A stretch of 64,000 nt of DNA, taken from the NCBI RefSeq assembly GCF_000725345.1, contig NZ_CP008852.1, forward strand, positions 2,968,001 through 3,032,000, written 5' to 3'. Positions 1 to 64,000 of the stretch are shown here, one piece after another. The position numbers and the translations under genes are program-made. The notes under the pieces were generated by a model. The model had not been told where the DNA came from. It ran no database searches and was given only the letters and a program-made list of their open reading frames with translations. Every line of letters begins with the position of its first letter. Within the stretch, counting starts at the first letter, position 1. This stretch comes from Pelosinus sp. UFO1 (GTDB lineage: Bacteria; Bacillota; Negativicutes; DSM-13327).

Positions 1-28
1 TAAACCGAGTTCAACACTAAGAGTACAT

Positions 29-130
29 ACTTATAAGAAAAGACTTGGCTTGTGCCAAGTCCTCGGACGCAGGCAGAAGCCTTAGTCGTTCTTACTTGGA
101 ATCAAGAAAGTGTTATACTTTCTGATTCCG
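29..130 (+). repeat. Dispersed structured repeat, copy A
   Basis: A stretch with a hairpin (arms GACTTGG and CCAAGTC), a small AGAA-loop hairpin and a longer hairpin ending in CTTTCTGATTCC. The same order of elements recurs at about 45903-45998 with about 75% identity by eye. Its last 17 bases (114-130) recur exactly at 26782-26798. In all three places a strong hairpin follows a few A residues later. It has no protein-coding look. It could be a small mobile palindromic element or part of an RNA whose 5' end lies outside the window. Confidence 0.6.
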
Positions 131-132
131 CA

Positions 133-187
133 AAAAGCAAAGGTTAAAGAGCGCTAATTAACGCTTTTCAACCTTTGCTTTTTTTCT
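133..187. terminator. Strong, near-symmetric terminator hairpin
   Basis: Arms AAGCAAAGGTT and AACCTTTGCTT enclose an A/T-rich inner stem. A T run follows on the plus strand and an A run precedes it, so it could end transcription from either side. It lies downstream of the minus-strand nifB. The rest of 188-324 shows no gene or recognisable signal. Confidence 0.7.
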
Positions 188-324
188 GAATAACAGTTGC
201 TCCATCTTAATCAACGTAGAATAAATTCAATTTCACTATATACTTACCCAGGATACTATTGTAATCGTCGCGCTGATTAATAAACTCTGAAAAAATAAAA
301 TTACTACCTCCTCAATATTAGGTC

Positions 325-1593
325 TCATAATAACACCTTATTTGTCAATTGATTCACTGTGTAAGATAAACCATTCTCTACAGTATCACAGTACTCTACA
401 CTGTAAATTCCTTTTGCCCCTAATTGTAGTTTTGCATGATACCCAATACGCATTGTTAAAACAGCATCGCAATCTTGTACAGATAGAATTGTACCCTCTC
501 TTTTTGATTCGTCATTATCACACTCTTCCATACCCTGACAATATTGTTCTACTGCTCGTTTTTCTAATACCTGAAAGTCATGACCATCACCTTGATAAAT
601 AATAAATTCAGCAGCATGGCCAAAATGCTGATCAACAAGTTTGCCATACTTAGATGTGACAGCAATTTTATATTGTTTTTCCTCTACCTTGGGTGTCCTT
701 ATCTTTGGTGTTTGTCGGTTGCACATACGAAATTCTTGTGAACGATCTTCCCCCAAAAGTCCAATAGCATCCGCTCGGCATTGCTTACAATGCCTCATTT
801 GCTGAATATCGAGTTGGCAAGTATTCCTAAGATCATTAATATCTTTCATACTGGTTTGAGGGAATTCTTCAAAAGCACTACCTGGAGCAGGAATCAACGG
901 CATAATATTGGTAATAAAGGCACCAAGTTCTTTTACTTTCTTCACTACCTCAGGTATATGATGGTCGTTGATACCTTTTATCATCACAATATTAACCTTG
1001 ACTAGTACTCCACGTTGGGCTAGGTATTCGATACCTGCCAATTGATTTCTCGAAAGTAACTCTGCTGCCGCAGATCCTTCATAAATTTTCCCTTTATAAG
1101 AAACAAATTTATAAATTTTTGCTCCGATTTCAGGATCTAGTGCATTGACGGTCACTGTCACATGATGAACCCCTAGGGCAATAATTTCACTTGCATATTC
1201 TGGAAACATCAGCCCGTTCGTTGATAAACAAAATGTGACATCTGTGTTAGTTTCTTTTATTTTTTCAATTGTCGCCTTAGTATATTCCCAATTTGCCAAA
1301 GCATCACCTGGGCCAGCAATACCAACTACAGTTAGCTGGTCAATCTCTCTTTTTACCCAAACAAATTTTTCTTTGGCCAAATCTGGTGTTAAAACCTCGC
1401 TAGTTACGCCAGGCCTACTTTCGTTGACACAATCAAATTTCCGATTACAATAATTGCACTGTATATTACAATTAGGCGCTACTGGCAAATGGATGCGCGC
1501 ATATTTATTGTGTGCATCAGCGGAATAACAAGGATGTTTTTTTGTTTTCTCTAAGATCTGATCACTTATCAAATTAGGGGAAGGGTTAGTCAT
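325..1593 (-). CDS. nifB: NifB-type radical SAM cofactor-assembly protein with C-terminal NifX-like domain
   Basis: NifB is a radical SAM enzyme that builds the carbide-containing Fe-S core (NifB-co) of nitrogenase-type cofactors. The 422-aa protein has the HPCY motif at 20-23, the SAM cluster Cys42/46/49 (CX3CX2C), the ESRPGV motif at 58-63 and an AGPGDALAN stretch, all typical of genuine NifB. The last ~115 residues (from the YKIAV segment) form the NifX/NafY-like cofactor-binding domain common in full-length NifB. The ATG has AAGGAG nine bases upstream. It follows nifH copy 1 and has a two-hairpin leader in the junction. It is the only intact nifB here, so it probably serves all four DK pairs (inference). 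nifE and nifN are absent, which agrees with DK enzymes that use NifB-co directly. Confidence 0.93.
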   Translation of the reverse strand: MTNPSPNLISDQILEKTKKHPCYSADAHNKYARIHLPVAPNCNIQCNYCNRKFDCVNESRPGVTSEVLTPDLAKEKFVWVKREIDQLTVVGIAGPGDALANWEYTKATIEKIKETNTDVTFCLSTNGLMFPEYASEIIALGVHHVTVTVNALDPEIGAKIYKFVSYKGKIYEGSAAAELLSRNQLAGIEYLAQRGVLVKVNIVMIKGINDHHIPEVVKKVKELGAFITNIMPLIPAPGSAFEEFPQTSMKDINDLRNTCQLDIQQMRHCKQCRADAIGLLGEDRSQEFRMCNRQTPKIRTPKVEEKQYKIAVTSKYGKLVDQHFGHAAEFIIYQGDGHDFQVLEKRAVEQYCQGMEECDNDESKREGTILSVQDCDAVLTMRIGYHAKLQLGAKGIYSVEYCDTVENGLSYTVNQLTNKVLL

Positions 1594-1654
1594 TTTTCAT
1601 CTCTCCTTCTGTACTAACAGTACTCCTAGGTAAGAACCTAATGTCATCTTATGA

Positions 1655-1711
1655 AATGAAGGCTACAGAAATAGTTACTTTTCTGCAGCCTTCAACTAAT
1701 ATGATCAGCTT
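1655..1711 (-). promoter_or_regulatory. Two-hairpin leader element, copy 1 (nifH1-nifB junction)
   Basis: Minus-strand order: GCU, GA, P1 UCA/UGA, A, GGC, then the terminator-like stem GGCUGCAGAAA paired with UUUCUGUAGCC. It starts about 11 bases after the nifH1 stop and precedes nifB by ~60 bases. The U tract is weak, so partial read-through from nifH is plausible. A TATAAT hexamer overlaps the end of nifH, but I see no good -35. Confidence 0.85.
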
Positions 1712-1722
1712 ATGGTTCTTTA

Positions 1723-2598
1723 TTATATTCCTTCTGCTTTACTGCGTACCTCGCCTGTTTCCATAGCCAATAACTGATCAGCCCATTTAGCAGCCCAATC
1801 TCTTAGCTCGCTAATCTCTAAGGGTGACGGAACTTTTGATTCTGTAGTTTCTATCACTTTTTTCGCAAGACTTTGATATACTTTAGCCTGTTCTGAATTA
1901 GGTGCCGCTTCTATCGTTGTTTTGCCTTGTAGCTCAGATTGGGTTACAGTAACTGAACGAGGAACATATTCCACAACACGGGTCTTAGTTCTAGCAACAA
2001 AATCATCGATGATATCTTTTGCATAAGAAGCATTGATGGAATTAGCAATTAAACCACCTAGCAACGCACCACCTGAATTAGAGTATTTCTGAATTCCTTT
2101 AAATAAATTATTAGCAGCATACATCGCCATAAAGTCTGCCGATGACACTGTAAATACATGTTCAGCAATGCCTTCACGTATAGGAACAGCAAAGCCACCG
2201 CATACTACATCTCCCAAAACATCATAAATAATTACATCTAAATCTAATTCTTCATACACTTTTAATTGTTTTAATAATTGTACCGCAGTAATAATCCCCC
2301 TGCCAGCGCAGCCAACTCCGGGAGCTGGCCCACCAGCTTCTACACAATACACTCCATTAAATCCTTGAAAAATTACATCTTGGGCATTTACCTTATTTTT
2401 TTCTCTTAACGTATCAAGCACTGTCGGAATATAAGTGCCATCTCGCAAAGTATTTGTAGAATCAGCTTTAGGATCACAACCAAACTGCATAACTTTATAG
2501 CCCATCGTCGATAGTGCTGCACTAATATTAGAGGTAGTGGTTGATTTACCAATTCCCCCTTTTCCATAAATAGCAATTTGTTTAATTTTTTTACTCAC
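1723..2598 (-). CDS. nifH: NifH-type Fe protein (dinitrogenase-reductase-like), copy 1
   Basis: A homodimeric ATPase carrying one [4Fe-4S] cluster that delivers low-potential electrons to a D2K2-type partner. The 291-aa sequence shows the P-loop at 12-19 (GKGGIGKS), cluster ligands Cys97 and Cys133, and the Arg100 site that is ADP-ribosylated in some nitrogenases. The start is GTG, preceded by GAGGAGG; copy 2 uses ATG at the same codon. By eye it differs from copy 2 (14030-14905) at about 16 residues, mostly in the last 90. Its own promoter and two-hairpin leader lie upstream. With no standard nifDK in the window, its likely partners are the nitrogenase-like DK pairs here, but a canonical nitrogenase elsewhere cannot be excluded. 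Confidence 0.92.
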
Positions 2599-2624
2599 AA
2601 TGATTCCTCCTCATTTTTTAAAAC

Positions 2625-2690
2625 AAAAAAGGTCAGAAAAACAATCCCGAGGGAAAGTTTTTCTGACCTTTGGCTTATTCCAATCAGTCA
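2625..2690 (-). promoter_or_regulatory. Two-hairpin leader element, copy 2 (nifH1)
   Basis: This copy carries the ACU variant: ACU, GA, P1 UUGG/CCAA with loop AAUAAG, A, GGU, then the terminator GGUCAGAAAAAC with GUUUUUCUGACC and a U run. ACU, GGU and ACC all change together relative to the usual GCU, GGC and GCC, which supports the alternative-pairing model. Confidence 0.92.
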
Positions 2691-2713
2691 TACCACTATA
2701 TAATCTTTTATAT

Positions 2714-2742
2714 ATTATACTTAAAATTGACTAAAGATGCAA
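2714..2742 (-). promoter_or_regulatory. Sigma-A-type promoter of nifH1
   Basis: TTGCAT (2737-2742), a 17-base spacer and TATAAT (2714-2719) on the minus strand, about 25 bases upstream of leader copy 2. Confidence 0.75.
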
Positions 2743-2797
2743 GTACCTTATCGCTTTTCATTTTTGCTCAGTCCTCTGGCACATATATATCCATAAA

Positions 2798-3235
2798 TTA
2801 GTTCTTGATGAATGCAGCAACTTTTGGATCTTTCCTTAATTCCGCAAGGTCATCCCCAGTAGGCAGTTGTACCTTGTCACGCTCCACATTAACCAAACAT
2901 AAAAATCCCAAGGGGAATTCCCCATTTGCTTGAAACTGATGCCATGTCTTGGGCGGTATCGTAATTACATCATTTTCTCCAATAGAGTGAATGTTATCTC
3001 CTAAAAGAACCTGGCCAGCACCGCGCAGGATCATAACCAAGTGAACATGTTCATGTCGCTCTAATGATGAGTAACCGCCTGGCTGTACCTCAAAGTAACG
3101 AAGTTGGCAAGTTAGATCCCCCAGCCCATCAAATAAAACCTGACGACTAATGTTTTTAAAGTTTGTACCAGTTTCTTTATAGGCCAAAGAGGACACATTT
3201 TCCCACTTGTAATCTCCAGAATATTTCACTATCAT
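2798..3235 (-). CDS. Small single-domain cupin protein
   Basis: A 145-aa protein with one conserved cupin barrel. Likely metal ligands are in HEHVHLV (about 61-67) and the later PPKTWHQF stretch, which carries the distal His. No signal peptide is visible. Cupins of this size are metal-binding enzymes or sensors; the substrate cannot be read from sequence. It lies about 400 bases downstream of the RuBisCO-like gene and upstream of nifH1 and has no clear two-hairpin leader, although CTGG-CTAA-CCAG at about 3279-3290 resembles a lone P1. It may be co-transcribed with the RuBisCO-like gene. GGGG ten bases upstream supports the ATG. Confidence 0.8.
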   Translation of the reverse strand: MIVKYSGDYKWENVSSLAYKETGTNFKNISRQVLFDGLGDLTCQLRYFEVQPGGYSSLERHEHVHLVMILRGAGQVLLGDNIHSIGENDVITIPPKTWHQFQANGEFPLGFLCLVNVERDKVQLPTGDDLAELRKDPKVAAFIKN

Positions 3236-3492
3236 TATGCTTTTCCCCTTTCTTGTGTTGTAGCACGGCCCGCGGCAACTGGTTAGCCAGCCAATTACCT
3301 ATTATCTGCTACAATTCTTGCTGCTGCCCAGCGGCAACGTGATCAAAATCAGTTATGGCCAGTTCTTTCTGACCCCTATAAGCAACATGTATAAGTTGAG
3401 TCCCCACCAAAGGATAAACGTTTATTTCTACTACTCACCCATATATGCTCTTTCATACCTATCACCTTCTTTTACTAAAATAAGAATATTTA
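3236..3492. other. Non-coding stretch between the cupin and RuBisCO-like genes
   Basis: I see no gene here. It holds a GC-richer patch with several overlapping short inverted repeats (about 3262-3300) and then A/T-rich sequence leading into the MITE-like element. Confidence 0.5.
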
Positions 3493-3602
3493 AACCACAA
3501 AGACACAAAGAACACAAAGTTTTTTTTACAATGGATTTAATTATAAATGTTTTTTTCGTTTCCCTTTGTGTGACGCAATAGCGGCATTGTGTCTTTGTGG
3601 TT
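3493..3602. repeat. MITE-like palindromic element, 110 bp
   Basis: Perfect 16-bp terminal inverted repeats, AACCACAAAGACACAA at 3493-3508 and its complement at 3587-3602. A second pair of CACAAAG/CTTTGTG blocks lies inside around an A/T-rich centre. The size, termini and lack of a credible gene fit a miniature inverted-repeat element. I see no clear target-site duplication. Confidence 0.65.
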
Positions 3603-3640
3603 CGCAAAACTCTTATCGCCAATAATCTATTCCTATCCAA

Positions 3641-4771
3641 CTATACTTTTTCTACTAAATCCAAAAAGTATCGGCAGTTTTTAACTAAATCCGGCCCTTG
3701 CTTAAAGAGCCCACCACCCATTAGAAAGGCGACATCCTTACCATATACATCTAATAGTTCTGGAATACGCTCTATTGTCATGCCACCCCCCGGACTAGGA
3801 AAAATCGATTTTAAGTGTCCCATAGTTTCTTCCGTACCGCGAACAATAGCGCGACATTCGTCAATGCTAAAAGAAAAACGCCCGCCAAAGTTCGGATAAA
3901 TCACGGCATCAGCCCCGGCCAAACGGCTGATTTGCCCATAAAGAGCATAATGAGAAAAGCCAAATCCATAGGCAGAACTTGTTATATAACTGCCTTGAAA
4001 AGCAGGATGGCTAATGATAGGCAAAGCCAAACTATCTTCATCTGACAGCCAGCGCATCGTATCAAGCCCAATCAATGCAGGTGAGGCCAATAACCCGCCG
4101 ACTCCAGCCTGCTTGGCAAATTGCGATCTGGATAAGATTTCATTAGCAGGAGCAGTTATATTTGGCACGTAGATACTGTTGCGTCCAGTTTCACGATTGG
4201 CCTTATGAACAGCTTCGCTACACAGCGTAACACGCTCTTCGAAAGGCGCAAAGGTCTGATTACTAAGGCCGTGATCGTCTTTAATAATATCAATGCCGCC
4301 TACTGCACATCGGTAAACGATATCAGCCAGTTGCACCGAGGTCAATCCCATAGGTTTAATAGCTGCAAACAGCAGTGGGCGGTCGAAAACCCCAAGCACC
4401 TGACGCAGCCCTTCACGTCCAAAGCGCGGCCCCTTAAATACCTTAAGCAGACTATCTGGTAAAATCAATTGATCCACCAGAATACCAGGTTTAATGCTGA
4501 TATTGCCAAATACTACATTTAGCAATTGTGTTAGTTCATTTGCAGCTAGTTCAATCGCATAACTTATAACTACACGGTAACCTTGGTTGCTCTTAAGCGG
4601 CGCAAAGGAGTCAATGCGTCCCACTACTTCATTTTTTATAAAACCTGGTGCCAAAAGTTCATAGGGATATTCAATTGTCTGTTCGACGCAAATATCTTGG
4701 GCCTTAGCGTATGCTTCTTTTTCATTCCCTGTTACATGATAAATTACCGAAAAACGTTCTCCAGAAGTCAT
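3641..4771 (-). CDS. RuBisCO-like protein (form IV)
   Basis: The 376-aa protein has the RuBisCO large-subunit fold: an N-terminal alpha/beta domain to about residue 120, then a TIM barrel. Active-site parts remain: Lys139 in AIKPMGL (equivalent to the catalytic Lys175 loop) and Lys164-Asp165-Asp166 in GGIDIIKDD. The Glu that helps bind Mg in true RuBisCO is His167, and loop 6 is SPGGGMT without the usual Lys. It is therefore not a CO2 fixer. Known form IV proteins act as enolases or isomerases in 5-methylthioribulose-phosphate salvage, and in Rhodospirillum such a pathway feeds methylthio compounds to a nitrogenase-like reductase. A role on a methylthio-sugar fits this locus but is inferred. 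AAGGAG lies ten bases before the ATG. It has its own promoter and two-hairpin leader. Confidence 0.88.
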   Translation of the reverse strand: MTSGERFSVIYHVTGNEKEAYAKAQDICVEQTIEYPYELLAPGFIKNEVVGRIDSFAPLKSNQGYRVVISYAIELAANELTQLLNVVFGNISIKPGILVDQLILPDSLLKVFKGPRFGREGLRQVLGVFDRPLLFAAIKPMGLTSVQLADIVYRCAVGGIDIIKDDHGLSNQTFAPFEERVTLCSEAVHKANRETGRNSIYVPNITAPANEILSRSQFAKQAGVGGLLASPALIGLDTMRWLSDEDSLALPIISHPAFQGSYITSSAYGFGFSHYALYGQISRLAGADAVIYPNFGGRFSFSIDECRAIVRGTEETMGHLKSIFPSPGGGMTIERIPELLDVYGKDVAFLMGGGLFKQGPDLVKNCRYFLDLVEKV

Positions 4772-4861
4772 AGGTTAGACACTCCTTACTTCATTGTAAT
4801 CCTTTTATCAGGTGGGACTTTAATTCTTACTAAATCATCATAGTAGGTGAATGGCCTAGAA

Positions 4862-4923
4862 AAAGCAAAAAGGCTAAGAATATTCTCATCGAATGTTCTT
4901 AGCCTTTAGTTTTCTAATCAGCT
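4862..4923 (-). promoter_or_regulatory. Two-hairpin leader element, copy 3 (RuBisCO-like gene)
   Basis: GCU, GA, P1 UUAG/CUAA with AAAA loop, A, GGC, then the terminator GGCUAAGAA with UUCUUAGCC and UUUUU. About 90 bases separate it from the ATG. Confidence 0.92.
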
Positions 4924-4962
4924 ATTATCTATATTTTTTCTAAAAAGCAATAATTTAAATTC

Positions 4963-4991
4963 ATGCTAACATTTTATGCTTATCATGTCAA
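4963..4991 (-). promoter_or_regulatory. Sigma-A-type promoter of the RuBisCO-like gene
   Basis: TTGACA (4986-4991), a 17-base spacer and TAGCAT (4963-4968). The leader begins about 40 bases downstream. Confidence 0.72.
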
Positions 4992-5050
4992 TATCTAGCC
5001 TTAGATTTGTCAAGAAATAACGCCCATCATCAAATCACTGCTATTTAGAT

Positions 5051-5629
5051 TTATTTATAAGCGTGACGATGGGGTGTGATGACTAAAGCTGGCTGGGTAA
5101 TATCTCCTTCAGGCATACCCTTAGTCTGATTAACTTTTCCGTGCCTTTCCTGTAAAGTTTCGAGTGGACCATAGTCCAATACCCGCATTGGACATGCCGA
5201 AACACAAACTGGTGGCTTACCTTCTGCCAATAATTCACGGCAAAAATCACATTTATCTATTTTTTTAGTTTTAGAATTATACTGGAGTGCATTATAAGGG
5301 CAGCTTCTAGTGCATTTTAGGCAACCTATACACAATTCTTGGTCAATATAAACAATACCATCCTCTATCCGCTTTTGGATTGCTCCAACTGGACAGCTGA
5401 TAGCACAAACTGGATTGATACAGTGATTGCAACTGATAGACAGCCAAAAGGCATAAACCTCAGGAATAACTGCAAAACCCTTTTCTTGATAACCCCCACC
5501 AACAACTTCCGATACTTTACGAAAAAGTTGTCCTACCTCTAAATCATTCTTATCTTTACAAGCAATTTGGCAGGTCATACAACCAGTACAATGTTTTTGT
5601 TCAAAATAAAATGCGAGTTGCTTGCCCAT
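5051..5629 (-). CDS. DmsB-like four-cluster ferredoxin subunit
   Basis: A 192-aa electron-transfer subunit of the DMSO-reductase type. Four cysteine groups are visible: CTGCMTCQIAC near the N-terminus, CNHCINPVCAISC, CIGCLKCTRSC and CDFC followed by CVSAC, enough for four [4Fe-4S] clusters. The C-terminal MRVLDYGP segment is typical of DmsB/PhsB/NrfC relatives. The gene starts three bases after the DmsA-like gene stops, with its Shine-Dalgarno inside that gene, so the two are translationally linked. No membrane-anchor (DmsC) gene follows, which suggests a soluble pair fed from a cytoplasmic donor. Confidence 0.9.
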   Translation of the reverse strand: MGKQLAFYFEQKHCTGCMTCQIACKDKNDLEVGQLFRKVSEVVGGGYQEKGFAVIPEVYAFWLSISCNHCINPVCAISCPVGAIQKRIEDGIVYIDQELCIGCLKCTRSCPYNALQYNSKTKKIDKCDFCRELLAEGKPPVCVSACPMRVLDYGPLETLQERHGKVNQTKGMPEGDITQPALVITPHRHAYK

Positions 5630-5632
5630 GTA

Positions 5633-7939
5633 TTATACCTCTCCTGCTTCATGCTTTTTAATTTGTACTAAATTAGTGTGCTGGGCATTACCAAAGGCTA
5701 ATGGCGTTGGATGGTACTTTGTCAAAGAATTTATACAACCGCGCTCATCAACCCCATGCTCATTTGGTGCCCACCAAGCGCCTTGCGGTATAGATACTAC
5801 CCCCGGCATGATGCGCGGTGTAATTTTTGCGGTTAGCACAATTGTACCACGATCATTGAAAACTTTTACTTTATCGCCATTATTTAGACCACGTTTCGCT
5901 GCATCCTTAGTATTTATCGACACTTGTTGTACTTCCGTTTCTTCCATCCAATCTGAATTATCCAGCGTAGAATGTACGCGACGTTTAGAGTGAGGTCCGA
6001 TACATTGTAGAGGATACTTTTCTCGCAATAGATCTTCTGGTCCCTCCCATGCTGTAACGTATTTCGGTACTGCTGGAATTTCTCGCGGCTGGTTCATCTC
6101 CCATAAACGGGTTGAAAAGATTTCAATTTTTCCAGATGGTGTCGGAAAGGGATTATTTTTCGGGTCTTCGATCTGTTTTTTAAAAGCAATCGCTGGTTCT
6201 GGATATTGCCAATGGTAAACACCTTTTTCCTTAAATTCTTCATAGGTCGGAAAACCAGGATTTTTCTTGGCAGTTTCTTCAACTAAATAGCGCATCCACT
6301 GTTCCAGTGTCTTACCTTCAGTAAATTTTTCCTTAAGCCCTAAGCGCTCTGCTAAATCAGCGATCCAGTCATATCCATTACGACATTCAAAAACAGTGTC
6401 AACGGCTTTGCTTATGTAGAGAGCATAATCGCCGAATCCCCATGGTAAAGTAATATCGTCACGCTCTAGCATGTTATCCGCTGGCAGTAGAATATCGGCA
6501 AACTTAGCACTTGATGTAAGAAATTGATCATTAACAACAATCAGTTCAACTAAACTTTCATCTGCCAATAATTCAGCCGTACCATTCGTATCAGCATGCT
6601 GATTAATTAAACAATTTCCTGCTAAGTTAAAAATGAGTTTAATGTTTGAAGATAATTGTTTAACACCTTTGACACTTAGATCGGCACCCATGCCTTTACC
6701 GCGTTTAATGGCATCGGGCCAACTAAATACAGATATTTGCGCTTTACAAGGATTAGAGGCTGGAATAGAGGCTACAAAGTTAGCCCGGGATTGCCCTCCA
6801 TTACCAGATGCCCAGCCGCCTTTGACACCAATATTGCCGGTTAACGCCGCCAATACGGTACCACTACGCACTACCTGCTCGCCATAAGCATGACGCTGAG
6901 GACCATAGCCTTGTATCAAAGCACCAGGGCGATTCGTTGCATATTCCCAAGCAAGCTGAACAATCGTCTCTACTGGTATACCTGTAATCCGTTCCGCCCA
7001 GGCAGGAGTTTTTGGCGTATTGTCTTCACTTTCACCTAGAATATAACTTTTATAGGACTGACCTACTGGAATTCCTGGTGGCATATGCTCTTCGTCAAAA
7101 CCTAGGCAGTATGTATCAAGAAATTTTTTGTCATGGATATTTTCTGTAATCATTACATAAGCCATTGCATCTAGAAGAGCACTGTCCGTCGTTGGGCGAA
7201 TCGGTATCCACTGATCAGCAAGGGCGGCAGCTGTATTCGAATAGATAGGGTCAATACTGATAATTTTTGCTCCAGCTGCTTTGGCTAATTTAAGGTAATA
7301 GGCTGTATTGGTTCCCCACACTACATCCGCAGGATTCCAACCAAGCAAAATAATCAGCTTGGAATTAACCCAATCTTCTCTGCTATTGCCCGTCCGGGTT
7401 GTACCAAAGGTAAAAGGAGTAGCCATTGACGAACATGCCGAGCTGTAGCTCCCATAATAGGAAAGGAATCCTCCATCTAAACCCATTAAACGTTCCATCC
7501 AGGTACGTTCAGCTACTCTCCCCACATTACCCGTACCATAATTCAAATAAATGGCTTCGGGGCCGTATTGCTGACGAATGCGTTTCGTATGACTCGCAAT
7601 ACTATCTAGTGCTTCATCCCAGGAAATACGTTCGAATTTCCCTTCACCTCGTTTACCTACTCGTTTCATGGGATATTTCAATCGGTCGGGATGGTAAAGT
7701 CGGTCTCGATACCCACGGCACCGCATACATCCTCGCAATTGGAGCATTTCTTCTGTATCTGGATGTTCATTATCCGTAGTTATGCGGACGACTCGCCCAT
7801 CCCGAACATGGGCCTTATTCAAGCATCTTCCACCGCAATTATGCGTACCTGAGGTAGGCACAATCTTTATATCGGACTCCGTCTTTTTCATCACTGTTGA
7901 ACTAGGCTTCTTATCTAATGGTATTTGAGGCTTGGGCAT
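5633..7939 (-). CDS. DmsA-like molybdopterin oxidoreductase, apparently cytoplasmic
   Basis: The 768-aa protein belongs to the DMSO-reductase family and is closest in look to DmsA. The N-terminal cluster region has Cys35, Cys39 and Cys71; the position of the first classical Cys is Gly31, so one normal ligand is absent, though Cys74 is near. A YYGSYSSA motif (161-168) carries the serine expected to bind molybdenum in DmsA. A C-terminal dinucleotide-binding domain follows (PLQCIGPHSKRR onward). There is no twin-arginine signal: the N-terminus is Lys/Pro-rich and lacks a hydrophobic segment. It lies downstream of the K1-D1 pair, upstream of the DmsB-like gene. A reductase for DMSO or another S- or N-oxide that feeds the reduced compound to D1K1 is attractive but inferred. 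Confidence 0.88.
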   Translation of the reverse strand: MPKPQIPLDKKPSSTVMKKTESDIKIVPTSGTHNCGGRCLNKAHVRDGRVVRITTDNEHPDTEEMLQLRGCMRCRGYRDRLYHPDRLKYPMKRVGKRGEGKFERISWDEALDSIASHTKRIRQQYGPEAIYLNYGTGNVGRVAERTWMERLMGLDGGFLSYYGSYSSACSSMATPFTFGTTRTGNSREDWVNSKLIILLGWNPADVVWGTNTAYYLKLAKAAGAKIISIDPIYSNTAAALADQWIPIRPTTDSALLDAMAYVMITENIHDKKFLDTYCLGFDEEHMPPGIPVGQSYKSYILGESEDNTPKTPAWAERITGIPVETIVQLAWEYATNRPGALIQGYGPQRHAYGEQVVRSGTVLAALTGNIGVKGGWASGNGGQSRANFVASIPASNPCKAQISVFSWPDAIKRGKGMGADLSVKGVKQLSSNIKLIFNLAGNCLINQHADTNGTAELLADESLVELIVVNDQFLTSSAKFADILLPADNMLERDDITLPWGFGDYALYISKAVDTVFECRNGYDWIADLAERLGLKEKFTEGKTLEQWMRYLVEETAKKNPGFPTYEEFKEKGVYHWQYPEPAIAFKKQIEDPKNNPFPTPSGKIEIFSTRLWEMNQPREIPAVPKYVTAWEGPEDLLREKYPLQCIGPHSKRRVHSTLDNSDWMEETEVQQVSINTKDAAKRGLNNGDKVKVFNDRGTIVLTAKITPRIMPGVVSIPQGAWWAPNEHGVDERGCINSLTKYHPTPLAFGNAQHTNLVQIKKHEAGEV

Positions 7940-8018
7940 TTATCATTTTTCCTTTCAAAAGCACTATGGAATATATCAAAATTCTGTCACATTTTTTCAT
8001 TTAGATAAGATTCGAGCA

Positions 8019-9485
8019 TTAGACCACATCCTCCTGCAAAAATGTAAAGCTATCCTGTTCTAACCACCAATTCGTATAAGGAAGTTTTACATGCAGCGCC
8101 AGATTTTTCGCCAAATTGCGGTTAGTTAATACATCAATAAGTCTGTGACCGAAATCAACTAATCCTTGATATCCATAGGCACTAAATTCATCAGCAACCA
8201 TAATGGAAGGTATCCCTAATTTTGTTGCCCATACCGTTGTGCCACCATGACGACCGATATACAAATCGGGTTTAAGTCGATTTAATAAATTAATAACCTC
8301 AAAATTCTGCTGGTCGGCCACACTGACAGGGATGTCGGTTTCAGCACTTAATAAAAATTGTGAAGCCTCAGGACTAACGCCATTGTCATGCTGTGGATCA
8401 AAATGCCAAGTAGATCCCCAAATCACTTCAACACCGAGTTCTTGCAGCGTCCTAATATAATTATGACCAAAACTTGGTCCCATACCAACAACTGCTTTAT
8501 ACCCCTCTAGCTTTCCTCTTACCTCAGCCAAATCAGCAGCAACTTTTTCTTTTTCTTCACTAATATAGGCTTCCACTTCAACTTCCTTACCAGTCGCTAC
8601 TCCAAGCCCTCGCAGCCAACTATCCATACCAGCAATACCATGAGGCTGCAAGGTTTGAATATAAGGGACTCCATACTGCTCTTCAAGAGCATTGCCTAGG
8701 TAACTACCTAAGGTTCCGCAAATACTAATTGTTGCGGCAGACTCCGAGATTTTCGACAACTGTTCGATGGTGCTAAAGGGCACAATAAATACTGGCTCCA
8801 ATCCAAAACGAGCCAGAGTCGCAGTGATCTCTTTGCGTGCACTACCAGTAAAGTTAATCATATTTACTTTGTTGTTTTTTTGCTGTGGTGGTTTGACAAT
8901 TGCTGTCACGATCGCATGCAAGGCAGCGTCAAAGCCAGAAGCCCACACCTTAGAGCGAAAACCTTCGCAAAAAACAGGAGCAAGAGGCACGGGTATTTCC
9001 TCCTGCAGTTCATCCAATACACTTTTCACATCTTCGCCAATGATGCCCGATACGCAAGAAGTCGTCACAAAAATTGCTTTGGGGTTAAACCGTCTGTAAG
9101 CTTCTCTCACAGCAACCTTCAGTTTGCCCACAGCACCAAACACCGTATCTTCCTCAACCATATTGGTATTAATGATATTGACATTGGTGTGTTTCCAATT
9201 CCTAATCTTTTCTCCCCATTTTCGATTCGTATTCGCAGCAATGGTATCTGCCGCACAACCTACTGGTCCATGGATAACAATTGCCGCATCTAAAATTGCA
9301 GAAAGATAAAATTGAGCGCAACCAGAGCTACAAGCGCTGGCTTGGCTAAAACATCGCTCTTTATTTTTCAAGGAGCCACATGATCCTTGTGCTACTAAAT
9401 CACGTATGGTGCCTTGATATCCAGTAATCGATCCTAGTCTATTTTCTCTTGTCGGTGCTTCAGAACTCTGTAAATTTATCGCCAT
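8019..9485 (-). CDS. Nitrogenase-like D subunit, pair 1 (D1)
   Basis: NifD/NifE superfamily, 488 aa from the ATG at 9485 (GGGAGG ten bases upstream). P-cluster-type cysteines are present at 52 or 56 (ACSSGC), 77 (GPVGC) and 144 (TTSCVSGIIG). Cys256 in ISICGTLGSY lines up with the cofactor ligand Cys275 of NifD. The segment that carries the cofactor His442 in NifD reads MVADEFSAYGYQG here, without an obvious His. This matches group-IV nitrogenase-like proteins such as methylthio-alkane reductase rather than N2-fixing NifD. It is preceded by its K partner, the reverse of the other three pairs, and followed by the DmsAB-like genes. The substrate is unknown; a C-S bond-containing compound is the leading guess. 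Confidence 0.88.
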   Translation of the reverse strand: MAINLQSSEAPTRENRLGSITGYQGTIRDLVAQGSCGSLKNKERCFSQASACSSGCAQFYLSAILDAAIVIHGPVGCAADTIAANTNRKWGEKIRNWKHTNVNIINTNMVEEDTVFGAVGKLKVAVREAYRRFNPKAIFVTTSCVSGIIGEDVKSVLDELQEEIPVPLAPVFCEGFRSKVWASGFDAALHAIVTAIVKPPQQKNNKVNMINFTGSARKEITATLARFGLEPVFIVPFSTIEQLSKISESAATISICGTLGSYLGNALEEQYGVPYIQTLQPHGIAGMDSWLRGLGVATGKEVEVEAYISEEKEKVAADLAEVRGKLEGYKAVVGMGPSFGHNYIRTLQELGVEVIWGSTWHFDPQHDNGVSPEASQFLLSAETDIPVSVADQQNFEVINLLNRLKPDLYIGRHGGTTVWATKLGIPSIMVADEFSAYGYQGLVDFGHRLIDVLTNRNLAKNLALHVKLPYTNWWLEQDSFTFLQEDVV

Positions 9486-9541
9486 GGGTAAAATCCTCCC
9501 TTCATTAATCCAATTGATAAAATACATCTCATAAAATATTT

Positions 9542-10858
9542 CTATTGAAAATCTTCCAACACGATTGAATAAATATCTTCAACCAACCGTAATGCACCGC
9601 CATATCCTACATAAGAGCGGTTTAGTACCAACCGATCACTTACTGGCATGGATACTGACAATTGGTAACCATTAATTTCTTCTGCCAAAACCTTCTCCCA
9701 GGCGCTACCAATGAGTAATGGCCTGCCACGAAGCTTGATTTTGCGAATATCTTCATGTACTGCCCCGCCGTCATTATCAAATATAATATTCGCTGTGATA
9801 CCATCTGCAAAATTTTTAAACTCGGCTTCGATATCAGCTTGGTATACTTCTGTTACTCCATCAGTTATATATTGTGTTTCAGGTAGTAATCCCAAATCGT
9901 TGATTAAAAATTTGGAGATCCCCAGAGAATAGAAACTATCGGCAATCGTGATAAAACGCCTTGGTAACAATCTTGTTTCAAGAAGTACGTCTGCTGAACG
10001 TTCTATGTAATAATAATAGTCAGCTTCATACTTACTGATGACCTTCTCAATTTTTTCTTCATCGACACCTGCATATTTACCCACATTCCGGAGAAATTTA
10101 TTGGTCTCCGTAGGTCCAATGGGTAAAACGGGATAATGTAAATAAGGTGTCCCAAATTTTTCTTCTAAATGCTTAACATTTTTTAGACCGACCCATGGAG
10201 AGATTAATAGATTAAACTGGGCCTTAGGAACTTTCGCCAGAGCATCAAGACCATGACCTGGTCCAAAAATAACATTAGGTTTGAGTCCTAGCTCAGCAAT
10301 CAGAGATCCTAATTCTTTAAGATTACCTACCCAAAAGGGATCATGGAAAGGTACAACTGACCAAATATTCACAAGACCTGGTTCCACTGTTTCACCAGGC
10401 TGTAAATACTGATCGATGATGGCATCAAGCACCAATTCATGCCCGAATAAATTGGTCCCTTTAAACCCACCTGTTTCAACAAAGACCACAGGCTTCCCCT
10501 GCTCCTGAAAACGATGAGCCACTTCGCCAACATCATCACCTACAATATCTGAAGTGCAACCAGTCAAAATAACAAAAAGATCAGCATCGATCACCTCTAG
10601 AGAATTTTTAACGATATTTCGAAGTCGCTCGTCACCACCAAATATGACCTCTTTTTCTCCGATATTAGTGCAAGGCACTGAATGTCCCCCCACATAACCA
10701 GAACCTTGGCATCCATTTTGAAAACCTAAAGCTCCCCACAACTTTTGCCCGCAGCCTGGCCCTGCATGAAGTATGGGGACTGCCCGATCAATTGCTAGTA
10801 CCGATTGCAATGCTCCTAGAGAGCATACATGTCTAACTTGTTCAACATGTTGTGACAT
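9542..10858 (-). CDS. Nitrogenase-like K subunit, pair 1 (K1)
   Basis: NifK/NifN superfamily, 438 aa. Cys12 (VCSLGAL), Cys36 (GPGC) and Cys101 (TGCTSDIVGDD) correspond to the three K-side P-cluster ligands. I chose the ATG at 10858 because AGAGGTGG sits just before it and the remaining protein then aligns with K2-K4; the open frame extends 20 codons further. It is short for a NifK, lacking the N-terminal extension. It is downstream of the ABC importer genes and upstream of D1, with a 70-bp inverted repeat between importer and K1. Confidence 0.87.
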   Translation of the reverse strand: MSQHVEQVRHVCSLGALQSVLAIDRAVPILHAGPGCGQKLWGALGFQNGCQGSGYVGGHSVPCTNIGEKEVIFGGDERLRNIVKNSLEVIDADLFVILTGCTSDIVGDDVGEVAHRFQEQGKPVVFVETGGFKGTNLFGHELVLDAIIDQYLQPGETVEPGLVNIWSVVPFHDPFWVGNLKELGSLIAELGLKPNVIFGPGHGLDALAKVPKAQFNLLISPWVGLKNVKHLEEKFGTPYLHYPVLPIGPTETNKFLRNVGKYAGVDEEKIEKVISKYEADYYYYIERSADVLLETRLLPRRFITIADSFYSLGISKFLINDLGLLPETQYITDGVTEVYQADIEAEFKNFADGITANIIFDNDGGAVHEDIRKIKLRGRPLLIGSAWEKVLAEEINGYQLSVSMPVSDRLVLNRSYVGYGGALRLVEDIYSIVLEDFQ

Positions 10859-10920
10859 TAGACCACCTCTTCCTCTCAAACTTCTTATATATATTGAACT
10901 AAATATCCTTAAAGGCAATC

Positions 10921-10990
10921 GTCAGAAATGGGATATAGGGTTGAGCAGCGTTACTTAGTAAACAAGCAATCCCTATATCCCATTTTTGAC
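10921..10990. repeat. Large inverted repeat between the ABC importer and K1
   Basis: Perfect 15-bp arms, AAATGGGATATAGGG at 10926-10940 and its complement at 10971-10985, extend to 20 bp with one mismatch. The 30-base centre contains a second dyad. It lacks the GCU-GA signature of the two-hairpin leaders. It may be an intercistronic RNA hairpin, a processing site or a small palindromic insertion. Confidence 0.7.
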
Positions 10991-11058
10991 CGTGCGTTAT
11001 ATGTGGTTGACTACACTGACCAATAGATCATTTGATCGATCTGCCAATAATCTGGAGT

Positions 11059-12081
11059 TCACTCAAAGGCATGGGTTATAATGTCGGAAGCCTTTATTTT
11101 TCCTTTAGGAATTACATTTGAGTTTTCCAAGTCTTGTATCCATGGTTCAATTTCCGATTCATTTATTTTAGTATCGGAAGCGTAATAATGTACAGCATTA
11201 ACTGGTACTTTAATCCAGTCTTCCGTCATTTTTCGAGACTCTTCCGGATTATCATTCGCCCATTTTTGAGCTTTGGTAATAGCTCGCGCAAATTTTTTGA
11301 TTGTATCAGGATGTTTATCTATAAATTCATCGGTGAAGAAATAAAATCCTAAACCACCTGCTACGCCAACACCAGCATCTAAGCTATCTGCAATTTTGAC
11401 AGCACCCGACTCTTCCATGCCTTTATAATATGGTGGATGTACACCTGCTACCGTTATAAGGCCTTGCTTTAATGCTTGAATTGCTTGAATATCAGGCATG
11501 GAAACCCACTCAATTTTATTTCTAGGAAATCCTTGATGATCTGCAATATTATTTCCGAGGAAATCTGCGCATATATTATTCGTGATCGTAGAAAATTTAA
11601 GTTGACCAGATAGTTTGTTCAAATCGGCAAAGGAATGAACATCTGGGGTAACTGCAGGATTTACATACCAAAACATATGACGTAGTCTTGGATTTTGATC
11701 TGGTGTTGGATCAATACCATTTTTCACCACACCCTTAATTTTTGCTCCTCCAGCAATTGCTACAGTGAGAGTATTCGGGTGAGCACTACCCACATCATTA
11801 TTGCCATTAAGAACAGAAGGGAGTTGTTGAGCAGGCTGCGTATCCCCCGTATAAACAACCTTAAGTCCTTCTTCTGCAAAAAATCCCTTCTGATCTGCAA
11901 CAATCCAAGGCGTGGAAGCGCAATCAGTCTTCGACCAGGTTTTTATAGGGTATAACCCATCATCCTTTGTACCACTGCTAGCGGGTTTATTACCAAGCTG
12001 GGCACCATAGACTACTGAGCCCACTACGACAAGGGCAACGATTCCTAATAAAATTTTCTTTACAATCTTCTTGTCAGCCAT
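11059..12081 (-). CDS. ABC importer substrate-binding protein, NMT1/SsuA-like
   Basis: A 340-aa periplasmic binding protein of the NMT1/THI5/SsuA type. The N-terminal hydrophobic segment (about 8-27) looks like a signal peptide or anchor, with no lipobox Cys. A typical opening, PWIVADQKGFFAEEGLKVVY, and an AAA/NMT1 body follow. The ATG at 12081 has AAGGAG at ten bases; the upstream GTG has its Shine-Dalgarno too close. It is followed by K1-D1 and preceded by two permease genes. Relatives bind sulfonates, thiamine precursors or other small anions, so an organosulfur substrate is plausible. Confidence 0.87.
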   Translation of the reverse strand: MADKKIVKKILLGIVALVVVGSVVYGAQLGNKPASSGTKDDGLYPIKTWSKTDCASTPWIVADQKGFFAEEGLKVVYTGDTQPAQQLPSVLNGNNDVGSAHPNTLTVAIAGGAKIKGVVKNGIDPTPDQNPRLRHMFWYVNPAVTPDVHSFADLNKLSGQLKFSTITNNICADFLGNNIADHQGFPRNKIEWVSMPDIQAIQALKQGLITVAGVHPPYYKGMEESGAVKIADSLDAGVGVAGGLGFYFFTDEFIDKHPDTIKKFARAITKAQKWANDNPEESRKMTEDWIKVPVNAVHYYASDTKINESEIEPWIQDLENSNVIPKGKIKASDIITHAFE

Positions 12082-12099
12082 AATATACACTCTCCTTTT

Positions 12100-12945
12100 T
12101 TAATATTCAGCCGGATTTTCTTTCCAGCTTATGAATTTGCGTTCGAGTATAACAAACAGATAATTCATGAACAATCCTAAGGCAGATATGGTAATTGTAG
12201 CCGCAAACAAAATTGGAATTTGATAGTTAGTTTGTGCATTCCATATCAACCAACCTAGACCACTACTTGCACCAATCATTTCAGCGGCGATGAGCATAAA
12301 AAACGCTACACTTGAACTGGTTTTAAGACCATGAAAGATGTTCGGCGAAGCAGCTGGCAATATAACTTTGAAAAATAATGTTCTTCCTCCTACCCCCATG
12401 GAACGCGCCGACTTAATTAACAACTCATCGACATTTTTAATTCCTGTGATGGTGTTTAGCAAAATTGGCCACAAGCATACCCAAAAAATCATGGATATCT
12501 TAGATACCTCGCCAATACCAAACAAGAGAATAAAGATCGGGAAAAGAGAAAATGGATTTACTTCCCCAAGTAGCCGTAGCACTGGAGTGAGAATACGTTC
12601 AAAGAGTTTAAACCATCCTCCTAGAAAAAAACCTAAAGGAATGGCAATCACAGCTGCACACACAAAACCAAAAACAGCCCTCCCTAAACTGACTCCAATA
12701 TGTTTTATTAAAATACCACTTACTAGCAGCTCCCAAAGAGTACTTACGATAATTGTCGGTGGTGAAATAAAGGTTTGCGGGACCCAGCCCACTCTAGGCG
12801 CTATTTCCCAAATTCCAATAAAAATAATAATTGATAGACTATCATAAACGATTGCAGTTATTTTTTTTAGTAGCGTTCCTACTTTATCTTGCTCAATATG
12901 CTTTCCCGACCTTTTCTCTACTACTTTTTGCAATGCTGTTTCCAT
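12100..12945 (-). CDS. ABC importer permease, SsuC-like (first of a pair)
   Basis: A 281-aa integral membrane protein with about six hydrophobic segments and the permease EAA-type loop (SARSMGVGGRTLFFKVILPAA, around 185-205). The ATG at 12945 with GAGGGG nine bases upstream is preferred over a TTG three codons earlier. It is related to, but clearly different from, the adjacent 12951-13733 gene, so they probably form a heterodimeric channel. Confidence 0.88.
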   Translation of the reverse strand: METALQKVVEKRSGKHIEQDKVGTLLKKITAIVYDSLSIIIFIGIWEIAPRVGWVPQTFISPPTIIVSTLWELLVSGILIKHIGVSLGRAVFGFVCAAVIAIPLGFFLGGWFKLFERILTPVLRLLGEVNPFSLFPIFILLFGIGEVSKISMIFWVCLWPILLNTITGIKNVDELLIKSARSMGVGGRTLFFKVILPAASPNIFHGLKTSSSVAFFMLIAAEMIGASSGLGWLIWNAQTNYQIPILFAATITISALGLFMNYLFVILERKFISWKENPAEY

Positions 12946-12950
12946 TTTTA

Positions 12951-13733
12951 TCAACCCCTCTCAGAACTTTGCTTCCAATCCAATAGATTATCTTCCAGCA
13001 AGTAAAGCAGATAATTGATTGTCATTCCTAATAAAGCAATGGTCATCGTTGCCGCAAATAACCGGGGCATAATATTATTTACCGCTGAGTTCTGAACCAG
13101 CCATCCAAGACCAGCGCTAGCGCCAATCATTTCAGCTGCAATTAGCATTAGAAATGCATGGGATGCGCCCGTTCGTATCCCTGTAAAAATAACCGGGGCT
13201 GCTCCTGGTAAAATCACTTTGCTAAAGATGGTAAATTTATCAGCACCAATTGACCGTGCACTTTTAATATAAAGAGGATCGACATTCTGAACACCAACAA
13301 TGGTAGTAAAAAGTACTGGCCAAATTGTGGACCAAAAGATAATGCTTACCTTGGCAACTTCACCAATTCCAAAAAACAGAATAAAGATTGGAAAAAGGGA
13401 AAAAGCGTTAATTTGTCCGAATACTCGCAGTAGTGGCCTTAGTTGTCTTGATAACGCTGGGAAAACACCACCTAAAATAAAACCAGCAGGCACTGCAACG
13501 GCAATTGCCAGCACGAATCCAATAAAACTCCTCTGTAAGCTTGCGGCAATATGAATGAACAAACTACCATCCGCTGCAAGTTTTCCGACCGCTAAAAGTA
13601 CTTGGGACAGTGGCGGAATAAATTGACCGTCGACGATTCCAAGGCGTGGTGCTATTTCCCATAGTAGAAAGAAAATTACAATTCCTGAAACATCGATTAA
13701 TTTATCCACTAGACTATTTACATGATCTTTCAT
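12951..13733 (-). CDS. ABC importer permease, SsuC-like (second of a pair)
   Basis: A 260-aa membrane protein with about six membrane spans and the EAA-type loop SARSIGADKFTIFSKVILPGA. It begins downstream of the nifB scar. No ATP-binding gene accompanies this binding protein and permease pair, unlike the importers at 40045-42750 and 50425-53296. It may borrow one of those ATPases (41683-40811 or 52283-51474). Confidence 0.88.
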   Translation of the reverse strand: MKDHVNSLVDKLIDVSGIVIFFLLWEIAPRLGIVDGQFIPPLSQVLLAVGKLAADGSLFIHIAASLQRSFIGFVLAIAVAVPAGFILGGVFPALSRQLRPLLRVFGQINAFSLFPIFILFFGIGEVAKVSIIFWSTIWPVLFTTIVGVQNVDPLYIKSARSIGADKFTIFSKVILPGAAPVIFTGIRTGASHAFLMLIAAEMIGASAGLGWLVQNSAVNNIMPRLFAATMTIALLGMTINYLLYLLEDNLLDWKQSSERG

Positions 13734-13753
13734 TTTCTTTTTTCTCCCTTTCT

Positions 13754-13868
13754 CTATAATATAAGATTGCCAACTGATTCACTGCATACCGTAAGCCATT
13801 TCCTACCTATCACACTGTAGATATCCGTTGGAATCGCAACGTATTTTCACTCACAGTACCTATGTCAT
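13754..13868 (-). pseudogene. Remnant of a second nifB gene (internal deletion)
   Basis: The sequence around 13868 matches the nifB ribosome-binding site and start (GTCATTTTTCA then a CTCGCCTTCCTGTAC-like stretch). About 60 bases further on it matches the last ~25 codons of nifB, including the segment encoding VNQL near the C-terminus (TGATTCACTG on the plus strand at 13774-13783). Over 1.1 kb of the gene is missing between these ends, and the third codon is a stop. The leader upstream of it (13955-14018) shares a terminator arm with the nifB leader. This is the decayed end of a duplicated nifH-nifB unit. Confidence 0.85.
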
Positions 13869-13954
13869 TTTTCACCTCGCCTTCCTGTACCAGCTTTTTA
13901 GGATTATCATAATCACTATAAAACTGCTAAATAACTTCAATGTATCCACTCTGT

Positions 13955-14018
13955 AAAAAAAGGAAGGCTCACAGAAATAGTTACTTTTCTGCAGCCTTCA
14001 CTTTAACTTGATCAGCCT
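13955..14018 (-). promoter_or_regulatory. Two-hairpin leader element, copy 4 (after nifH2)
   Basis: GCU, GA, P1 UCA/UGA, A, GGC, then a terminator with the arms of leader copy 1 and a longer U run. It originally led nifB copy 2 and now precedes the nifB scar and the ABC importer, 220 bases upstream of the first importer gene. It begins about 10 bases after the nifH2 stop. Confidence 0.88.
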
Positions 14019-14029
14019 CTTTTCCTCTA

Positions 14030-14905
14030 TTAAATTCCCGATGCTTTGCCACGCACTTCGCCTGTTTCTATTGCCAATAAGTGATCCGCCCATGAGGCAG
14101 CCCACGCTCGCAATTCGCTTATTTGCAATGGTGCAGGAACTTTTGATTCCGTAGTTTCGATCACCTTTTTCGCAAGGCTTTGGTACACTTTCGCTTGCTC
14201 CGAATTTGGTGACGCTTCTATCGCGGTTTTTCCTTGCAGCTCAGCTTGGGTTACAGTGACGGAACGGGGAACATATTCCACAACGCGCGTCTTGGTTCTA
14301 GCAACAAAGTCATCAATGATATCTTTCGAGTACGGAGTATTGATGGAATTCGCAATCAAGCCACCTAACAGCGCACCACCTGAATTAGAATATTTTTGAA
14401 TGCCTTTAAACAAATTGTTCGCGGCATAAACAGCCATAAAATCGGCGGATGACACTGTAAAAACATGCTCAGCAATACCTTCACGTATGGGAACGGCAAA
14501 ACCACCGCATACTACGTCTCCTAAAACATCGTAAATGATTACATCTAAATCTAATTCTTCATATACGTTTAACTGTTTTAACAATTGGACCGCAGTAATG
14601 ATCCCCCTACCAGCACAACCAACTCCTGGAGCCGGTCCACCAGCTTCCACACAATAAACTCCATTGAAACCTTGAAAAATCACATCTTGGGCATTTACCT
14701 TATTTTTTTCTCGCAGTGTATCGAGCACTGTAGGAATATAAGTTCCATCCCGCAAAGTATTGGTGGAATCGGCTTTAGGATCGCAACCAAACTGCATCAC
14801 TTTATAACCCATTGTTGATAACGCGGCACTAATATTAGAGGTCGTGGTGGATTTACCAATTCCCCCTTTTCCATAAATAGCAATTTGTTTAATTTTTTTA
14901 CTCAT
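14030..14905 (-). CDS. nifH: NifH-type Fe protein, copy 2
   Basis: A 291-aa near-duplicate of the protein at 1723-2598 (about 16 differences by eye, ~94% identity). P-loop 12-19, Cys97, Cys133 and Arg100 are retained, so it should be functional. The start here is ATG. Differences cluster in the C-terminal third, which contacts the DK partner in nitrogenase, so the copies might favour different DK pairs (inference). The duplicated block runs from the gene through the leader and nifB remnant. Confidence 0.92.
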
Positions 14906-14935
14906 TTTTTTATTCCTCCTACTCTTTATAAGAAC

Positions 14936-15002
14936 AAAAAAGACTAGAGTGATATTTCCATAGAAATATCATTCTAGCCTTTGGTCTTTCATCCAACCAG
15001 CT
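14936..15002 (-). promoter_or_regulatory. Two-hairpin leader element, copy 5 (nifH2)
   Basis: GCU, GG, P1 UUGG/CCAA with a long loop, A, GGC, then the terminator GGCUAGAAUGAUAUUUC with GAAAUAUCACUCUAGUC and UUUUUU. It differs in sequence from leader copy 2 although the two nifH genes are nearly identical. Confidence 0.9.
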
Positions 15003-15077
15003 ATATTATTCAATTTACTTTGCCACAATAGCTTCATTCCCTTTAAAAGCATCTTAAAAACGGGAATTAAGATTCAT

Positions 15078-15269
15078 CTACACAACCTTATTAAGATCAA
15101 CAATCAAGGCATCAACATTGATACCATGAGCCGTTGCTCCTTGCTCAATATTTTCAAAACGGGCAGCAGAGCAACCAAAACATCCCATACCATAGTTGCG
15201 AAATATCCCCACTGTTTGCGGATGGATTTCAACAACTTCGCTAATACTCATTTCTTTAGTAATCTTCAT
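15078..15269 (-). CDS. DUF1858 small redox-disulfide protein
   Basis: A 63-aa protein of the DUF1858 family (hybrid-cluster-associated disulfide domain). It has a CFGC motif in GMGCFGCSAA (about 28-37). Relatives occur beside hybrid-cluster and Fe-S enzymes; the exact function is unknown. It has its own promoter and two-hairpin leader and lies upstream of nifH2, perhaps in the same transcript. AAGGAG is seven to eight bases before the ATG. Confidence 0.85.
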   Translation of the reverse strand: MKITKEMSISEVVEIHPQTVGIFRNYGMGCFGCSAARFENIEQGATAHGINVDALIVDLNKVV

Positions 15270-15292
15270 TTTTATCTCTCCTTATAGTTTAA

Positions 15293-15354
15293 AATAAAAG
15301 GGCAGATTTTTTTCAATATGAAAAAAATCTGCCTCTGGTTTTTCCAGTCAACAA
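15293..15354 (-). promoter_or_regulatory. Two-hairpin leader element, copy 6 (DUF1858)
   Basis: GUU, GA, P1 CUGG/CCAG with AAAAA loop, A, GGC, then the terminator GGCAGAUUUUUUU with AAAAAAAUCUGCC and UUUU. Confidence 0.9.
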
Positions 15355-15397
15355 GTTACCAATATTATTTTAGTTAGTAATTTGATTTATGGTTTAG

Positions 15398-15426
15398 ATT
15401 ATAAACTTCAAATCGGTTCCTGTCAA
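15398..15426 (-). promoter_or_regulatory. Consensus sigma-A promoter of DUF1858
   Basis: TTGACA (15421-15426), a 17-base spacer and TATAAT (15398-15403), a perfect consensus. The leader begins about 45 bases downstream. The 130 bases further upstream show nothing else. Confidence 0.88.
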
Positions 15427-15556
15427 TCTTATTTTTGTGATTATATACCTGTAATGTTTTCTGCCAGCACGTATTTCTTCTATTAGAATTACGCCTGTTC
15501 AAATACAATCGCAGAACATCAATTCACAAGAAATTTCAAGCAACTGAATTTATATT

Positions 15557-16312
15557 TCAGATATTATATTCAGTAAATGCAATGTAACGTGATAGAAATT
15601 GTTTCGTACGATCTTCTTTCGGATTACTTAGTATTTCTAGTGGTGGTCCTTGCTCTACGATGACGCCATTATCCATGAAAATGATATGATCGGCGACCTC
15701 ACGAGCGAAGTTAATTTCATGTGTAACAACCACTAAGGTACAATTGACTTCTTGGGTTACTTTTTTCATTACTTCCAGGACTTCACCTACTAATTCTGGA
15801 TCAAGTGCCGAAGTTGGTTCATCAAATAGGATTACATCAGGATTAAGGGCGAGTGCACGTGCTATACCAATCCGTTGCTGCTGACCACCTGATAATTCAG
15901 AGGGATAAGAATTAGCTTTATTGAGCAGTCCAACCTTTTCTAAAAAATATAAGGCTTTGTCTTTCGCCTCAGTTTTCGGCATTTTTTTTACAACAGTTAA
16001 ACCTTCCATAATGTTCTCTAAAGCAGTTTTATTTTTAAACAAATTATACATTTGAAAAACCATAGCCGTACGTTGACGCATCTTATGAATATCGGCTTTT
16101 GATGCCTTTTCGACATCAATATGGATATCGTCTAAAATGATTTCTCCACGATCCGCTTTCTCAAGAAAGTTTACCGAACGTAGTAGTGTTGTTTTACCAG
16201 AGCCACTTGATCCTATAATAACCGTTACAGAGCCAGTGGGTATCGTGCAATTAATACCTTTTAATACTTCATTGTCACCAAACGCTTTATGGATATTTCT
16301 AAATTCAATCAT
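15557..16312 (-). CDS. Polar amino-acid ABC importer ATPase
   Basis: A 251-aa ATP-binding subunit of the GlnQ/TcyC type. Walker A GSSGSGKT (about 33-40), signature LSGGQQQR, Walker [13 protein letters not shown] and the switch His (VVTHE) are all present. It is the last gene of a five-gene operon, with four-base overlaps to its neighbours. In Bacillus, operons with this make-up (binding protein, permease, ATPase, M20 deacylase) take up and use S-substituted cysteines. Confidence 0.93.
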
Positions 16313-17025
16313 ATAGTGGCTCCTTTCTTGAAGAATCCTATTTTACGTTCTGCCAGTAAAGAGAGTTTTTCAAATCCAATACTTATAATCCAATAAATCA
16401 TAGCCACAACTAAGTAAGTTTCTAAATAGCGATAATTTTCGGCACAAGCAATTTTCGCTCCACCTAAAAGTTCGACTACTGTTATGGTAAAGACAACGGA
16501 TGTGCTTTTAATCAAGCCCAGAAATTGATTTGCGAGGAGCGGCATAGCAAATACTGCCGCCTGTCTAAATAGGATTCGATAAAACCCTTGAAACCAAGTC
16601 ATTCCAATTGATAACGCTGCTTCCATTTGCCCTTTATCGACAGAGAGCAATGCGGATCTAAAGATTTCTGATAAATACGCTCCCGTGTGTACAGTAAGCC
16701 CAATAATTGCAAATACCATTGGTGGTATATGCTGATAGCCAGTATCAATACCTGTTTCCTCAGTAAATGCCATCAGTAGTAGGGGTAAACCAAAATACAC
16801 TAGATACAGCATCACCATTGTGGGTATTGCTCTGCCAATCAGCAAATAGACATTAGAAATTTGTTTCAAAACCGGTATATTTCTAAACTGTACGACTGCG
16901 CTGACCAGACCAATTAAGCTTGCCAAAAGCATGCTAATGACTGCCAAAAACAAAGTAATCGGTACAAATTTTAGCATTTCAAGAAAAGTATCAAACATAA
17001 AAGAAAACTCTAATATATCGTTCAT
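16309..17025 (-). CDS. Polar amino-acid ABC importer permease
   Basis: A 238-aa HisM/TcyL-type permease with about five membrane spans and the conserved [22 protein letters not shown] loop region. It overlaps the ATPase gene and the amidohydrolase gene by four bases each. It pairs with the second permease at 18227-18937. Confidence 0.92.
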
Positions 17026-18230
17026 ACAGACGCCCTGCCTTTTTGCAAAAATGCAATAGCCGCAGCCGCCATAACGCTTACTCCAGTTTTCAATGCTTCA
17101 TCAGCAGCTCTGAATTTTGGGCTATGGGCTGGTTCTACACTTTCTAGTGGATTATCACTAACACCAATACGAAAAAACACGGATGGTACTTCTTTAGAAA
17201 AACGATAAAAGTTTTCTGAACCATTATTAGGAAATTTAGCAATCAAAACATTATCTAGGCCGATTAAATTTGCGGTTGCAGCAACGAACTCTTTTGTCAA
17301 TTCTGGATCATTATAAACAGCTCCTGATCCTATTCTAAATGATGCGATTCCCTTCACGCCGGTAATACATTCTTGTGCAGTGAGAATATTATTTATATGT
17401 TCATGAATTTCTGGATGTAATTTATTATTTTGAGTTCTAATTGTCCCTATTAAAACTAATTCTTTTGGTATGATGTTGCCACGTGTACCACCATGAATAC
17501 TACCAACAGTAATCACTGCTGGTTCAATATGATTTATTTTTCTACTTGGAATGGATTGCAGCTCCATAATTAATTTTGCGGCTGCCAAAATAATATCATC
17601 TGTTTGATGGGGTGCAGAAGCATGACCGCCACGACCGGTTAGCGTAATGGTAAATTGACTGGCAGCCAACATCACTTCTTCAGCTTTCACTTGAATTTGT
17701 CCGACTTTAACATCCTCAGACACATGAGCTGCTAAAAAGGCTGTTACTTTCGGATTTTCCAAGACACCAAAATCTAGTATTTCCTGAGCACCACCACCGA
17801 TTTCTTCAGCAGGTTGAAATACTAATTTGACAGTACCCGAGAAATGATCCTTTAACTGGGACAATACATACCCTGTACCCAAAAGATTTACCGTGTGAAT
17901 ATCATGTCCGCATGCATGCATGACACCCTTAGTTTTTGATGCATAATCCAGAGCGGTATTCTCATCAATTGGCAAGGCATCCATATCTGCTCTTATACCA
18001 ATGGCATGATTACCTTCAATATTCCCTTTAATTTCAGCGATGATGGCCGTACTATTTGGCAATCTTACATACTGTATTTCCCATGCGGAAAGTATTTTTT
18101 CCACTAATTCTGCTGTTTTGTATTCCTCATTACTCAGTTCAGGATTTTCATGTATTGTGTGACGAAGGAAAACCAATTCATTATATATTTCTTCTACAAT
18201 TGCATGTATTCTTTCGGTCAAGTTTTTCAT
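17022..18230 (-). CDS. M20-family amidohydrolase (N-acyl amino acid deacylase)
   Basis: A 402-aa zinc or manganese hydrolase of the M20D/YxeP-like type. Metal-site motifs are clear: the HACGHDIH stretch (about 106-113), QPAEEIGGG and a later HSPKF. It sits inside the ABC operon between the two permease genes. In B. subtilis, YxeP-type enzymes deacetylate N-acetyl-S-substituted cysteines imported by the neighbouring transporter. A similar role here would supply a cysteine conjugate to a C-S lyase such as the one at 57886-59094 (inference). Confidence 0.9.
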   Translation of the reverse strand: MKNLTERIHAIVEEIYNELVFLRHTIHENPELSNEEYKTAELVEKILSAWEIQYVRLPNSTAIIAEIKGNIEGNHAIGIRADMDALPIDENTALDYASKTKGVMHACGHDIHTVNLLGTGYVLSQLKDHFSGTVKLVFQPAEEIGGGAQEILDFGVLENPKVTAFLAAHVSEDVKVGQIQVKAEEVMLAASQFTITLTGRGGHASAPHQTDDIILAAAKLIMELQSIPSRKINHIEPAVITVGSIHGGTRGNIIPKELVLIGTIRTQNNKLHPEIHEHINNILTAQECITGVKGIASFRIGSGAVYNDPELTKEFVAATANLIGLDNVLIAKFPNNGSENFYRFSKEVPSVFFRIGVSDNPLESVEPAHSPKFRAADEALKTGVSVMAAAAIAFLQKGRASV

Positions 18231-18937
18231 AATGAATCTCCTCCCATACCAATTGATACATTACTCATTTTTTTCTCTAAAAATGTTGATAATGCACTGA
18301 GTAGGAATACTAAAATAACATAAATGATGGCAACATCAATATATAGTTCTAAACTCCGATGACTGTTAGCTCCCATCAAATCAGCTTTACGCATCATATC
18401 AATCACGCCCACATTAAATACCAAAGATGTTCCTTTTAATGTTGAAATAACCGTATTACAAATTGCAGGAATTGCCATACTAAAAGCTTGTGGCAGTATA
18501 ATCCTTGTATAAGCTTGAATGGTTCCCATACCAATGGCATAAGCCGCCTCTAACTGTCCTTTATCAACAGCTAGAATCCCGCTGCGAATGATTTCTCCAA
18601 TATAGGCTCCAACATGTAGTGAAAAAACAATAAATACATAAAACAATGCTGGTATCTCACGAATTCCTTGATAACCAAGTTTTTGCAAAAGTTCTGGTAG
18701 TCCAAAGTAAACTAAAAATAATTGTACTAAAAAGGGCGTTCCTCGGATAAAAGAAATATAAACTGCAGCGATTTTATCCAAAACTACTATTTTATTAATA
18801 CGAATCAATGCAACAACACTTCCTAAAATAATGCCTATAATTGTTGCAACAAAGGTAATCAATATTGTCGTATGTACATAGGACAATATAATCGGAAAAG
18901 ACCTAATGAGATAACCTACGTCAAAATAACTTCCCAA
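18227..18937 (-). CDS. Polar amino-acid ABC importer permease (second)
   Basis: A 236-aa HisM/TcyM-type permease with about five spans and the loop EAAYAIGMGTIQAYTRIILPQA. It overlaps the amidohydrolase gene by four bases and starts 18 bases after the binding-protein gene. Confidence 0.92.
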   Translation of the reverse strand: MGSYFDVGYLIRSFPIILSYVHTTILITFVATIIGIILGSVVALIRINKIVVLDKIAAVYISFIRGTPFLVQLFLVYFGLPELLQKLGYQGIREIPALFYVFIVFSLHVGAYIGEIIRSGILAVDKGQLEAAYAIGMGTIQAYTRIILPQAFSMAIPAICNTVISTLKGTSLVFNVGVIDMMRKADLMGANSHRSLELYIDVAIIYVILVFLLSALSTFLEKKMSNVSIGMGGDSL

Positions 18938-18955
18938 GGTAAAACCCCTTTCGAT

Positions 18956-19804
18956 TTATTTAGGAACAACGGTATAGTCTGCACCTAAAAATTGATCCGA
19001 TATTTTCTTTAGTGTGCCATCAGCTTTCATTTCTTTCACCGTAGCATCAATTCTATCTGCTAATTTTTGTGAATCAGCATCTTTTCTTAAAATGAAATAA
19101 GTAGGGACACTGGAAATAACACTGCCAACACTTTTAAGATCAAGACCTAAGGTTTTCTTTGCTTCTCTTACTGCGACTTCATAGTCAGCACCCGCATCCG
19201 CACGGTTCGTAGCAACTAAGTTAAAAGATTCAGCGGAACCTTTATCAGTATAGATTAAATTAATTTTAGGCTCAGCCGTTTCATTAAACTTCTTAATTAC
19301 TCTAGCAACTTCACTCGTAGGCGTTAGAATCATTGTTTTACCTTTCAAATCATCAAGAGTATTAATATCATTTCGATCACCTTTGACTGTAATTTTCGTG
19401 CTAGTATAATTGTTCACTTCTTGTGTAAAGGTATATTTAGCAGCGCGTTCATCATTACGTCCCATTTGGTTGGCAATAATATCAACTTGGTTTGATGTCA
19501 GACTGACAAAAGCACTTTCAATACTCATGGTTTTAAATTCAAACTTTATATCTTTATTTCTTTTTTGGACTTCTTTTAAAATTTCAATATCATAGCCAGT
19601 TAATTCACCTTTATCATCCATATAAGTAAACGGTTTAAAAGTTCCTCTAGTTGCTACATAATACGTCTTAACTTTATCATTTGATGTTACTGTTTGCTTA
19701 TCGTTGCTATTAGAGCCACAACCTGCAATAATTGCACCCCCTGTAAGTAATAGAAACGCTAAAAACAGCTGAAGTAGACCTCTTTTTTTTATTAATGTTT
19801 TCAT
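18956..19804 (-). CDS. Family 3 amino-acid-binding lipoprotein
   Basis: A 282-aa substrate-binding lipoprotein; the signal peptide ends at the lipobox IAGC. The family-3 opening FKPFTYMDDKGELTGYDIEIL and an NQMGRNDERAAKY stretch are typical of cystine and polar amino-acid binders. I prefer the ATG at 19804, ten bases after AAGGAG; an in-frame ATG three codons earlier is too close to it. First gene of the operon. Confidence 0.9.
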   Translation of the reverse strand: MKTLIKKRGLLQLFLAFLLLTGGAIIAGCGSNSNDKQTVTSNDKVKTYYVATRGTFKPFTYMDDKGELTGYDIEILKEVQKRNKDIKFEFKTMSIESAFVSLTSNQVDIIANQMGRNDERAAKYTFTQEVNNYTSTKITVKGDRNDINTLDDLKGKTMILTPTSEVARVIKKFNETAEPKINLIYTDKGSAESFNLVATNRADAGADYEVAVREAKKTLGLDLKSVGSVISSVPTYFILRKDADSQKLADRIDATVKEMKADGTLKKISDQFLGADYTVVPK

Positions 19805-19904
19805 AATGTTCATTCTCCTTTTAAATATGATTTTTCATTGATTTAAATGCTGAAACGCTTCATTTATTTGTTGTTTCACCCTCTCTTCGAGGATTTTGGA
19901 ATAT

Positions 19905-19962
19905 AAAAAAGGCCGGAAACATCCCATTGGATGTTTTCCAGCCTTCAATTATATGATCAGCT
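19905..19962 (-). promoter_or_regulatory. Two-hairpin leader element, copy 7 (amino-acid ABC operon)
   Basis: GCU, GA, P1 UCA/UGA with a UAUAAU-type loop, A, GGC, then the terminator GGCUGGAAAACAUCC with GGAUGUUUCCGGCC and UUUUUU. About 100 bases upstream of the binding-protein ATG. Confidence 0.92.
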
Positions 19963-20005
19963 TTTACAACAAATTTCTTCAAATATCTTAAATTTTATTG
20001 CAATA

Positions 20006-20035
20006 AGAATAACACATTTTTTTATATACTGTCAA
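20006..20035 (-). promoter_or_regulatory. Sigma-A-type promoter of the amino-acid ABC operon
   Basis: TTGACA (20030-20035) and TATTCT (20006-20011) with an 18-base spacer, or TTATTC with 17. The leader starts about 40 bases downstream. The rest of 20036-20182 shows nothing I can name. Confidence 0.75.
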
Positions 20036-20182
20036 TATGTTAGTGTAAAATCTAGGAACAAGGCTTCAAATAAATATATTTCTTATAAGGAATATACATG
20101 GATTTTTTATGCCTTCAGTTGATATTTTGCAATGCTTTCTCAACCACTTAGACTCTACGAGTACATTCTGCCTACATTAACA

Positions 20183-20389
20183 TTAATTCTCTTTTTCTTT
20201 TTTACGACTGAACAATCTAGTAAAAAAGATTAGTCCACCAGCTCCCACTCCTAAAATTACCCCTGCACAACCACCACAAGAACTGCATATCCCTGTACAT
20301 GTAGCACTTGTAGATGGCAGTAGACTAGGAACCATTGCAATCATTGTTGCACTAAGTCCTAACCACAAAGCTTTTAACTTTTCCTTCAT
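20183..20389 (-). CDS. Small cysteine-rich membrane protein, unknown
   Basis: A 68-aa protein that I do not recognise. A hydrophobic N-terminal stretch (about 8-27) is followed by CTGICSSCGGCAG (about 31-43), a second hydrophobic segment and a Lys/Arg-rich tail. The start overlaps the stop of the NapH-like gene (ATGA), with GGAG inside that gene, so translation is coupled. It could be a metal- or thiol-linked partner of that ferredoxin protein. Confidence 0.75.
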   Translation of the reverse strand: MKEKLKALWLGLSATMIAMVPSLLPSTSATCTGICSSCGGCAGVILGVGAGGLIFFTRLFSRKKEKEN

Positions 20390-21255
20390 TTTGTAGACTC
20401 CAGTGCGACATCCTTACTGAGGCATTCTTTTTGCCACCCTCTTTCTCCTGTACCATAAGAAATTGCCTTTTTGGAGCAAACAGTTTCACATTGACGGCAG
20501 GTAATACAATTATAGATTTCATAGGATAAAGCACCATCCTGATACGATAGTGCCCCCATTGGGCATTGTTTTACGCATTGTTTGCAAGCAACACATTTTC
20601 TTTCGATAAAACGCAATTTATAAGTAAAGCCAATCCGAGCGCCCAAACTATGTATTGCACTTTGCAATGCCCCTACAGGACATAAATAACTACAAAAGCC
20701 TCGTCCTCCTTTGGCCATGATCCCAAAGATGCCCAACCACAAAATAGCAGTAATAATTGCTGTAGAAAGAAGAGGACCTATATCACCTTGGACTCCGCCT
20801 ACAATTAGCTTTTCCATCATATTATAATTACAAAGTGCACAAGCTATGGAACCAGCGAGAAAAGGCGATATTAGGTAACCAATAAAAAAACCATACCTTA
20901 TGGGAACTGGATTTACTGACTTTTGCCAATCAATTTTATACTTGTTTGGTAGAAATTTACTAAGATATTCTGGTAAGGCTCCACTAGCACAAAAGCGACC
21001 GCAAAAGACAGGACCAAATAAAAATGCAACACTCACCAATAAGAATAATGAAATAAACCCAACTGATAATATTTCCATGCTTTTTCCTGTTAAAAGATTT
21101 AGCAAAGGGATACGTAAGCAAAATTCATGAATATCCGTTGCTTGGGGCCCTCCTAGCCAAGTAGAAAGTGCTTTTTGATAATAAGCAAAGGGCGCGAAGA
21201 ACAGTAACATTCCTATAAAATATCCTAAAAACCGTTTAATCTGTTGCATATTCAT
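20386..21255 (-). CDS. NapH-like membrane polyferredoxin
   Basis: The 289-aa protein has about five membrane segments, a CGRFC motif (about 86-90) and a CSYLCPVGALQ motif typical of the NapH/RdxA fold. C-terminal ferredoxin motifs CVACKQCVKQCP and CITCRQCETVC give two [4Fe-4S] clusters. Such proteins pass electrons between the quinone pool or periplasm and a partner enzyme. It lies in a three-gene unit with a secreted unknown protein and a Cys-rich peptide. It might supply electrons to the reductases here (inference). Confidence 0.87.
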   Translation of the reverse strand: MNMQQIKRFLGYFIGMLLFFAPFAYYQKALSTWLGGPQATDIHEFCLRIPLLNLLTGKSMEILSVGFISLFLLVSVAFLFGPVFCGRFCASGALPEYLSKFLPNKYKIDWQKSVNPVPIRYGFFIGYLISPFLAGSIACALCNYNMMEKLIVGGVQGDIGPLLSTAIITAILWLGIFGIMAKGGRGFCSYLCPVGALQSAIHSLGARIGFTYKLRFIERKCVACKQCVKQCPMGALSYQDGALSYEIYNCITCRQCETVCSKKAISYGTGERGWQKECLSKDVALESTK

Positions 21256-21266
21256 TTTAGTCCCTC

Positions 21267-21851
21267 CTACTCATTTTTTGTATGTCCCTCATGCTGAACT
21301 GCAGGTGTCGCCAATGTTTTTTCGTGTGGTGGCTGTACTGTAGAATTGATTGCATAAACTGATGAGTTCCCCAACTGTAAACCATTTTGCTGATTGAGAA
21401 CACGAAGCATTCCCAAATACTGTTTTGACTGAATCAAATTAGTATCTGAAAGACTAACACGAACTTTAAGACGAATTGATTTTCCAGGATTCAAGGTCGT
21501 TACATATTCAGCAGAGGGTTTCTCAAATCCAGGAGAGCCTGATTCCACTATAACATTACTCGTAAAATTAACCGCATCTACTTTAATCGTCAAAGGCTCC
21601 TTTCCCTCATTTTTAATCTCATACCGTGTTATCAAGTGAGTAGGTTGTAACCATTTCTTGACTACTCCTTGATCAGCTACATCTATAATGATAGGTTTTA
21701 AAGGTTTAACACCTTCACCATTGACTGACACAGCAGTTGTGATTTGCTCTTTTGCCACTGCCTTATTATAATACCCAAAACCTATAGCAAATGAGATTCC
21801 TATAGCAATTGAAAGTGCCGTAATAATTTTAGAATGTTTTTTAACTTTCAT
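21267..21851 (-). CDS. Secreted or N-terminally anchored protein, unknown
   Basis: A 194-aa protein with a basic N-terminus and one hydrophobic segment (about 9-30), then a soluble beta-rich domain. I do not recognise a family. The segments RYEIKNEGKEPLTIKVDAV and LNPGKSIRLKVRVSL recall an immunoglobulin-like fold as in some copper or periplasmic chaperone proteins. First gene of the unit with the NapH-like protein, preceded by a two-hairpin leader. Confidence 0.7.
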   Translation of the reverse strand: MKVKKHSKIITALSIAIGISFAIGFGYYNKAVAKEQITTAVSVNGEGVKPLKPIIIDVADQGVVKKWLQPTHLITRYEIKNEGKEPLTIKVDAVNFTSNVIVESGSPGFEKPSAEYVTTLNPGKSIRLKVRVSLSDTNLIQSKQYLGMLRVLNQQNGLQLGNSSVYAINSTVQPPHEKTLATPAVQHEGHTKNE

Positions 21852-21911
21852 AAAAAATGTCTCCTATCTACATAACATAAATTTATTCTTTTTTTAGCTC
21901 TACCAAATACG

Positions 21912-21958
21912 TAAAAAGGCTAAGGCTGGGCCTTAGCCTTCAATGTTTTTGATCAACT
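21912..21958 (-). promoter_or_regulatory. Two-hairpin leader element, copy 8 (NapH-like unit)
   Basis: GUU, GA, P1 UCA/UGA, A, GGC, then a short terminator GGCUAAGGC, CCA loop, GCCUUAGCC and UUUUU. The most compact copy (under 50 bases). No clear promoter is visible between it and the upstream gene. Confidence 0.88.
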
Positions 21959-22012
21959 AATAATAAATTACAACACTTGATTACCATTGCTCTATTTGTA
22001 TAATACCAATTA

Positions 22013-22465
22013 CTAAACTCTAAGAATCTCAACAGCATTGGGGCCAAGACCTTTGCTAAAATCAAGCACTTTTACTTCTTGTGGATCAATTCGAAAGAAG
22101 ATATTATTGTCAATTTCACCTTTATCCACACGTTCCTTAAATCTTGGACTTCTGTCAGATAATACTTTAATCGCTTTTTCCAACTCTATTTTTTCCGTAA
22201 TTTCAGTTGCTTTTCCTGTTATCGTTGCATTAACAAAAGAACCTATTTCCTGATTTTCATGTTGAAACAAAATAGAAACCTGTGGATTTGACTTTATTTG
22301 CTGAACTTTATCCGTCTTTTTGCCAGTTGAAAAATAAGTTGTTAAATTATCAACTGCAAACGAGGCCAACGTTCTTACGATCGGCACCTGTTCATTGTTT
22401 GTTGCTAAGACAATAAACTTAGTTTGATTTAAATATTCATGTAGACTATTTGTATTAATGGACAT
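22013..22465 (-). CDS. Pyridoxamine 5'-phosphate oxidase-like FMN-binding protein
   Basis: A 150-aa split-barrel flavoprotein. The N-terminal pattern (NQTKFIVLATNNEQVPIVRTLA) and the TDKVQQIKSNPQVSILF segment fit this fold. Members reduce or sense small molecules; the substrate is unknown. It follows metY, with a two-hairpin leader in the gap whose 5' end overlaps the metY stop codon. Confidence 0.85.
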   Translation of the reverse strand: MSINTNSLHEYLNQTKFIVLATNNEQVPIVRTLASFAVDNLTTYFSTGKKTDKVQQIKSNPQVSILFQHENQEIGSFVNATITGKATEITEKIELEKAIKVLSDRSPRFKERVDKGEIDNNIFFRIDPQEVKVLDFSKGLGPNAVEILRV

Positions 22466-22492
22466 TACGTTAACACTCCTTTATATTAAAAA

Positions 22493-23857
<1,365 letters not shown>

Positions 23858-23872
23858 CTATTTGTTTTTTTA

Positions 23873-25225
23873 CTAAGCACTAGCACTTACTGTAGTTGTA
23901 TATATTTTTTCGAGTAAGGCCAGAGCCCCCCGATATCCTACATAGGACCTGGAAAGAACCAATTCATAGGATGCTGGAAATCCGACTTCCACAATTGCTC
24001 CCTTTAACTCTTTGGCAAGATCTCGCTCCCAAGTCGTGCCAAATATGATAGGAGCCTTGTGACCGAAGTTTGTTTGCCTAATTTTTTGATGGATAATATA
24101 ACTATCTTCTTCAAATTCAACATCTGTGGCTACATCCTCAGCGATCTTTCGATACTCTTCTCGAATGTTTTCCCGATATTCTTCTGGTGGATTCTCCGTG
24201 ATAATTTGTTTACCTGGAATAATCCCCAACTGATTCACTAAAAATTTAGTTAACGCAAGATTGTAGGCACTATCACCAACAACGGCAAATTTTGCCGGCA
24301 ATCCCCACCAATATTCCGCATAGAAATCGGAGAAGCTTTCTAGATAATGATAATAAGTCTCCTCCTCTTGCCGAATAAACTCTTCAACTGGAGCATGATC
24401 CAGCCCTGCAAAAGCTGCTACTTTACGCAAAAAGCTACTGGTTTCTTGCGCTCCAATAGGAATTACAGGTACGTGCAGGTACGGTTGTTCATATTTACTT
24501 TCTAAATGCTCAGCTGTCTGAAGACCTAACCAAGGAGAAAGAACTAAATTAAATTGAGCCTTAGGAATATGCTTCCATTCAGATACGCCTTTCGATTCAT
24601 AGCCAAACAATATGTTTACTTTAAGACCAATCCCTTCTAATATACGCTTGATTTCCGTGAGATCACCACGCCAAAAGGTATTATGGTATGGTAATAGGGA
24701 CCAAAGGTTGACAGTAGCCTGCTGCCGTGGCCCATCATACTCTCCTACATATTGATCAATAATAGCGCGCGTCACCAGTTCGTGACCGGTAAAATTATTA
24801 CCTTTAAAACCACCTGTTTCAGCATAAACAATAGGGACACCTTGCTCTTGAAATTCTTTAACCACAGATCCTACATCATCCCCTACCAAATCTGAAATGC
24901 AGCCTGTCAAAACAACAAATAAATCTGTATCTAGAATTTTAATAGAAGCCTTGATTAATTCTCGCAATCGCCCTTCACCTCCGAATACCACATCTAATTC
25001 TCTAGAGTTCGTACTCGGCACCACTGCACCACCACCATATCCTCCTCCCTGAAAGCCATTATAAAATGCAACATTCATAAACTGTTTGTCTGCACAACCA
25101 GGACCACAATGGACAATAGGAATGACGCGGGGAATAGCCGAGGCGCTATGCATAGCAGCAATGGAGCAAACATAACGTATTTGCTGAATAGAATTGGTGT
25201 TTTTTGTCTCTTCAATATCAGGCAT
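23873..25225 (-). CDS. Nitrogenase-like K subunit, pair 2 (K2)
   Basis: NifK/NifN superfamily, 450 aa. Candidate cluster ligands are Cys20 (YVCSIAAM), Cys44 (GPGC) and Cys109 (TGCISDLVGDD). The gene overlaps D2 by eight bases, so the two subunits are translationally coupled. It resembles K1 and K3 more than K4 by eye. Followed by metY. Confidence 0.88.
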   Translation of the reverse strand: MPDIEETKNTNSIQQIRYVCSIAAMHSASAIPRVIPIVHCGPGCADKQFMNVAFYNGFQGGGYGGGAVVPSTNSRELDVVFGGEGRLRELIKASIKILDTDLFVVLTGCISDLVGDDVGSVVKEFQEQGVPIVYAETGGFKGNNFTGHELVTRAIIDQYVGEYDGPRQQATVNLWSLLPYHNTFWRGDLTEIKRILEGIGLKVNILFGYESKGVSEWKHIPKAQFNLVLSPWLGLQTAEHLESKYEQPYLHVPVIPIGAQETSSFLRKVAAFAGLDHAPVEEFIRQEEETYYHYLESFSDFYAEYWWGLPAKFAVVGDSAYNLALTKFLVNQLGIIPGKQIITENPPEEYRENIREEYRKIAEDVATDVEFEEDSYIIHQKIRQTNFGHKAPIIFGTTWERDLAKELKGAIVEVGFPASYELVLSRSYVGYRGALALLEKIYTTTVSASA

Positions 25226-26756
25226 GTTTTTTTCCCTCCGTATACAATGGATTCTCTTCCTTTGCCAAAATAAATGGGTCTTCCTGATCCAGCCACCATT
25301 GTTTATAAGGCAGCTTAGTGTGTGATGCTAAATCTTGATGAAATTTCTTATGTGCCAAAATATCAAGTATCGATTCGCCTAAATTAATGATTCCCTGATA
25401 TCCCAAGGAATGATGCTCATCGCCAAGGGGCGCAGCCGGAATTCCCATACGAGAAGCCAAGGGCGCAAGACCATTGTGGCGAATAAGAATAAAATCAGGA
25501 TTCACTCTTTTGAGTAAACTATAAAATTGGTGTTGCTGACGATTGCTCACAGTAAAATGTGAAACATCCCCATAGTTATCAACTACATGAGCAAGGGAGT
25601 CTTGCCTAGGATCTTGACTGTCATAAATTGGATCGTGATGGAATACAAGTGAGCCATTCACTTCGACTCCTAATTCTCGAAGTACAGTAATCAATCCGTG
25701 GGCATAAGCAGAACCCGTTGCAACATAGCCCTTTTTTCCCTTAAGAAGGGTACGCAATTCTGTTAGACGAGGGGCAATCCTTGCATGCTCTTTGGCAATA
25801 TAAGCTTCTGCCTTTTCCTCCCTGTGGGTAACTCGTGCCAATTCTCGAAACCAAGCATCTGTCCCTGCAAAACCATAAGGCTGAGGTGCCTTAATTTCTG
25901 GAACACCAAATTCTTGTTCTAACCCTGCCGCCATATAGGAAGAAAGGGTATAGCAAAACCCAACAGTAGCTGCCGCTTCAGAAAGTTGTTCTAGATCTTC
26001 TACGGTTGCCAGGTCAACTACATAGTTAACTCTAAGTCCTAGTTCAGCAAGCATCGGAGTAAAAATATCTGAACCCCATAAGTTAATCACATTGACTAGA
26101 TCTTCTTGCTTTTTAGGATTTTTACGTACGACTTGCCTTATGATACCGTGCTGGGTTGCATCGAAGCCAGTACTCCAGTGTTTGGACTTAAAGCCTTCGC
26201 AATGGAGGGGAATGACAGGTATCTTAAGCTCAGTTTCCATCTGACTTGCTGTACCATCCACATCATCACCAATAATTCCAGTAGCGCAAGAGGTGGCAAT
26301 AAAAATAGCTTTCGGATGATAACGTTCCCATGCATCTCGAATGGACTGTTCTAATTTGGCAACGCCCCCATAGACCATATCTTCTTCTAGTAGATTCGTG
26401 CAAATCACATGCTGGTTTTCTACTGGTAAATTGCGCCCCGCCAAACCATTGCGATAGATGGAATTATAGATGACTTGGCCTGCACCGCAGCCAATCGGTG
26501 AATGCTGAATCAGTACTGCATTGCGAATATGACCAGCTTGGCATTCTACCATTTGCTCACTGCAAACAGATCCTTGCGTGAATGGCCCCTCAATCTCGCA
26601 AAGTTTACGCGACTTTTCTCCACAAGTCGTTTCACAACTACCACGTGCATAAGCTGATTCCTTAGAAAGATCTGACGCCTTTCCATCCCAGGAAATAATG
26701 GTGCCAAGACGTTGTTCACGACTTTCAACTACTGGAGTCTTAAAATTAATCTTCAT
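25218..26756 (-). CDS. Nitrogenase-like D subunit, pair 2 (D2)
   Basis: NifD/NifE superfamily, 512 aa from the ATG at 26756 (AAGGAG eight bases upstream; a GTG three codons earlier is too close). Candidate P-cluster ligands: Cys65 (SVCSEQ), Cys90 (SPIGC) and Cys157 (ATSCATGIIGDD). Cys268 in VGFCYTLSSY matches the cofactor-ligand position. The FHHDPIYD motif corresponds to the HNDDYD segment of NifD. The region of NifD His442 reads GDEHHSLGYQG, with a His pair two residues displaced. The longer N-terminus carries extra cysteines (41, 45, 53). Led by two-hairpin leader copy 10. Confidence 0.88.
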   Translation of the reverse strand: MKINFKTPVVESREQRLGTIISWDGKASDLSKESAYARGSCETTCGEKSRKLCEIEGPFTQGSVCSEQMVECQAGHIRNAVLIQHSPIGCGAGQVIYNSIYRNGLAGRNLPVENQHVICTNLLEEDMVYGGVAKLEQSIRDAWERYHPKAIFIATSCATGIIGDDVDGTASQMETELKIPVIPLHCEGFKSKHWSTGFDATQHGIIRQVVRKNPKKQEDLVNVINLWGSDIFTPMLAELGLRVNYVVDLATVEDLEQLSEAAATVGFCYTLSSYMAAGLEQEFGVPEIKAPQPYGFAGTDAWFRELARVTHREEKAEAYIAKEHARIAPRLTELRTLLKGKKGYVATGSAYAHGLITVLRELGVEVNGSLVFHHDPIYDSQDPRQDSLAHVVDNYGDVSHFTVSNRQQHQFYSLLKRVNPDFILIRHNGLAPLASRMGIPAAPLGDEHHSLGYQGIINLGESILDILAHKKFHQDLASHTKLPYKQWWLDQEDPFILAKEENPLYTEGKKHA

Positions 26757-26781
26757 ACTAGTCACTCCTTATAAGTCTTTA

Positions 26782-26798
26782 TATACTTTCTGATTCCG
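26782..26798. repeat. Fragment of the dispersed repeat (17 bp)
   Basis: An exact 17-base match to the end of repeat copy A (114-130). It lies between leader copy 10 and D2. As in copies A and B, it directly abuts a strong hairpin. Confidence 0.6.
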
Positions 26799-26801
26799 TA
26801 T

Positions 26802-26870
26802 AAAAAGAGACCAGCCTTAATCCTCTAATGAGAGGTGTAAGACTGGTCTCTAGTTTATCTACTAGCCAAC
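26802..26870 (-). promoter_or_regulatory. Two-hairpin leader element, copy 10 (K3-D2 junction)
   Basis: GUU, GG, P1 CUAG/CUAG, A, GAC, then the terminator GAGACCAGUCUUA with UAAGGCUGGUCUC and UUUUU. The GUU/GAC/GUC variant covaries in all three strands. It lies in the 150-base gap between K3 and D2. Confidence 0.92.
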
Positions 26871-26905
26871 CACTTTTAATTTTTATTTACATTGGATTTA
26901 TTTTA

Positions 26906-28222
26906 TTATCGGTAGGTATCGAGTACTTTACCGTAAATATCCTCTATAACCCTAAGGCCACCATTATAACCAGCATATCCGCAATTCAAAATAAGTCTAT
27001 AAGCAACAGGAACACTGACAATTAAAAGATCAGCCCCAATGTCCGTAGCTAGATCTCGTTCCCAGGCACTCCCTAGGATCAGCCCTCTGCTTTTATGCTC
27101 ATCATTTCTAATTTCTTCTTGAATGGCACCAGCATCAATGGAAAAACTAACCTTAGCGGAACGGAATTCGGAAATTTTCTCGAACTGTTCGTGAATAGCC
27201 CCTTGAAACACTTCCGGTGTATCATCAATAATAAACTGTTTCGTTGGCAGAATACCAAGTTCGTTCAGTAAATATTTGGAGAAACCAATGGCGTAAGAAG
27301 CATCTAAAATAGTATAAAATCGACGTGGAAGACCATATCTAAATTCCAACATAAAATCAGCCATTCTTTCAATATGCATATAAAACTTTTCTTCTTCTTT
27401 TTTAATGAAGGCTTCTGCATAATCTACGTCAAGAGCACCGAAGGCCACCACTTGCCTAAGAAACTTTGTTGTTTCAAGACCACCAATTGGTAAATACGAA
27501 AAGTGAGTATAAGGAGTACCATATTTATTTTTTAAATGCTCAGCAATCTCAAGGCCCGCCCAGGCACTAACAACAATGTTGAACTCGGCTTGAGGGATTG
27601 TTTTCCATTCTTCAATTCCTTGAGACTCTGCCCCAAATAGAATATTGACGGTAAGACCGATTCCTTCCAATATCCGTTTAATTTCTTCTAAATTTCCATT
27701 CCAAAAAGCATCTTGATAAGGGATGGTAGCAAATACATTGACTAACCTCTTAATTTTATGGCTTCCTATTTTAAATTTATCTACATATTGATCAATAATT
27801 CCTTTGACTACCGTTTCATGACTTACATAATTATTACTTTTAAAACCACCTGTTTCAACATAGACAATAGGCTTATCTTGTTCTTGATAGCGGCTCGTCA
27901 CTTGTGCGACATCATCGCCAATAATATCAGAGGTACAACCAGTCAGTACGACATAAAGATCTGCGTCGATCACTTGAAAGGCTCCCTCAATAACAGTTCC
28001 CAATTTTGATTCTCCACCAAACACAATCTCTGATTCACTTGCGTTGGTACAAGGTACCGTGTTGCCACCTGCATAACCTTCACCTTGTCCTAGAAGTCTA
28101 TTGATTTTGTCACCGCAACCTGGTCCTGAATGCAAAATAGGAACGGCTCTCTTTATGGCAATTACCGACTGTTGTGCGCCTAAAGCGCAAGAATAACGAG
28201 GCTGTTCAATAAGTTTTGACAT
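26906..28222 (-). CDS. Nitrogenase-like K subunit, pair 3 (K3)
   Basis: NifK/NifN superfamily, 438 aa, with Cys12 (YSCALGAQ), Cys36 (GPGC) and Cys96 (TGCTSDIIGDD). The gene overlaps the end of D3 by 17 bases; TAAGGAG precedes the ATG. The opening residues closely resemble K1. It ends a unit that starts with metNIQ. Confidence 0.88.
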   Translation of the reverse strand: MSKLIEQPRYSCALGAQQSVIAIKRAVPILHSGPGCGDKINRLLGQGEGYAGGNTVPCTNASESEIVFGGESKLGTVIEGAFQVIDADLYVVLTGCTSDIIGDDVAQVTSRYQEQDKPIVYVETGGFKSNNYVSHETVVKGIIDQYVDKFKIGSHKIKRLVNVFATIPYQDAFWNGNLEEIKRILEGIGLTVNILFGAESQGIEEWKTIPQAEFNIVVSAWAGLEIAEHLKNKYGTPYTHFSYLPIGGLETTKFLRQVVAFGALDVDYAEAFIKKEEEKFYMHIERMADFMLEFRYGLPRRFYTILDASYAIGFSKYLLNELGILPTKQFIIDDTPEVFQGAIHEQFEKISEFRSAKVSFSIDAGAIQEEIRNDEHKSRGLILGSAWERDLATDIGADLLIVSVPVAYRLILNCGYAGYNGGLRVIEDIYGKVLDTYR

Positions 28223-29687
28223 TTAGGTCACTCCTTAGAAAAGAAAATGGATCTTGATCTAGCCACCATTTGGTATAAGGCATTGTACTGTGTTTTGCCA
28301 AATTAATTACAAATTCTTTGTTATCAAGAGTCTCCAGAATCCTTTCCCCGTAATTTAGAATGCCCTGATAACCAAAGCTTAACTGCTCATCCCCAACTAA
28401 TAGAGTAGGAATTCCTAGTTTTGCACCCCAAAGAGTCATACCACCGTGTCTTGCAATCATAATATCTGGCTTTATTTTGTTTAATACATTAACTAATTCA
28501 TAGGCTTGTTTATTACAAACATTATAATTAGGAATATCACCATAGGTGTTTACCGCATGAGCTAAGGCATCAGAAGTGGTCGTATCATTATCATAAATTG
28601 GATCATGATGAAAAATTGCAGCACCTTGCACTTCTAGCCCTAATTCCCGCAGTAGAGCAATTAAGGCGTGACCATGTGCAGCTCCCGCTGTTAAATAGGC
28701 TTTTTTCCCTTGAAGTTGCTCCCGATATTCTTGTAATTTGGGCAATATCCGTTCATGTTCTTTGACAATCAAAGCCTCAATCTGCTCTTGCCGATCCAAA
28801 ACTCGCCCTAGCTCCCTCATCCATTGATCGGTTCCTGCTATACCATAGGCTGGTGGAGATTTGATTTCTGGCACGCCATAAACCTGTTCTAGAGCAGCAC
28901 CGATATAAGTGCCAAGAGTTGGGCAAATTTGAATGGTTGCTACCGCTTCCGAAATATGTTCCAACTGAGCTGTAGTCGAAAATGGAATGATATAATCGGC
29001 TTCATATCCTAATGGATTCAATATTTCATCAAAAATGCGGCTACCCCAAAAATTAACGATATTCACCTTATTCGACTTTTTTTCTGGGGGCTTTACGAGT
29101 TTTCTAATGATGGAATGATAGGCCGCATCAAAACCGGTCGTCCAAATTTTCGATTTAAACCCTTCACAGAAACACGAGATAACAGGAATGCCAAGTTCTT
29201 CCGTTAAATCATTGGCAACGCCCTCCACATCATCACCGATAATTCCTGAAGCACAAGATGTTGTAATAAAAATTGCATTAGGATGTATTCTTTCATAAGC
29301 GGTACGAATGGTATTTGCAAGTTTTTGTGTCGCCCCAAAAATAGTATCCTGTTCCTCAATATTCGTATTAAAATAGCGCCCAATCACTGGAGGCAAGTTT
29401 CTTTCCATTTGTCCCACGCGGTATACAAAATTAAAGGTAAAAAAATCTCCTGCACAACCCACTGGAGCATGATTGACAACAATGGCATCTTGTATCATAG
29501 ACAGCTGACAAAAAGCATTGCCAGAACTGCACCCCATACATTGGCTAAAACTTCTGTCACTCTCTTTTAGCGTACCAGCTCGAGCGCATCCAACTAACTC
29601 TCCAGCAGTGCCTGCAAACCCTGTAATCGAACCCAGACGTGATTCTCGAGTTTGGACCTCTGAAGCATTAAGATTAATTTTACTCAT
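28206..29687 (-). CDS. Nitrogenase-like D subunit, pair 3 (D3)
   Basis: NifD/NifE superfamily, 493 aa. Ligand candidates are Cys53 (GCSSGN), Cys78 (APVGC) and Cys145 (TTSCASGIIGDD); Cys255 (IQICPTLGTY) is the cofactor-ligand equivalent. The FHHDPIYD motif is shared with D2. The His442 region reads GDEQLSFGYQG without His. It lies downstream of metQ with a terminator-like hairpin between. Sharing an operon with a MetNIQ-type importer implies that a methionine-like or other sulfur compound is the substrate, or that it is co-regulated with import (inference). Confidence 0.88.
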   Translation of the reverse strand: MSKINLNASEVQTRESRLGSITGFAGTAGELVGCARAGTLKESDRSFSQCMGCSSGNAFCQLSMIQDAIVVNHAPVGCAGDFFTFNFVYRVGQMERNLPPVIGRYFNTNIEEQDTIFGATQKLANTIRTAYERIHPNAIFITTSCASGIIGDDVEGVANDLTEELGIPVISCFCEGFKSKIWTTGFDAAYHSIIRKLVKPPEKKSNKVNIVNFWGSRIFDEILNPLGYEADYIIPFSTTAQLEHISEAVATIQICPTLGTYIGAALEQVYGVPEIKSPPAYGIAGTDQWMRELGRVLDRQEQIEALIVKEHERILPKLQEYREQLQGKKAYLTAGAAHGHALIALLRELGLEVQGAAIFHHDPIYDNDTTTSDALAHAVNTYGDIPNYNVCNKQAYELVNVLNKIKPDIMIARHGGMTLWGAKLGIPTLLVGDEQLSFGYQGILNYGERILETLDNKEFVINLAKHSTMPYTKWWLDQDPFSFLRSDLNVKTY

Positions 29688-29727
29688 CCTTACCTCCCTC
29701 GCTTAACACATTAATTTTATGATTTTT

Positions 29728-29767
29728 TAAAAGGCTGGTCAGAATTAAAACCTGCCCAGCCTTTACT
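29728..29767 (-). terminator. Terminator-like hairpin between metQ and D3
   Basis: GGCUGGGCAGG pairs with CCUGACCAGCC-like sequence and ends in UUUU. It uses the same AAAGGCUGG start as the leader terminators but has no GCU-GA-P1 in front, so it may be a reduced copy or an ordinary attenuator that lowers D3K3 expression relative to metNIQ. Confidence 0.65.
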
Positions 29768-29774
29768 TTTATAA

Positions 29775-30617
29775 TTAAAATGCAGGAACTACAGCCACTC
29801 CATACTTATCCTGGATGAATTTCTTCACATCAGGAGAAGTTAGTATTTCTCCTATTTTCTTAATTTCTGGCCTACTTTCCTCACCTTTTCTTACAAATAA
29901 ATCATTTGCATAAGGTGAATTAGCATCTTCTCTAAAGAGTGCCGTTTTAGGATCTATTTTTGCTTCAAGAATGAAATTAGTATTGATAATTGCACCATCA
30001 ACATCAGGTAATGAACGGGTCAATTGTGCAGAGTCAACTTCAACAAATTTTAGTTTTTTCGGATTTTCTACAATGTCTCTAGGAGTCGCTGCAAAATTAG
30101 CAATTCCTTCTTTTAATTTAATCAACCCCTGGGCTTGTAATAAGACAAGAGATCGATACTCATTGGACGGATTGTTAGGAATAGCGATGGTAGCACCTTC
30201 TTTCAACTCATCTTTGCTTTTTATTTTTTGTGAGTATAAGCCAATGGGTTCTACATGCACTTTCGCAGCTACAACAAAATTATACCCCTTTTCTTTTGCT
30301 ACAGATTCATAGTAAGGAACGTGTTGAAAATAATTAGCATCGATTGCTTTTGTTTGCAATGCAGGATTTAACTGCGCCTCATCATCCAGCACAACCACTT
30401 CAAGATTGATCCCTTCCTGTTTCAATTTAGGTTTTATAAAATTTAAAATTTCCGCATGTGGCACTACTGCTGCTCCCACTTTTACAGTTACTTCTGATTT
30501 ACTAGTACTTACTGGGGCGCTTTCTTTTTTAGATGAGCATCCAGCAAATAAACCGGCAATCATGATACTGCTGATAACTAGAATGGCTATTTTAAAGAGA
30601 ATACTTTTTTTCAACAT
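29775..30617 (-). CDS. metQ: MetQ-like substrate-binding lipoprotein
   Basis: A 280-aa NlpA/MetQ-family lipoprotein with lipobox LFAGC near residue 27. Typical segments are VVVLDDEAQLNPALQTKAIDANYFQHVPYY and the IAIPNNPSNEYRSLVLLQ motif. Relatives bind methionine, methionine sulfoxide or related compounds. The ATG at 30617 has GGG eight bases upstream. Third gene of metNIQ, followed by D3-K3. Confidence 0.9.
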   Translation of the reverse strand: MLKKSILFKIAILVISSIMIAGLFAGCSSKKESAPVSTSKSEVTVKVGAAVVPHAEILNFIKPKLKQEGINLEVVVLDDEAQLNPALQTKAIDANYFQHVPYYESVAKEKGYNFVVAAKVHVEPIGLYSQKIKSKDELKEGATIAIPNNPSNEYRSLVLLQAQGLIKLKEGIANFAATPRDIVENPKKLKFVEVDSAQLTRSLPDVDGAIINTNFILEAKIDPKTALFREDANSPYANDLFVRKGEESRPEIKKIGEILTSPDVKKFIQDKYGVAVVPAF

Positions 30618-30641
30618 ATAAATCACCCTTTTTCCTATATT

Positions 30642-31310
30642 TTAATCAAACTTATACCTTTTCCCATTAATATAGTTAGCTAGGAAATCACCACCAAACT
30701 GCACACCTTGCACTAGAATAATCAAGGTTATGACAGTAGCAATCATAATATCATCTCGATATCTCATATATCCAAACCGTATGGCAAGACTACCCAAACC
30801 TCCTGCTCCAATTGCCCCAGCAACTGCCGTCATACCTATAATTCCTACCACTGCAATGGTCAACCCGCGGATGAGAGAAGGCAGAGCTTCAGGAATAAGT
30901 ACTTTTGTAATGATCGTTAAAGGGTTAGCGCCAATGGCCGTCGCCGCTTCGATTTTACCAAAACTAACCTCCTTAAGGCAGTTCTCAATAATTCTAGCAA
31001 TGAATGGTGCGGCTCCAATGGATAGGGGTACAACTGCTGCCGTAGCCCCCAGGGTCGTTCCCACAATAAACCTAGCTAAAGGAAGTAAAACAACAATAAG
31101 AATAATGGTTGGAAATGAACGTACTATATTGATAATTGTCCCCAAAGCTTTATTGACTTGGGGGGCTTCCAACACATTGCCTTTTTCTGTAGCTACTAAT
31201 ATAATTCCAAGTGGCAATCCAATCGCGAAGGCAATGAGAGTAGAAAGGGTTACCATGTAAACTGTTTCACCAAGACCAGTGAATAGTAGTTCTAATACAT
31301 CGTCGTTCAA
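30642..31310 (-). CDS. metI: MetI-like permease
   Basis: A 222-aa permease with about five spans and the EAATAIGANPLTIITKVLIPEA loop of methionine-type importers. It overlaps metN by four bases. Confidence 0.92.
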   Translation of the reverse strand: MNDDVLELLFTGLGETVYMVTLSTLIAFAIGLPLGIILVATEKGNVLEAPQVNKALGTIINIVRSFPTIILIVVLLPLARFIVGTTLGATAAVVPLSIGAAPFIARIIENCLKEVSFGKIEAATAIGANPLTIITKVLIPEALPSLIRGLTIAVVGIIGMTAVAGAIGAGGLGSLAIRFGYMRYRDDIMIATVITLIILVQGVQFGGDFLANYINGKRYKFD

Positions 31311-32086
31311 ATCCCACCACCTTCCTTATATACACGCTTTGCTTCGAACCCTTGCAAAATGCTAATAAATCGTTTCGCCGTATCACTCTCAGGGTTTAAA
31401 AAGAATTTTTCAACTGGGCCATTTTCAACAATTCTTCCTTGCTCGATAACAGCCATATTGTTGCAAATATGTTTCAGTACATCAAGTTCATGGGTAATTA
31501 GGACAATTGTTAAACCTAATTTCTTATTGATATCTTTTAGAAGTTCCAATATAGAATAGGTTGTTTGGGGATCAAGAGCAGATGTCGCTTCATCACTAAG
31601 TAGTACATCTGGTTTATTGGAAAGAGCCCTAGCAATACCAACTCTTTGTTTTTGTCCTCCACTTAACTGCAAGGGGTATGCTTTGGCTTTATCTGCCAAA
31701 CCAACTAACTCAAGAATTTCTTCCACCCGATGCCTAATTTGCTTCTTAGGATATCCGGAAACCTTCAAAGGAAAGGCAACATTTTCAAAAACATTTTTTG
31801 CATCAAGTAAATTAAATTGCTGAAAAATCATACCTATTTTTCTTCTAGCCAACTTTAAATGCTGTTTGTTCATAGCTGTAATATCTTGCCCTGCTATGAT
31901 AACCTTACCTGAATCAGGTTCCTCAAGGCGATTTAGACATCTAATTAAAGTTGATTTACCAGCTCCACTAAAACCGATAATGCCAAAAATATCGCCTTTT
32001 TCAACTTGCAAATTTATATTACGCAAGGCATTTATCCTAGCATGAGGCGTAATATAATCTTTATTTAAATCCTCAATTGTAATCAT
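31307..32086 (-). CDS. metN: MetN-like ATPase
   Basis: The 259-aa ATP-binding subunit has Walker A GFSGAGKS, signature LSGGQKQR, Walker B VLLSDEATSALD and the MetN-typical GIIGFSGAGKSTLIRCLNRL. It is shorter than MetN with the C2 regulatory domain (about 340 aa), so it lacks the domain through which methionine inhibits transport. First gene of the unit, led by leader copy 11. Confidence 0.92.
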   Translation of the reverse strand: MITIEDLNKDYITPHARINALRNINLQVEKGDIFGIIGFSGAGKSTLIRCLNRLEEPDSGKVIIAGQDITAMNKQHLKLARRKIGMIFQQFNLLDAKNVFENVAFPLKVSGYPKKQIRHRVEEILELVGLADKAKAYPLQLSGGQKQRVGIARALSNKPDVLLSDEATSALDPQTTYSILELLKDINKKLGLTIVLITHELDVLKHICNNMAVIEQGRIVENGPVEKFFLNPESDTAKRFISILQGFEAKRVYKEGGGI

Positions 32087-32133
32087 TCAATCCACCTTCC
32101 TTAACCTTTCTATTCGACAAATAGCCAATTATA

Positions 32134-32197
32134 AAAATAAAGAGACTATATTCCATTAAAATGGACTATAGCCTCTAGTTCTTCCACCAGTCGGCAA
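32134..32197 (-). promoter_or_regulatory. Two-hairpin leader element, copy 11 (metNIQ-D3-K3)
   Basis: GCC, GA, P1 CUGG/CUAG with loop UGGAAGAA, A, GGC, then GGCUAUAGUCCAU with AUGGAAUAUAGUC and U-rich tail. P1 keeps pairing through a G-U, and GCC replaces GCU, which strengthens its pairing to GGC. Confidence 0.9.
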
Positions 32198-32250
32198 GGT
32201 TCTAATCTAGAATCTATTCGTTTTTTCTGAACATAATGGCCATTGATCAC

Positions 32251-32730
32251 TCATTTTATGAATCTACCATCATCTTTTGTATGTGAAAGTTTATGTATGC
32301 TTTTTTCGAACCACCCAGTCTTTTCAGTTTCTCTGACATCAAATTTTTGTACATAAGGTTTTATATCTAATAAAGGAGTCCCATCGATAGTATCTACATC
32401 CTTGATATACAGTGTATTGCCTTCGACCTTAATCAGACGTACGACTGATATGCCAATTGAGTTAGGTCGACTTGGTGATCGGGTAGCAAAAATTCCGTGC
32501 AGTTCATTATCCAGAAAAGGTTTTACTAATAAAGAAGACTCCCTAATCAAATGAAAGTGATACAGCAATATAAGATGAGAAAACCCCTCAATATCTTTTA
32601 AGCCTGCAACGTATTCTGGATCTAATTCAATACTACCAACAGTCTCCTGGGCTGCAACAGCTTGAATTGGTGTCCCCTTTGCCTCTTTAAAGGGCGAGTG
32701 AATGATACCTATCGGCTTATAATCAATCAT
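32251..32730 (-). CDS. trmO: TrmO/TsaA-family SAM-dependent methyltransferase
   Basis: A 159-aa single-domain protein of the TsaA/TrmO beta-barrel family, which N6-methylates t6A in tRNA using SAM. The core RSPSRPNSIGISVVRL and DVDTIDGTPLLDIKPYV motifs are present. Some small family members occur in metal or sulfur clusters with uncertain function. I chose the ATG at 32730 with AAGGAAGG upstream; the frame extends 11 codons further. Confidence 0.85.
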   Translation of the reverse strand: MIDYKPIGIIHSPFKEAKGTPIQAVAAQETVGSIELDPEYVAGLKDIEGFSHLILLYHFHLIRESSLLVKPFLDNELHGIFATRSPSRPNSIGISVVRLIKVEGNTLYIKDVDTIDGTPLLDIKPYVQKFDVRETEKTGWFEKSIHKLSHTKDDGRFIK

Positions 32731-32851
32731 ATATTTCCTTCCTTTGTCTTTACTAAGAAGCAAGAATCTGACACCTAATACTACTAAAAATTAATTCTTC
32801 TATCAGCTTATAAATTCAAGTTACATTTAAGGAAATTTGACCTACTCTTAC

Positions 32852-33247
32852 TCATTTACATCTATTCGAACATCCTAATCCACCAGATGCCTGGCAACCT
32901 TTTATTGTCCCTAGTAGTGCATTATTCTTGATAAACTTTCCTCTTTTTGCATAAGCGCTAAGGGCTTTATCAATGGTACCAGATACACTTAAGGCTATTA
33001 TCCCTTCACGTCGCAATTCTTTCTCTGCTCCCGGGCCAATTTTGTTAACTAATACGACTTCAACATCAGCAAGTAATTGAACTGTAGTAGCATGATCGCC
33101 TTCAGATTCTTCAAGCGTTTTTTTTCTACGTTCAATAAATTGGTAAGCTCCCTCTTCATCGCTTTCATAAATCCAGAATTCTTCCGCTCTACCAAAATGC
33201 TCATTAATGGCTATTCCATCAGTACTCGCAACAGCAACTTTAGACAT
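32852..33247 (-). CDS. NifX/NafY-like cofactor-binding protein
   Basis: A 131-aa dinitrogenase-cofactor-domain protein like the C-terminus of NifB. The core AVASTDGIAINEHFGRAEEF is close to the NifB segment at about residue 309. It ends in a Cys-rich tail (GCQASGGLGCSNRC). Such proteins carry or store NifB-co-type clusters. The open frame begins earlier, but the ATG at 33247 has GGGAAG upstream and the extra codons fall in the leader. It has its own promoter and two-hairpin leader. Confidence 0.87.
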   Translation of the reverse strand: MSKVAVASTDGIAINEHFGRAEEFWIYESDEEGAYQFIERRKKTLEESEGDHATTVQLLADVEVVLVNKIGPGAEKELRREGIIALSVSGTIDKALSAYAKRGKFIKNNALLGTIKGCQASGGLGCSNRCK

Positions 33248-33298
33248 ACTATACACTTCCCTTTCTCTTATTATTATCTGTAGTAATACATCCTTAAA

Positions 33299-33368
33299 AT
33301 AAAAAGGCAAAGATTGATTCCTTCACAAGGAACCTTTCTTTGCCTTCAGTCATTACTACTGATCAGCT
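33299..33368 (-). promoter_or_regulatory. Two-hairpin leader element, copy 12 (NifX-like gene)
   Basis: GCU, GA, P1 UCAGU/ACUGA (5 bp) with loop AGUAAUG, A, GGC, then GGCAAAGAAAGG...UCUUUGCC and UUUUU. Confidence 0.93.
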
Positions 33369-33390
33369 TTACGGTATAATTTGTTTATAT

Positions 33391-33418
33391 AATATACTTG
33401 TTTATAGCACTTTGTCAA
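33391..33418 (-). promoter_or_regulatory. Sigma-A-type promoter of the NifX-like gene
   Basis: TTGACA (33413-33418), a 16-base spacer and TATATT (33391-33396). The -35 overlaps the stop of the MFS gene. Confidence 0.75.
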
Positions 33419-34647
33419 GATGCGATTCGATCAGCTTGAGCGAGTTCGGGAAATAGTTTTATCCATAGAATAACAACCAATACTGTGCCAATACCACCAA
33501 TCAGCAGTGCAGGCACTGTACCGAAAAAAGCTGCCGTTACACCAGACTCAAATTCTCCTAACTGATTAGAAGTTCCAATAAACATTGAGTTGACGGCACT
33601 CACTCTTCCCCGCATTTCATCTGGCGTCTGCAATTGCACTAAGGAGGAACGAATGACAACGCTGATGACATCTGCAGCACCAAGGACAACTAATGAGGCG
33701 AGAGATAAAGCAAAGGACGTTGATAAGGCAAATACAATGGTAGCCAGTCCAAAAACAAATACAGCGCTAAACATCGTTCGGCCGACTTTACGTTTAAGAG
33801 GATAATGGGCTAAAAAACCTGACATCAATAAGGCACCTACGGCTGGCGCTGAGCGTAAAATCCCCACTCCCTCTGGCCCAATAAAAAGCACATCTTTAGC
33901 ATAAATTGGCAATAGAGCAGTTGCTCCCCCTAACAGTACAGCAAAAAGATCCAGGGATATGGCACCAAGTATTGTGGGTTTTCGACGAATAAAAGTGATC
34001 CCAGCAAATAATTCTCGTAGATTAACAGCATGAACTTTCCGTATTTCACGTTCAATTTTAATTCTAGAAATAAGAAAACTGGCACCTAGAAAAAGTACAC
34101 TAATTGCACAATAAACATAGGCAGGACCTGCAGCATAAAGTAATCCCCCAATTGCCGGCCCTATGATATTGGCTGTCTGATTTGCCGAACTAACAGTCGC
34201 CAAAGCTTGCGGAAAAATCTTAGCCGATACCAATCCAGGCATAAAAGCTTGCATCGTCGGTCCCTCAAAAGCCCTGGCTGCGCCGATCAGAAATACAATG
34301 GTAATGATACTTTCTTTGCTAAGCCAACCAGTATAACTTCCGATTGCCAACAAACCTACACCCACGCCTTCCGTTATTTGACAAATACAAATAACTTTCT
34401 GACGATTAAAACGGTCCGCCACATGCCCAACAACAAGAGTTAGTAAAAACATTGGCAAAAACTGAGCAAGACCAACCAACCCTAAATAGAAGGGACTATC
34501 AGTCAACTCGTAGACTTGCCAACCCACGGCAACAGCCAGCATTTGATACGCCAGAGTTGTCAGAACCCTGGAAAACCAAAAATGTACATATGACTTGCAG
34601 TGAATGAGGGAAGAAACTTGCGCATTCTTATTATGTGCTTTCAACAT
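33415..34647 (-). CDS. MFS transporter (EntS/enterobactin-exporter-like)
   Basis: A 410-aa membrane protein with about 12 spans and the MFS motif GHVADRFNRQKV after the second span. It resembles the MFS_3/EntS group. The substrate is unknown. I prefer the ATG at 34647 (AAGGAG upstream); the frame extends 15 codons further toward the leader-like hairpin. No operon partner. Confidence 0.83.
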   Translation of the reverse strand: MLKAHNKNAQVSSLIHCKSYVHFWFSRVLTTLAYQMLAVAVGWQVYELTDSPFYLGLVGLAQFLPMFLLTLVVGHVADRFNRQKVICICQITEGVGVGLLAIGSYTGWLSKESIITIVFLIGAARAFEGPTMQAFMPGLVSAKIFPQALATVSSANQTANIIGPAIGGLLYAAGPAYVYCAISVLFLGASFLISRIKIEREIRKVHAVNLRELFAGITFIRRKPTILGAISLDLFAVLLGGATALLPIYAKDVLFIGPEGVGILRSAPAVGALLMSGFLAHYPLKRKVGRTMFSAVFVFGLATIVFALSTSFALSLASLVVLGAADVISVVIRSSLVQLQTPDEMRGRVSAVNSMFIGTSNQLGEFESGVTAAFFGTVPALLIGGIGTVLVVILWIKLFPELAQADRIAS

Positions 34648-34699
34648 ATAACAGGAGTCTCCTTGTTTGTTATACAACCAATATCTCACCAATTAAATA

Positions 34700-34756
34700 A
34701 AAGAGATCAAACCACTTTCATTTCAGAAAGAGCTTGACCTTTTTTCATAGTCATTC
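34700..34756 (-). promoter_or_regulatory. Degenerate or simple leader hairpin of the MFS gene
   Basis: GGUCAAGCUCUUUC pairs with GAAAGUGGUUUGAUC and ends in a U-rich run. It starts like the GGU-type terminators, but the segment before it (UGACUAUGAAAAAA) does not form P1. I count it as a diverged copy or a plain attenuator, not among the 20. Confidence 0.55.
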
Positions 34757-34785
34757 ATCCTTGAAATTGACAATCTTTAACTTTT

Positions 34786-34813
34786 ATTATATTCAGCTTG
34801 GTCACTTTGTCAA
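34786..34813 (-). promoter_or_regulatory. Sigma-A-type promoter of the MFS gene
   Basis: TTGACA (34808-34813), a 16-base spacer and TATAAT (34786-34791), diverging from the metA promoter 40 bases away. Confidence 0.8.
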
Positions 34814-34854
34814 TATAGTATGACATTTTGTAAAACCTCTTATTAAATTTTACT

Positions 34855-34883
34855 TTGACTTACTTATTTACCTATGTTAATAT
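34855..34883 (+). promoter_or_regulatory. Sigma-A-type promoter of metA
   Basis: TTGACT (34855-34860), a 17-base spacer and TAATAT (34878-34883), about 20 bases upstream of the SAM-I aptamer. Confidence 0.72.
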
Positions 34884-34902
34884 TATTCATAAATTAATAT
34901 TA

Positions 34903-35012
34903 AACTCTTATCTAGAGAGGTCGAGGGACTGGCCCTATGACACCCGGCAGCCGGCAGCAATGCAACGGTGCTAATTCCAGCAGGAGCAATCCTGAAAGAT
35001 GAGAGGAATGTG
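34903..35012 (+). promoter_or_regulatory. SAM-I (S-box) riboswitch aptamer
   Basis: Typical S-box blocks appear in order: CTTATCTAGAGAGGTCGAGG, GGGACTGGCCCTATGA, ACCCGGCAGCC, GGTGCTAATTCCAGC and GATGAGAGGA closing P1. It should terminate metA transcription when SAM is plentiful. It is the only known riboswitch I can identify in the window. Confidence 0.96.
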
Positions 35013-35017
35013 CGGTT

Positions 35018-35053
35018 TAAAGAGCCCCTTTCCTCGGAAAGGGGCTCTTTTTG
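35018..35053 (+). terminator. Terminator of the SAM-I riboswitch
   Basis: AAAGAGCCCCTTTCC pairs with GGAAAGGGGCTCTTT, followed by TT and a T-rich run. Typical expression platform just after the aptamer. Confidence 0.92.
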
Positions 35054-35129
35054 TTACCCCACTTGATTAGAAGAGCATAACAGCCTTCTATTGAGTTTTT
35101 ATAATATCAAAAAAATGGAGGAATGCACT

Positions 35130-36047
35130 ATGCCTATAAAAATCCCTAACAATTTACCTGCTACCAACATTCTGGAAAGTGAAAACATTTTCGTAATTCA
35201 TGAGAACCGAGCCTATACCCAAGATATACGTCCTCTTAAAATATTAATTTTAAATCTCATGCCTATCAAGATTACTACTGAGACTCAATTACTCCGCCTG
35301 CTAGGTAATTCTCCTCTGCAAGTGGAAGTTGACTTCATGTATACTGCTACTTATTGTCCTACCAATACATCACAAGAACATCTGATCAAATTTTATGAAA
35401 CATTCGAGGATATAAAATCTCGCAACTATGATGGCATGATCATTACTGGTGCACCTGTCGAACAAATTCCCTTTGAAGAGGTAGCCTACTGGGATGAACT
35501 TTGTGAAATTATGGAATGGAGTAAAACTCATGTATATTCCACTCTCCATATTTGCTGGGCATCCCAAGCCGGACTATACTACCACTATGGTATTCCAAAA
35601 TATGATCTTCCACAAAAAATATTTGGAGTTTTCCCCCACAAAAAGAATGATACGGAACAAGTCAAACTATTCCGTGGTTTTGATGATATCTTTCATGTTC
35701 CCCATTCCAGACATACTGAATTTAAACGGGAAGACATCCTCAAGAATCCTAAGCTACGCATTTTGTCAGAGTCTGATATTTCTGGTGTTTATGCTGCCGC
35801 TGATCTAACAGGTAGACAATTCTTTATTGCAGGCCATTCAGAATATGATCCTCTTTCTCTCAAGGCCGAATACGATCGAGATTTTGCTCAAGGGTTATCA
35901 GTTCAAATCCCACAAAATTACTATCCTAACGATGACCCCACGCAAACACCAGTAGTCCTCTGGCGAAGTGCTGCCAACCTGCTCTTTTCCAACTGGCTCA
36001 ACTACTATGTCTATCAGGAAACGCCTTTCGATCTTTCTTTATTATAA
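35130..36047 (+). CDS. metA: Homoserine O-acetyltransferase (MetA family)
   Basis: The 305-aa protein transfers an acyl group to homoserine for methionine synthesis. Counting from the ATG at 35130, the catalytic nucleophile is Cys142 (HICWASQAG), and the acyl-CoA-specificity residue in GAPVE is Glu111. In characterised MetA enzymes Glu111 gives acetyl-CoA use and Gly111 gives succinyl-CoA use, so I call this an acetyltransferase despite the family name. This matches MetY at 22544-23842, which needs O-acetylhomoserine. The start fits GGAGG eight bases upstream; an in-frame ATG at 35091 lacks one. Single gene under the SAM-I riboswitch. Confidence 0.94.
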
Positions 36048-36057
36048 TGGTTCTTTA

Positions 36058-36918
36058 CTATCCCTTATCCTCTTTTTTCTTTAAGGCCCCCTCTAATGGA
36101 TAACTCCCATAATTACGAATATGTACCCAATCCCTGTATGCCTCTGCCTGCGGATTACGGGCTAAAATATCCTGCTCCTCAAAGTATTTTACAAAGCTAT
36201 TACTCTGAAAAAGCTGCCTATCTTCCCCAACTGGGCACACTTTTAGACAAGAGCCACAGGGATCACTAAAAGCTTTTTGCAATCTTTTTTCGTTATTTAT
36301 GCAGGCTGCTTGGTCTACTTGCGCATATTTTAACTTTTCATCACCGATAAGGGCTTGAGCAGGACAGATTTTTTGACAATACAAACATTTATTGCATAAA
36401 TCTCCTTCAACTAAAGGATCTCCTGCCAATTCCAAAGCAGTGAAGATTGATATCAACTGAACCCTCGGACCATACTCCCGTGTTAACAAGGTATGATTCC
36501 AGCCTAATGAACCAAGTCCAGCATAATACCCAGCCCAAATATGAGAAAATGCTGCTATCGGTTTTTCTTCTAATTCATCTTCAACCTCGCTATCTGGAAT
36601 GACAGCTAAATGACCTTTGCGGTTTAAAAATACCGCCAATCGATAAGCTACTTTTTCTAATAACTCATTTGTTACCTTTGCTTGTTCCCTCCCCAGTACG
36701 GTGGGTGATGCTTCTATAATAGGCAGCCATAAAGGAACTCCTAGGACGATCACCGTTTTAGCCTGGGGCCAAATTTTGTGGGGATGAAATGCCACTGGTA
36801 CATCCCCAGACTCTATCCATCTATCAATGGACGCAAAACCAACAAACTCGGCTCCTAGATCTCGGGCTTCCTGGATAATCTCTGCCTTAGTTAACTCAAC
36901 TTGTGCCAGTCTACTCAC
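36058..36918 (-). CDS. QueG-like double-cluster Fe-S protein, copy 1
   Basis: A 286-aa protein of COG1600 type (epoxyqueuosine-reductase-related). It has a central domain (FSHIWAGYYAGLGSLGWNHTLLTREYGPRVQ, about 120-150) and a C-terminal ferredoxin domain with CNKCLYCQKICP and CGSCLKVCP motifs. True QueG binds cobalamin and reduces a tRNA base. Three related copies in tandem in a sulfur and methyl locus point to another, unknown reduction. Last gene of the minus-strand unit beginning with the ABC importer at 42750. Confidence 0.8.
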   Translation of the reverse strand: MSRLAQVELTKAEIIQEARDLGAEFVGFASIDRWIESGDVPVAFHPHKIWPQAKTVIVLGVPLWLPIIEASPTVLGREQAKVTNELLEKVAYRLAVFLNRKGHLAVIPDSEVEDELEEKPIAAFSHIWAGYYAGLGSLGWNHTLLTREYGPRVQLISIFTALELAGDPLVEGDLCNKCLYCQKICPAQALIGDEKLKYAQVDQAACINNEKRLQKAFSDPCGSCLKVCPVGEDRQLFQSNSFVKYFEEQDILARNPQAEAYRDWVHIRNYGSYPLEGALKKKEDKG

Positions 36919-37003
36919 TCCTTTTTGCTAAGTTTGCATCCTCTCTGAACTTTAGGCATACTTTCTAGCATAACAAACTCTTATACATAACTTCTCTTTA
37001 TCT

Positions 37004-37504
37004 TCATACGTCGCCTTTTAATTCAAAGGCTGTCAACACTGATACGAAATTAAGCTGGGGATTGTACTTTGCGGCCCGAAAAATGTTGTTTTTACTTACT
37101 TGACTCTGGCCCGCATAATGTCCAGCCCATACATGAGAAAATACTGCGATTGTTTTGTGTTCGGGTATGCCTTCCCCCTCACTGTCCCATGGAATATTGA
37201 CAGCCGGATAGCCGTTACGGTTCAGAAATACTGCCAATCGATAAGCTACTTCATCTAGTAGATTATTTATAACGCTAGATTGTTCCCTCACTATTGTGGG
37301 TGATGTTTCCCCACTAGGCTGCCATGAGGGAACTCCTAAGACAATTACAGTTTTAGTCTGAGGCCAAATTCTGTGGGGATGAAGCGCTATAGGTACATCC
37401 TCAGACTTTTCCCACCTGTCAATGGTCGCAAAACCTACAAATTCCGCTCCAAGATTCCGAGCTTGCTCCATTATCTCAGCCGTAGTTAACTCTATTTGTG
37501 CCAA
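37004..37504 (-). pseudogene. QueG-like protein, copy 2, lacking the Fe-S domain
   Basis: About 166 aa, ending at AFELKGDV exactly where copies 1 and 3 continue into the ferredoxin domain. I place the start at a TTG (37502-37504) eight bases after GAGGAG; this aligns with the N-terminus of copy 1, and the longer frame would overlap copy 3. The GWNH motif of the central domain is altered (SQVSKNN). It is either a truncated remnant or a stand-alone domain that retains some role. Confidence 0.65.
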
Positions 37505-37509
37505 AATAG

Positions 37510-38310
37510 CTACTCCTCTCTTTCTATTATGTTTGCCCCAACCCCAGAACCCCATAAAGTGATATCCTTTGCTTCATCAAAATATTTTTTTATGGCTGTG
37601 CTGTTATAAAGGTTCCGATCTTCCCCCACTGGGCAAACTTTAATGCAACAACCACAATGATTAAATGGTCCGTTGAATCGTTTTCTCCTACTCATACAAG
37701 CAAACTTGTCCATGTTCGAATATGTATCACTATTGTTGCCCGAAAATGACTGCGTTGGGCAGGCCTTCTCACACAACTTACATTTATTACACAGTTTTTC
37801 TTCCACCATAGGATCGCCATCTAATTCTAATGCTGTTAGAACTGATACCAAGCGATGCCGTGGACCAAACTCCCGAGTTACTAAGGTATGATTCCAGCCT
37901 ATTGTGCCGAGGCCCGCATAATAACCAGCCCAAACATGGGAAAATGCTGCGATCGGTTTTTCCTCTAACACCCCCACCCCATAGCCATCCCGGCAAATGT
38001 TAACCGCAGCATGTCCGTTTCTATTCAAAAAAGCCGCTAATCGATAAGCTGCTTCATCTAATAAGCGATTGGTATTGTTATATTGTGACTTATACAGATG
38101 GGAAATTTTTGTTTCCACAATAGGCAGTAAGGATGGGATGGCCAGAGCAATTACTGTTTTGGTTAAAGGCCACACTTTATGAGGAAAAAAGGATTCCTCT
38201 AAATCCCCATATTCTTCCCACCTGTTAATAGGAGCAAAACCTACCAACTCTGCTCCCAATCCTTGGGCTTGTTTAATAATCTCCCCTTTAGTTAACTCTC
38301 GTTTAATCAA
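37510..38310 (-). CDS. QueG-like double-cluster Fe-S protein, copy 3
   Basis: A 266-aa protein with the same order of domains as copy 1: FSHVWAGYYAGLGTIGWNHTL motif, then CNKCKLCEKACP and CGCCIKVCP. Follows the rhodanese gene by about 40 bases. Of the three, copies 1 and 3 look intact. Confidence 0.8.
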   Translation of the reverse strand: MIKRELTKGEIIKQAQGLGAELVGFAPINRWEEYGDLEESFFPHKVWPLTKTVIALAIPSLLPIVETKISHLYKSQYNNTNRLLDEAAYRLAAFLNRNGHAAVNICRDGYGVGVLEEKPIAAFSHVWAGYYAGLGTIGWNHTLVTREFGPRHRLVSVLTALELDGDPMVEEKLCNKCKLCEKACPTQSFSGNNSDTYSNMDKFACMSRRKRFNGPFNHCGCCIKVCPVGEDRNLYNSTAIKKYFDEAKDITLWGSGVGANIIEREE

Positions 38311-38348
38311 CTGTCTCCCTCCTATTGTCCAATCCTTCCCCAGTTTTA

Positions 38349-39962
38349 TTATTTTACTATACCCCTGCGGTAAAAATAGTTCATATATTCTGGTAAGTTA
38401 ATTATGTCTTCTTCCCATTTAAGATATTTGATTGCCTCCTTACTGCCAAATTCGGTTAGATGTACATGCCAATCGTCAGGCTCTATTCCTTCCATGCCAG
38501 TCGTAAGGCCAAAGCCAGCTTCTACCCATGAGTTCGTGCCGCCATCTAGAATGCAAACATTATAAAAATCCATTTCTAATAATGTTACTGCAGCAAGAAC
38601 TGAATTGAAACCATCAGAGCAAGTTACAACGAGAGGAGTTCCTTTATCGGTAATTACATTTTCAATCCTTTTCTCAAGCCATCCTCGTGGCACCCAATGG
38701 GCTCCTGGGATATGCCCATGGTGAAATTTTTTACTATCTTCTACATCTATGATTATGGTCTTAGATGGTTTATCTACTATACCCTTTAATAGGTCAGGAT
38801 TAATTTTATCTACCCTCTCAGAAGCTTCAATAAAACCCAGGGCAAATGGCTCAGCTGGACCTTTTTCTAATCTATGACCCGAATGAGTCCATGCACTTAA
38901 GCCACCATCTAGCACATACACATTAGTAAATCCCATTTGGTTATACCAATAAGCGGTTATAATTGCTCTAGCGCTATTATCGCAAACAAAAACGATGGTA
39001 GCATTATGAACTGCAATAACATCATCGGTATTTTGGATTGCTTGCCCACCGGGAATTGCAATGGACCCCGCTATATGACCAATCTCTGCATACTCCTCAT
39101 GACTACGCACATCAAGAAGGTACAACGTTTCTTGGTGTGCATTTTGTTGCAAGGCTTGCAACTGTTTCACAGAAATAAGTTGTATATTGTTTTCATTAGC
39201 TAACTTGGTAGCAAAGTTAGCTCCTTCTTTTTTGCTTTCGAAAGAAGGAAGCGCTCCTTTTTTGACTTCTTTTTCTAAGTCAAACCCTGCTAACTGCCAC
39301 CCCATCGTTCCATTATTTAGATCATATACATTATCAATTCCCATTAATTTTAATGTTGCACATGAAATAAATCCTCTTGTGCGACCAGCACACGTAGTTA
39401 TTATTTTCTGTCCATTTTTAGCATAATCTGTGATCCTAAGAGGCAACTCTACACCAGGGATACTAATTGCACCTGGAATACTCCCTGTCTTCTGTACTTC
39501 TTCAAGGGGACGTACTTCGATAATAACAAAACTATCTTCATTAGAATCTATTATTTTTTTTAATTCTGTGGCTGACAACTTGGGTACACTTTTACGAATT
39601 TCTCCCACTATCTCACCAAAAGATTTACTCAGCACATGAATTCCTTCGACTACAGGATAGCCTGCAATTTTCCAGGAGTTTAAGCCACCTGCAAGAATAT
39701 ATATATTTGTATAACCATATTTTTTCAATGTATGAGCAGCCAAGCTAGATCGGTAATTATCATTATCATATAAAATAACTTTCGTATTGCGTACAGGAAT
39801 GAGTACGGGAATACGGGACTCCAGTAAACGACGTGGAACCTGGGTTGCCCCTAAAATTTGTCCTTGTTCATACTCATTTCTTTCCCTTACATCAATCAAT
39901 GCATAAATTTCATCACTCTCTAATAATAATTTTAATTCTTCAGGTGATATGATTTTTAGCAT
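38349..39962 (-). CDS. Four-domain rhodanese protein
   Basis: The 537-aa protein holds four tandem rhodanese domains, at about 1-105, 125-245, 260-370 and 385-500. Rhodaneses move sulfane sulfur as a cysteine persulfide. Domains 2, 3 and 4 have a Cys in the active loop (TTCAGRTRG, VFVCDNSARA and VVTCSDGFNS). Domain 1 has Asp in its place (ILYDNDNYR), so it is probably structural. No signal peptide, so cytoplasmic. Location between the SsuABC-like importer and QueG-like genes suggests handling of sulfur released from an imported compound (inference). Confidence 0.9.
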   Translation of the reverse strand: MLKIISPEELKLLLESDEIYALIDVRERNEYEQGQILGATQVPRRLLESRIPVLIPVRNTKVILYDNDNYRSSLAAHTLKKYGYTNIYILAGGLNSWKIAGYPVVEGIHVLSKSFGEIVGEIRKSVPKLSATELKKIIDSNEDSFVIIEVRPLEEVQKTGSIPGAISIPGVELPLRITDYAKNGQKIITTCAGRTRGFISCATLKLMGIDNVYDLNNGTMGWQLAGFDLEKEVKKGALPSFESKKEGANFATKLANENNIQLISVKQLQALQQNAHQETLYLLDVRSHEEYAEIGHIAGSIAIPGGQAIQNTDDVIAVHNATIVFVCDNSARAIITAYWYNQMGFTNVYVLDGGLSAWTHSGHRLEKGPAEPFALGFIEASERVDKINPDLLKGIVDKPSKTIIIDVEDSKKFHHGHIPGAHWVPRGWLEKRIENVITDKGTPLVVTCSDGFNSVLAAVTLLEMDFYNVCILDGGTNSWVEAGFGLTTGMEGIEPDDWHVHLTEFGSKEAIKYLKWEEDIINLPEYMNYFYRRGIVK

Positions 39963-39981
39963 ATGTCTATTTTCCCCCTAC

Positions 39982-40024
39982 TAAAAAAACGTAGCCAATT
40001 GGCAGGTCAAACCGACCTGCCAAC
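39982..40024 (-). terminator. Terminator or attenuator between importer and rhodanese
   Basis: Ten-base perfect arms (TTGGCAGGTC and complement, 39999-40023), with seven U residues 10 bases downstream on the minus strand. It does not carry P1 of the leader family. Confidence 0.65.
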
Positions 40025-40044
40025 TGTTTTGATAATGTTCTGTC

Positions 40045-40827
40045 TTAAAAATTTTCGGTTGAACGACCTTTCCATTTTGTAAGCCTACCTTCAATAAAAG
40101 ATAGAGAATAGTTAAATGTCAGCCCTACAAAAGCAAGGGCTATAATGGCAGCAAACATATCTGGTATCTTAAATGTTTCTTGGGAATACAGAACCAAAAA
40201 TCCAAGTCCAGATTCAGCACCAATCATTTCCGCAGCCACAAGAGCAAGTACTGAATAAGACCCTCCAAGACGGATACCTGTAATAATACCTGGAGTTGCT
40301 GCTGGCAAGACTACTTTCAGAAAGATAAAACTTTGGGAAGCTCCTAGTGATTTGGCAGAGTTAATTAAAAGTTTATCAACATTTTTAACTCCGTTAATTG
40401 TATTAAGCAACACTGGCCATAAGGAAGCCCAAAAAATAATGATTACTTTAGAAACTTCACCAATACCAAAAAACAAAATAAATACGGGAAATAAGGCAAA
40501 TGCAGACATTTGACGAAAACTTTGAAAAATGGGGTCTGCAAAATACTCTAACTGTTTAAACCAGCCAAGAAAGATACCGAAACTAGTGCCAACTACAATT
40601 GCAAGAGTTAGACCCAGTAATGATCTTTGGATACTGCTTAAGAAATGTATCCAGAGTTTCCCCGAGATAAGAAGATCATAAAAAGATTTTGCAACTATAG
40701 ACGGAGGGCTTAGAAACGTCTGATCAACCCACCCTAAACGAGGTGCAGCTTCCCAAAGAAGAAGCACTAAAAAAATCCCACTTCCTCTTCCTAAAATATG
40801 TCGAAATTTATTAACCAACTTTTTCAT
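40045..40827 (-). CDS. SsuC-like ABC permease
   Basis: A 260-aa permease with about six spans and the SAKSLGASQSFIFLKVVLPAA loop. It overlaps the ATPase gene by 17 bases. It resembles the permeases at 12100-13733. Confidence 0.9.
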   Translation of the reverse strand: MKKLVNKFRHILGRGSGIFLVLLLWEAAPRLGWVDQTFLSPPSIVAKSFYDLLISGKLWIHFLSSIQRSLLGLTLAIVVGTSFGIFLGWFKQLEYFADPIFQSFRQMSAFALFPVFILFFGIGEVSKVIIIFWASLWPVLLNTINGVKNVDKLLINSAKSLGASQSFIFLKVVLPAATPGIITGIRLGGSYSVLALVAAEMIGAESGLGFLVLYSQETFKIPDMFAAIIALAFVGLTFNYSLSFIEGRLTKWKGRSTENF

Positions 40828-41683
40828 ATTTTTGTCCTCTCTTTTTGTCCTCAGTTTCTCCTTCCAATAAAGATGCAGTTATCGTACGGATACTTGGATC
40901 CTGAGCTAATAAAACTTCATCTTTAAGTAATTCCCAAGCCTGATGCCGTATTTTCGCAAATGCATTGGAATTTCGTATTTCGCCAGTACGAGGCCGAGGC
41001 AAAGGAATTTCAATAATTTCTTTTATTTTACCAGGCCTTGCGGTCATTACTGCAACACGATCGGCAAGGAAAATGGCTTCATCAATACTATGTGTCACAA
41101 AAAGAACCGTCTTATTATTATTTTCCCAAATTCTAAGTAGTTCCAATTGCAATAACTCTCTCGTCTGCGCATCAAGTGCCGCAAAAGGTTCATCCATCAA
41201 TAGCACTTCAGGTTGATAAGCTAGCGCCCTGGCAATAGCAACCCGTTGTTTCATTCCTCCCGATAATTCATGAGGATAACGGTTGCTGAATTGATCTAAT
41301 CCAACAAGAGTTATATATTCTTTGGCTATTTTTTTTCTTTCACTTTTGCCAACGCCGCGGATTTCTAGACCTATCTCTATATTTTCTAGTACTGTCCGCC
41401 ACGGAAATAAGGCATAGGCTTGAAATACATAACCTAAATTATTGCCTGAACCAACTACAGGCTGATCATCAACATAAATGTCCCCACTGGTTTGTTTATC
41501 TAAGCCTCCAAGAATGTTAAGAAATGTTGATTTTCCACAACCACTTGGCCCTAAGATCGCAAGGAACTCCCCTTTTTTCACTTCCAGTTGAAAATCATTC
41601 AATACGAATAATTGATCGACCTTGCCCTCCTCATTTTCAATGTTAAATACCTTAGTAACATTTTGGGCTGTTATCTTTGTCAT
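40811..41683 (-). CDS. SsuB-like ABC ATPase
   Basis: The 290-aa ATP-binding subunit shows Walker A GPSGCGKS, signature LSGGMKQR, Walker B VLLMDEPFAALD and the switch His in FVTHS. It has a longer C-terminus than usual. The ATG at 41683 has GGGG seven bases upstream. It is a candidate to energise the importer at 11059-13733, which has no ATPase. Confidence 0.9.
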   Translation of the reverse strand: MTKITAQNVTKVFNIENEEGKVDQLFVLNDFQLEVKKGEFLAILGPSGCGKSTFLNILGGLDKQTSGDIYVDDQPVVGSGNNLGYVFQAYALFPWRTVLENIEIGLEIRGVGKSERKKIAKEYITLVGLDQFSNRYPHELSGGMKQRVAIARALAYQPEVLLMDEPFAALDAQTRELLQLELLRIWENNNKTVLFVTHSIDEAIFLADRVAVMTARPGKIKEIIEIPLPRPRTGEIRNSNAFAKIRHQAWELLKDEVLLAQDPSIRTITASLLEGETEDKKRGQKYEKVG

Positions 41684-41742
41684 CAAACTTCCCCTCCATC
41701 CAATTGATTACGTTAATTTTCCACAAATCTTAGGCACAGTTT

Positions 41743-42750
41743 TTATTTTTTAACATTGGGATTATATTCATTGGTGTAGAAATCTGTAGTTTTCCATTTT
41801 CCTTGCTCAATCTTACCTTCTGCTTCTAAACGGTCTACCCAGTACTTAACAGGTTGATCTTGAATGACTTGATCTTTGTAGTAGCTGTACCCTTCCACCA
41901 GACTCAAATCGATATTCAACTCTTTGGCCACTAGCTTCCGTGCTTCAACAGGATTTGCATCCACCCAATTAGCGGTTTTCGCCAGAACTTCCACTATCTT
42001 TTTGGCTGCCTCAGGATTAGAACGCAAAAACTTACCCGATGCTGAATAAGCCATCATCCCACTAGCTCCTTGGTCAATATCATAATCGCTCCACAGTCTT
42101 CTTAATTCAGAGGAAGCCTCTGCTCTTCCTGAATCAGGCGGATGAATAATTGCCACGTCAATCAGCCCTTGTCTTAGAGACTGCTCTAACTGATCATTAG
42201 CGACTACCAGAAACTTCACTTTATCTTCTAGCCCATTGTCCCTTAGATATTTTTTTGTTACATATTCAGAGCACGCACCAAAGCTATTAATACCAATTTT
42301 CTTACCTACCAAATCTTTTATGTCTTTGATTCCAGAATCGGCCCGCACAAAATATTTCATATGTGGATAGTCCGGCGTTGTTTCATTGCCAGCAGAAATA
42401 ACCTTCATATCGGCTCCCCCTGCAATCGCAGCAATGGAGAGTGGAACATGACGCGCACCCAAATCAATGGCGCCAGTCGATACTGCAGGAATAATTTGCC
42501 CTGCTGCCACTGCACCTACATATTTGGGCTTCACTCCTGTGCCTTCCCAGTAACCAAGATCATCTGCTATGTTAACAAGATCAAAACTTGGATTCTTGGG
42601 ATATTTGAACTCGACAACTGCCTGCTCCTGTTTTGCATTCCCTGAGGCAGTTTGATTCTTTTGATTGCTAGAGCAACCTCCCGCAAATAATCCAAAAACG
42701 AGGATTAGAAATGATATTATTAATAATTTGCCTTTAAATAATGTAAACAT
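41743..42750 (-). CDS. NMT1/SsuA-like substrate-binding lipoprotein
   Basis: A 335-aa binding protein. From the ATG at 42750 (GGGGG upstream) there is a hydrophobic signal segment ending in AGGC, a lipoprotein-type cleavage site. The body includes FDLVNIADDLGYWEGTGVKPKYVG, typical of NMT1/SsuA proteins. The frame extends 20 codons further without support. First gene after leader copy 13. Confidence 0.87.
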   Translation of the reverse strand: MFTLFKGKLLIISFLILVFGLFAGGCSSNQKNQTASGNAKQEQAVVEFKYPKNPSFDLVNIADDLGYWEGTGVKPKYVGAVAAGQIIPAVSTGAIDLGARHVPLSIAAIAGGADMKVISAGNETTPDYPHMKYFVRADSGIKDIKDLVGKKIGINSFGACSEYVTKKYLRDNGLEDKVKFLVVANDQLEQSLRQGLIDVAIIHPPDSGRAEASSELRRLWSDYDIDQGASGMMAYSASGKFLRSNPEAAKKIVEVLAKTANWVDANPVEARKLVAKELNIDLSLVEGYSYYKDQVIQDQPVKYWVDRLEAEGKIEQGKWKTTDFYTNEYNPNVKK

Positions 42751-42881
42751 CCTGAAATTCCCCCTTAAATTACCTGGTATATCTTTTATAATAATTTTAC
42801 TGTAAGGCAATCTTGCTGTCCCTTAATTGACTCATGGGTTTCTCCTATTATTCCATCACCCCCTCAACCTTGTCTTTGTAG

Positions 42882-42948
42882 AAAAAGAACTAAAGACCAG
42901 ACTTACCCCATAGGGTAAATCTGGCCTTTAGTTTTCCTAACCAGCCTA
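42882..42948 (-). promoter_or_regulatory. Two-hairpin leader element, copy 13 (SsuABC-like operon)
   Basis: GCU, GG, P1 UUAG/CUAA with GAAAA loop, A, GGC, then GGCCAGAUUUACCC with GGGUAAGUCUGGUC and a U-rich tail. A possible promoter, TTGGAT 17 bases from TTATAT, lies just upstream (about 42952-42981), but it is weak. Confidence 0.92.
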
Positions 42949-43011
42949 GATATAATTGGCTTATTCACCAACATCCAATCTTAACTCTATTTTCATTTTT
43001 AAAATACAACG

Positions 43012-43404
43012 CTACATAATTCCCCATTTACGCCCATACTCTAGAAATATTTGAAATTCTTGATCAAGAAATCCATTTCCCAGTAAATATTCTTTTGCCT
43101 CTTGCCCTTCCATCACCGACGAATCAGCAAAAATAGAGCCCTGTTGAAAATGAAAAGAAAACTCTTTTGCCGCCAACAATTCCATCATCAAAGCAACCCG
43201 TTCCGCTCTGTGCTGCAATTGTAAGCCAAAATTCCTTACTGCCTGGGCATCAACTAAGTTGTTCTTTAGAAAGTGACCACGAAACAAGGGTTCCTCCACG
43301 GGTTTTAAAATAATTCGAGTCAGATGATTTACCATTGATTTATGTGATTTATCCGTGATTTTTCCCTCCTCTGGCAATTCCTTGCTAATTATTCTTAATT
43401 CCAT
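43012..43404 (-). CDS. Unknown protein, 130 aa
   Basis: I do not recognise it. It is soluble, Leu/Glu-rich, with no Cys and no signal peptide; the middle (QLQHRAERVALMMELLAAKEF) looks helical. It starts 10 bases after the YeiH-type gene, so co-transcription is likely, but no clear Shine-Dalgarno precedes the ATG. It is possibly a sensor or binding partner of that carrier. Confidence 0.6.
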   Translation of the reverse strand: MELRIISKELPEEGKITDKSHKSMVNHLTRIILKPVEEPLFRGHFLKNNLVDAQAVRNFGLQLQHRAERVALMMELLAAKEFSFHFQQGSIFADSSVMEGQEAKEYLLGNGFLDQEFQIFLEYGRKWGIM

Positions 43405-43414
43405 GAAACTTAAT

Positions 43415-44755
43415 TTATTTAATGTTCAACCAATAGTCTACAAACACTACATTTGATAGCCAATATCCAAGGGGCACATTGATTAGTACACCAATGGTAA
43501 ATGCCACTAACGGTTTCCAACCAAATGAAGTTAATTCACGGAAACGAGTGGTAAATCCAATACTCAGAAAGGTCCAAGTAAATGTCCAGCCACGTAATGT
43601 TTTAATGGAGCCTATAGCATCTTTTGAAAAATCCGACGCGGCTTTCGGTTCCATCATTGTAATAAGCATCGTGACAAAGATCGAGGCTGCAAAGAAACCA
43701 ATGATAAATTTAGGGAAACGACGCCATATTTCTCCTTTATCAATACGCTCCGCTGTAGCAGAACTTTTGTTTTCCCAAATTGTTACGGATAAAAAAGCAA
43801 CCACCAACGCCCATACACCGACAAACATATCTCGACCAACAACTTTCATTAGCGTAAAAGTTTTAACAGATCTTTCATCTCCCATTGCCTCAGCAGCCGC
43901 AAAACCAGCCGCATCAGCAAACTCCGAAGTACCAATCCAGGCCCCGGCAGGTCCAGCATCCATACCTAGTTGCTTTGCCCATAGAGGAAGTACAAAGATC
44001 ATTATTACGGCCCAAACAATGACCATAGATATCGCCACAGAAACATGCTCTTTTTTCGCACGGCAAGCACCACCAATGGCAATGGCAGCCGATACTCCGC
44101 AAATTGATCCACCCGCCCCTAAGCAGGCAGCAAAACGTTCATCCAAACCAAATAAACGGGTTGCAGCAAAGTAAATCACTCCAAAGGTGATAACAGAAAC
44201 AATTGTCGCTTGCAATATTGCTAAAGGACCCGCTTGCATAATGATGGTAAAGGGTAAGGTAGCCCCCATAAGAACGATACCAGTTTTTACGTAGTATTCC
44301 GTTTTTAATCCAGCCTGGAACCACTGTGGCAGTGTCACAGTATTACCGATAATAAGGCCGAATAGCAAGGCAAGTAGTGGGGTCTCTAGCTGCCAATCTT
44401 TAATAAACTTATTGGAACCTAGAATAGAAATAAGCACCGACACAATAAATAATACTGTGAAACCTGCTATAAAATTTTTAACATTATAACCCATTGTGCG
44501 AGCACCAATCGAAAAAGCTACAAGAAAGAATCCAAATAATAAAAAGAGTCCAGTAATATTTTTACTAAGCCCAGCAATAACTTTACTTATATCATTAGAC
44601 CACCCAGGAATACTAACTGCCATTGATTTGAATAATCCTATCACCCCACCAAAAAACGCAGCCGTAATGGCCAAAACAAGTCCTAAAGCAATAATAATTG
44701 CCCAGGTATCTTCTCTTTGATACCAAGGAAGCGTAGATTGTGTTGTACCTGCCAT
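43415..44755 (-). CDS. YeiH-type putative sulfate/sulfite exporter
   Basis: A 446-aa integral membrane protein with about 11 spans, of the UPF0324/YeiH family. The central GAGGSICGVSAAIAIGGACRAKKE motif (about 225-248) is diagnostic. Members are named sulfate exporters, but direct evidence is thin; sulfite or sulfide release would suit a locus that desulfonates or cleaves organosulfur compounds. The ATG at 44755 has GGGGG seven bases upstream. It has its own promoter and leader. Confidence 0.87.
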   Translation of the reverse strand: MAGTTQSTLPWYQREDTWAIIIALGLVLAITAAFFGGVIGLFKSMAVSIPGWSNDISKVIAGLSKNITGLFLLFGFFLVAFSIGARTMGYNVKNFIAGFTVLFIVSVLISILGSNKFIKDWQLETPLLALLFGLIIGNTVTLPQWFQAGLKTEYYVKTGIVLMGATLPFTIIMQAGPLAILQATIVSVITFGVIYFAATRLFGLDERFAACLGAGGSICGVSAAIAIGGACRAKKEHVSVAISMVIVWAVIMIFVLPLWAKQLGMDAGPAGAWIGTSEFADAAGFAAAEAMGDERSVKTFTLMKVVGRDMFVGVWALVVAFLSVTIWENKSSATAERIDKGEIWRRFPKFIIGFFAASIFVTMLITMMEPKAASDFSKDAIGSIKTLRGWTFTWTFLSIGFTTRFRELTSFGWKPLVAFTIGVLINVPLGYWLSNVVFVDYWLNIK

Positions 44756-44796
44756 TGAGTCATCCCCCTTCTTAATTTTTTTAAGTGATTGCAAAT

Positions 44797-44862
44797 AAAA
44801 AAGGCCTCAGACGCCCCTTCCTAAACGGGGGACATCCTCGGCCTTTGGTTTTCCAATCAGCT
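44797..44862 (-). promoter_or_regulatory. Two-hairpin leader element, copy 14 (YeiH-type gene)
   Basis: GCU, GA, P1 UUGG/CCAA with AAAA loop, A, GGC, then a long terminator GGCCGAGGAUGUCCCCC with GGGGCGUCUGAGGCC and UUUUUU. P1 differs from copy 13 by two compensating changes. Confidence 0.94.
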
Positions 44863-44881
44863 CTTAGTATTTATTTCCTTT

Positions 44882-44910
44882 AGAATATCACCAGCAATCT
44901 CATCTGTCAA
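44882..44910 (-). promoter_or_regulatory. Sigma-A-type promoter of the YeiH-type gene
   Basis: TTGACA (44905-44910), a 17-base spacer and TATTCT (44882-44887), 20 bases before the leader. Between here and 45136 the sequence is A/T-rich and holds the divergent promoter region of the DUF1638 gene (TTGACA at 45046-45051 with no clear -10). Confidence 0.8.
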
Positions 44911-45136
44911 TAAGGAATAATTAAAAGAATTGAGACTGATGGAAAAGTATCTTATAATCTTTAACTGCCATTATATGCAGTTTTATCATTTTATCAATAG
45001 AACCTGTAATTTTAAAATATATTACTCCTTTTAATGCAAAAAGCATTGACAACACAGCCTAAATATAATAACTTAATTATATATATTAAAATTATTATAA
45101 ACTAAAAATCACCACAAAATAAATATAATGCTCTTT

Positions 45137-45198
45137 GGTTGACCGAAGAAAACGGAGACTAAGTCATCACCGCGAGGTGATACTTAGTCTTTTTATTT
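45137..45198 (+). promoter_or_regulatory. Two-hairpin leader element, copy 15 (DUF1638 gene, plus strand)
   Basis: The only plus-strand copy, oriented with its plus-strand gene: GUU, GA, P1 CCG/CGG with AAGAAAA loop, A, GAC, then GACUAAGUCAUCACC with GGUGAUACUUAGUC and UUUUU. GUU, GAC and GUC covary again. The gene starts 28 bases downstream. Confidence 0.93.
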
Positions 45199-45225
45199 TT
45201 TATAAAACATGGAGGTGAAGGTCTC

Positions 45226-45897
45226 ATGACCATCAAAATCATCGCTTGTGAAGTAATGAAAGAAGAACTACTCGCAATAAAACCGGATAATCCCGTAGAA
45301 TATGAGTTTATTTCCATGAAACTTCACCTCTATCCACAAAAATTACACAAGGAATTGCAGGATATTCTAGACCGTTCCTTAGAGTATTCAAAGATTATTC
45401 TTGCCTTTGGTCTTTGTGGCGGATCAACCAAGAATCTAAAAGCATCTGATACTCCTTTAATCATTCCTAGAGTTCACGATTGTCTGCCCATCCTTCTTGG
45501 TTCAAAGGCAACATATGAAGATTTTGTTAAGGAGGAAAAAGGAACCTTTTATTTGTCCTGTGGATGGATGATCACAGAAAGAAATATCCTTTCCGAGCAC
45601 CAACGAGTTTGTGAAAAGTATGGAGAGAAAAAAGCCTTACGAATTCTTGACCGAATGTATGACAGTTATAAAAAAGTATTGTTTATTCATACCGGTTGCA
45701 ATGAGGAAGAGGCTACGATGCAACAATCCAAGCAAATCGCCGAATTGCTTAAACTCCGTTATGATACTGTACAAGGCAATGATGCCTATATTCAAAAAAT
45801 CGTAAACGGTCCGTGGGACGAAGATCATTTTGCCCACATTGCGCCCTTTGAAATAATCGAAGAAGAGTTATTCGGAATTTGTGATAAAACTAGATAG
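45226..45897 (+). CDS. DUF1638-family protein
   Basis: A 223-aa soluble protein of the DUF1638 family. Visible conserved parts are the N-terminal KIIACEVMKEEL, LAFGLCGGSTKNL (about 64-76), VHDCLPILLGSK and a late HTGCNEE. Family members sit beside corrinoid methyltransferase genes; their function is not settled. Here it precedes a corrinoid protein and a methyltransferase remnant. Clear GGAGGTGA before the ATG. Confidence 0.87.
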   Translation: MTIKIIACEVMKEELLAIKPDNPVEYEFISMKLHLYPQKLHKELQDILDRSLEYSKIILAFGLCGGSTKNLKASDTPLIIPRVHDCLPILLGSKATYEDFVKEEKGTFYLSCGWMITERNILSEHQRVCEKYGEKKALRILDRMYDSYKKVLFIHTGCNEEEATMQQSKQIAELLKLRYDTVQGNDAYIQKIVNGPWDEDHFAHIAPFEIIEEELFGICDKTR

Positions 45898-45902
45898 ACC
45901 CT

Positions 45903-45998
45903 ACATGTTAAGAAAAAACTTGGCTTATGCCAAGTCCTCAGATACAGTCAGAAACCTTAGTTGCCCTTACTTAGAATCGGAAAGTACTTTCTGATTCC
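45903..45998 (+). repeat. Dispersed structured repeat, copy B
   Basis: Matches copy A (29-130) block for block: the CTTGGC...GCCAAG hairpin, a CAGAAACCTTAG block, a CTTACTTAGAATC block and the GGAAAGTACTTTC hairpin. It starts right after the DUF1638 stop. Confidence 0.6.
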
Positions 45999-46012
45999 AT
46001 TAAAAATGACAG

Positions 46013-46060
46013 GATTATTTCCAAGGAACAAAATATTGATTTTGTTCCTTGGAAATAATC
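46013..46060. promoter_or_regulatory. 22-bp perfect hairpin upstream of the corrinoid gene
   Basis: Arms 46013-46034 and 46039-46060 are perfectly complementary with a four-base loop. No U run follows, so it is not a standard terminator. It occupies the position where a two-hairpin leader would be expected but has no GCU-GA-P1. Confidence 0.7.
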
Positions 46061-46109
46061 AATGCCTTCCTAGGAATTGATTACGTTAAATAAATAAGGA
46101 GGTCTTTCT

Positions 46110-46778
46110 ATGTCAATAAATAATAAAGAATTTTTTCAAAAGCTATCTGATGCTGTTGTTGAAATGGATGAGGATGAGGTCATAACACTCTCAAATGAAA
46201 TTGTTGCACAAGGAATCGACGCCTATGACGCAATTGATCAAGGCCTTTCCCACGGTATGGAAAAAGCCGGAAAATTATTTGAGGAAGAGGAGTACTTTAT
46301 TCCTGAGTTACTCCTATGCTCAGATGCAATGTATGCAGGTCTTGATGTATTAAAACCACACATCAAAGTAAATGCACATGGAGTAAAACATAAGGTCGTA
46401 ATCGGTGTTGTCGAAGGTGATACTCACGATATTGGAAAGAATTTAGTAAAAATAATGCTTGAGACTTCAGGATTTGAGGTTTTCGACCTAGGCAGAGATA
46501 TTCCACCCCAGCAATTCGTTGATAAGGCCAAAGAAGTCAATGCAGATATTATCGCATTAGCAACACTGATGACCACGACTATGGATGGAATGGATGAAGT
46601 TGTGCATCTTTTAAAGAAGGAAAACATAAAAGACCGATACAAGGTAGTCATTGGTGGCGGACCCATTTCCCAAAGCTTTGCAGATAAAATAGGAGCTGAC
46701 GGCTATGCTGTAAATGCTGCCGATGCTGTAAAGCTTGCACGAAGACTCGTGAGTGATCCTAGCGAAGTCGCTGTATAG
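46110..46778 (+). CDS. Corrinoid (B12-binding) methyl-carrier protein
   Basis: The 222-aa protein consists of an N-terminal cap domain (about 1-88) and a C-terminal B12-binding domain. The cobalt-coordinating motif is GDTHDIGKN (His in DxHxxG, about residue 109), followed by the nucleotide-tail segments ATLMTTTMDG and VIGGGPISQSFADKIGADGY. Such proteins take a methyl group from a substrate-specific methyltransferase and pass it on through a MtaA/MtbA-type enzyme. Two UroD-type methyltransferases (53997, 56729) and a reductive activator (55093) are nearby. AAGGAGG precedes the ATG. Confidence 0.94.
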   Translation: MSINNKEFFQKLSDAVVEMDEDEVITLSNEIVAQGIDAYDAIDQGLSHGMEKAGKLFEEEEYFIPELLLCSDAMYAGLDVLKPHIKVNAHGVKHKVVIGVVEGDTHDIGKNLVKIMLETSGFEVFDLGRDIPPQQFVDKAKEVNADIIALATLMTTTMDGMDEVVHLLKKENIKDRYKVVIGGGPISQSFADKIGADGYAVNAADAVKLARRLVSDPSEVAV

Positions 46779-46849
46779 TCTAAACTAATTATGGATCTAT
46801 CTTAATAGCAATACAGTATATCTGAATTTTGACAATTAACTAATCAGCA

Positions 46850-46990
46850 ATGCCGAAATCAATCCAATCGTTTTGCGATCATGAAGCAGGATTCATTTTG
46901 TCTACTGGTTGCGAATTTCCTCCCAATGGAAATTCACTAAGCGCTGTTGCCATGGTAAATTCCATAGAACTCTATGGAGTTTTTTATGAT
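46850..46990 (+). pseudogene. C-terminal remnant of a UroD-family methyltransferase
   Basis: The frame reads GFILSTGCEFPPNGNSLSAV, followed by AMVNSIELYG, which matches the end of MtaA/MtbA/UroD-family methyltransferases (zinc-binding Cys in the TGCE motif, then the helix preceding the C-terminus). The rest of the gene, about 300 codons, is missing. It directly follows the corrinoid protein, where such methyltransferase genes are often found. The ATG at 46850 has no Shine-Dalgarno. Confidence 0.78.
46961..46985 (+). terminator. Terminator after the methyltransferase remnant
   Basis: CCATAGA pairs with TCTATGG around an AC loop, followed by AG and six T residues on the plus strand. Confidence 0.7.
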
Positions 46991-47011
46991 CAACTATCTA
47001 TAACATATAAG

Positions 47012-47050
47012 AAAAAACAACAAGCAATATAAAATGCTTGTTGTTTTTTT
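47012..47050. terminator. Bidirectional terminator between convergent units
   Basis: AACAACAAGCA pairs with TGCTTGTTGTT, flanked by an A run and a T run. It separates the plus-strand corrinoid unit from the minus-strand DUF2292 gene. Confidence 0.88.
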
Positions 47051-47063
47051 CTATGAAAAAGAA

Positions 47064-47483
47064 TTATATTCCATCTCCATACAATCCCTCTAGTTCATTA
47101 ACCCGCCTTTTTTCTGTTTTTTCAATTTGTTCAACTTGCCCGTTATCAAGACGAATGACCAACTGTCCATACCTGATACTCTGTAATTCAGTCAATATTT
47201 TAGTTTGCAAGGGATGCTTTTTTAAGGGCTTATCTACTTTTGAACATTTTGCTTCTCGGCTTTTTGCCGAAATTATAAATTTTTCTATTTTTTCTATTTT
47301 GACAACAATTCCATCTTGTATGGCTAAAATGAGTTGGCCGTACTGTACTGTATATAAAAAGCATTCTATAATTTCAAATACCTGAGATGATAACGGTTTT
47401 ATTGAGCTCATCTTCCCCATGCTAGACCCTCCTCGCCCCAACTCTGTCACTGCATTTCGATCGTTTACAAGAAATTCCGCCAT
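47064..47483 (-). CDS. Double DUF2292 (YezD-like) protein
   Basis: A 139-aa protein with two copies of the DUF2292 domain: YGQLILAIQDGIVVKIEKIEK (about 48-68) and YGQLVIRLDNGQVEQIEKTEK (about 104-124). Single-domain DUF2292 proteins such as YezD are small and associated with sulfur-regulated genes; a duplicated form is unusual. Function unknown. The ATG at 47483 follows AAGGAGG; the earlier ATG lies inside the leader. Confidence 0.85.
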   Translation of the reverse strand: MAEFLVNDRNAVTELGRGGSSMGKMSSIKPLSSQVFEIIECFLYTVQYGQLILAIQDGIVVKIEKIEKFIISAKSREAKCSKVDKPLKKHPLQTKILTELQSIRYGQLVIRLDNGQVEQIEKTEKRRVNELEGLYGDGI

Positions 47484-47504
47484 AAGAATCCTCCTTATAT
47501 GATG

Positions 47505-47563
47505 AAAAGGCAAAGATTGCTCTTTTCAAAGCTAACTTTGCCTTCAGTTCATTCCTGATCAGC
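47505..47563 (-). promoter_or_regulatory. Two-hairpin leader element, copy 16 (K4-DUF2292 junction)
   Basis: GCU, GA, P1 UCAG/CUGA with loop GAAUGAA, A, GGC, then GGCAAAGUUAGCU...UCUUUGCC and UUUU. It lies 31 bases after the K4 stop and ends within 25 bases of the DUF2292 start. Confidence 0.9.
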
Positions 47564-47593
47564 TATGCTAATTCTAAATTAATATATTAATGA

Positions 47594-48937
47594 TTATCGA
47601 TTAATAATCATAGTGCTAATCAAGTCTTCAATAAGGCGTAAACCTCCACGATAACCTGTATAACCTCGATCAATCACTACCCGATTAGCTACAGGAAAAC
47701 TTACACTCAAATGTGCTACGCCTAGATCTGTAGCTAAAGGACGATCTAACGAACTACCAACGACAAATGCCGGAGTCAATGGATTGTTATATTTGCCACC
47801 TTTCCCTTGCTGATTTGCCCAGTGCTCTTTTACTTGCCCTGCTATTTCTGTACTATCACCGGCGAAAATGATCTTAGGAGTTACCCTGGATGTCAGACTG
47901 GTCAACCTTGCCATGATGAATGACTGTTTCTCTTCATCTAGCACATCGGTAATCGCAACAACCTCAGGTAGCCAACCTAAATCATCAGAGAGAAAGCGTG
48001 CAATAGATACTGCATAATTAGAATCGCCAATCACAGCCGCATATCGTTGCAAATCCATGTCATTAAAACAATCTGTCATGGGTTCAAGTAGCTGATAGTA
48101 GCGTAGATTTTCCTGAACAATCACCTTTTCGACAAATTCCTGGTCAAGATTTAATGCGGTGCCAACAGTACGTAAAAATTCATTACTAGCCGCAGGACCA
48201 ATAGGAAGGTCAGTCATTAGATAAGGGATACCATGTATTTCACGACTAATTTCAGCTGCTTTTTCCCCTATTACACTCGAAACCACAATATTAAATTCAG
48301 CAGAACCAGCCTGTTGAATACCTGCAAGACTATCGTCAATGGTAAAGAAGGTATTGACTTCAAGATCTAATTTTCTCAATAAGTTTCTTATTCCTTCTAG
48401 ATTACCCCGCCAAAATACATCAAAGCAAGGTGCAATCCCCCATACATTAACACTGCCTTTCTTAGTCTCACCTTTTGAAATATATGTTCCTAATAAACTT
48501 TCTAATACTAATTCATATCCCAAATAGGAGTTCCCTTTAAAGCCTCCTGTCTCAGCATGGATAATATCGACACCTTTGTCTCTCAGCGGCCTAACAACGG
48601 AAGCAACATCATCACCAATGATATCAGTAACACAACTGGTCAGTACAACATACAAATCCCCATCCATGACCTTTAACGTATTATTAATTTGTTCCTCTAA
48701 CCGTTCCGTACCACCAAAAACAACTTCTTTTTCTTGGACATTAGAACCCGGTATACTAAGTCCACCACAATAACCTCCTACCTGTAGACCGCATCCCCCT
48801 GCTTGTGTCCATGCATGATTGCCCGCGCACCCTGATGGGGCATGTAAAATGGGCACCCCCTTAGGCAAAGCAGTCACTGTAGCCATCGCTCCGCCCAATG
48901 CACAGGTAAAACGAGGTCGTTCAATAAAATTACTCAT
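47594..48937 (-). CDS. Nitrogenase-like K subunit, pair 4 (K4)
   Basis: NifK/NifN superfamily, 447 aa, with Cys12 (FTCALGGA), Cys37 (PSGC) and Cys102 (TSCVTDIIGDD). Extra cysteines at 49 and 57 (GGCGLQVGGYC) are not seen in K1-K3. Overlaps D4 by four bases. Confidence 0.87.
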   Translation of the reverse strand: MSNFIERPRFTCALGGAMATVTALPKGVPILHAPSGCAGNHAWTQAGGCGLQVGGYCGGLSIPGSNVQEKEVVFGGTERLEEQINNTLKVMDGDLYVVLTSCVTDIIGDDVASVVRPLRDKGVDIIHAETGGFKGNSYLGYELVLESLLGTYISKGETKKGSVNVWGIAPCFDVFWRGNLEGIRNLLRKLDLEVNTFFTIDDSLAGIQQAGSAEFNIVVSSVIGEKAAEISREIHGIPYLMTDLPIGPAASNEFLRTVGTALNLDQEFVEKVIVQENLRYYQLLEPMTDCFNDMDLQRYAAVIGDSNYAVSIARFLSDDLGWLPEVVAITDVLDEEKQSFIMARLTSLTSRVTPKIIFAGDSTEIAGQVKEHWANQQGKGGKYNNPLTPAFVVGSSLDRPLATDLGVAHLSVSFPVANRVVIDRGYTGYRGGLRLIEDLISTMIINR

Positions 48938-50424
48938 TCGCCTTGGGCCTCCCCCTTCTTGATGTAAGTAAATGGATCTTGGTCATACCATTCCTTGGAA
49001 TAGGGCAAGTTGACCCACCTACTAATATTTTGGTTAAAATTAGGGTTCGTTAATTGGCGATGTAAGCGGCGAGCCAATTGATAAGCTCCTTGATAGCCGA
49101 CAAATTGGAGACCAACATTATAAATAACAGTGGTTGCCACACCAAGTTTAGCTGCCGTAGCATTGCCATTCATATGCCCAAGAAAAATATCAGGCTTAAC
49201 TCGGCGCAATAAATTTGCTTCCTCAAAAGGTTGGCAGTTCGCAATATTAAGCGGAAAATCTTTAGCCGTAATTTGGGCAAGTTTCTCATATTCTGTATCA
49301 GCAAATTCATCATGGTGATACGACCGAACTGCCACAACCTCAAAGCCAAGCTCTGCGAGTAAGATTGCAGTTGAAAGTGCCCGAAATTCTCCAGCACTAA
49401 CAAATACTTTTTTACCACTAAATAGTGGTTTGAATTCTTCTAATGCTTTTTTCAGTTCTATTTCTTCCCCTTTAATGAACTCCTCTACCTCGTTTGTCAA
49501 GCCAAAAAACTCAGCAACACCACGTAACCACTCACCCGTGTTACTTATCCCAATTGGCATATGCTTAATGATATAGGGAATATTGTATTTCTCCTTTAAA
49601 TAAGTGAGCATATAGTCATCGTGAGTAGGGCAAGTGCTAATTGAAAGATCAGCATGAGTCATAGCATACATTTTTTCTGGTTTTGCAAATACGGGAAAGA
49701 TATTAACATTTAATCCGAGGGCTGTAAGCAATCTCTCCAACTCTACTTCATCAATACGTCCCATGGAAGAGACATTCATTAAATTAACTGTCGGTTTTTT
49801 GGGTTTTTCCATGGCAATATTTTCTGATGTTTCCTGGAGCATAACCCGGCCAAGAGCATGATATACTGCATCGTAGGCCGTTGCCCATATCTTAGTTTTA
49901 AAACCTTCGCAATGAACAGGAAGAAGTTTAGCCGAAACTTCCGACTGGAGCCGCTGGGCTACACTATCAATATCATCACCGATAATTCCTGGAACGCAAC
50001 CAGCCACAACAAAGATAATTGTTGGGCTATAACGACGATCTACCTCACGGATCGCTTCTTCTAATTTTTCTTCACCACCGCAAATAACATCCCGTTCATC
50101 AAGAGCTGTCGACAACCACACTCCATCTTTTACAGCACCCCAGCGATGAACATTGCCAGCTCTCACTGCTGCATTGCCGCCATGAGCGGAAGAACCACAA
50201 CCCACGGCACCATGCATTAAAACAACACTATTAGGAATACTGTTCATCATACCTAACGCAGGTAACAACAAGCAGATACTATTCTGCGAAAAACTTCGTT
50301 CCCCATCGGGAATGCAGCATTTCATCTTACGGTTTGCCATATCAGCTAGAGTTCCGCCAGAAGCAATACAAGCATGTAAGCGATGCTCTCTACGTGGTGG
50401 TTCTTTTTGTTCAAAGTTACTCAT
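48934..50424 (-). CDS. Nitrogenase-like D subunit, pair 4 (D4)
   Basis: NifD/NifE superfamily, 496 aa. Candidate ligands are Cys51 (SICLLLPA), Cys76 (GAVGC) and Cys143 (AGCVPGIIGDD). Cys265 (STCPTHDDY) is the cofactor-ligand equivalent. The YHHDEFAD segment replaces FHHDPIYD, and the His442 region (VIYNVGLQFVGYQG) has no His. It is the most divergent D by eye, so it might have a different substrate or act as a scaffold. It follows the binding-protein gene directly (TAAATG overlap). Confidence 0.87.
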   Translation of the reverse strand: MSNFEQKEPPRREHRLHACIASGGTLADMANRKMKCCIPDGERSFSQNSICLLLPALGMMNSIPNSVVLMHGAVGCGSSAHGGNAAVRAGNVHRWGAVKDGVWLSTALDERDVICGGEEKLEEAIREVDRRYSPTIIFVVAGCVPGIIGDDIDSVAQRLQSEVSAKLLPVHCEGFKTKIWATAYDAVYHALGRVMLQETSENIAMEKPKKPTVNLMNVSSMGRIDEVELERLLTALGLNVNIFPVFAKPEKMYAMTHADLSISTCPTHDDYMLTYLKEKYNIPYIIKHMPIGISNTGEWLRGVAEFFGLTNEVEEFIKGEEIELKKALEEFKPLFSGKKVFVSAGEFRALSTAILLAELGFEVVAVRSYHHDEFADTEYEKLAQITAKDFPLNIANCQPFEEANLLRRVKPDIFLGHMNGNATAAKLGVATTVIYNVGLQFVGYQGAYQLARRLHRQLTNPNFNQNISRWVNLPYSKEWYDQDPFTYIKKGEAQGE

Positions 50425-51426
50425 TTATTGCACCCCAGGCAAACGTACAAATATTTTTTTCTTCAATTGTTCCACATCTGTACTCGCATCAAGGACTCCA
50501 ATGGCTTTCATTTCTCTAACAGCATTGTCTACTGCTTTTTCGCCACCATCAAGGGATGGTATATAGTTATAACTTTTTAAAAGTCTCGCCACTAACCCTG
50601 CGTCTCCTGGAATATATTTTTTATCAATAATGAGCTTTGCAGCTTCATCTTGATGTTCTTGTACCCACTTAGCGCCCTTCATCATACCCCTAGTAATTGC
50701 TGCTGCAGTCGCCGGATCTGTGCGATATAGTTTGCCGCTGATTGTTGCCATGCAGCAATATTCATCATGATAAGGCATATCATGGGCGGTATCCAATAGC
50801 TTAATGCCACTTCCTTTGGCAATTACCATTTCAGCCATAGGGTCAGTTAACGCAATTGCATCAGCTTCTCCCCGGTTCAATACTCCCTCTAACTCAGAGG
50901 CGGGGTAGGCCTTCCATTGAACATCTTTTTTGAAATCCAAACCAGCATGAGCCATTGCACGAGATGCGAGGATCATTGGCCCATCACCCATACCATTATT
51001 GGCAATGACTTTCCCTTTTAAATCAGTAATATTTTTTATATTGGAATTTTCCTTTACTAAAATTTGGATACAACCTGTATGAATACCTGATGTAAATACG
51101 GCATCTACGCCTTGTTCAAAAGGTTTTACCCACTTCATAACCATACCACTTGAAGCATCAATTTTTCCAGTTGCCAGGGATTCCTTCAAGGTATCAAAAT
51201 CAACTTTAACCAACTCGACATCCAATCCTTCTTCTTTAAACAATCCTTTTTCAAAAGCACTGAATATAAATGCTTCACAAGCACCACCCGAGTAGCCGAT
51301 TTTAACTTTTTTCGGTCCAGTTGATGCTGTCGTTGCTACTGGACTTTGACTACAACCAGTTATCAAGAGTGCTAATAATAATAAAATACAAGTCAAGCTA
51401 GTAGCAATTAGTTTACTTTTCTTCAT
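50425..51426 (-). CDS. NMT1/SsuA-like substrate-binding lipoprotein
   Basis: A 333-aa binding protein with signal peptide and lipobox LITGC (Cys25). The mature part begins KVKIGYSGGACEAFIFSAFEKGLFKEEGLDVELV, an NMT1/SsuA pattern. The segment GYSGGACEAF may contribute to the ligand site. It is followed by D4-K4 and preceded by its ATPase gene. Confidence 0.88.
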   Translation of the reverse strand: MKKSKLIATSLTCILLLLALLITGCSQSPVATTASTGPKKVKIGYSGGACEAFIFSAFEKGLFKEEGLDVELVKVDFDTLKESLATGKIDASSGMVMKWVKPFEQGVDAVFTSGIHTGCIQILVKENSNIKNITDLKGKVIANNGMGDGPMILASRAMAHAGLDFKKDVQWKAYPASELEGVLNRGEADAIALTDPMAEMVIAKGSGIKLLDTAHDMPYHDEYCCMATISGKLYRTDPATAAAITRGMMKGAKWVQEHQDEAAKLIIDKKYIPGDAGLVARLLKSYNYIPSLDGGEKAVDNAVREMKAIGVLDASTDVEQLKKKIFVRLPGVQ

Positions 51427-51473
51427 TTATAATATCGCTCCTCACTATCTAATTTTGAAAATATTATCTATCA

Positions 51474-52283
51474 TCATAGATAATATTCTGGCTTATTTTT
51501 GCCAGCAAAATGAAGTAACTCTAAAATTTGAGACCTTATTTCTACAAAATCTGGATAATTACGACTACGAGGCCTTGGAATATGAACATCAACTATTTTA
51601 GCGATTTTACCTGGGCGCGGTGTCATGACCACAATACGATCACTAAGATATATCGCTTCATCAATATCATGTGTGACAAATACAATGGTCGTGCCTCGAC
51701 TTTCCCAAATGCGCAACAATTCATCTTGCATATTCATACGGGTAAATGCATCAAGTGCTCCTAATGGTTCATCCATCAGTAGCACTTTAGGATGATTCAC
51801 AAGGGCTCTAGCCAATGCTGCCCGTTGCGCCATACCACCAGATAATTGATATGGATAGGAATTCTCAAACCCAGCTAAACCTACCAATCCGATATATTCC
51901 TCCACCTCCCTTTGACTTTGCCGCCCAATTCCCCGAGCATCAAGTCCCACTCCTACATTTTGCTGGATTGTCAACCAAGGAAATAAGGTAGGATCTTGAA
52001 AAACTAATCCACGAAAATAATGGGGACCTTCAACAACTTCACCATCAAGAGTAATACTGCCAGCTGTTGGTTTTTCTAGACCAGCAATTAATCTAAGTAG
52101 AGTCGACTTACCGCAACCACTAGGACCCAGTAACGATACAAACTCCCCTGGTCGAATGTCTAGATTAACCCCTTCCAATGCAATTACTTGGGCTCCAGTA
52201 GGATCGATAAATAATTTTTGTACTTGATTAATATCTAAAGCTCCACCGCCTTCAGCAATCTTTTTTGCTGCACTTGTTACCAT
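51474..52283 (-). CDS. SsuB/TauB-like ABC ATPase
   Basis: The 269-aa subunit has Walker A GPSGCGKS, signature LSGGMAQR, Walker B VLLMDEPLGALD and switch His in FVTHD. It overlaps the permease gene by seven bases. Confidence 0.92.
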   Translation of the reverse strand: MVTSAAKKIAEGGGALDINQVQKLFIDPTGAQVIALEGVNLDIRPGEFVSLLGPSGCGKSTLLRLIAGLEKPTAGSITLDGEVVEGPHYFRGLVFQDPTLFPWLTIQQNVGVGLDARGIGRQSQREVEEYIGLVGLAGFENSYPYQLSGGMAQRAALARALVNHPKVLLMDEPLGALDAFTRMNMQDELLRIWESRGTTIVFVTHDIDEAIYLSDRIVVMTPRPGKIAKIVDVHIPRPRSRNYPDFVEIRSQILELLHFAGKNKPEYYL

Positions 52284-53296
52284 TTAATCAACCCCTTCTG
52301 CCACACTAAGACTTTATCACGAACTTTAAACAGCACCGTAATAATACTAGAAAAGAGTATGGACATAACGATCAATGCCGCATATACTTTACTAAATTCA
52401 GCCCAGCCCTGTGCCCACGTAATAAACCACCCTAGACCCGCTTTTACACCTAACATTTCTCCCACAATTAAGGTAACAAATGCTACGCCCATACTCATAA
52501 ATAACCCTACAAAAATGGATGGCATTGCAGCTGGCAGAGCAACCCTTGTGATTAGGTAAAATTCACTAGCTCCTAGACTGCGTGCTACTTCATAATAAGC
52601 TTTATTTACATTTGCAATACCAGACCATGTCATCACCGTGATGGGAAACCAGCAAGCTAAAACTAGTAAGAAGATACTGGCTGAAAAACTATTAGGAAAA
52701 GCGACCATGGCAATGGGAATCCAAGCTGTCGCTGGTATGGGTCCAATCATTTTTAGAACAGGGTTCACCCAATAATGAAAACGGGGATACCATCCCATCA
52801 ACACGCCCGTCGGCAATCCTAGCAAAGCACCAAGGCCATATCCGATGAATAATAATCGAAGAGAATATAGCGCGCTGATTCCAAGTGTCTCCCATTCATT
52901 AATTAATGCCGCCATCACCATACCAGGTGAAGGGAAATATGGTAGTGGTAACAAAGCTAGTTTCAACGTCACTACATCCCAAACAATTAAAAATCCAGTA
53001 AAAGCTGCTAACAGTGGAGCTTTCGTTACAAATTTTGACTGTAACTTAGGAAAATAGTTCCCCAAAAATCCAACAACAATAAATAGAATGCTAACAAGTG
53101 CTATGATCCAAGTAAAGTAAGGTTTCTGAAAAAATGGCTGCTTATTGGGAAGCAGTGTATGTTCTGCTAAGAGCAAAACAGTAAGGATCAAAGGCAACAA
53201 CATTGGAATCCACTTAGCGCCATAGGAACTTTTACTGACAACGGTCTGCTTAGATGGCACATTTATTGTTGACGGGGTGATCATAGAATTTGGCAT
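52277..53296 (-). CDS. SsuC-like ABC permease with N-terminal extension
   Basis: A 339-aa permease, longer than the 260-280 aa relatives here; about 80 extra residues include two or three more membrane spans near the N-terminus. The EAA-type loop is VARSLGASEFYLITRVALPAA. AAAGGAGG precedes the ATG. Confidence 0.9.
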   Translation of the reverse strand: MPNSMITPSTINVPSKQTVVSKSSYGAKWIPMLLPLILTVLLLAEHTLLPNKQPFFQKPYFTWIIALVSILFIVVGFLGNYFPKLQSKFVTKAPLLAAFTGFLIVWDVVTLKLALLPLPYFPSPGMVMAALINEWETLGISALYSLRLLFIGYGLGALLGLPTGVLMGWYPRFHYWVNPVLKMIGPIPATAWIPIAMVAFPNSFSASIFLLVLACWFPITVMTWSGIANVNKAYYEVARSLGASEFYLITRVALPAAMPSIFVGLFMSMGVAFVTLIVGEMLGVKAGLGWFITWAQGWAEFSKVYAALIVMSILFSSIITVLFKVRDKVLVWQKGLIKW

Positions 53297-53378
53297 AAGA
53301 ATACCTCCTTTGAAAAGTTTGTTCTCTAAAATTCAACTCTGATCAATCCTAGCATCCAATATAAGAAACTCCCATTGC

Positions 53379-53675
53379 TTACCCTAACTCGCTTACGTTA
53401 AAACCAGCTAGTTTATCCTGTAATGAACTCCAAGATCGATTAGCAAAAATGAGCGGTACGCCTTGGGACTTAGCCATATTTTTAATATTTTTAGCTGTTG
53501 CATGATTGATATAGTCAATAAAAATCACAATTAAAGCTGTCGATAATGAGCATTTGAATTTTTTTCGATCGCTAACATTTCTGCCAGTTACATGCTCAAT
53601 TGTATGAATTCCCATCATCTGCAAATTTTTCTCAATGTTGCCCAAATGATCTGCGCCAACTAGCATAACTGACAT
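53379..53675 (-). CDS. DUF2325 protein
   Basis: A 98-aa protein of the DUF2325 family: N-terminal MLVGADHLGNIEKNLQMMGI, then a ALIVIFIDYINHATAKNIK segment. The N-terminal glycine-rich turn suggests nucleotide or small-molecule binding, and family members occur beside metal and redox genes. First gene of the unit that ends with K4; its leader is a tandem pair. Confidence 0.83.
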   Translation of the reverse strand: MSVMLVGADHLGNIEKNLQMMGIHTIEHVTGRNVSDRKKFKCSLSTALIVIFIDYINHATAKNIKNMAKSQGVPLIFANRSWSSLQDKLAGFNVSELG

Positions 53676-53693
53676 ATTCTCACCTCCTTTATA

Positions 53694-53754
53694 ATAAAAA
53701 TGAGACTGGTTTTTTCCTATGAGAAAAAACCAGCCTCTGGTTATCCAGTCAGCT
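53694..53754 (-). promoter_or_regulatory. Two-hairpin leader element, copy 17 (proximal copy of a tandem)
   Basis: GCU, GA, P1 CUGG/CCAG with AUAA loop, A, GGC, then GGCUGGUUUUUUC with GAAAAAACCAGUC and a U-rich tail. It begins 12 bases after the distal copy. Confidence 0.93.
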
Positions 53755-53765
53755 TTTTTTTAAAA

Positions 53766-53827
53766 AATAAAGGCTAAAAGAATCCCTTACCCAGGACTCT
53801 TTTAGCCTTCATTTGTCATGATCAGCT
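53766..53827 (-). promoter_or_regulatory. Two-hairpin leader element, copy 18 (distal copy of a tandem)
   Basis: GCU, GA, P1 UCAU/AUGA with GACAA loop, A, GGC, then GGCUAAAAGAGUCC with GGAUUCUUUUAGCC and a U-rich tail. P1 and the terminator differ completely from the proximal copy, so the pair is not a recent slippage duplication. Confidence 0.93.
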
Positions 53828-53849
53828 AATACATGATTTAATTAATAGT

Positions 53850-53878
53850 AATATAACACCTCTCATTATCCTTGTCAA
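53850..53878 (-). promoter_or_regulatory. Sigma-A-type promoter of the DUF2325-ABC-D4K4 unit
   Basis: TTGACA (53873-53878), a 17-base spacer and TATATT (53850-53855), 22 bases before the distal leader. The 118 bases upstream to 53996 show no gene. Confidence 0.85.
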
Positions 53879-53996
53879 TCATTTTTATTGTATCTAACTA
53901 AATATAACTTCTGATAAATTCAAAAATCTTAAGATTTAAAAAACTACATATACTTCTTCAATTTTTAAATGTGACTGATCAGTTCGTTTTTTATCT

Positions 53997-55067
53997 CTAT
54001 TCTTCTTTTGAACCTGTCTGTAATTCAACATCCCCTATATAATCGTGCGCACCCCTAATAAAAGCTTGAACGTTTTCTAACGGTACACTAGGTGGAATAT
54101 CACAACCAGGCATTAATACGAATTTTCCTTCTTCCCCTGCTTCCACTATACATTCTCTGGCTGCTACCACTACCTCTTCCACTGATCGATCTCTTAATAT
54201 CATGGGATTTACATTTCCAGCCAATACTACTTTATTAGTCAAAACCTCCTTTGCATATCTAAGGCTAACTTTATAATCAACAGACAATAAATCAACACCT
54301 AGATGAGGAACCACAGACAATCGATCTGTAATATTTCCGCAGATATGAAGCGTAATGACAGCGCCTAATTGTTTCAAACGTTCATTCACTTTAGTCAAAT
54401 AAGGTGCAACAAATTCTTCAAAATGACGTAATGATATTAAATCACCAGAAGCTGTTGGTTCAGCAATCGATAAGATGGCTGCACCTCTTGCCACTGTAGG
54501 TGCCAAGTATTGAAAACACACTTCACTGGCAAAATCCAACAAAGCATGGATGCTTGCTTTATCTTTGTATAAACCAATCATCAGTTTTTCAACACCCAAA
54601 AATTGCCCAGCCAGCGTAAAGGGTCCCCAACTTGATGTCCCAACCAAATATTCTTTACCTGCGGTTCTATCTGTAGTTTCTATCATCTGCCGAACTGAGG
54701 CTATCCACCTATTTTTATCTAAAGAACCAATCTCGATACTATCAAGATCAGCGATGCGATGTAACAATGGTTCTATTACGTCAATATTCCCTTGAGGACG
54801 AAATTTAATGCTCCCCCCCAATGCTTCAACGAGTAAATTATGATAACCTGATCCTGGCCAAACAATATCAGAGCCTACTTTTTGATTTATTTCCACAATC
54901 GTTTTCGCCGCTTCCTCAGGTACGTCTAACCCATCTCTAAGAGTTAAACCCTTCTGACGAAAGGCCCATGTCCCACCTGATAATAAAGCTGTTGAAAGAG
55001 GATAGCCTTTCAACTTTTCCGTTGTTTTACCACTTACTGTTTGTAAAACAACATTCCGCCTATTCAT
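53997..55067 (-). CDS. UroD-family methyltransferase (MtaA/MtbA-like), first
   Basis: A 356-aa protein with the UroD TIM-barrel fold used by cobalamin-dependent methyltransferases. Zinc ligands are visible in HICGN (about 242-246) and in MPGCDIPP (about 326-333). Methyltransferases of this type move methyl groups between a corrinoid protein and a thiol or other acceptor. It is the last gene of a three-gene unit (UroD-like, activator, UroD-like). Substrate unknown; methylated sulfur or amine compounds are candidates. Confidence 0.88.
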   Translation of the reverse strand: MNRRNVVLQTVSGKTTEKLKGYPLSTALLSGGTWAFRQKGLTLRDGLDVPEEAAKTIVEINQKVGSDIVWPGSGYHNLLVEALGGSIKFRPQGNIDVIEPLLHRIADLDSIEIGSLDKNRWIASVRQMIETTDRTAGKEYLVGTSSWGPFTLAGQFLGVEKLMIGLYKDKASIHALLDFASEVCFQYLAPTVARGAAILSIAEPTASGDLISLRHFEEFVAPYLTKVNERLKQLGAVITLHICGNITDRLSVVPHLGVDLLSVDYKVSLRYAKEVLTNKVVLAGNVNPMILRDRSVEEVVVAARECIVEAGEEGKFVLMPGCDIPPSVPLENVQAFIRGAHDYIGDVELQTGSKEE

Positions 55068-55092
55068 AGTAGCTCCTCCTTTTTCTGTTTAA

Positions 55093-56727
55093 CTAGCTTA
55101 CCATTGTAAAATCTAAACATTTAACAAATAATCGATCAAAGTTATCAATCGTTGCCAGCTCCAATACGGCGATATACTCAACAATTTTCCTACTCTCTAA
55201 TCGAGAGGTTTGATTGAGAAGTAACTCTTGACTACCACTCTTGGAAGTATTGCCCAAAAATTCTATTTTTCCTCTGAACGCCTCAGGCAATAAGCCAATT
55301 TCAATTAAACTTTCCGGATTCAAGTGGTAACCGAAAGACCCAGCAATCAGCACCCTATCTACCTCTGCAGCTACTAACCCTTGGTAGTCAAGAAGGGCTT
55401 CAATCCCTCCACGTATAGCACCTTTAGCCAACTGTACTTGCCTTACATCTGGCTGGGAAAGGAATACTCCTTCCGCTACGGAAAAGACCATCTTTCCATT
55501 AACATTAGTCAGGAAAGTACTTAACTGCCCAGTGATATTCTTATTAAATTTTCCATTCTTACCGATAATTCTTCTTCTCACCATAGCAGCAACAATATCC
55601 AATAGACCGCTACCACATATCCCAACAGGTACCTGATCTGCAATACTTTTTACGATACTTTCACCCTCTGAAGTTAGGTCAAACCCCTCTACCGCCCCAG
55701 GGGCAGCCCGCATGCCGCAGGAAATATTCATTCCTTCAAAGGCTGGCCCAGCAGCAGTTGAAGTAGCAACAAGTTTTCCATTGGCAGCCAATACAATCTC
55801 TCCATTCGTTCCAATATCAATAAACAAGCTAGTACCTTCACTTTTAGACAAACGCGAGACAAGAATACCTGAAGTAATATCACCACCCACATAGGCGGAA
55901 ATAATCGGTGGTAAATAAGCTTGTGCAATACCTGCAAGGCTAAATCCTAAATCACTCGCTGATAGAGCGTTTCCACCTCGGATAACCGGGGTATATGGAT
56001 ATTTACCGAGAGTGACTGGATTGGTGTTTGTGGCCAAATGCAACATGCAAGTATTTCCACTTAATACCAACTCATAGATATGATTAGAAGAAATGCCAGC
56101 CTCTATCGTCACTTGTGCAATCATCTGATTTAGTTCTTCAATAAGGAGTTGATTCATTTCGAATAGACCTTGTTCATTCGAAGCATATCTGATCCGAGAT
56201 AATACATCTTGCGCCAATCGGCTTTGAGGATTAAGTGCTCCTGCTACTGCAAGTTCTTGACCTGTCAATAGATGAATCAGCGCAACAACAAGAGTCGTTG
56301 TTCCAATATCAATAGCCAAACCATAACTATCTTGTTCTGTATCACCTTGTTCGCTAGCAATGAATTGTTCATTGCGATAAACATTAGTTCTACCTGTCTC
56401 GGCAATATATTTTTTATTAATCACGCCGTCGATCTCTACAATTGACGCTAAACCCTCATGCTTGATTTGAAGATTCCCATTGTCCTGACGCTCAATAATT
56501 TCCACCGTTACATCATTCTGAACATTCGTGTTGCAGGCTAGCACCGTCTCTGGCTGTTCATCAAGTACCGATACTTTTACTTTACACTTACCGCATGTTC
56601 CATTGCCGTTACAGGGTGAATCTAGTATCACCCCTGCTTGCCTCGCAGCTGTCAAAATACTTTCACCAGCATGAACGATAATACTTGTCGTCTGCCCAGC
56701 GTGGTGAAATGTAACCTTCTTCATCAT
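55093..56727 (-). CDS. Corrinoid activation protein (RACE/RamA-like ASKHA ATPase)
   Basis: A 544-aa ATP-dependent reductive activator of corrinoid proteins, which returns inactive Co(II) to Co(I). An N-terminal [2Fe-2S] domain (CNGNGTCGKC near residue 40-50, LACNT later) precedes the ASKHA ATPase part with GLAIDIGTTTLVVALI (about 140-155) and FIDIGTNGEI. The ATG at 56727 follows AAGGAGG inside the end of the upstream gene. Direct partner: the corrinoid protein at 46110-46778 (inferred). Confidence 0.92.
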   Translation of the reverse strand: MMKKVTFHHAGQTTSIIVHAGESILTAARQAGVILDSPCNGNGTCGKCKVKVSVLDEQPETVLACNTNVQNDVTVEIIERQDNGNLQIKHEGLASIVEIDGVINKKYIAETGRTNVYRNEQFIASEQGDTEQDSYGLAIDIGTTTLVVALIHLLTGQELAVAGALNPQSRLAQDVLSRIRYASNEQGLFEMNQLLIEELNQMIAQVTIEAGISSNHIYELVLSGNTCMLHLATNTNPVTLGKYPYTPVIRGGNALSASDLGFSLAGIAQAYLPPIISAYVGGDITSGILVSRLSKSEGTSLFIDIGTNGEIVLAANGKLVATSTAAGPAFEGMNISCGMRAAPGAVEGFDLTSEGESIVKSIADQVPVGICGSGLLDIVAAMVRRRIIGKNGKFNKNITGQLSTFLTNVNGKMVFSVAEGVFLSQPDVRQVQLAKGAIRGGIEALLDYQGLVAAEVDRVLIAGSFGYHLNPESLIEIGLLPEAFRGKIEFLGNTSKSGSQELLLNQTSRLESRKIVEYIAVLELATIDNFDRLFVKCLDFTMVS

Positions 56728-56728
56728 G

Positions 56729-57745
56729 TTATCCCTCCTTGACAGCATCAGTCATGGTCTTGATTAATTTTAATGAAGTCGATGTACTTAATCCACAAGC
56801 AGGGGAAATAATATCCACCCCATCCTTAACTAAACGACGAGTCTGACTAGCCACCTTTTCAGTTGTTCCAAATTGCAATAGATAGGTACTCACATTGCCC
56901 ATAGTCGTAATCTTAGGAATATAGGCTTTGAGTTCTCGCAAGTTAACAACCGCATCCGTACTGATCGCATCCGCTCTAATTTCAGATATAAGAGAACGTA
57001 CAGCATTCATATTTCCACAAATATGAAGCAATATAGGAATATTTTTTTCATGCACGGCATCAACAATGCGGTTAATATAACGAATGGCAAATTCTCGAAA
57101 CATATTAGGCCCTAAGATTTCACCCGTAGCTGTCGGATCACTAATGGAAATAATTGTAGCGCCATTTGCAATCATTTGCTTAGCAAAACCAATTAATAGA
57201 TCAGTAACATAATCTAATACCCTATGGCAATCTTTTGGTTTTTTTCGAAATTCTTTCAATAAGGACACTGGATCTACGAGGGAAGCCGCCGTACTAACAG
57301 GTCCAGTCAAGTTACCAATAATAGGTATATCAGGATAACGCTTGGCTAGTATCCCCACAGCTTCCACCACTGTTCCAATGCGTCCAGTACCTAACATTTC
57401 ATTAACATCTCGCATTATGACTTCACTAGCAGTCAGAAAAACTTCTTTAGTAATTTTAGGCTCACAGGCTAATGTACCATAAGTGACTTCACTCCCCAAA
57501 ATTTCAGCTTCAACCGTCATACAGAACGGGATTCCAATATTCTCAAACCCAGTTTGTTCATAGATAGCAGCAGCAAGGTCAGCCATTAATTGCGGATCAC
57601 TGTGAGCTTCTGGCAAGGTATGACCTGAATTGTTCATAATCTCAACAGTAGCTGCGTTCATCATTCCCCCCGTACATATCACTGGTGGACGATCTACTTT
57701 ATCTCCCCTTAGTACTGTAAGTAATCGTTCCTTAGGATTTATCAC
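56729..57745 (-). CDS. UroD-family methyltransferase (MtaA/MtbA-like), second
   Basis: A 338-aa protein with MINPKERLLTVLRGDKVDRPP at the start, typical of MtaA/MtbA/CmuA proteins, and zinc motif HICGN plus SPACGLST near the C-terminus. Only distantly like the one at 53997. GTG start, ten bases after GAGGAG. First gene of the unit, led by promoter and leader copy 19. Confidence 0.9.
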   Translation of the reverse strand: MINPKERLLTVLRGDKVDRPPVICTGGMMNAATVEIMNNSGHTLPEAHSDPQLMADLAAAIYEQTGFENIGIPFCMTVEAEILGSEVTYGTLACEPKITKEVFLTASEVIMRDVNEMLGTGRIGTVVEAVGILAKRYPDIPIIGNLTGPVSTAASLVDPVSLLKEFRKKPKDCHRVLDYVTDLLIGFAKQMIANGATIISISDPTATGEILGPNMFREFAIRYINRIVDAVHEKNIPILLHICGNMNAVRSLISEIRADAISTDAVVNLRELKAYIPKITTMGNVSTYLLQFGTTEKVASQTRRLVKDGVDIISPACGLSTSTSLKLIKTMTDAVKEG

Positions 57746-57796
57746 ATTAAATCATCTCCTCTTTTAACTTATTTGCATATTGGAATAAAAAAATAT

Positions 57797-57858
57797 AAAA
57801 AAAAGGCTAAAGAAACGGTCTATGCCGTATCTCTAGCCTTCAGTTCTTTGATCAGCTT
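57797..57858 (-). promoter_or_regulatory. Two-hairpin leader element, copy 19 (methyltransferase unit)
   Basis: GCU, GA, P1 UCA/UGA with AAGAAC loop, A, GGC, then GGCUAGAGAUACGGC...GUUUCUUUAGCC and eight U residues. Confidence 0.92.
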
Positions 57859-57879
57859 TAACTCTATAATTTTGATGTA

Positions 57880-57908
57880 ATTATATTATTTTTTACCATT
57901 CCTGTCAA
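57880..57908 (-). promoter_or_regulatory. Consensus sigma-A promoter of the methyltransferase unit
   Basis: TTGACA (57903-57908), a 17-base spacer and TATAAT (57880-57885), a perfect consensus. The -35 lies inside the last codons of the PatB/MalY-like gene. Confidence 0.9.
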
Positions 57909-59094
57909 TCGCTAACAATGCTTTTTCGATTCGATTTAATGCTTCCAGCAATATACTTCGTTGCGTCGCAAGATTAATTCGAGCGAATCCTTCTCCCTGA
58001 CTACCGAAATTTGCACCAGAATTCAAACCGACTTTTGCTGTATGCACAAGAAAATGCTCTAACTCTTTCGCATTAGTGAAATAGGCGCGAAAATCCAGCC
58101 ATGCCAAATAAGTCCCTTCTGGCTTATTTACTTTAACTCTAGGTAGTCTTGTTTGGACAAAATCGACTAAAACATCCGCATTTTTTTCAAGATAGGAAAG
58201 TAGCGCATCTAGCCATGCATCACCTTCTTGATAAGCAACTTCCGTGGCAAGTACACCAAAGAGATTATTGCGGTTAATATGCAACCTATGCATCCACCTT
58301 TCAATCAGAGCACGTCGGCGCTGGCAAGGGACAATCATAAAAGAAAAGTTGAGCCCTGCGATATTGAAGGTTTTGCTAGCGGCCATAAAAGTGACACTTT
58401 GTTTACAAGCAGGCGTGCCAAGAGAAGCAAATACAGTATGCTTATGCCCAGAAAATACTAAATCATTATGTATTTCATCAGATAGCACATCCACCTTGTA
58501 TTTTTGACATAGTTCATATATTTTTCTCAGTTCTTCTTCCTTCCACACACGTCCAACCGGATTATGAGGACTGCACAGTAACAGTAACTTATTTTTAGAG
58601 TTGGAAAGTTTTTCTTCTAAATCTTCAAAATCAATTTCATAACGACCATCTTTTAAAAGAAGAGGATTTAAAACAATTTCCCGATCATTATCTTTGATCG
58701 AGGCAAAAAATGGTGGATATACAGGAGGTTGAATGATAATACCATCACCAGGCTCTGATAGGGCAAGAATTGAAAGAGCAATGGACGGAACAACCCCAGG
58801 AGCAAGCAAAATCCAGTCCTTTTCAATTTGCCATCCATGGCGGCTCTTAACCCATTCGATAATAGACTGATAGAGTGATGATTCTTGCGTATTATACCCA
58901 TATATGGGGTGACTAGCACGCTCATTTATTTTCCTAATCACTGCTTCAGGTGACGGGAAATCCATATCAGCAACCCATAGAGGCAATACGTCTTCACTGC
59001 CAAACACTTTTTCCAAGGAATCCCATTTAGAACAACCTGTAGCATGACGAGGTATTATTTGATCAAAGTTAAATGTTGTATTTTCTTTTGTCAT
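57886..59094 (-). CDS. MalY/PatB-family C-S lyase (cystathionine beta-lyase)
   Basis: A 402-aa PLP aminotransferase-fold enzyme. LPLWVADMDFPSPEAV (about 35-50) and the PLP lysine in AASKTFNIAGL are characteristic. PatB/MalY enzymes cleave cystathionine or S-substituted cysteines to pyruvate, ammonia and a thiol or sulfide. It would complement the amino-acid importer and M20 deacylase at 15557-19804. No two-hairpin leader is visible upstream; it follows the DUF1847 gene by 65 bases. Confidence 0.92.
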   Translation of the reverse strand: MTKENTTFNFDQIIPRHATGCSKWDSLEKVFGSEDVLPLWVADMDFPSPEAVIRKINERASHPIYGYNTQESSLYQSIIEWVKSRHGWQIEKDWILLAPGVVPSIALSILALSEPGDGIIIQPPVYPPFFASIKDNDREIVLNPLLLKDGRYEIDFEDLEEKLSNSKNKLLLLCSPHNPVGRVWKEEELRKIYELCQKYKVDVLSDEIHNDLVFSGHKHTVFASLGTPACKQSVTFMAASKTFNIAGLNFSFMIVPCQRRRALIERWMHRLHINRNNLFGVLATEVAYQEGDAWLDALLSYLEKNADVLVDFVQTRLPRVKVNKPEGTYLAWLDFRAYFTNAKELEHFLVHTAKVGLNSGANFGSQGEGFARINLATQRSILLEALNRIEKALLAIDRNGKK

Positions 59095-59159
59095 TGTACG
59101 ATATCCTCACTTATTTTTATAGTAAATAACCCAAATCAGACGAAATTCTGTTACGTCAT

Positions 59160-59834
59160 TTAGTCTTTCTTCTGCCGTAGGCGATTGTAATAAGAATGTG
59201 CTGTATACAATGCTGCCACGGGATTGTGTCCTGTAACTCGATCTTTGGTAACCAGAGTGGTAACTAGTGCATCTGAGTATTTTGTAAACAAGGAATCATG
59301 TCCAACGCATAATCCAACCACTACGTTCAAGTCTGTTTTCTGGTAATTCAGGATGCGAGCTTGTAAGATAGGGTTACACATAGATTCATGAGTACCTGGT
59401 CTAATTTTATGTTCTTCTAGTATTCCAATTTCCGCCTTATCTACCGAACCCACTTTGCAAATAGCGCTATAAGAATCCAAACCTTTAGCCTTTAGAATTT
59501 CCGCAAAAATCTTGGCTTCTTCAATCAATCCAGCACAAGTAGCAATACCAATTTTTTTCGCATTAATACGATTAGCAAATTCAATAATTTCCTCGACTCT
59601 AGTTAGTTTTCCATAAAATAAGCCTTCTACTTGAGCTGATGCTCTAGCTACGACAGCGTCCTGTTCATCCCCTTGCAAATGAAACTTAATCTCTTCAATA
59701 TCATCGGCAATAAGATGTCCTTCATTATCTTTCGTAGTTAAACAAAACCCTGGAAATTGTTTGCTTCTGCTTTTACAATTATAAATGCTACAATCTGTAC
59801 AACTTAAGTGACTTAATTCTTTCTCTTTACTCAT
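59160..59834 (-). CDS. DUF1847 metal-binding protein
   Basis: A 224-aa protein of the DUF1847 family. N-terminal cysteines (CTDCSIYNCKS, FCLTT) probably bind a metal or cluster; CAGLIEEAKIFAEILK and GLCVGHDSLF motifs follow. Family members are found near DUF1638 and corrinoid methyltransferases; function unknown. GGAGG before the ATG. Confidence 0.87.
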   Translation of the reverse strand: MSKEKELSHLSCTDCSIYNCKSRSKQFPGFCLTTKDNEGHLIADDIEEIKFHLQGDEQDAVVARASAQVEGLFYGKLTRVEEIIEFANRINAKKIGIATCAGLIEEAKIFAEILKAKGLDSYSAICKVGSVDKAEIGILEEHKIRPGTHESMCNPILQARILNYQKTDLNVVVGLCVGHDSLFTKYSDALVTTLVTKDRVTGHNPVAALYTAHSYYNRLRQKKD

Positions 59835-59865
59835 TATAATGCCTCCAATTAATTACTGTTATTAT

Positions 59866-59924
59866 CAAAAAAAAAGCCGAAAATGTATAAAACATCTTCA
59901 GCCTTCAGTTTATCTGATCAACCA
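59866..59924 (-). promoter_or_regulatory. Two-hairpin leader element, copy 20 (DUF1847)
   Basis: GUU, GA, P1 UCAG/CUGA with AUAAA loop, A, GGC, then GGCUGAAGAUGUUUU with AUACAUUUUCGGCU and eight U residues. A TTGACA 17 bases from TAAATT lies about 100 bases upstream (about 60008-60036), and a TATAAT lies about 20 bases upstream. Confidence 0.9.
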
Positions 59925-60096
59925 AAATAATGGACTTTATTATATTGTAGATATATATAACATTCTAAATATGCAAATGAGGCTGATTCAGGAAAATTTC
60001 ATTTTTAATTTACCACATTACTATTTTAGTGTCAAGTTAAAGAATTAGGACGCTCCTTATTTTTCAAAAATTGATTACCGCACATATTTACTTAAG

Positions 60097-60151
60097 TAGC
60101 TAAAAAGAGAAAGAGACACTTAGACGATTTTTGTCTAAGTGTCTCTCTCAA
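60097..60151 (-). terminator. Terminator of the YDTR-repeat gene
   Basis: GAGACACTTAGAC pairs with its complement around an AAAAATC-type loop, with a U-rich stretch on the minus strand. Confidence 0.85.
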
Positions 60152-60202
60152 TTAAGATATTAAATATTTCTTGTGATAGTTAAATGACTGGTTAAAGTCA
60201 TT

Positions 60203-60694
60203 CTAACGATTGCTGTAATAGATTTGACCATCTTTGTACAACGCCTGATTATCATCTGGACTAGGCCAGCTATGATTATGTCTATGCCAACCAAGTCTAT
60301 AATTATGCCTATGATTATGTCTATCATTAAATCTAGTGTCAAATCTATTGCCATTGTTATACCTAGTATCATAGTGAGAACCGTTGTTATCTCTGGTATC
60401 ATAACTAGCGCTAGTATTCCTGTTATCATACCTAGTATGATAGGTAACGTTGTTGTTATTCCGAGTATCGTATCGAGTGTCATAATGTGAGCCAGTATTA
60501 TTTCTAGTATCATACCTGGTGTCATAGTTAGAATGACTAGTAACTACTGTTTGGTGATTAGGATTTGCTGATGCAAAGGTAGTCGCTGGAATTGCGGCTC
60601 CTGCTCCTGTTAATATAGCGGCACCTGCTAAAGCTGCAGCATAATGTTTATATTTACGACGGAGCATTTTTCTTTTCGATAATTTTCTTTCCAT
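60203..60694 (-). CDS. Secreted YDTR-repeat protein, unknown
   Basis: A 163-aa protein with a basic N-terminus and a hydrophobic segment (about 15-35) like a signal peptide. The mature part holds about ten repeats of YDTR(Y/D/N) separated by N/G/S-rich spacers, then an H/N/R-rich tail (NDRHNHRHNYRLG). I do not know a family. The ATG at 60694 follows GGAGG; the frame extends 17 codons further. Perhaps a surface or metal-binding protein. Confidence 0.75.
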   Translation of the reverse strand: MERKLSKRKMLRRKYKHYAAALAGAAILTGAGAAIPATTFASANPNHQTVVTSHSNYDTRYDTRNNTGSHYDTRYDTRNNNNVTYHTRYDNRNTSASYDTRDNNGSHYDTRYNNGNRFDTRFNDRHNHRHNYRLGWHRHNHSWPSPDDNQALYKDGQIYYSNR

Positions 60695-60876
60695 ACATAT
60701 CCTACCTCCTTTTTTTTTAGTTTTCCATAAAGTCACCTTGAGCATCCGTGGAAAATTAACCTATATAAGTTCAATTAAATTTTAATAGCAAAATTTTGAA
60801 TCAGATCTTGGTTTCAACTTTAATAACTGCTGAAAATGCCTGCAAACTCCTCCATTACTTCCACTTTTGCATTGCA

Positions 60877-62325
60877 TCATATAGGCTCTTTTTGTAAAGC
60901 CCTCTTAACTCTTTCCACTACTTCCTGCCAATCACCAAGCTTTCTTTGACGAAAAATTCTAATTGTCGGATACCAAGAACTATCCTCTCGATCCAATTGC
61001 CAACGCCAATCGGGATCAAATGGCAGAAGTAACCATGTTTTTTTTCCCATAGTCCCTGCTAAATGTGCCACAGCGGAATCAACAGTTATCACTAAATCAA
61101 GAGTTTCTATTAATCCTGCAGTTTCCATAAAATCAACAAGATCTCTTGAAAAATCAATTATATTGTATGGTGTTCCAATCAAATCTTCCGCTCTTAGTCC
61201 AACTTGTAAACTGACCCAACTAACTCGTGAAATACCAAATAATTTATGGAATACATCAAAAGGAATTGATCGTTTTGAATCGTTATGATGTCTAGGATTC
61301 CCAGCCCAAACCACTCCAACCCTGTACAACTTATCATTATCGATCTTTCTCAGAGCTTCACGCCAAGTTACCGAAGCTGTACGGCTAGCTGGTATATATG
61401 GAACAGTTTGAGGAATGGTTTCGTTGCAGGTATTAAAAATTACGGGTAGGCTAAGTAAGGAGCAGACATAATCATATTTCCCTTGCGGTAGACAATCGCC
61501 CGCATAAAGGGTCAAATTAGGATGCGCGGCCGCTAGCAAACGTTCCAATGGCTTTTGAACCCATAAAATTATTTTGGACGTCAATTTTTCTACCTTTTGC
61601 ACATATCTAACAAATTGTATAGTATCTCCAAATCCATATTCCCAACATAGCAAAATACTGCGCCCAGTTAAATCTTCCCCAAGCCATTGCGGAATTTTCA
61701 GCTGCCGATATCTAGATCTTCTTCGTCGTGATTTTTCATATTTCCCCCACCCATTTGCAAATTCTCCACGTAGTAAATATAAATTTCCAAGGGAAAAATT
61801 TGCTTCAGTATAATCTGAACGTAATTCGACTGCTCTACAAAGTTGATCCTCTGCCTCGTCAAAACGTTTAATAAATCTCAAGAATGTTCCTAGATTATAA
61901 TGCGCTTCTGGAGAATTGGGATTCAGTTCGATAGCTCTACGATATGCCCCTTCCGCTTCAACTAAGTGGCTATTTTCTTCTAAAGCAGTACCTAGGTTCG
62001 TGTAGATTATCGAATTATTGGGATTTAGTTCGACGGCTCTGAGAAAACATCCCTCCGCTTTCTGCAAATTACCAAGATCCATTAGGACTAGGCCTAAATT
62101 ATTATAAGCATACGAATCATTAGAACTCAGTTCAATGGCTCGACAAAAACAAGCCTCTGCTTCAAGTAGTCGATTCGTATTTTTAAAAATCAAACCTAAG
62201 TTATTATAGGCCGGTGAATATTTGGGATTTAACTTTATAGCTGTACAAAAAGCCGTAACTGCGCTTTCCAAGTCCCCCTTCTTAATCAGCTTTATCCCTA
62301 AATTTAAATGCATTTCTGGTGTCAT
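60877..62325 (-). CDS. TPR-containing glycosyltransferase-like protein
   Basis: A 482-aa protein with six tandem TPR repeats (about 3-205; repeated A-x-NPN-x-A-x-NNLG pattern). The C-terminal domain (about 255-480) is related to GT9 glycosyltransferases, with SAVAHLAGTMGKKTWLLLPFDPDWRW. AAGGAG is seven bases before the ATG at 62325 and too close to the earlier ATG. Cytoplasmic; probably modifies a surface polymer or protein. Not related to the sulfur locus. Confidence 0.82.
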   Translation of the reverse strand: MTPEMHLNLGIKLIKKGDLESAVTAFCTAIKLNPKYSPAYNNLGLIFKNTNRLLEAEACFCRAIELSSNDSYAYNNLGLVLMDLGNLQKAEGCFLRAVELNPNNSIIYTNLGTALEENSHLVEAEGAYRRAIELNPNSPEAHYNLGTFLRFIKRFDEAEDQLCRAVELRSDYTEANFSLGNLYLLRGEFANGWGKYEKSRRRRSRYRQLKIPQWLGEDLTGRSILLCWEYGFGDTIQFVRYVQKVEKLTSKIILWVQKPLERLLAAAHPNLTLYAGDCLPQGKYDYVCSLLSLPVIFNTCNETIPQTVPYIPASRTASVTWREALRKIDNDKLYRVGVVWAGNPRHHNDSKRSIPFDVFHKLFGISRVSWVSLQVGLRAEDLIGTPYNIIDFSRDLVDFMETAGLIETLDLVITVDSAVAHLAGTMGKKTWLLLPFDPDWRWQLDREDSSWYPTIRIFRQRKLGDWQEVVERVKRALQKEPI

Positions 62326-62769
62326 ATACATTCTCCTTGCTACCTCTAAAAATAAATGCCAGATCCTGAACTATTTAGAAATTTGTTTTTATGTTCCCAA
62401 ATCGTCTTACTCAATTACTGTAGATTTCGTTCCCCAAGTATACTCTATTTTTATTTAATTCTAATTATTTACTAACCTTTCTTTGTGTGATTATATCTTC
62501 AAAGATAGGATTCTTTTGAGTGAGATGTATAAATAGCGATTCTAAAACAATAAAGTAGAATAAAAAAAACATCCCATCAATTAAGGTGAGACGGCAACAA
62601 TTCTAATTTTGTAAGTTTCATAACTTCAATTCAAACAGTAAGATTCTTTCCTATTTTTCAACGAAACTCAAAAAAAATTGCATTAACTACAATTAATGAT
62701 GAATATGTCTAGAAGAGTTTTATGCTTAAAATGATAGTTTTTTGAGAGTGAGATAAAAGTGAGCAAAAC
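62326..62769. other. A/T-rich intergenic stretch
   Basis: I see no gene, RNA structure or strong promoter in this stretch. Confidence 0.5.
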
Positions 62770-62801
62770 AAAAAGGATTTAGCAAAAAGTGCTAAATCCT
62801 T
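62770..62801 (-). terminator. Terminator of tRNA-Ala
   Basis: AAGGATTTAGC pairs with GCTAAATCCTT, with a U run on the minus strand immediately after the tRNA 3' end. Confidence 0.9.
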
Positions 62802-62811
62802 GAATTTACTT

Positions 62812-62887
<76 letters not shown>

Positions 62888-62934
62888 ATATTTCAGTTGT
62901 GTCAGCAGCAAAAATTTCCTGCCGACTGCACCTT

Positions 62935-62963
62935 ATGGTAACATACGATAGACAAATTTTCAA
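62935..62963 (-). promoter_or_regulatory. Probable promoter of tRNA-Ala
   Basis: TTGAAA (62958-62963), a 17-base spacer and TACCAT (62935-62940), about 48 bases upstream of the tRNA. Confidence 0.55.
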
Positions 62964-63155
62964 TATCTACCTAGTTGTGCGTTCAGGTACTTTTATAGTA
63001 TATAACATAACAAGTAACCTTGCAAGTATATTTATGATTTTTTTGAGTATTCTTTAGTGACTTAGATACAAATAGTATACTCTTTAGTAACTTAATGGTA
63101 AATATATAAAAAGCAATGACAAGGCTATAAGACCCCACCATTGCTCTTATAAATA

Positions 63156-63839
63156 CTAGAATTTATAAGTTACACCATAACCAATACCTTTAGAAGTCAC
63201 ATCATAATCAGCAGTACTACCACCATAGTTTACGTTATTAACTTTCATATTACGATAGTCAATATTGAAGTCTAGATTAGGAGCAATCTCTTGTGACACA
63301 CCAATCTTCCAGTTAGTAATATCTGAAGCTACTGCAAAGGAAGCATAAGCAGTTGTTTTATCGGCGATCTTCGTACTACCAATTAATCCAAATTGCATTT
63401 TACTTTTATCTTCTGCTTGAAAACTAGCAGGACCACCAACAGTATAATCACCAGAAATGGACCCCTTTACCTTTAAAACCCCTGCATAAGCAGATACGTT
63501 TTTATCAATCTTATATAGTACATTAAACTCTTGCGTTTTTACTTCTACGTGTTCTTTGTCTCCATTACTAAAATTTTTGTCTTCTGTTTTAGCATTGAAG
63601 CCATTGTACTGGAGAGCAAACTTGCTACCTAAACCTGTTGTAATCCCCCAATCCAGCTTGGATTTTTTATCATAACTATTATTAATTCCTCCACCACTGA
63701 CATCAATATCAGAACCTCTAAAACTTAAATCAATTGCAGTTTTACCCGCAGAGTAATCTGTTAGCGGTGCTGCGCTTACCCCACTACAGATCATAGTTGC
63801 TACAGCTGCTGCTGCAATCATTGCACTTTTCTTTATCAT
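63156..63839 (-). CDS. Porin-like outer-membrane beta-barrel protein
   Basis: A 227-aa protein with a signal peptide (MIKKSAMIAAAAVATMICSG, cleavage after VSAAP-type site) and alternating beta strands ending in a C-terminal aromatic (GVTYKF), typical of outer-membrane barrels. This fits a Negativicutes diderm. Clear GGAGG before the ATG; a TATAAT lies about 95 bases upstream with no good -35. Not linked to the sulfur locus. Confidence 0.9.
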   Translation of the reverse strand: MIKKSAMIAAAAVATMICSGVSAAPLTDYSAGKTAIDLSFRGSDIDVSGGGINNSYDKKSKLDWGITTGLGSKFALQYNGFNAKTEDKNFSNGDKEHVEVKTQEFNVLYKIDKNVSAYAGVLKVKGSISGDYTVGGPASFQAEDKSKMQFGLIGSTKIADKTTAYASFAVASDITNWKIGVSQEIAPNLDFNIDYRNMKVNNVNYGGSTADYDVTSKGIGYGVTYKF

Positions 63840-64000
63840 GTGAATTCCTCCAATTGTTATATTGAGAAATTTTCATAATTCATTTAAATTTCATAATACA
63901 CAACTTGCAGTATTGCGTTTACTATTATTTAACTTAATTATAAGAACTTCCCATTTGTATATAATAAAGCATCTTAATGGCAATTTCTTCTACCAAAAGG

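Follow-up and report, generated by a model that had tools for sequence, protein, structure and literature searches.

E. coli DmsABC, R. rubrum MarBHDK, and the IsrBHDK locus of R. capsulatus are the described systems closest to the locus analyzed here. DmsABC is encoded by a respiratory operon. The pocket and cofactor-ligand residues of MarD are available for comparison (PMC12552129). The IsrBHDK locus combines a nitrogenase-like enzyme with an SsuABC-type importer, belongs to sulfur assimilation, and is co-induced with a DMSO reductase A subunit (PMC11423573). That gene, rcc02281 ('dimethyl sulfoxide reductase, A subunit'), was 264-fold up together with the nitrogenase-like operon with isethionate as the source of sulfur (PMC11423573, Table 1). 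Our literature search, which covered few subscription papers, found no paper joining a nitrogenase-like enzyme with a DmsAB operon.

We analyzed a 64,000-nucleotide stretch (the window) of the closed 5.115-Mb genome of Pelosinus sp. UFO1 (G000). An operon on the minus strand, running from 13733 to 5051, has the order SsuC-SsuC-SBP-K1-D1-DmsA-DmsB (Table 1). It resembles the IsrBHDK locus in its nitrogenase-like enzyme, its importer, and its sulfur setting. It differs in that IsrB is not NifB-like and in that the R. capsulatus DMSO reductase gene lies 34 locus tags off the island edge, not in the operon. K1-D1 resembles R. rubrum MarBHDK in its best PDB match, its NifB- and NifH-type partners, and its retained cofactor ligands.

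Table 1. Features of the Pelosinus window, in window coordinates.
Feature	Position	Strand	Basis
NifB-type cofactor maturase	325..1593	-	TIGR01290, 502.8 vs 343.65
NifH-type reductase	1723..2598	-	TIGR01287, 417.8 vs 394.35
Cupin, probable methylthioxylulose-5-phosphate methylsulfurylase	2798..3235	-	PDB 3kgz, E 2.2e-46; 3jzv Rru_A2000, E 5e-45
RuBisCO-like protein (RLP), next transcription unit	3641..4771	-	best PDB match 3qfw, E 4.6e-72
Intrinsic terminator 3' of DmsB	4860..4907	-	12-bp stem and T tract
DmsB-like subunit, 16 cluster cysteines	5051..5629	-	TIGR02951 above cut-off; E. coli DmsB alignment
DmsA-like Mo-bis-MGD subunit, predicted cytoplasmic	5633..7939	-	TIGR02166 above cut-off; N-terminus; relatives
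FS0 cluster region (Gly31, Cys35, Cys39, Cys71, Cys74)	7718..7849	-	Cys31/Cys74 exchange in 45 relatives
D1, nitrogenase-like alpha subunit	8019..9527	-	best PDB match MarD 9fmg, E 1.2e-107, 39% identity
K1, nitrogenase-like beta subunit	9542..10858	-	best PDB match MarK 9d9u_C, E 3.9e-131
Substrate-binding protein (SBP), SsuA/NMT1 type	11059..12090	-	TIGR01728, PF09084
ABC permease 2 (SsuC-like)	12100..12954	-	PRK11365 SsuC, 139 bits, below cut-off
ABC permease 1 (SsuC/TauC-like), first gene of the operon	12951..13733	-	NCBIfam SaoP/TauC/SsuC matches, below cut-off
MetY, O-acetylhomoserine sulfhydrylase, possible entry point of methanethiol	22544..23842	-	TIGR01326, 663 bits, above cut-off
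K2, partner of D2	23873..25225	-	PF00148-type nitrogenase component 1
D2, MarD orthologue, candidate consumer of methylthio compounds	25218..26765	-	79% identity to R. rubrum MarD

A predicted cytoplasmic DmsAB at the end of the operon

DmsA begins 79 bp after D1 with no terminator between them, and DmsA and DmsB are separated by 3 bp. The 71-base stretch containing the terminator after DmsB folds at -23.9 kcal/mol, and its hairpin is identical in G006, another genome from this genus. The short gaps and the conserved terminator indicate that the K1-D1 operon ends with DmsA and DmsB and that RLP opens a new unit. Judged by this gene anatomy, DmsAB is predicted to be co-transcribed with K1-D1. 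A promoter-like sequence (TTGACA-17-TAGCAT, 4963-4991) is located upstream of the hairpin (4869-4907), so the hairpin could double as an attenuator of the RLP unit. The K1 ORF extends to 10918, and the end of the region in the preliminary description, 10858, is the ATG inside that ORF. D1 probably starts at the ATG at 9485. G006 has the same gene order at locus L037, and its DmsA and DmsB are each ~96% identical to the proteins encoded in the window, which indicates that the K1-D1-DmsA-DmsB arrangement did not arise by chance. The dN/dS between the two genomes is 0.10 for DmsA and 0.25 for DmsB. The DmsA value shows that the enzyme is maintained by selection and rules out DmsAB as a pair of functionless genes.

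The DmsA-like protein scores 963.7 bits with TIGR02166 (dmsA_ynfE; cut-off 777.7), and the DmsB-like protein scores 227.2 bits with TIGR02951 (cut-off 214.1). As in E. coli, the molybdenum-ligand serine is present (Ser166 in YGSYS, aligned with YGDYS of E. coli DmsA), and all 16 cluster cysteines of DmsB are conserved in the alignment, which puts the four 4-Cys clusters at the same places. The genome encodes four molybdopterin oxidoreductases, and this protein is the only close DmsA among them. TIGR02166 also covers selenate and tellurate reductases, and family models do not split these selenate enzymes from DMSO reductases.

The Pelosinus pair differs from E. coli DmsABC in lacking a Tat signal, a DmsC subunit, and a nearby TorD-type chaperone, and in belonging to a sulfur operon rather than a respiratory one. 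The 30 residues that precede the DmsA cluster domain contain neither a Tat motif nor a hydrophobic segment. The end of D1 lies so close upstream that a signal peptide could not have been overlooked, which rules out a Tat signal missed through annotation error. Searches of the closed genome for DmsC (PF04976) and NrfD (PF03916) anchors found neither, and the E. coli controls were detected. An anchor of either type encoded elsewhere in the genome is therefore ruled out. No TorD gene was found near DmsAB; the only TorD/NarJ-family protein of the genome is NarJ-like, lies in the nar locus at 1.72 Mb, and adjoins a 1231-aa Nar-like enzyme. These data bear out the preliminary description of a DmsA-like protein without a twin-arginine signal and a DmsB-like subunit, encoded directly after K1-D1 and lacking a membrane anchor.

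The nearest DmsA relatives are found in G002 (same genus), G026, and G316, at 76-78% identity. Clear Tat signals (TRRKFL, SRRRFL) and adjoining TorD genes are present in all three, the G002 neighbor being assigned to TorD from similarity of size and position only. Their DmsB proteins are 68-72% identical to the Pelosinus subunit, and they share the Gly31/Cys74 signature described below, but they stand outside any nitrogenase-like operon. In two of the three, G002 and G026, a small PepSY-TM-like protein with two transmembrane segments is encoded as well. The G000/G006 soluble pair is nested among these exported relatives in the tree, so DmsAB looks like an exported enzyme that turned cytoplasmic. 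Other Tat-less DmsAB pairs occur on several branches in the class, indicating that export has been lost repeatedly and without a link to nitrogenase-like operons. The pairs of G004, G162, and G304 likewise lack a Tat signal and a recognized anchor, form a two-gene unit, and carry Gly31/Cys74, but they are ~70% identical, sit on other branches, and have no recognized adjoining sulfur genes. No sulfur genes were recognized around the soluble pairs at L042-L044, L063, and L064 of the same class. The neighbors of soluble relatives are purine-salvage-like genes (assigned from N-terminal sequence only) or an amidohydrolase.

Gly31 and Cys74 in the FS0 region of DmsA

Gly31 (codon 7847-7849) aligns exactly with the first cysteine of the C-x3-C-x3-C motif of E. 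coli DmsA, as the preliminary description had placed it. Pelosinus DmsA also differs from the E. coli protein in an extra cysteine, Cys74 (codon 7718-7720). Gly31 is a trait of the whole DmsA subfamily, exported members included. Residue 74 is cysteine in 18 of 45 relatives, and all 18 have Gly31. Residue 31 is cysteine in 20 of the 45; all 20 have Gly74 and none has Cys74. The remaining 7 have neither cysteine, and one of these probably reflects an ORF that is truncated or has a wrong start. The two states change few times on the DmsA tree. A sign test on three independent lineage pairs gave opposite directions at the two sites with no contrary case, a number too small for significance. The occurrence of Gly31 throughout the subfamily and its pairing with Cys74 suggest that the cluster ligand probably moved and was not lost. 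Most simply, the fourth FS0 ligand was probably relocated from position 31 to Cys74 (C71-x2-C74). An AlphaFold2 model of DmsA (17 relatives) has a mean pLDDT of 77.6, but residues 32-39 and 64-83 around the cluster fall below 50, too weak to place Cys74. These data weaken the proposal that Gly31 may alter electron flow, because the glycine is shared by the subfamily and Cys74 would compensate for it.

Nitrogenase-like pairs and sulfur genes of the island

The identity of D1 to R. rubrum MarD is 39%. D1 retains the [Fe8S9C] ligands Cys270 and His429, along with the hallmark Arg428 and Trp195, Phe199, and His375. On the substrate side Cys73 is replaced by Phe, Gln74 by Tyr, and His194 by Val, and these positions are variable in the D1 clade. 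In contrast, D2 is identical to MarD at all nine positions (C73, Q74, H194, W195, F199, C270, H375, R428, and H429). Its overall identity to MarD and the retention of these residues make D2K2 the likely methylthio-alkane reductase here and the true orthologue in the window. D2K2 is located 14 kb upstream of K1-D1 in the same island and stands beside MetY. We regard K1-D1 as a related enzyme with its own importer, a candidate and not a proven C-S lyase.

Five nitrogenase-like DK pairs occur within ~58 kb (genome 2960720-3018274), and their pocket residues differ from pair to pair. They are located at 8019-10918, 23873-29687, and 47594-50424 of the window and at G000:C1:2960612-2963480. Further nitrogenase-type clusters are found at 42-48 kb and at 4.06 Mb. 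The Arg428-His429 of MarD reads His-Met or Gly-His in the D subunits at 48934-50424 and L071:10612-12126, which are predicted to represent additional nitrogenase-like subtypes in which the surroundings of the cofactor are altered. Two near-identical NifH genes are present in the island (1723-2598 and 14030-14905).

Downstream of DmsAB, the RLP and the methylsulfurylase-type cupin are adjacent and form a putative gene set for the MTA-isoprenoid shunt, a described pathway (PMC5893883). The segment 3236-3470 holds the remnant of an alpha/beta-hydrolase gene, of which only the start and scraps are left; its intact counterpart in G006 (L037:16151-16975, 274 aa) lies between RLP and cupin. A SAM riboswitch (34905-35005, 87.8 bits) precedes metA at 35091, and MetNIQ-like methionine uptake genes are also in the window.

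The extent of the K1-D1/DmsAB linkage was determined in the 14 genomes of the class that have a D1 orthologue (at least 70% identity). DmsAB adjoins K1-D1 only in the closely related G000 and G006. In each of the other 12, the inspected 19 to 21 kb contain no DmsAB, and most of these genomes have the unit NifH-NifB-SsuC-SsuC-SBP-D1-K1 or parts of it. Eight of these 12 have no close DmsA match. A nitrogenase-like gene is likewise missing from the vicinity of ~20 more DmsA-like genes in further genomes of the phylum. Thus, DmsAB is an optional addition and not a partner needed by K1-D1, which is at odds with the idea that K1-D1 is generally supplied by DmsAB. An independent echo of the Pelosinus setting occurs in G316, where a DmsAB of another subtype (53%) that has no Tat signal is separated by 2.8 kb from an RLP (64%) and by 15 kb from a nitrogenase-like pair. 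The closest DmsA in that genome (76%) is exported and lies 17 kb from another nitrogenase-like pair. The surrounding locus L047 (G316:C1:570001-590000) is an unusual C1/sulfur cluster in which the RLP and soluble DmsAB are accompanied by transketolase-type, corrinoid, and URO-D/methyltransferase-like genes and an acetyl-CoA synthase subunit.

Candidate roles of DmsAB

We tentatively favor the reading that the two subunits of DmsAB form a cytoplasmic molybdenum S-oxide reductase for sulfur assimilation, with the substrate, donor, and hand-over of the product being what we infer. A Tat-exported ancestor would have lost its signal peptide, TorD chaperone, and membrane partner, and the soluble pair would then have joined the end of an operon encoding an ABC importer and a nitrogenase-like enzyme. 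A sulfoxide (DMSO, methionine sulfoxide, or another methyl sulfoxide) would be imported or formed internally and reduced with electrons passed from a soluble donor, ferredoxin or flavodoxin, through the DmsB clusters. The resulting sulfide would be cleaved by one of the island's nitrogenase-like enzymes, more probably D2K2 than K1-D1, and the methanethiol would enter methionine through MetY. The evidence counted for this reading is the operon anatomy, the missing Tat signal and anchors, the exported nearest relatives and their place in the tree, the selection on DmsA, the set of sulfur genes on both sides (the SsuA/SsuC transporter, RLP and cupin, MarDK, MetY, and MetA under the SAM riboswitch), the soluble DmsAB near an RLP in G316, and the co-induction of rcc02281 in R. 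capsulatus (PMC11423573). Counted against it are the K1-D1 linkage in two related genomes only, the soluble pairs elsewhere without sulfur genes, the breadth of TIGR02166, an operon that contains no gene for a soluble electron donor, and the exported state of the closest G316 DmsA. The soluble enzyme, the co-transcription with K1-D1 (by anatomy), and the sulfur-assimilation setting of the earlier proposal are supported, whereas its substrate, DMSO or methionine sulfoxide, is not readable from sequence; nor is any other.

A possible but rather unlikely alternative is that DmsAB is unrelated to sulfur assimilation. It would then be a soluble oxidoreductase acting on an N-oxide, selenate, or some other acceptor, an electron sink or a detoxification enzyme that was inserted behind D1 and borrows the operon promoter. 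The recent, lineage-specific insertion would fit this view, as would the non-sulfur neighbors of the soluble relatives and family models that do not separate DMSO from selenate reductases. Two copies that are conserved, evolve under purifying selection, and close a sulfur-type operon argue against it, and so does the different DmsAB subtype that adjoins an RLP in G316. DmsAB might instead be a repair enzyme that reduces methionine sulfoxide or oxidized methylthio metabolites and protects salvage while opening no new sulfur source. The cytoplasmic location, the MTA-salvage RLP and cupin immediately downstream, and the MetNIQ-like genes are consistent with repair, but RLP and cupin lie behind the terminator in a separate unit, and few oxidized metabolites are expected in a strict anaerobe, making this role improbable. 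That K1-D1 itself cleaves a dialkyl sulfide such as DMS made by DmsAB, as the preliminary description had it, appears very doubtful. The shared operon and the [Fe8S9C] ligands and hallmark arginine retained in D1 speak for such a role; its distance from MarD, the replacement of C73, Q74, and H194, positions that differ among members of its clade, and the 12 genomes with K1-D1 and no adjoining DmsAB speak against it. The genuine MarDK, D2K2, is the better candidate for DMS cleavage.

The exchange between Gly31 and Cys74 would be a small, checkable example of a cluster ligand shifting along the chain. A full anaerobic, all-cytoplasmic route, in which a non-respiratory DmsAB reduces a sulfoxide, nitrogenase-like cleavage frees a hydrocarbon (methane from DMS), and the methanethiol becomes methionine, is speculative and on present evidence unlikely. 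If it is true, DMSO reduction would gain an assimilatory role beside respiration, and DMSO would supply biological methane by way of nitrogenase-like chemistry in firmicutes of soils and sediments.
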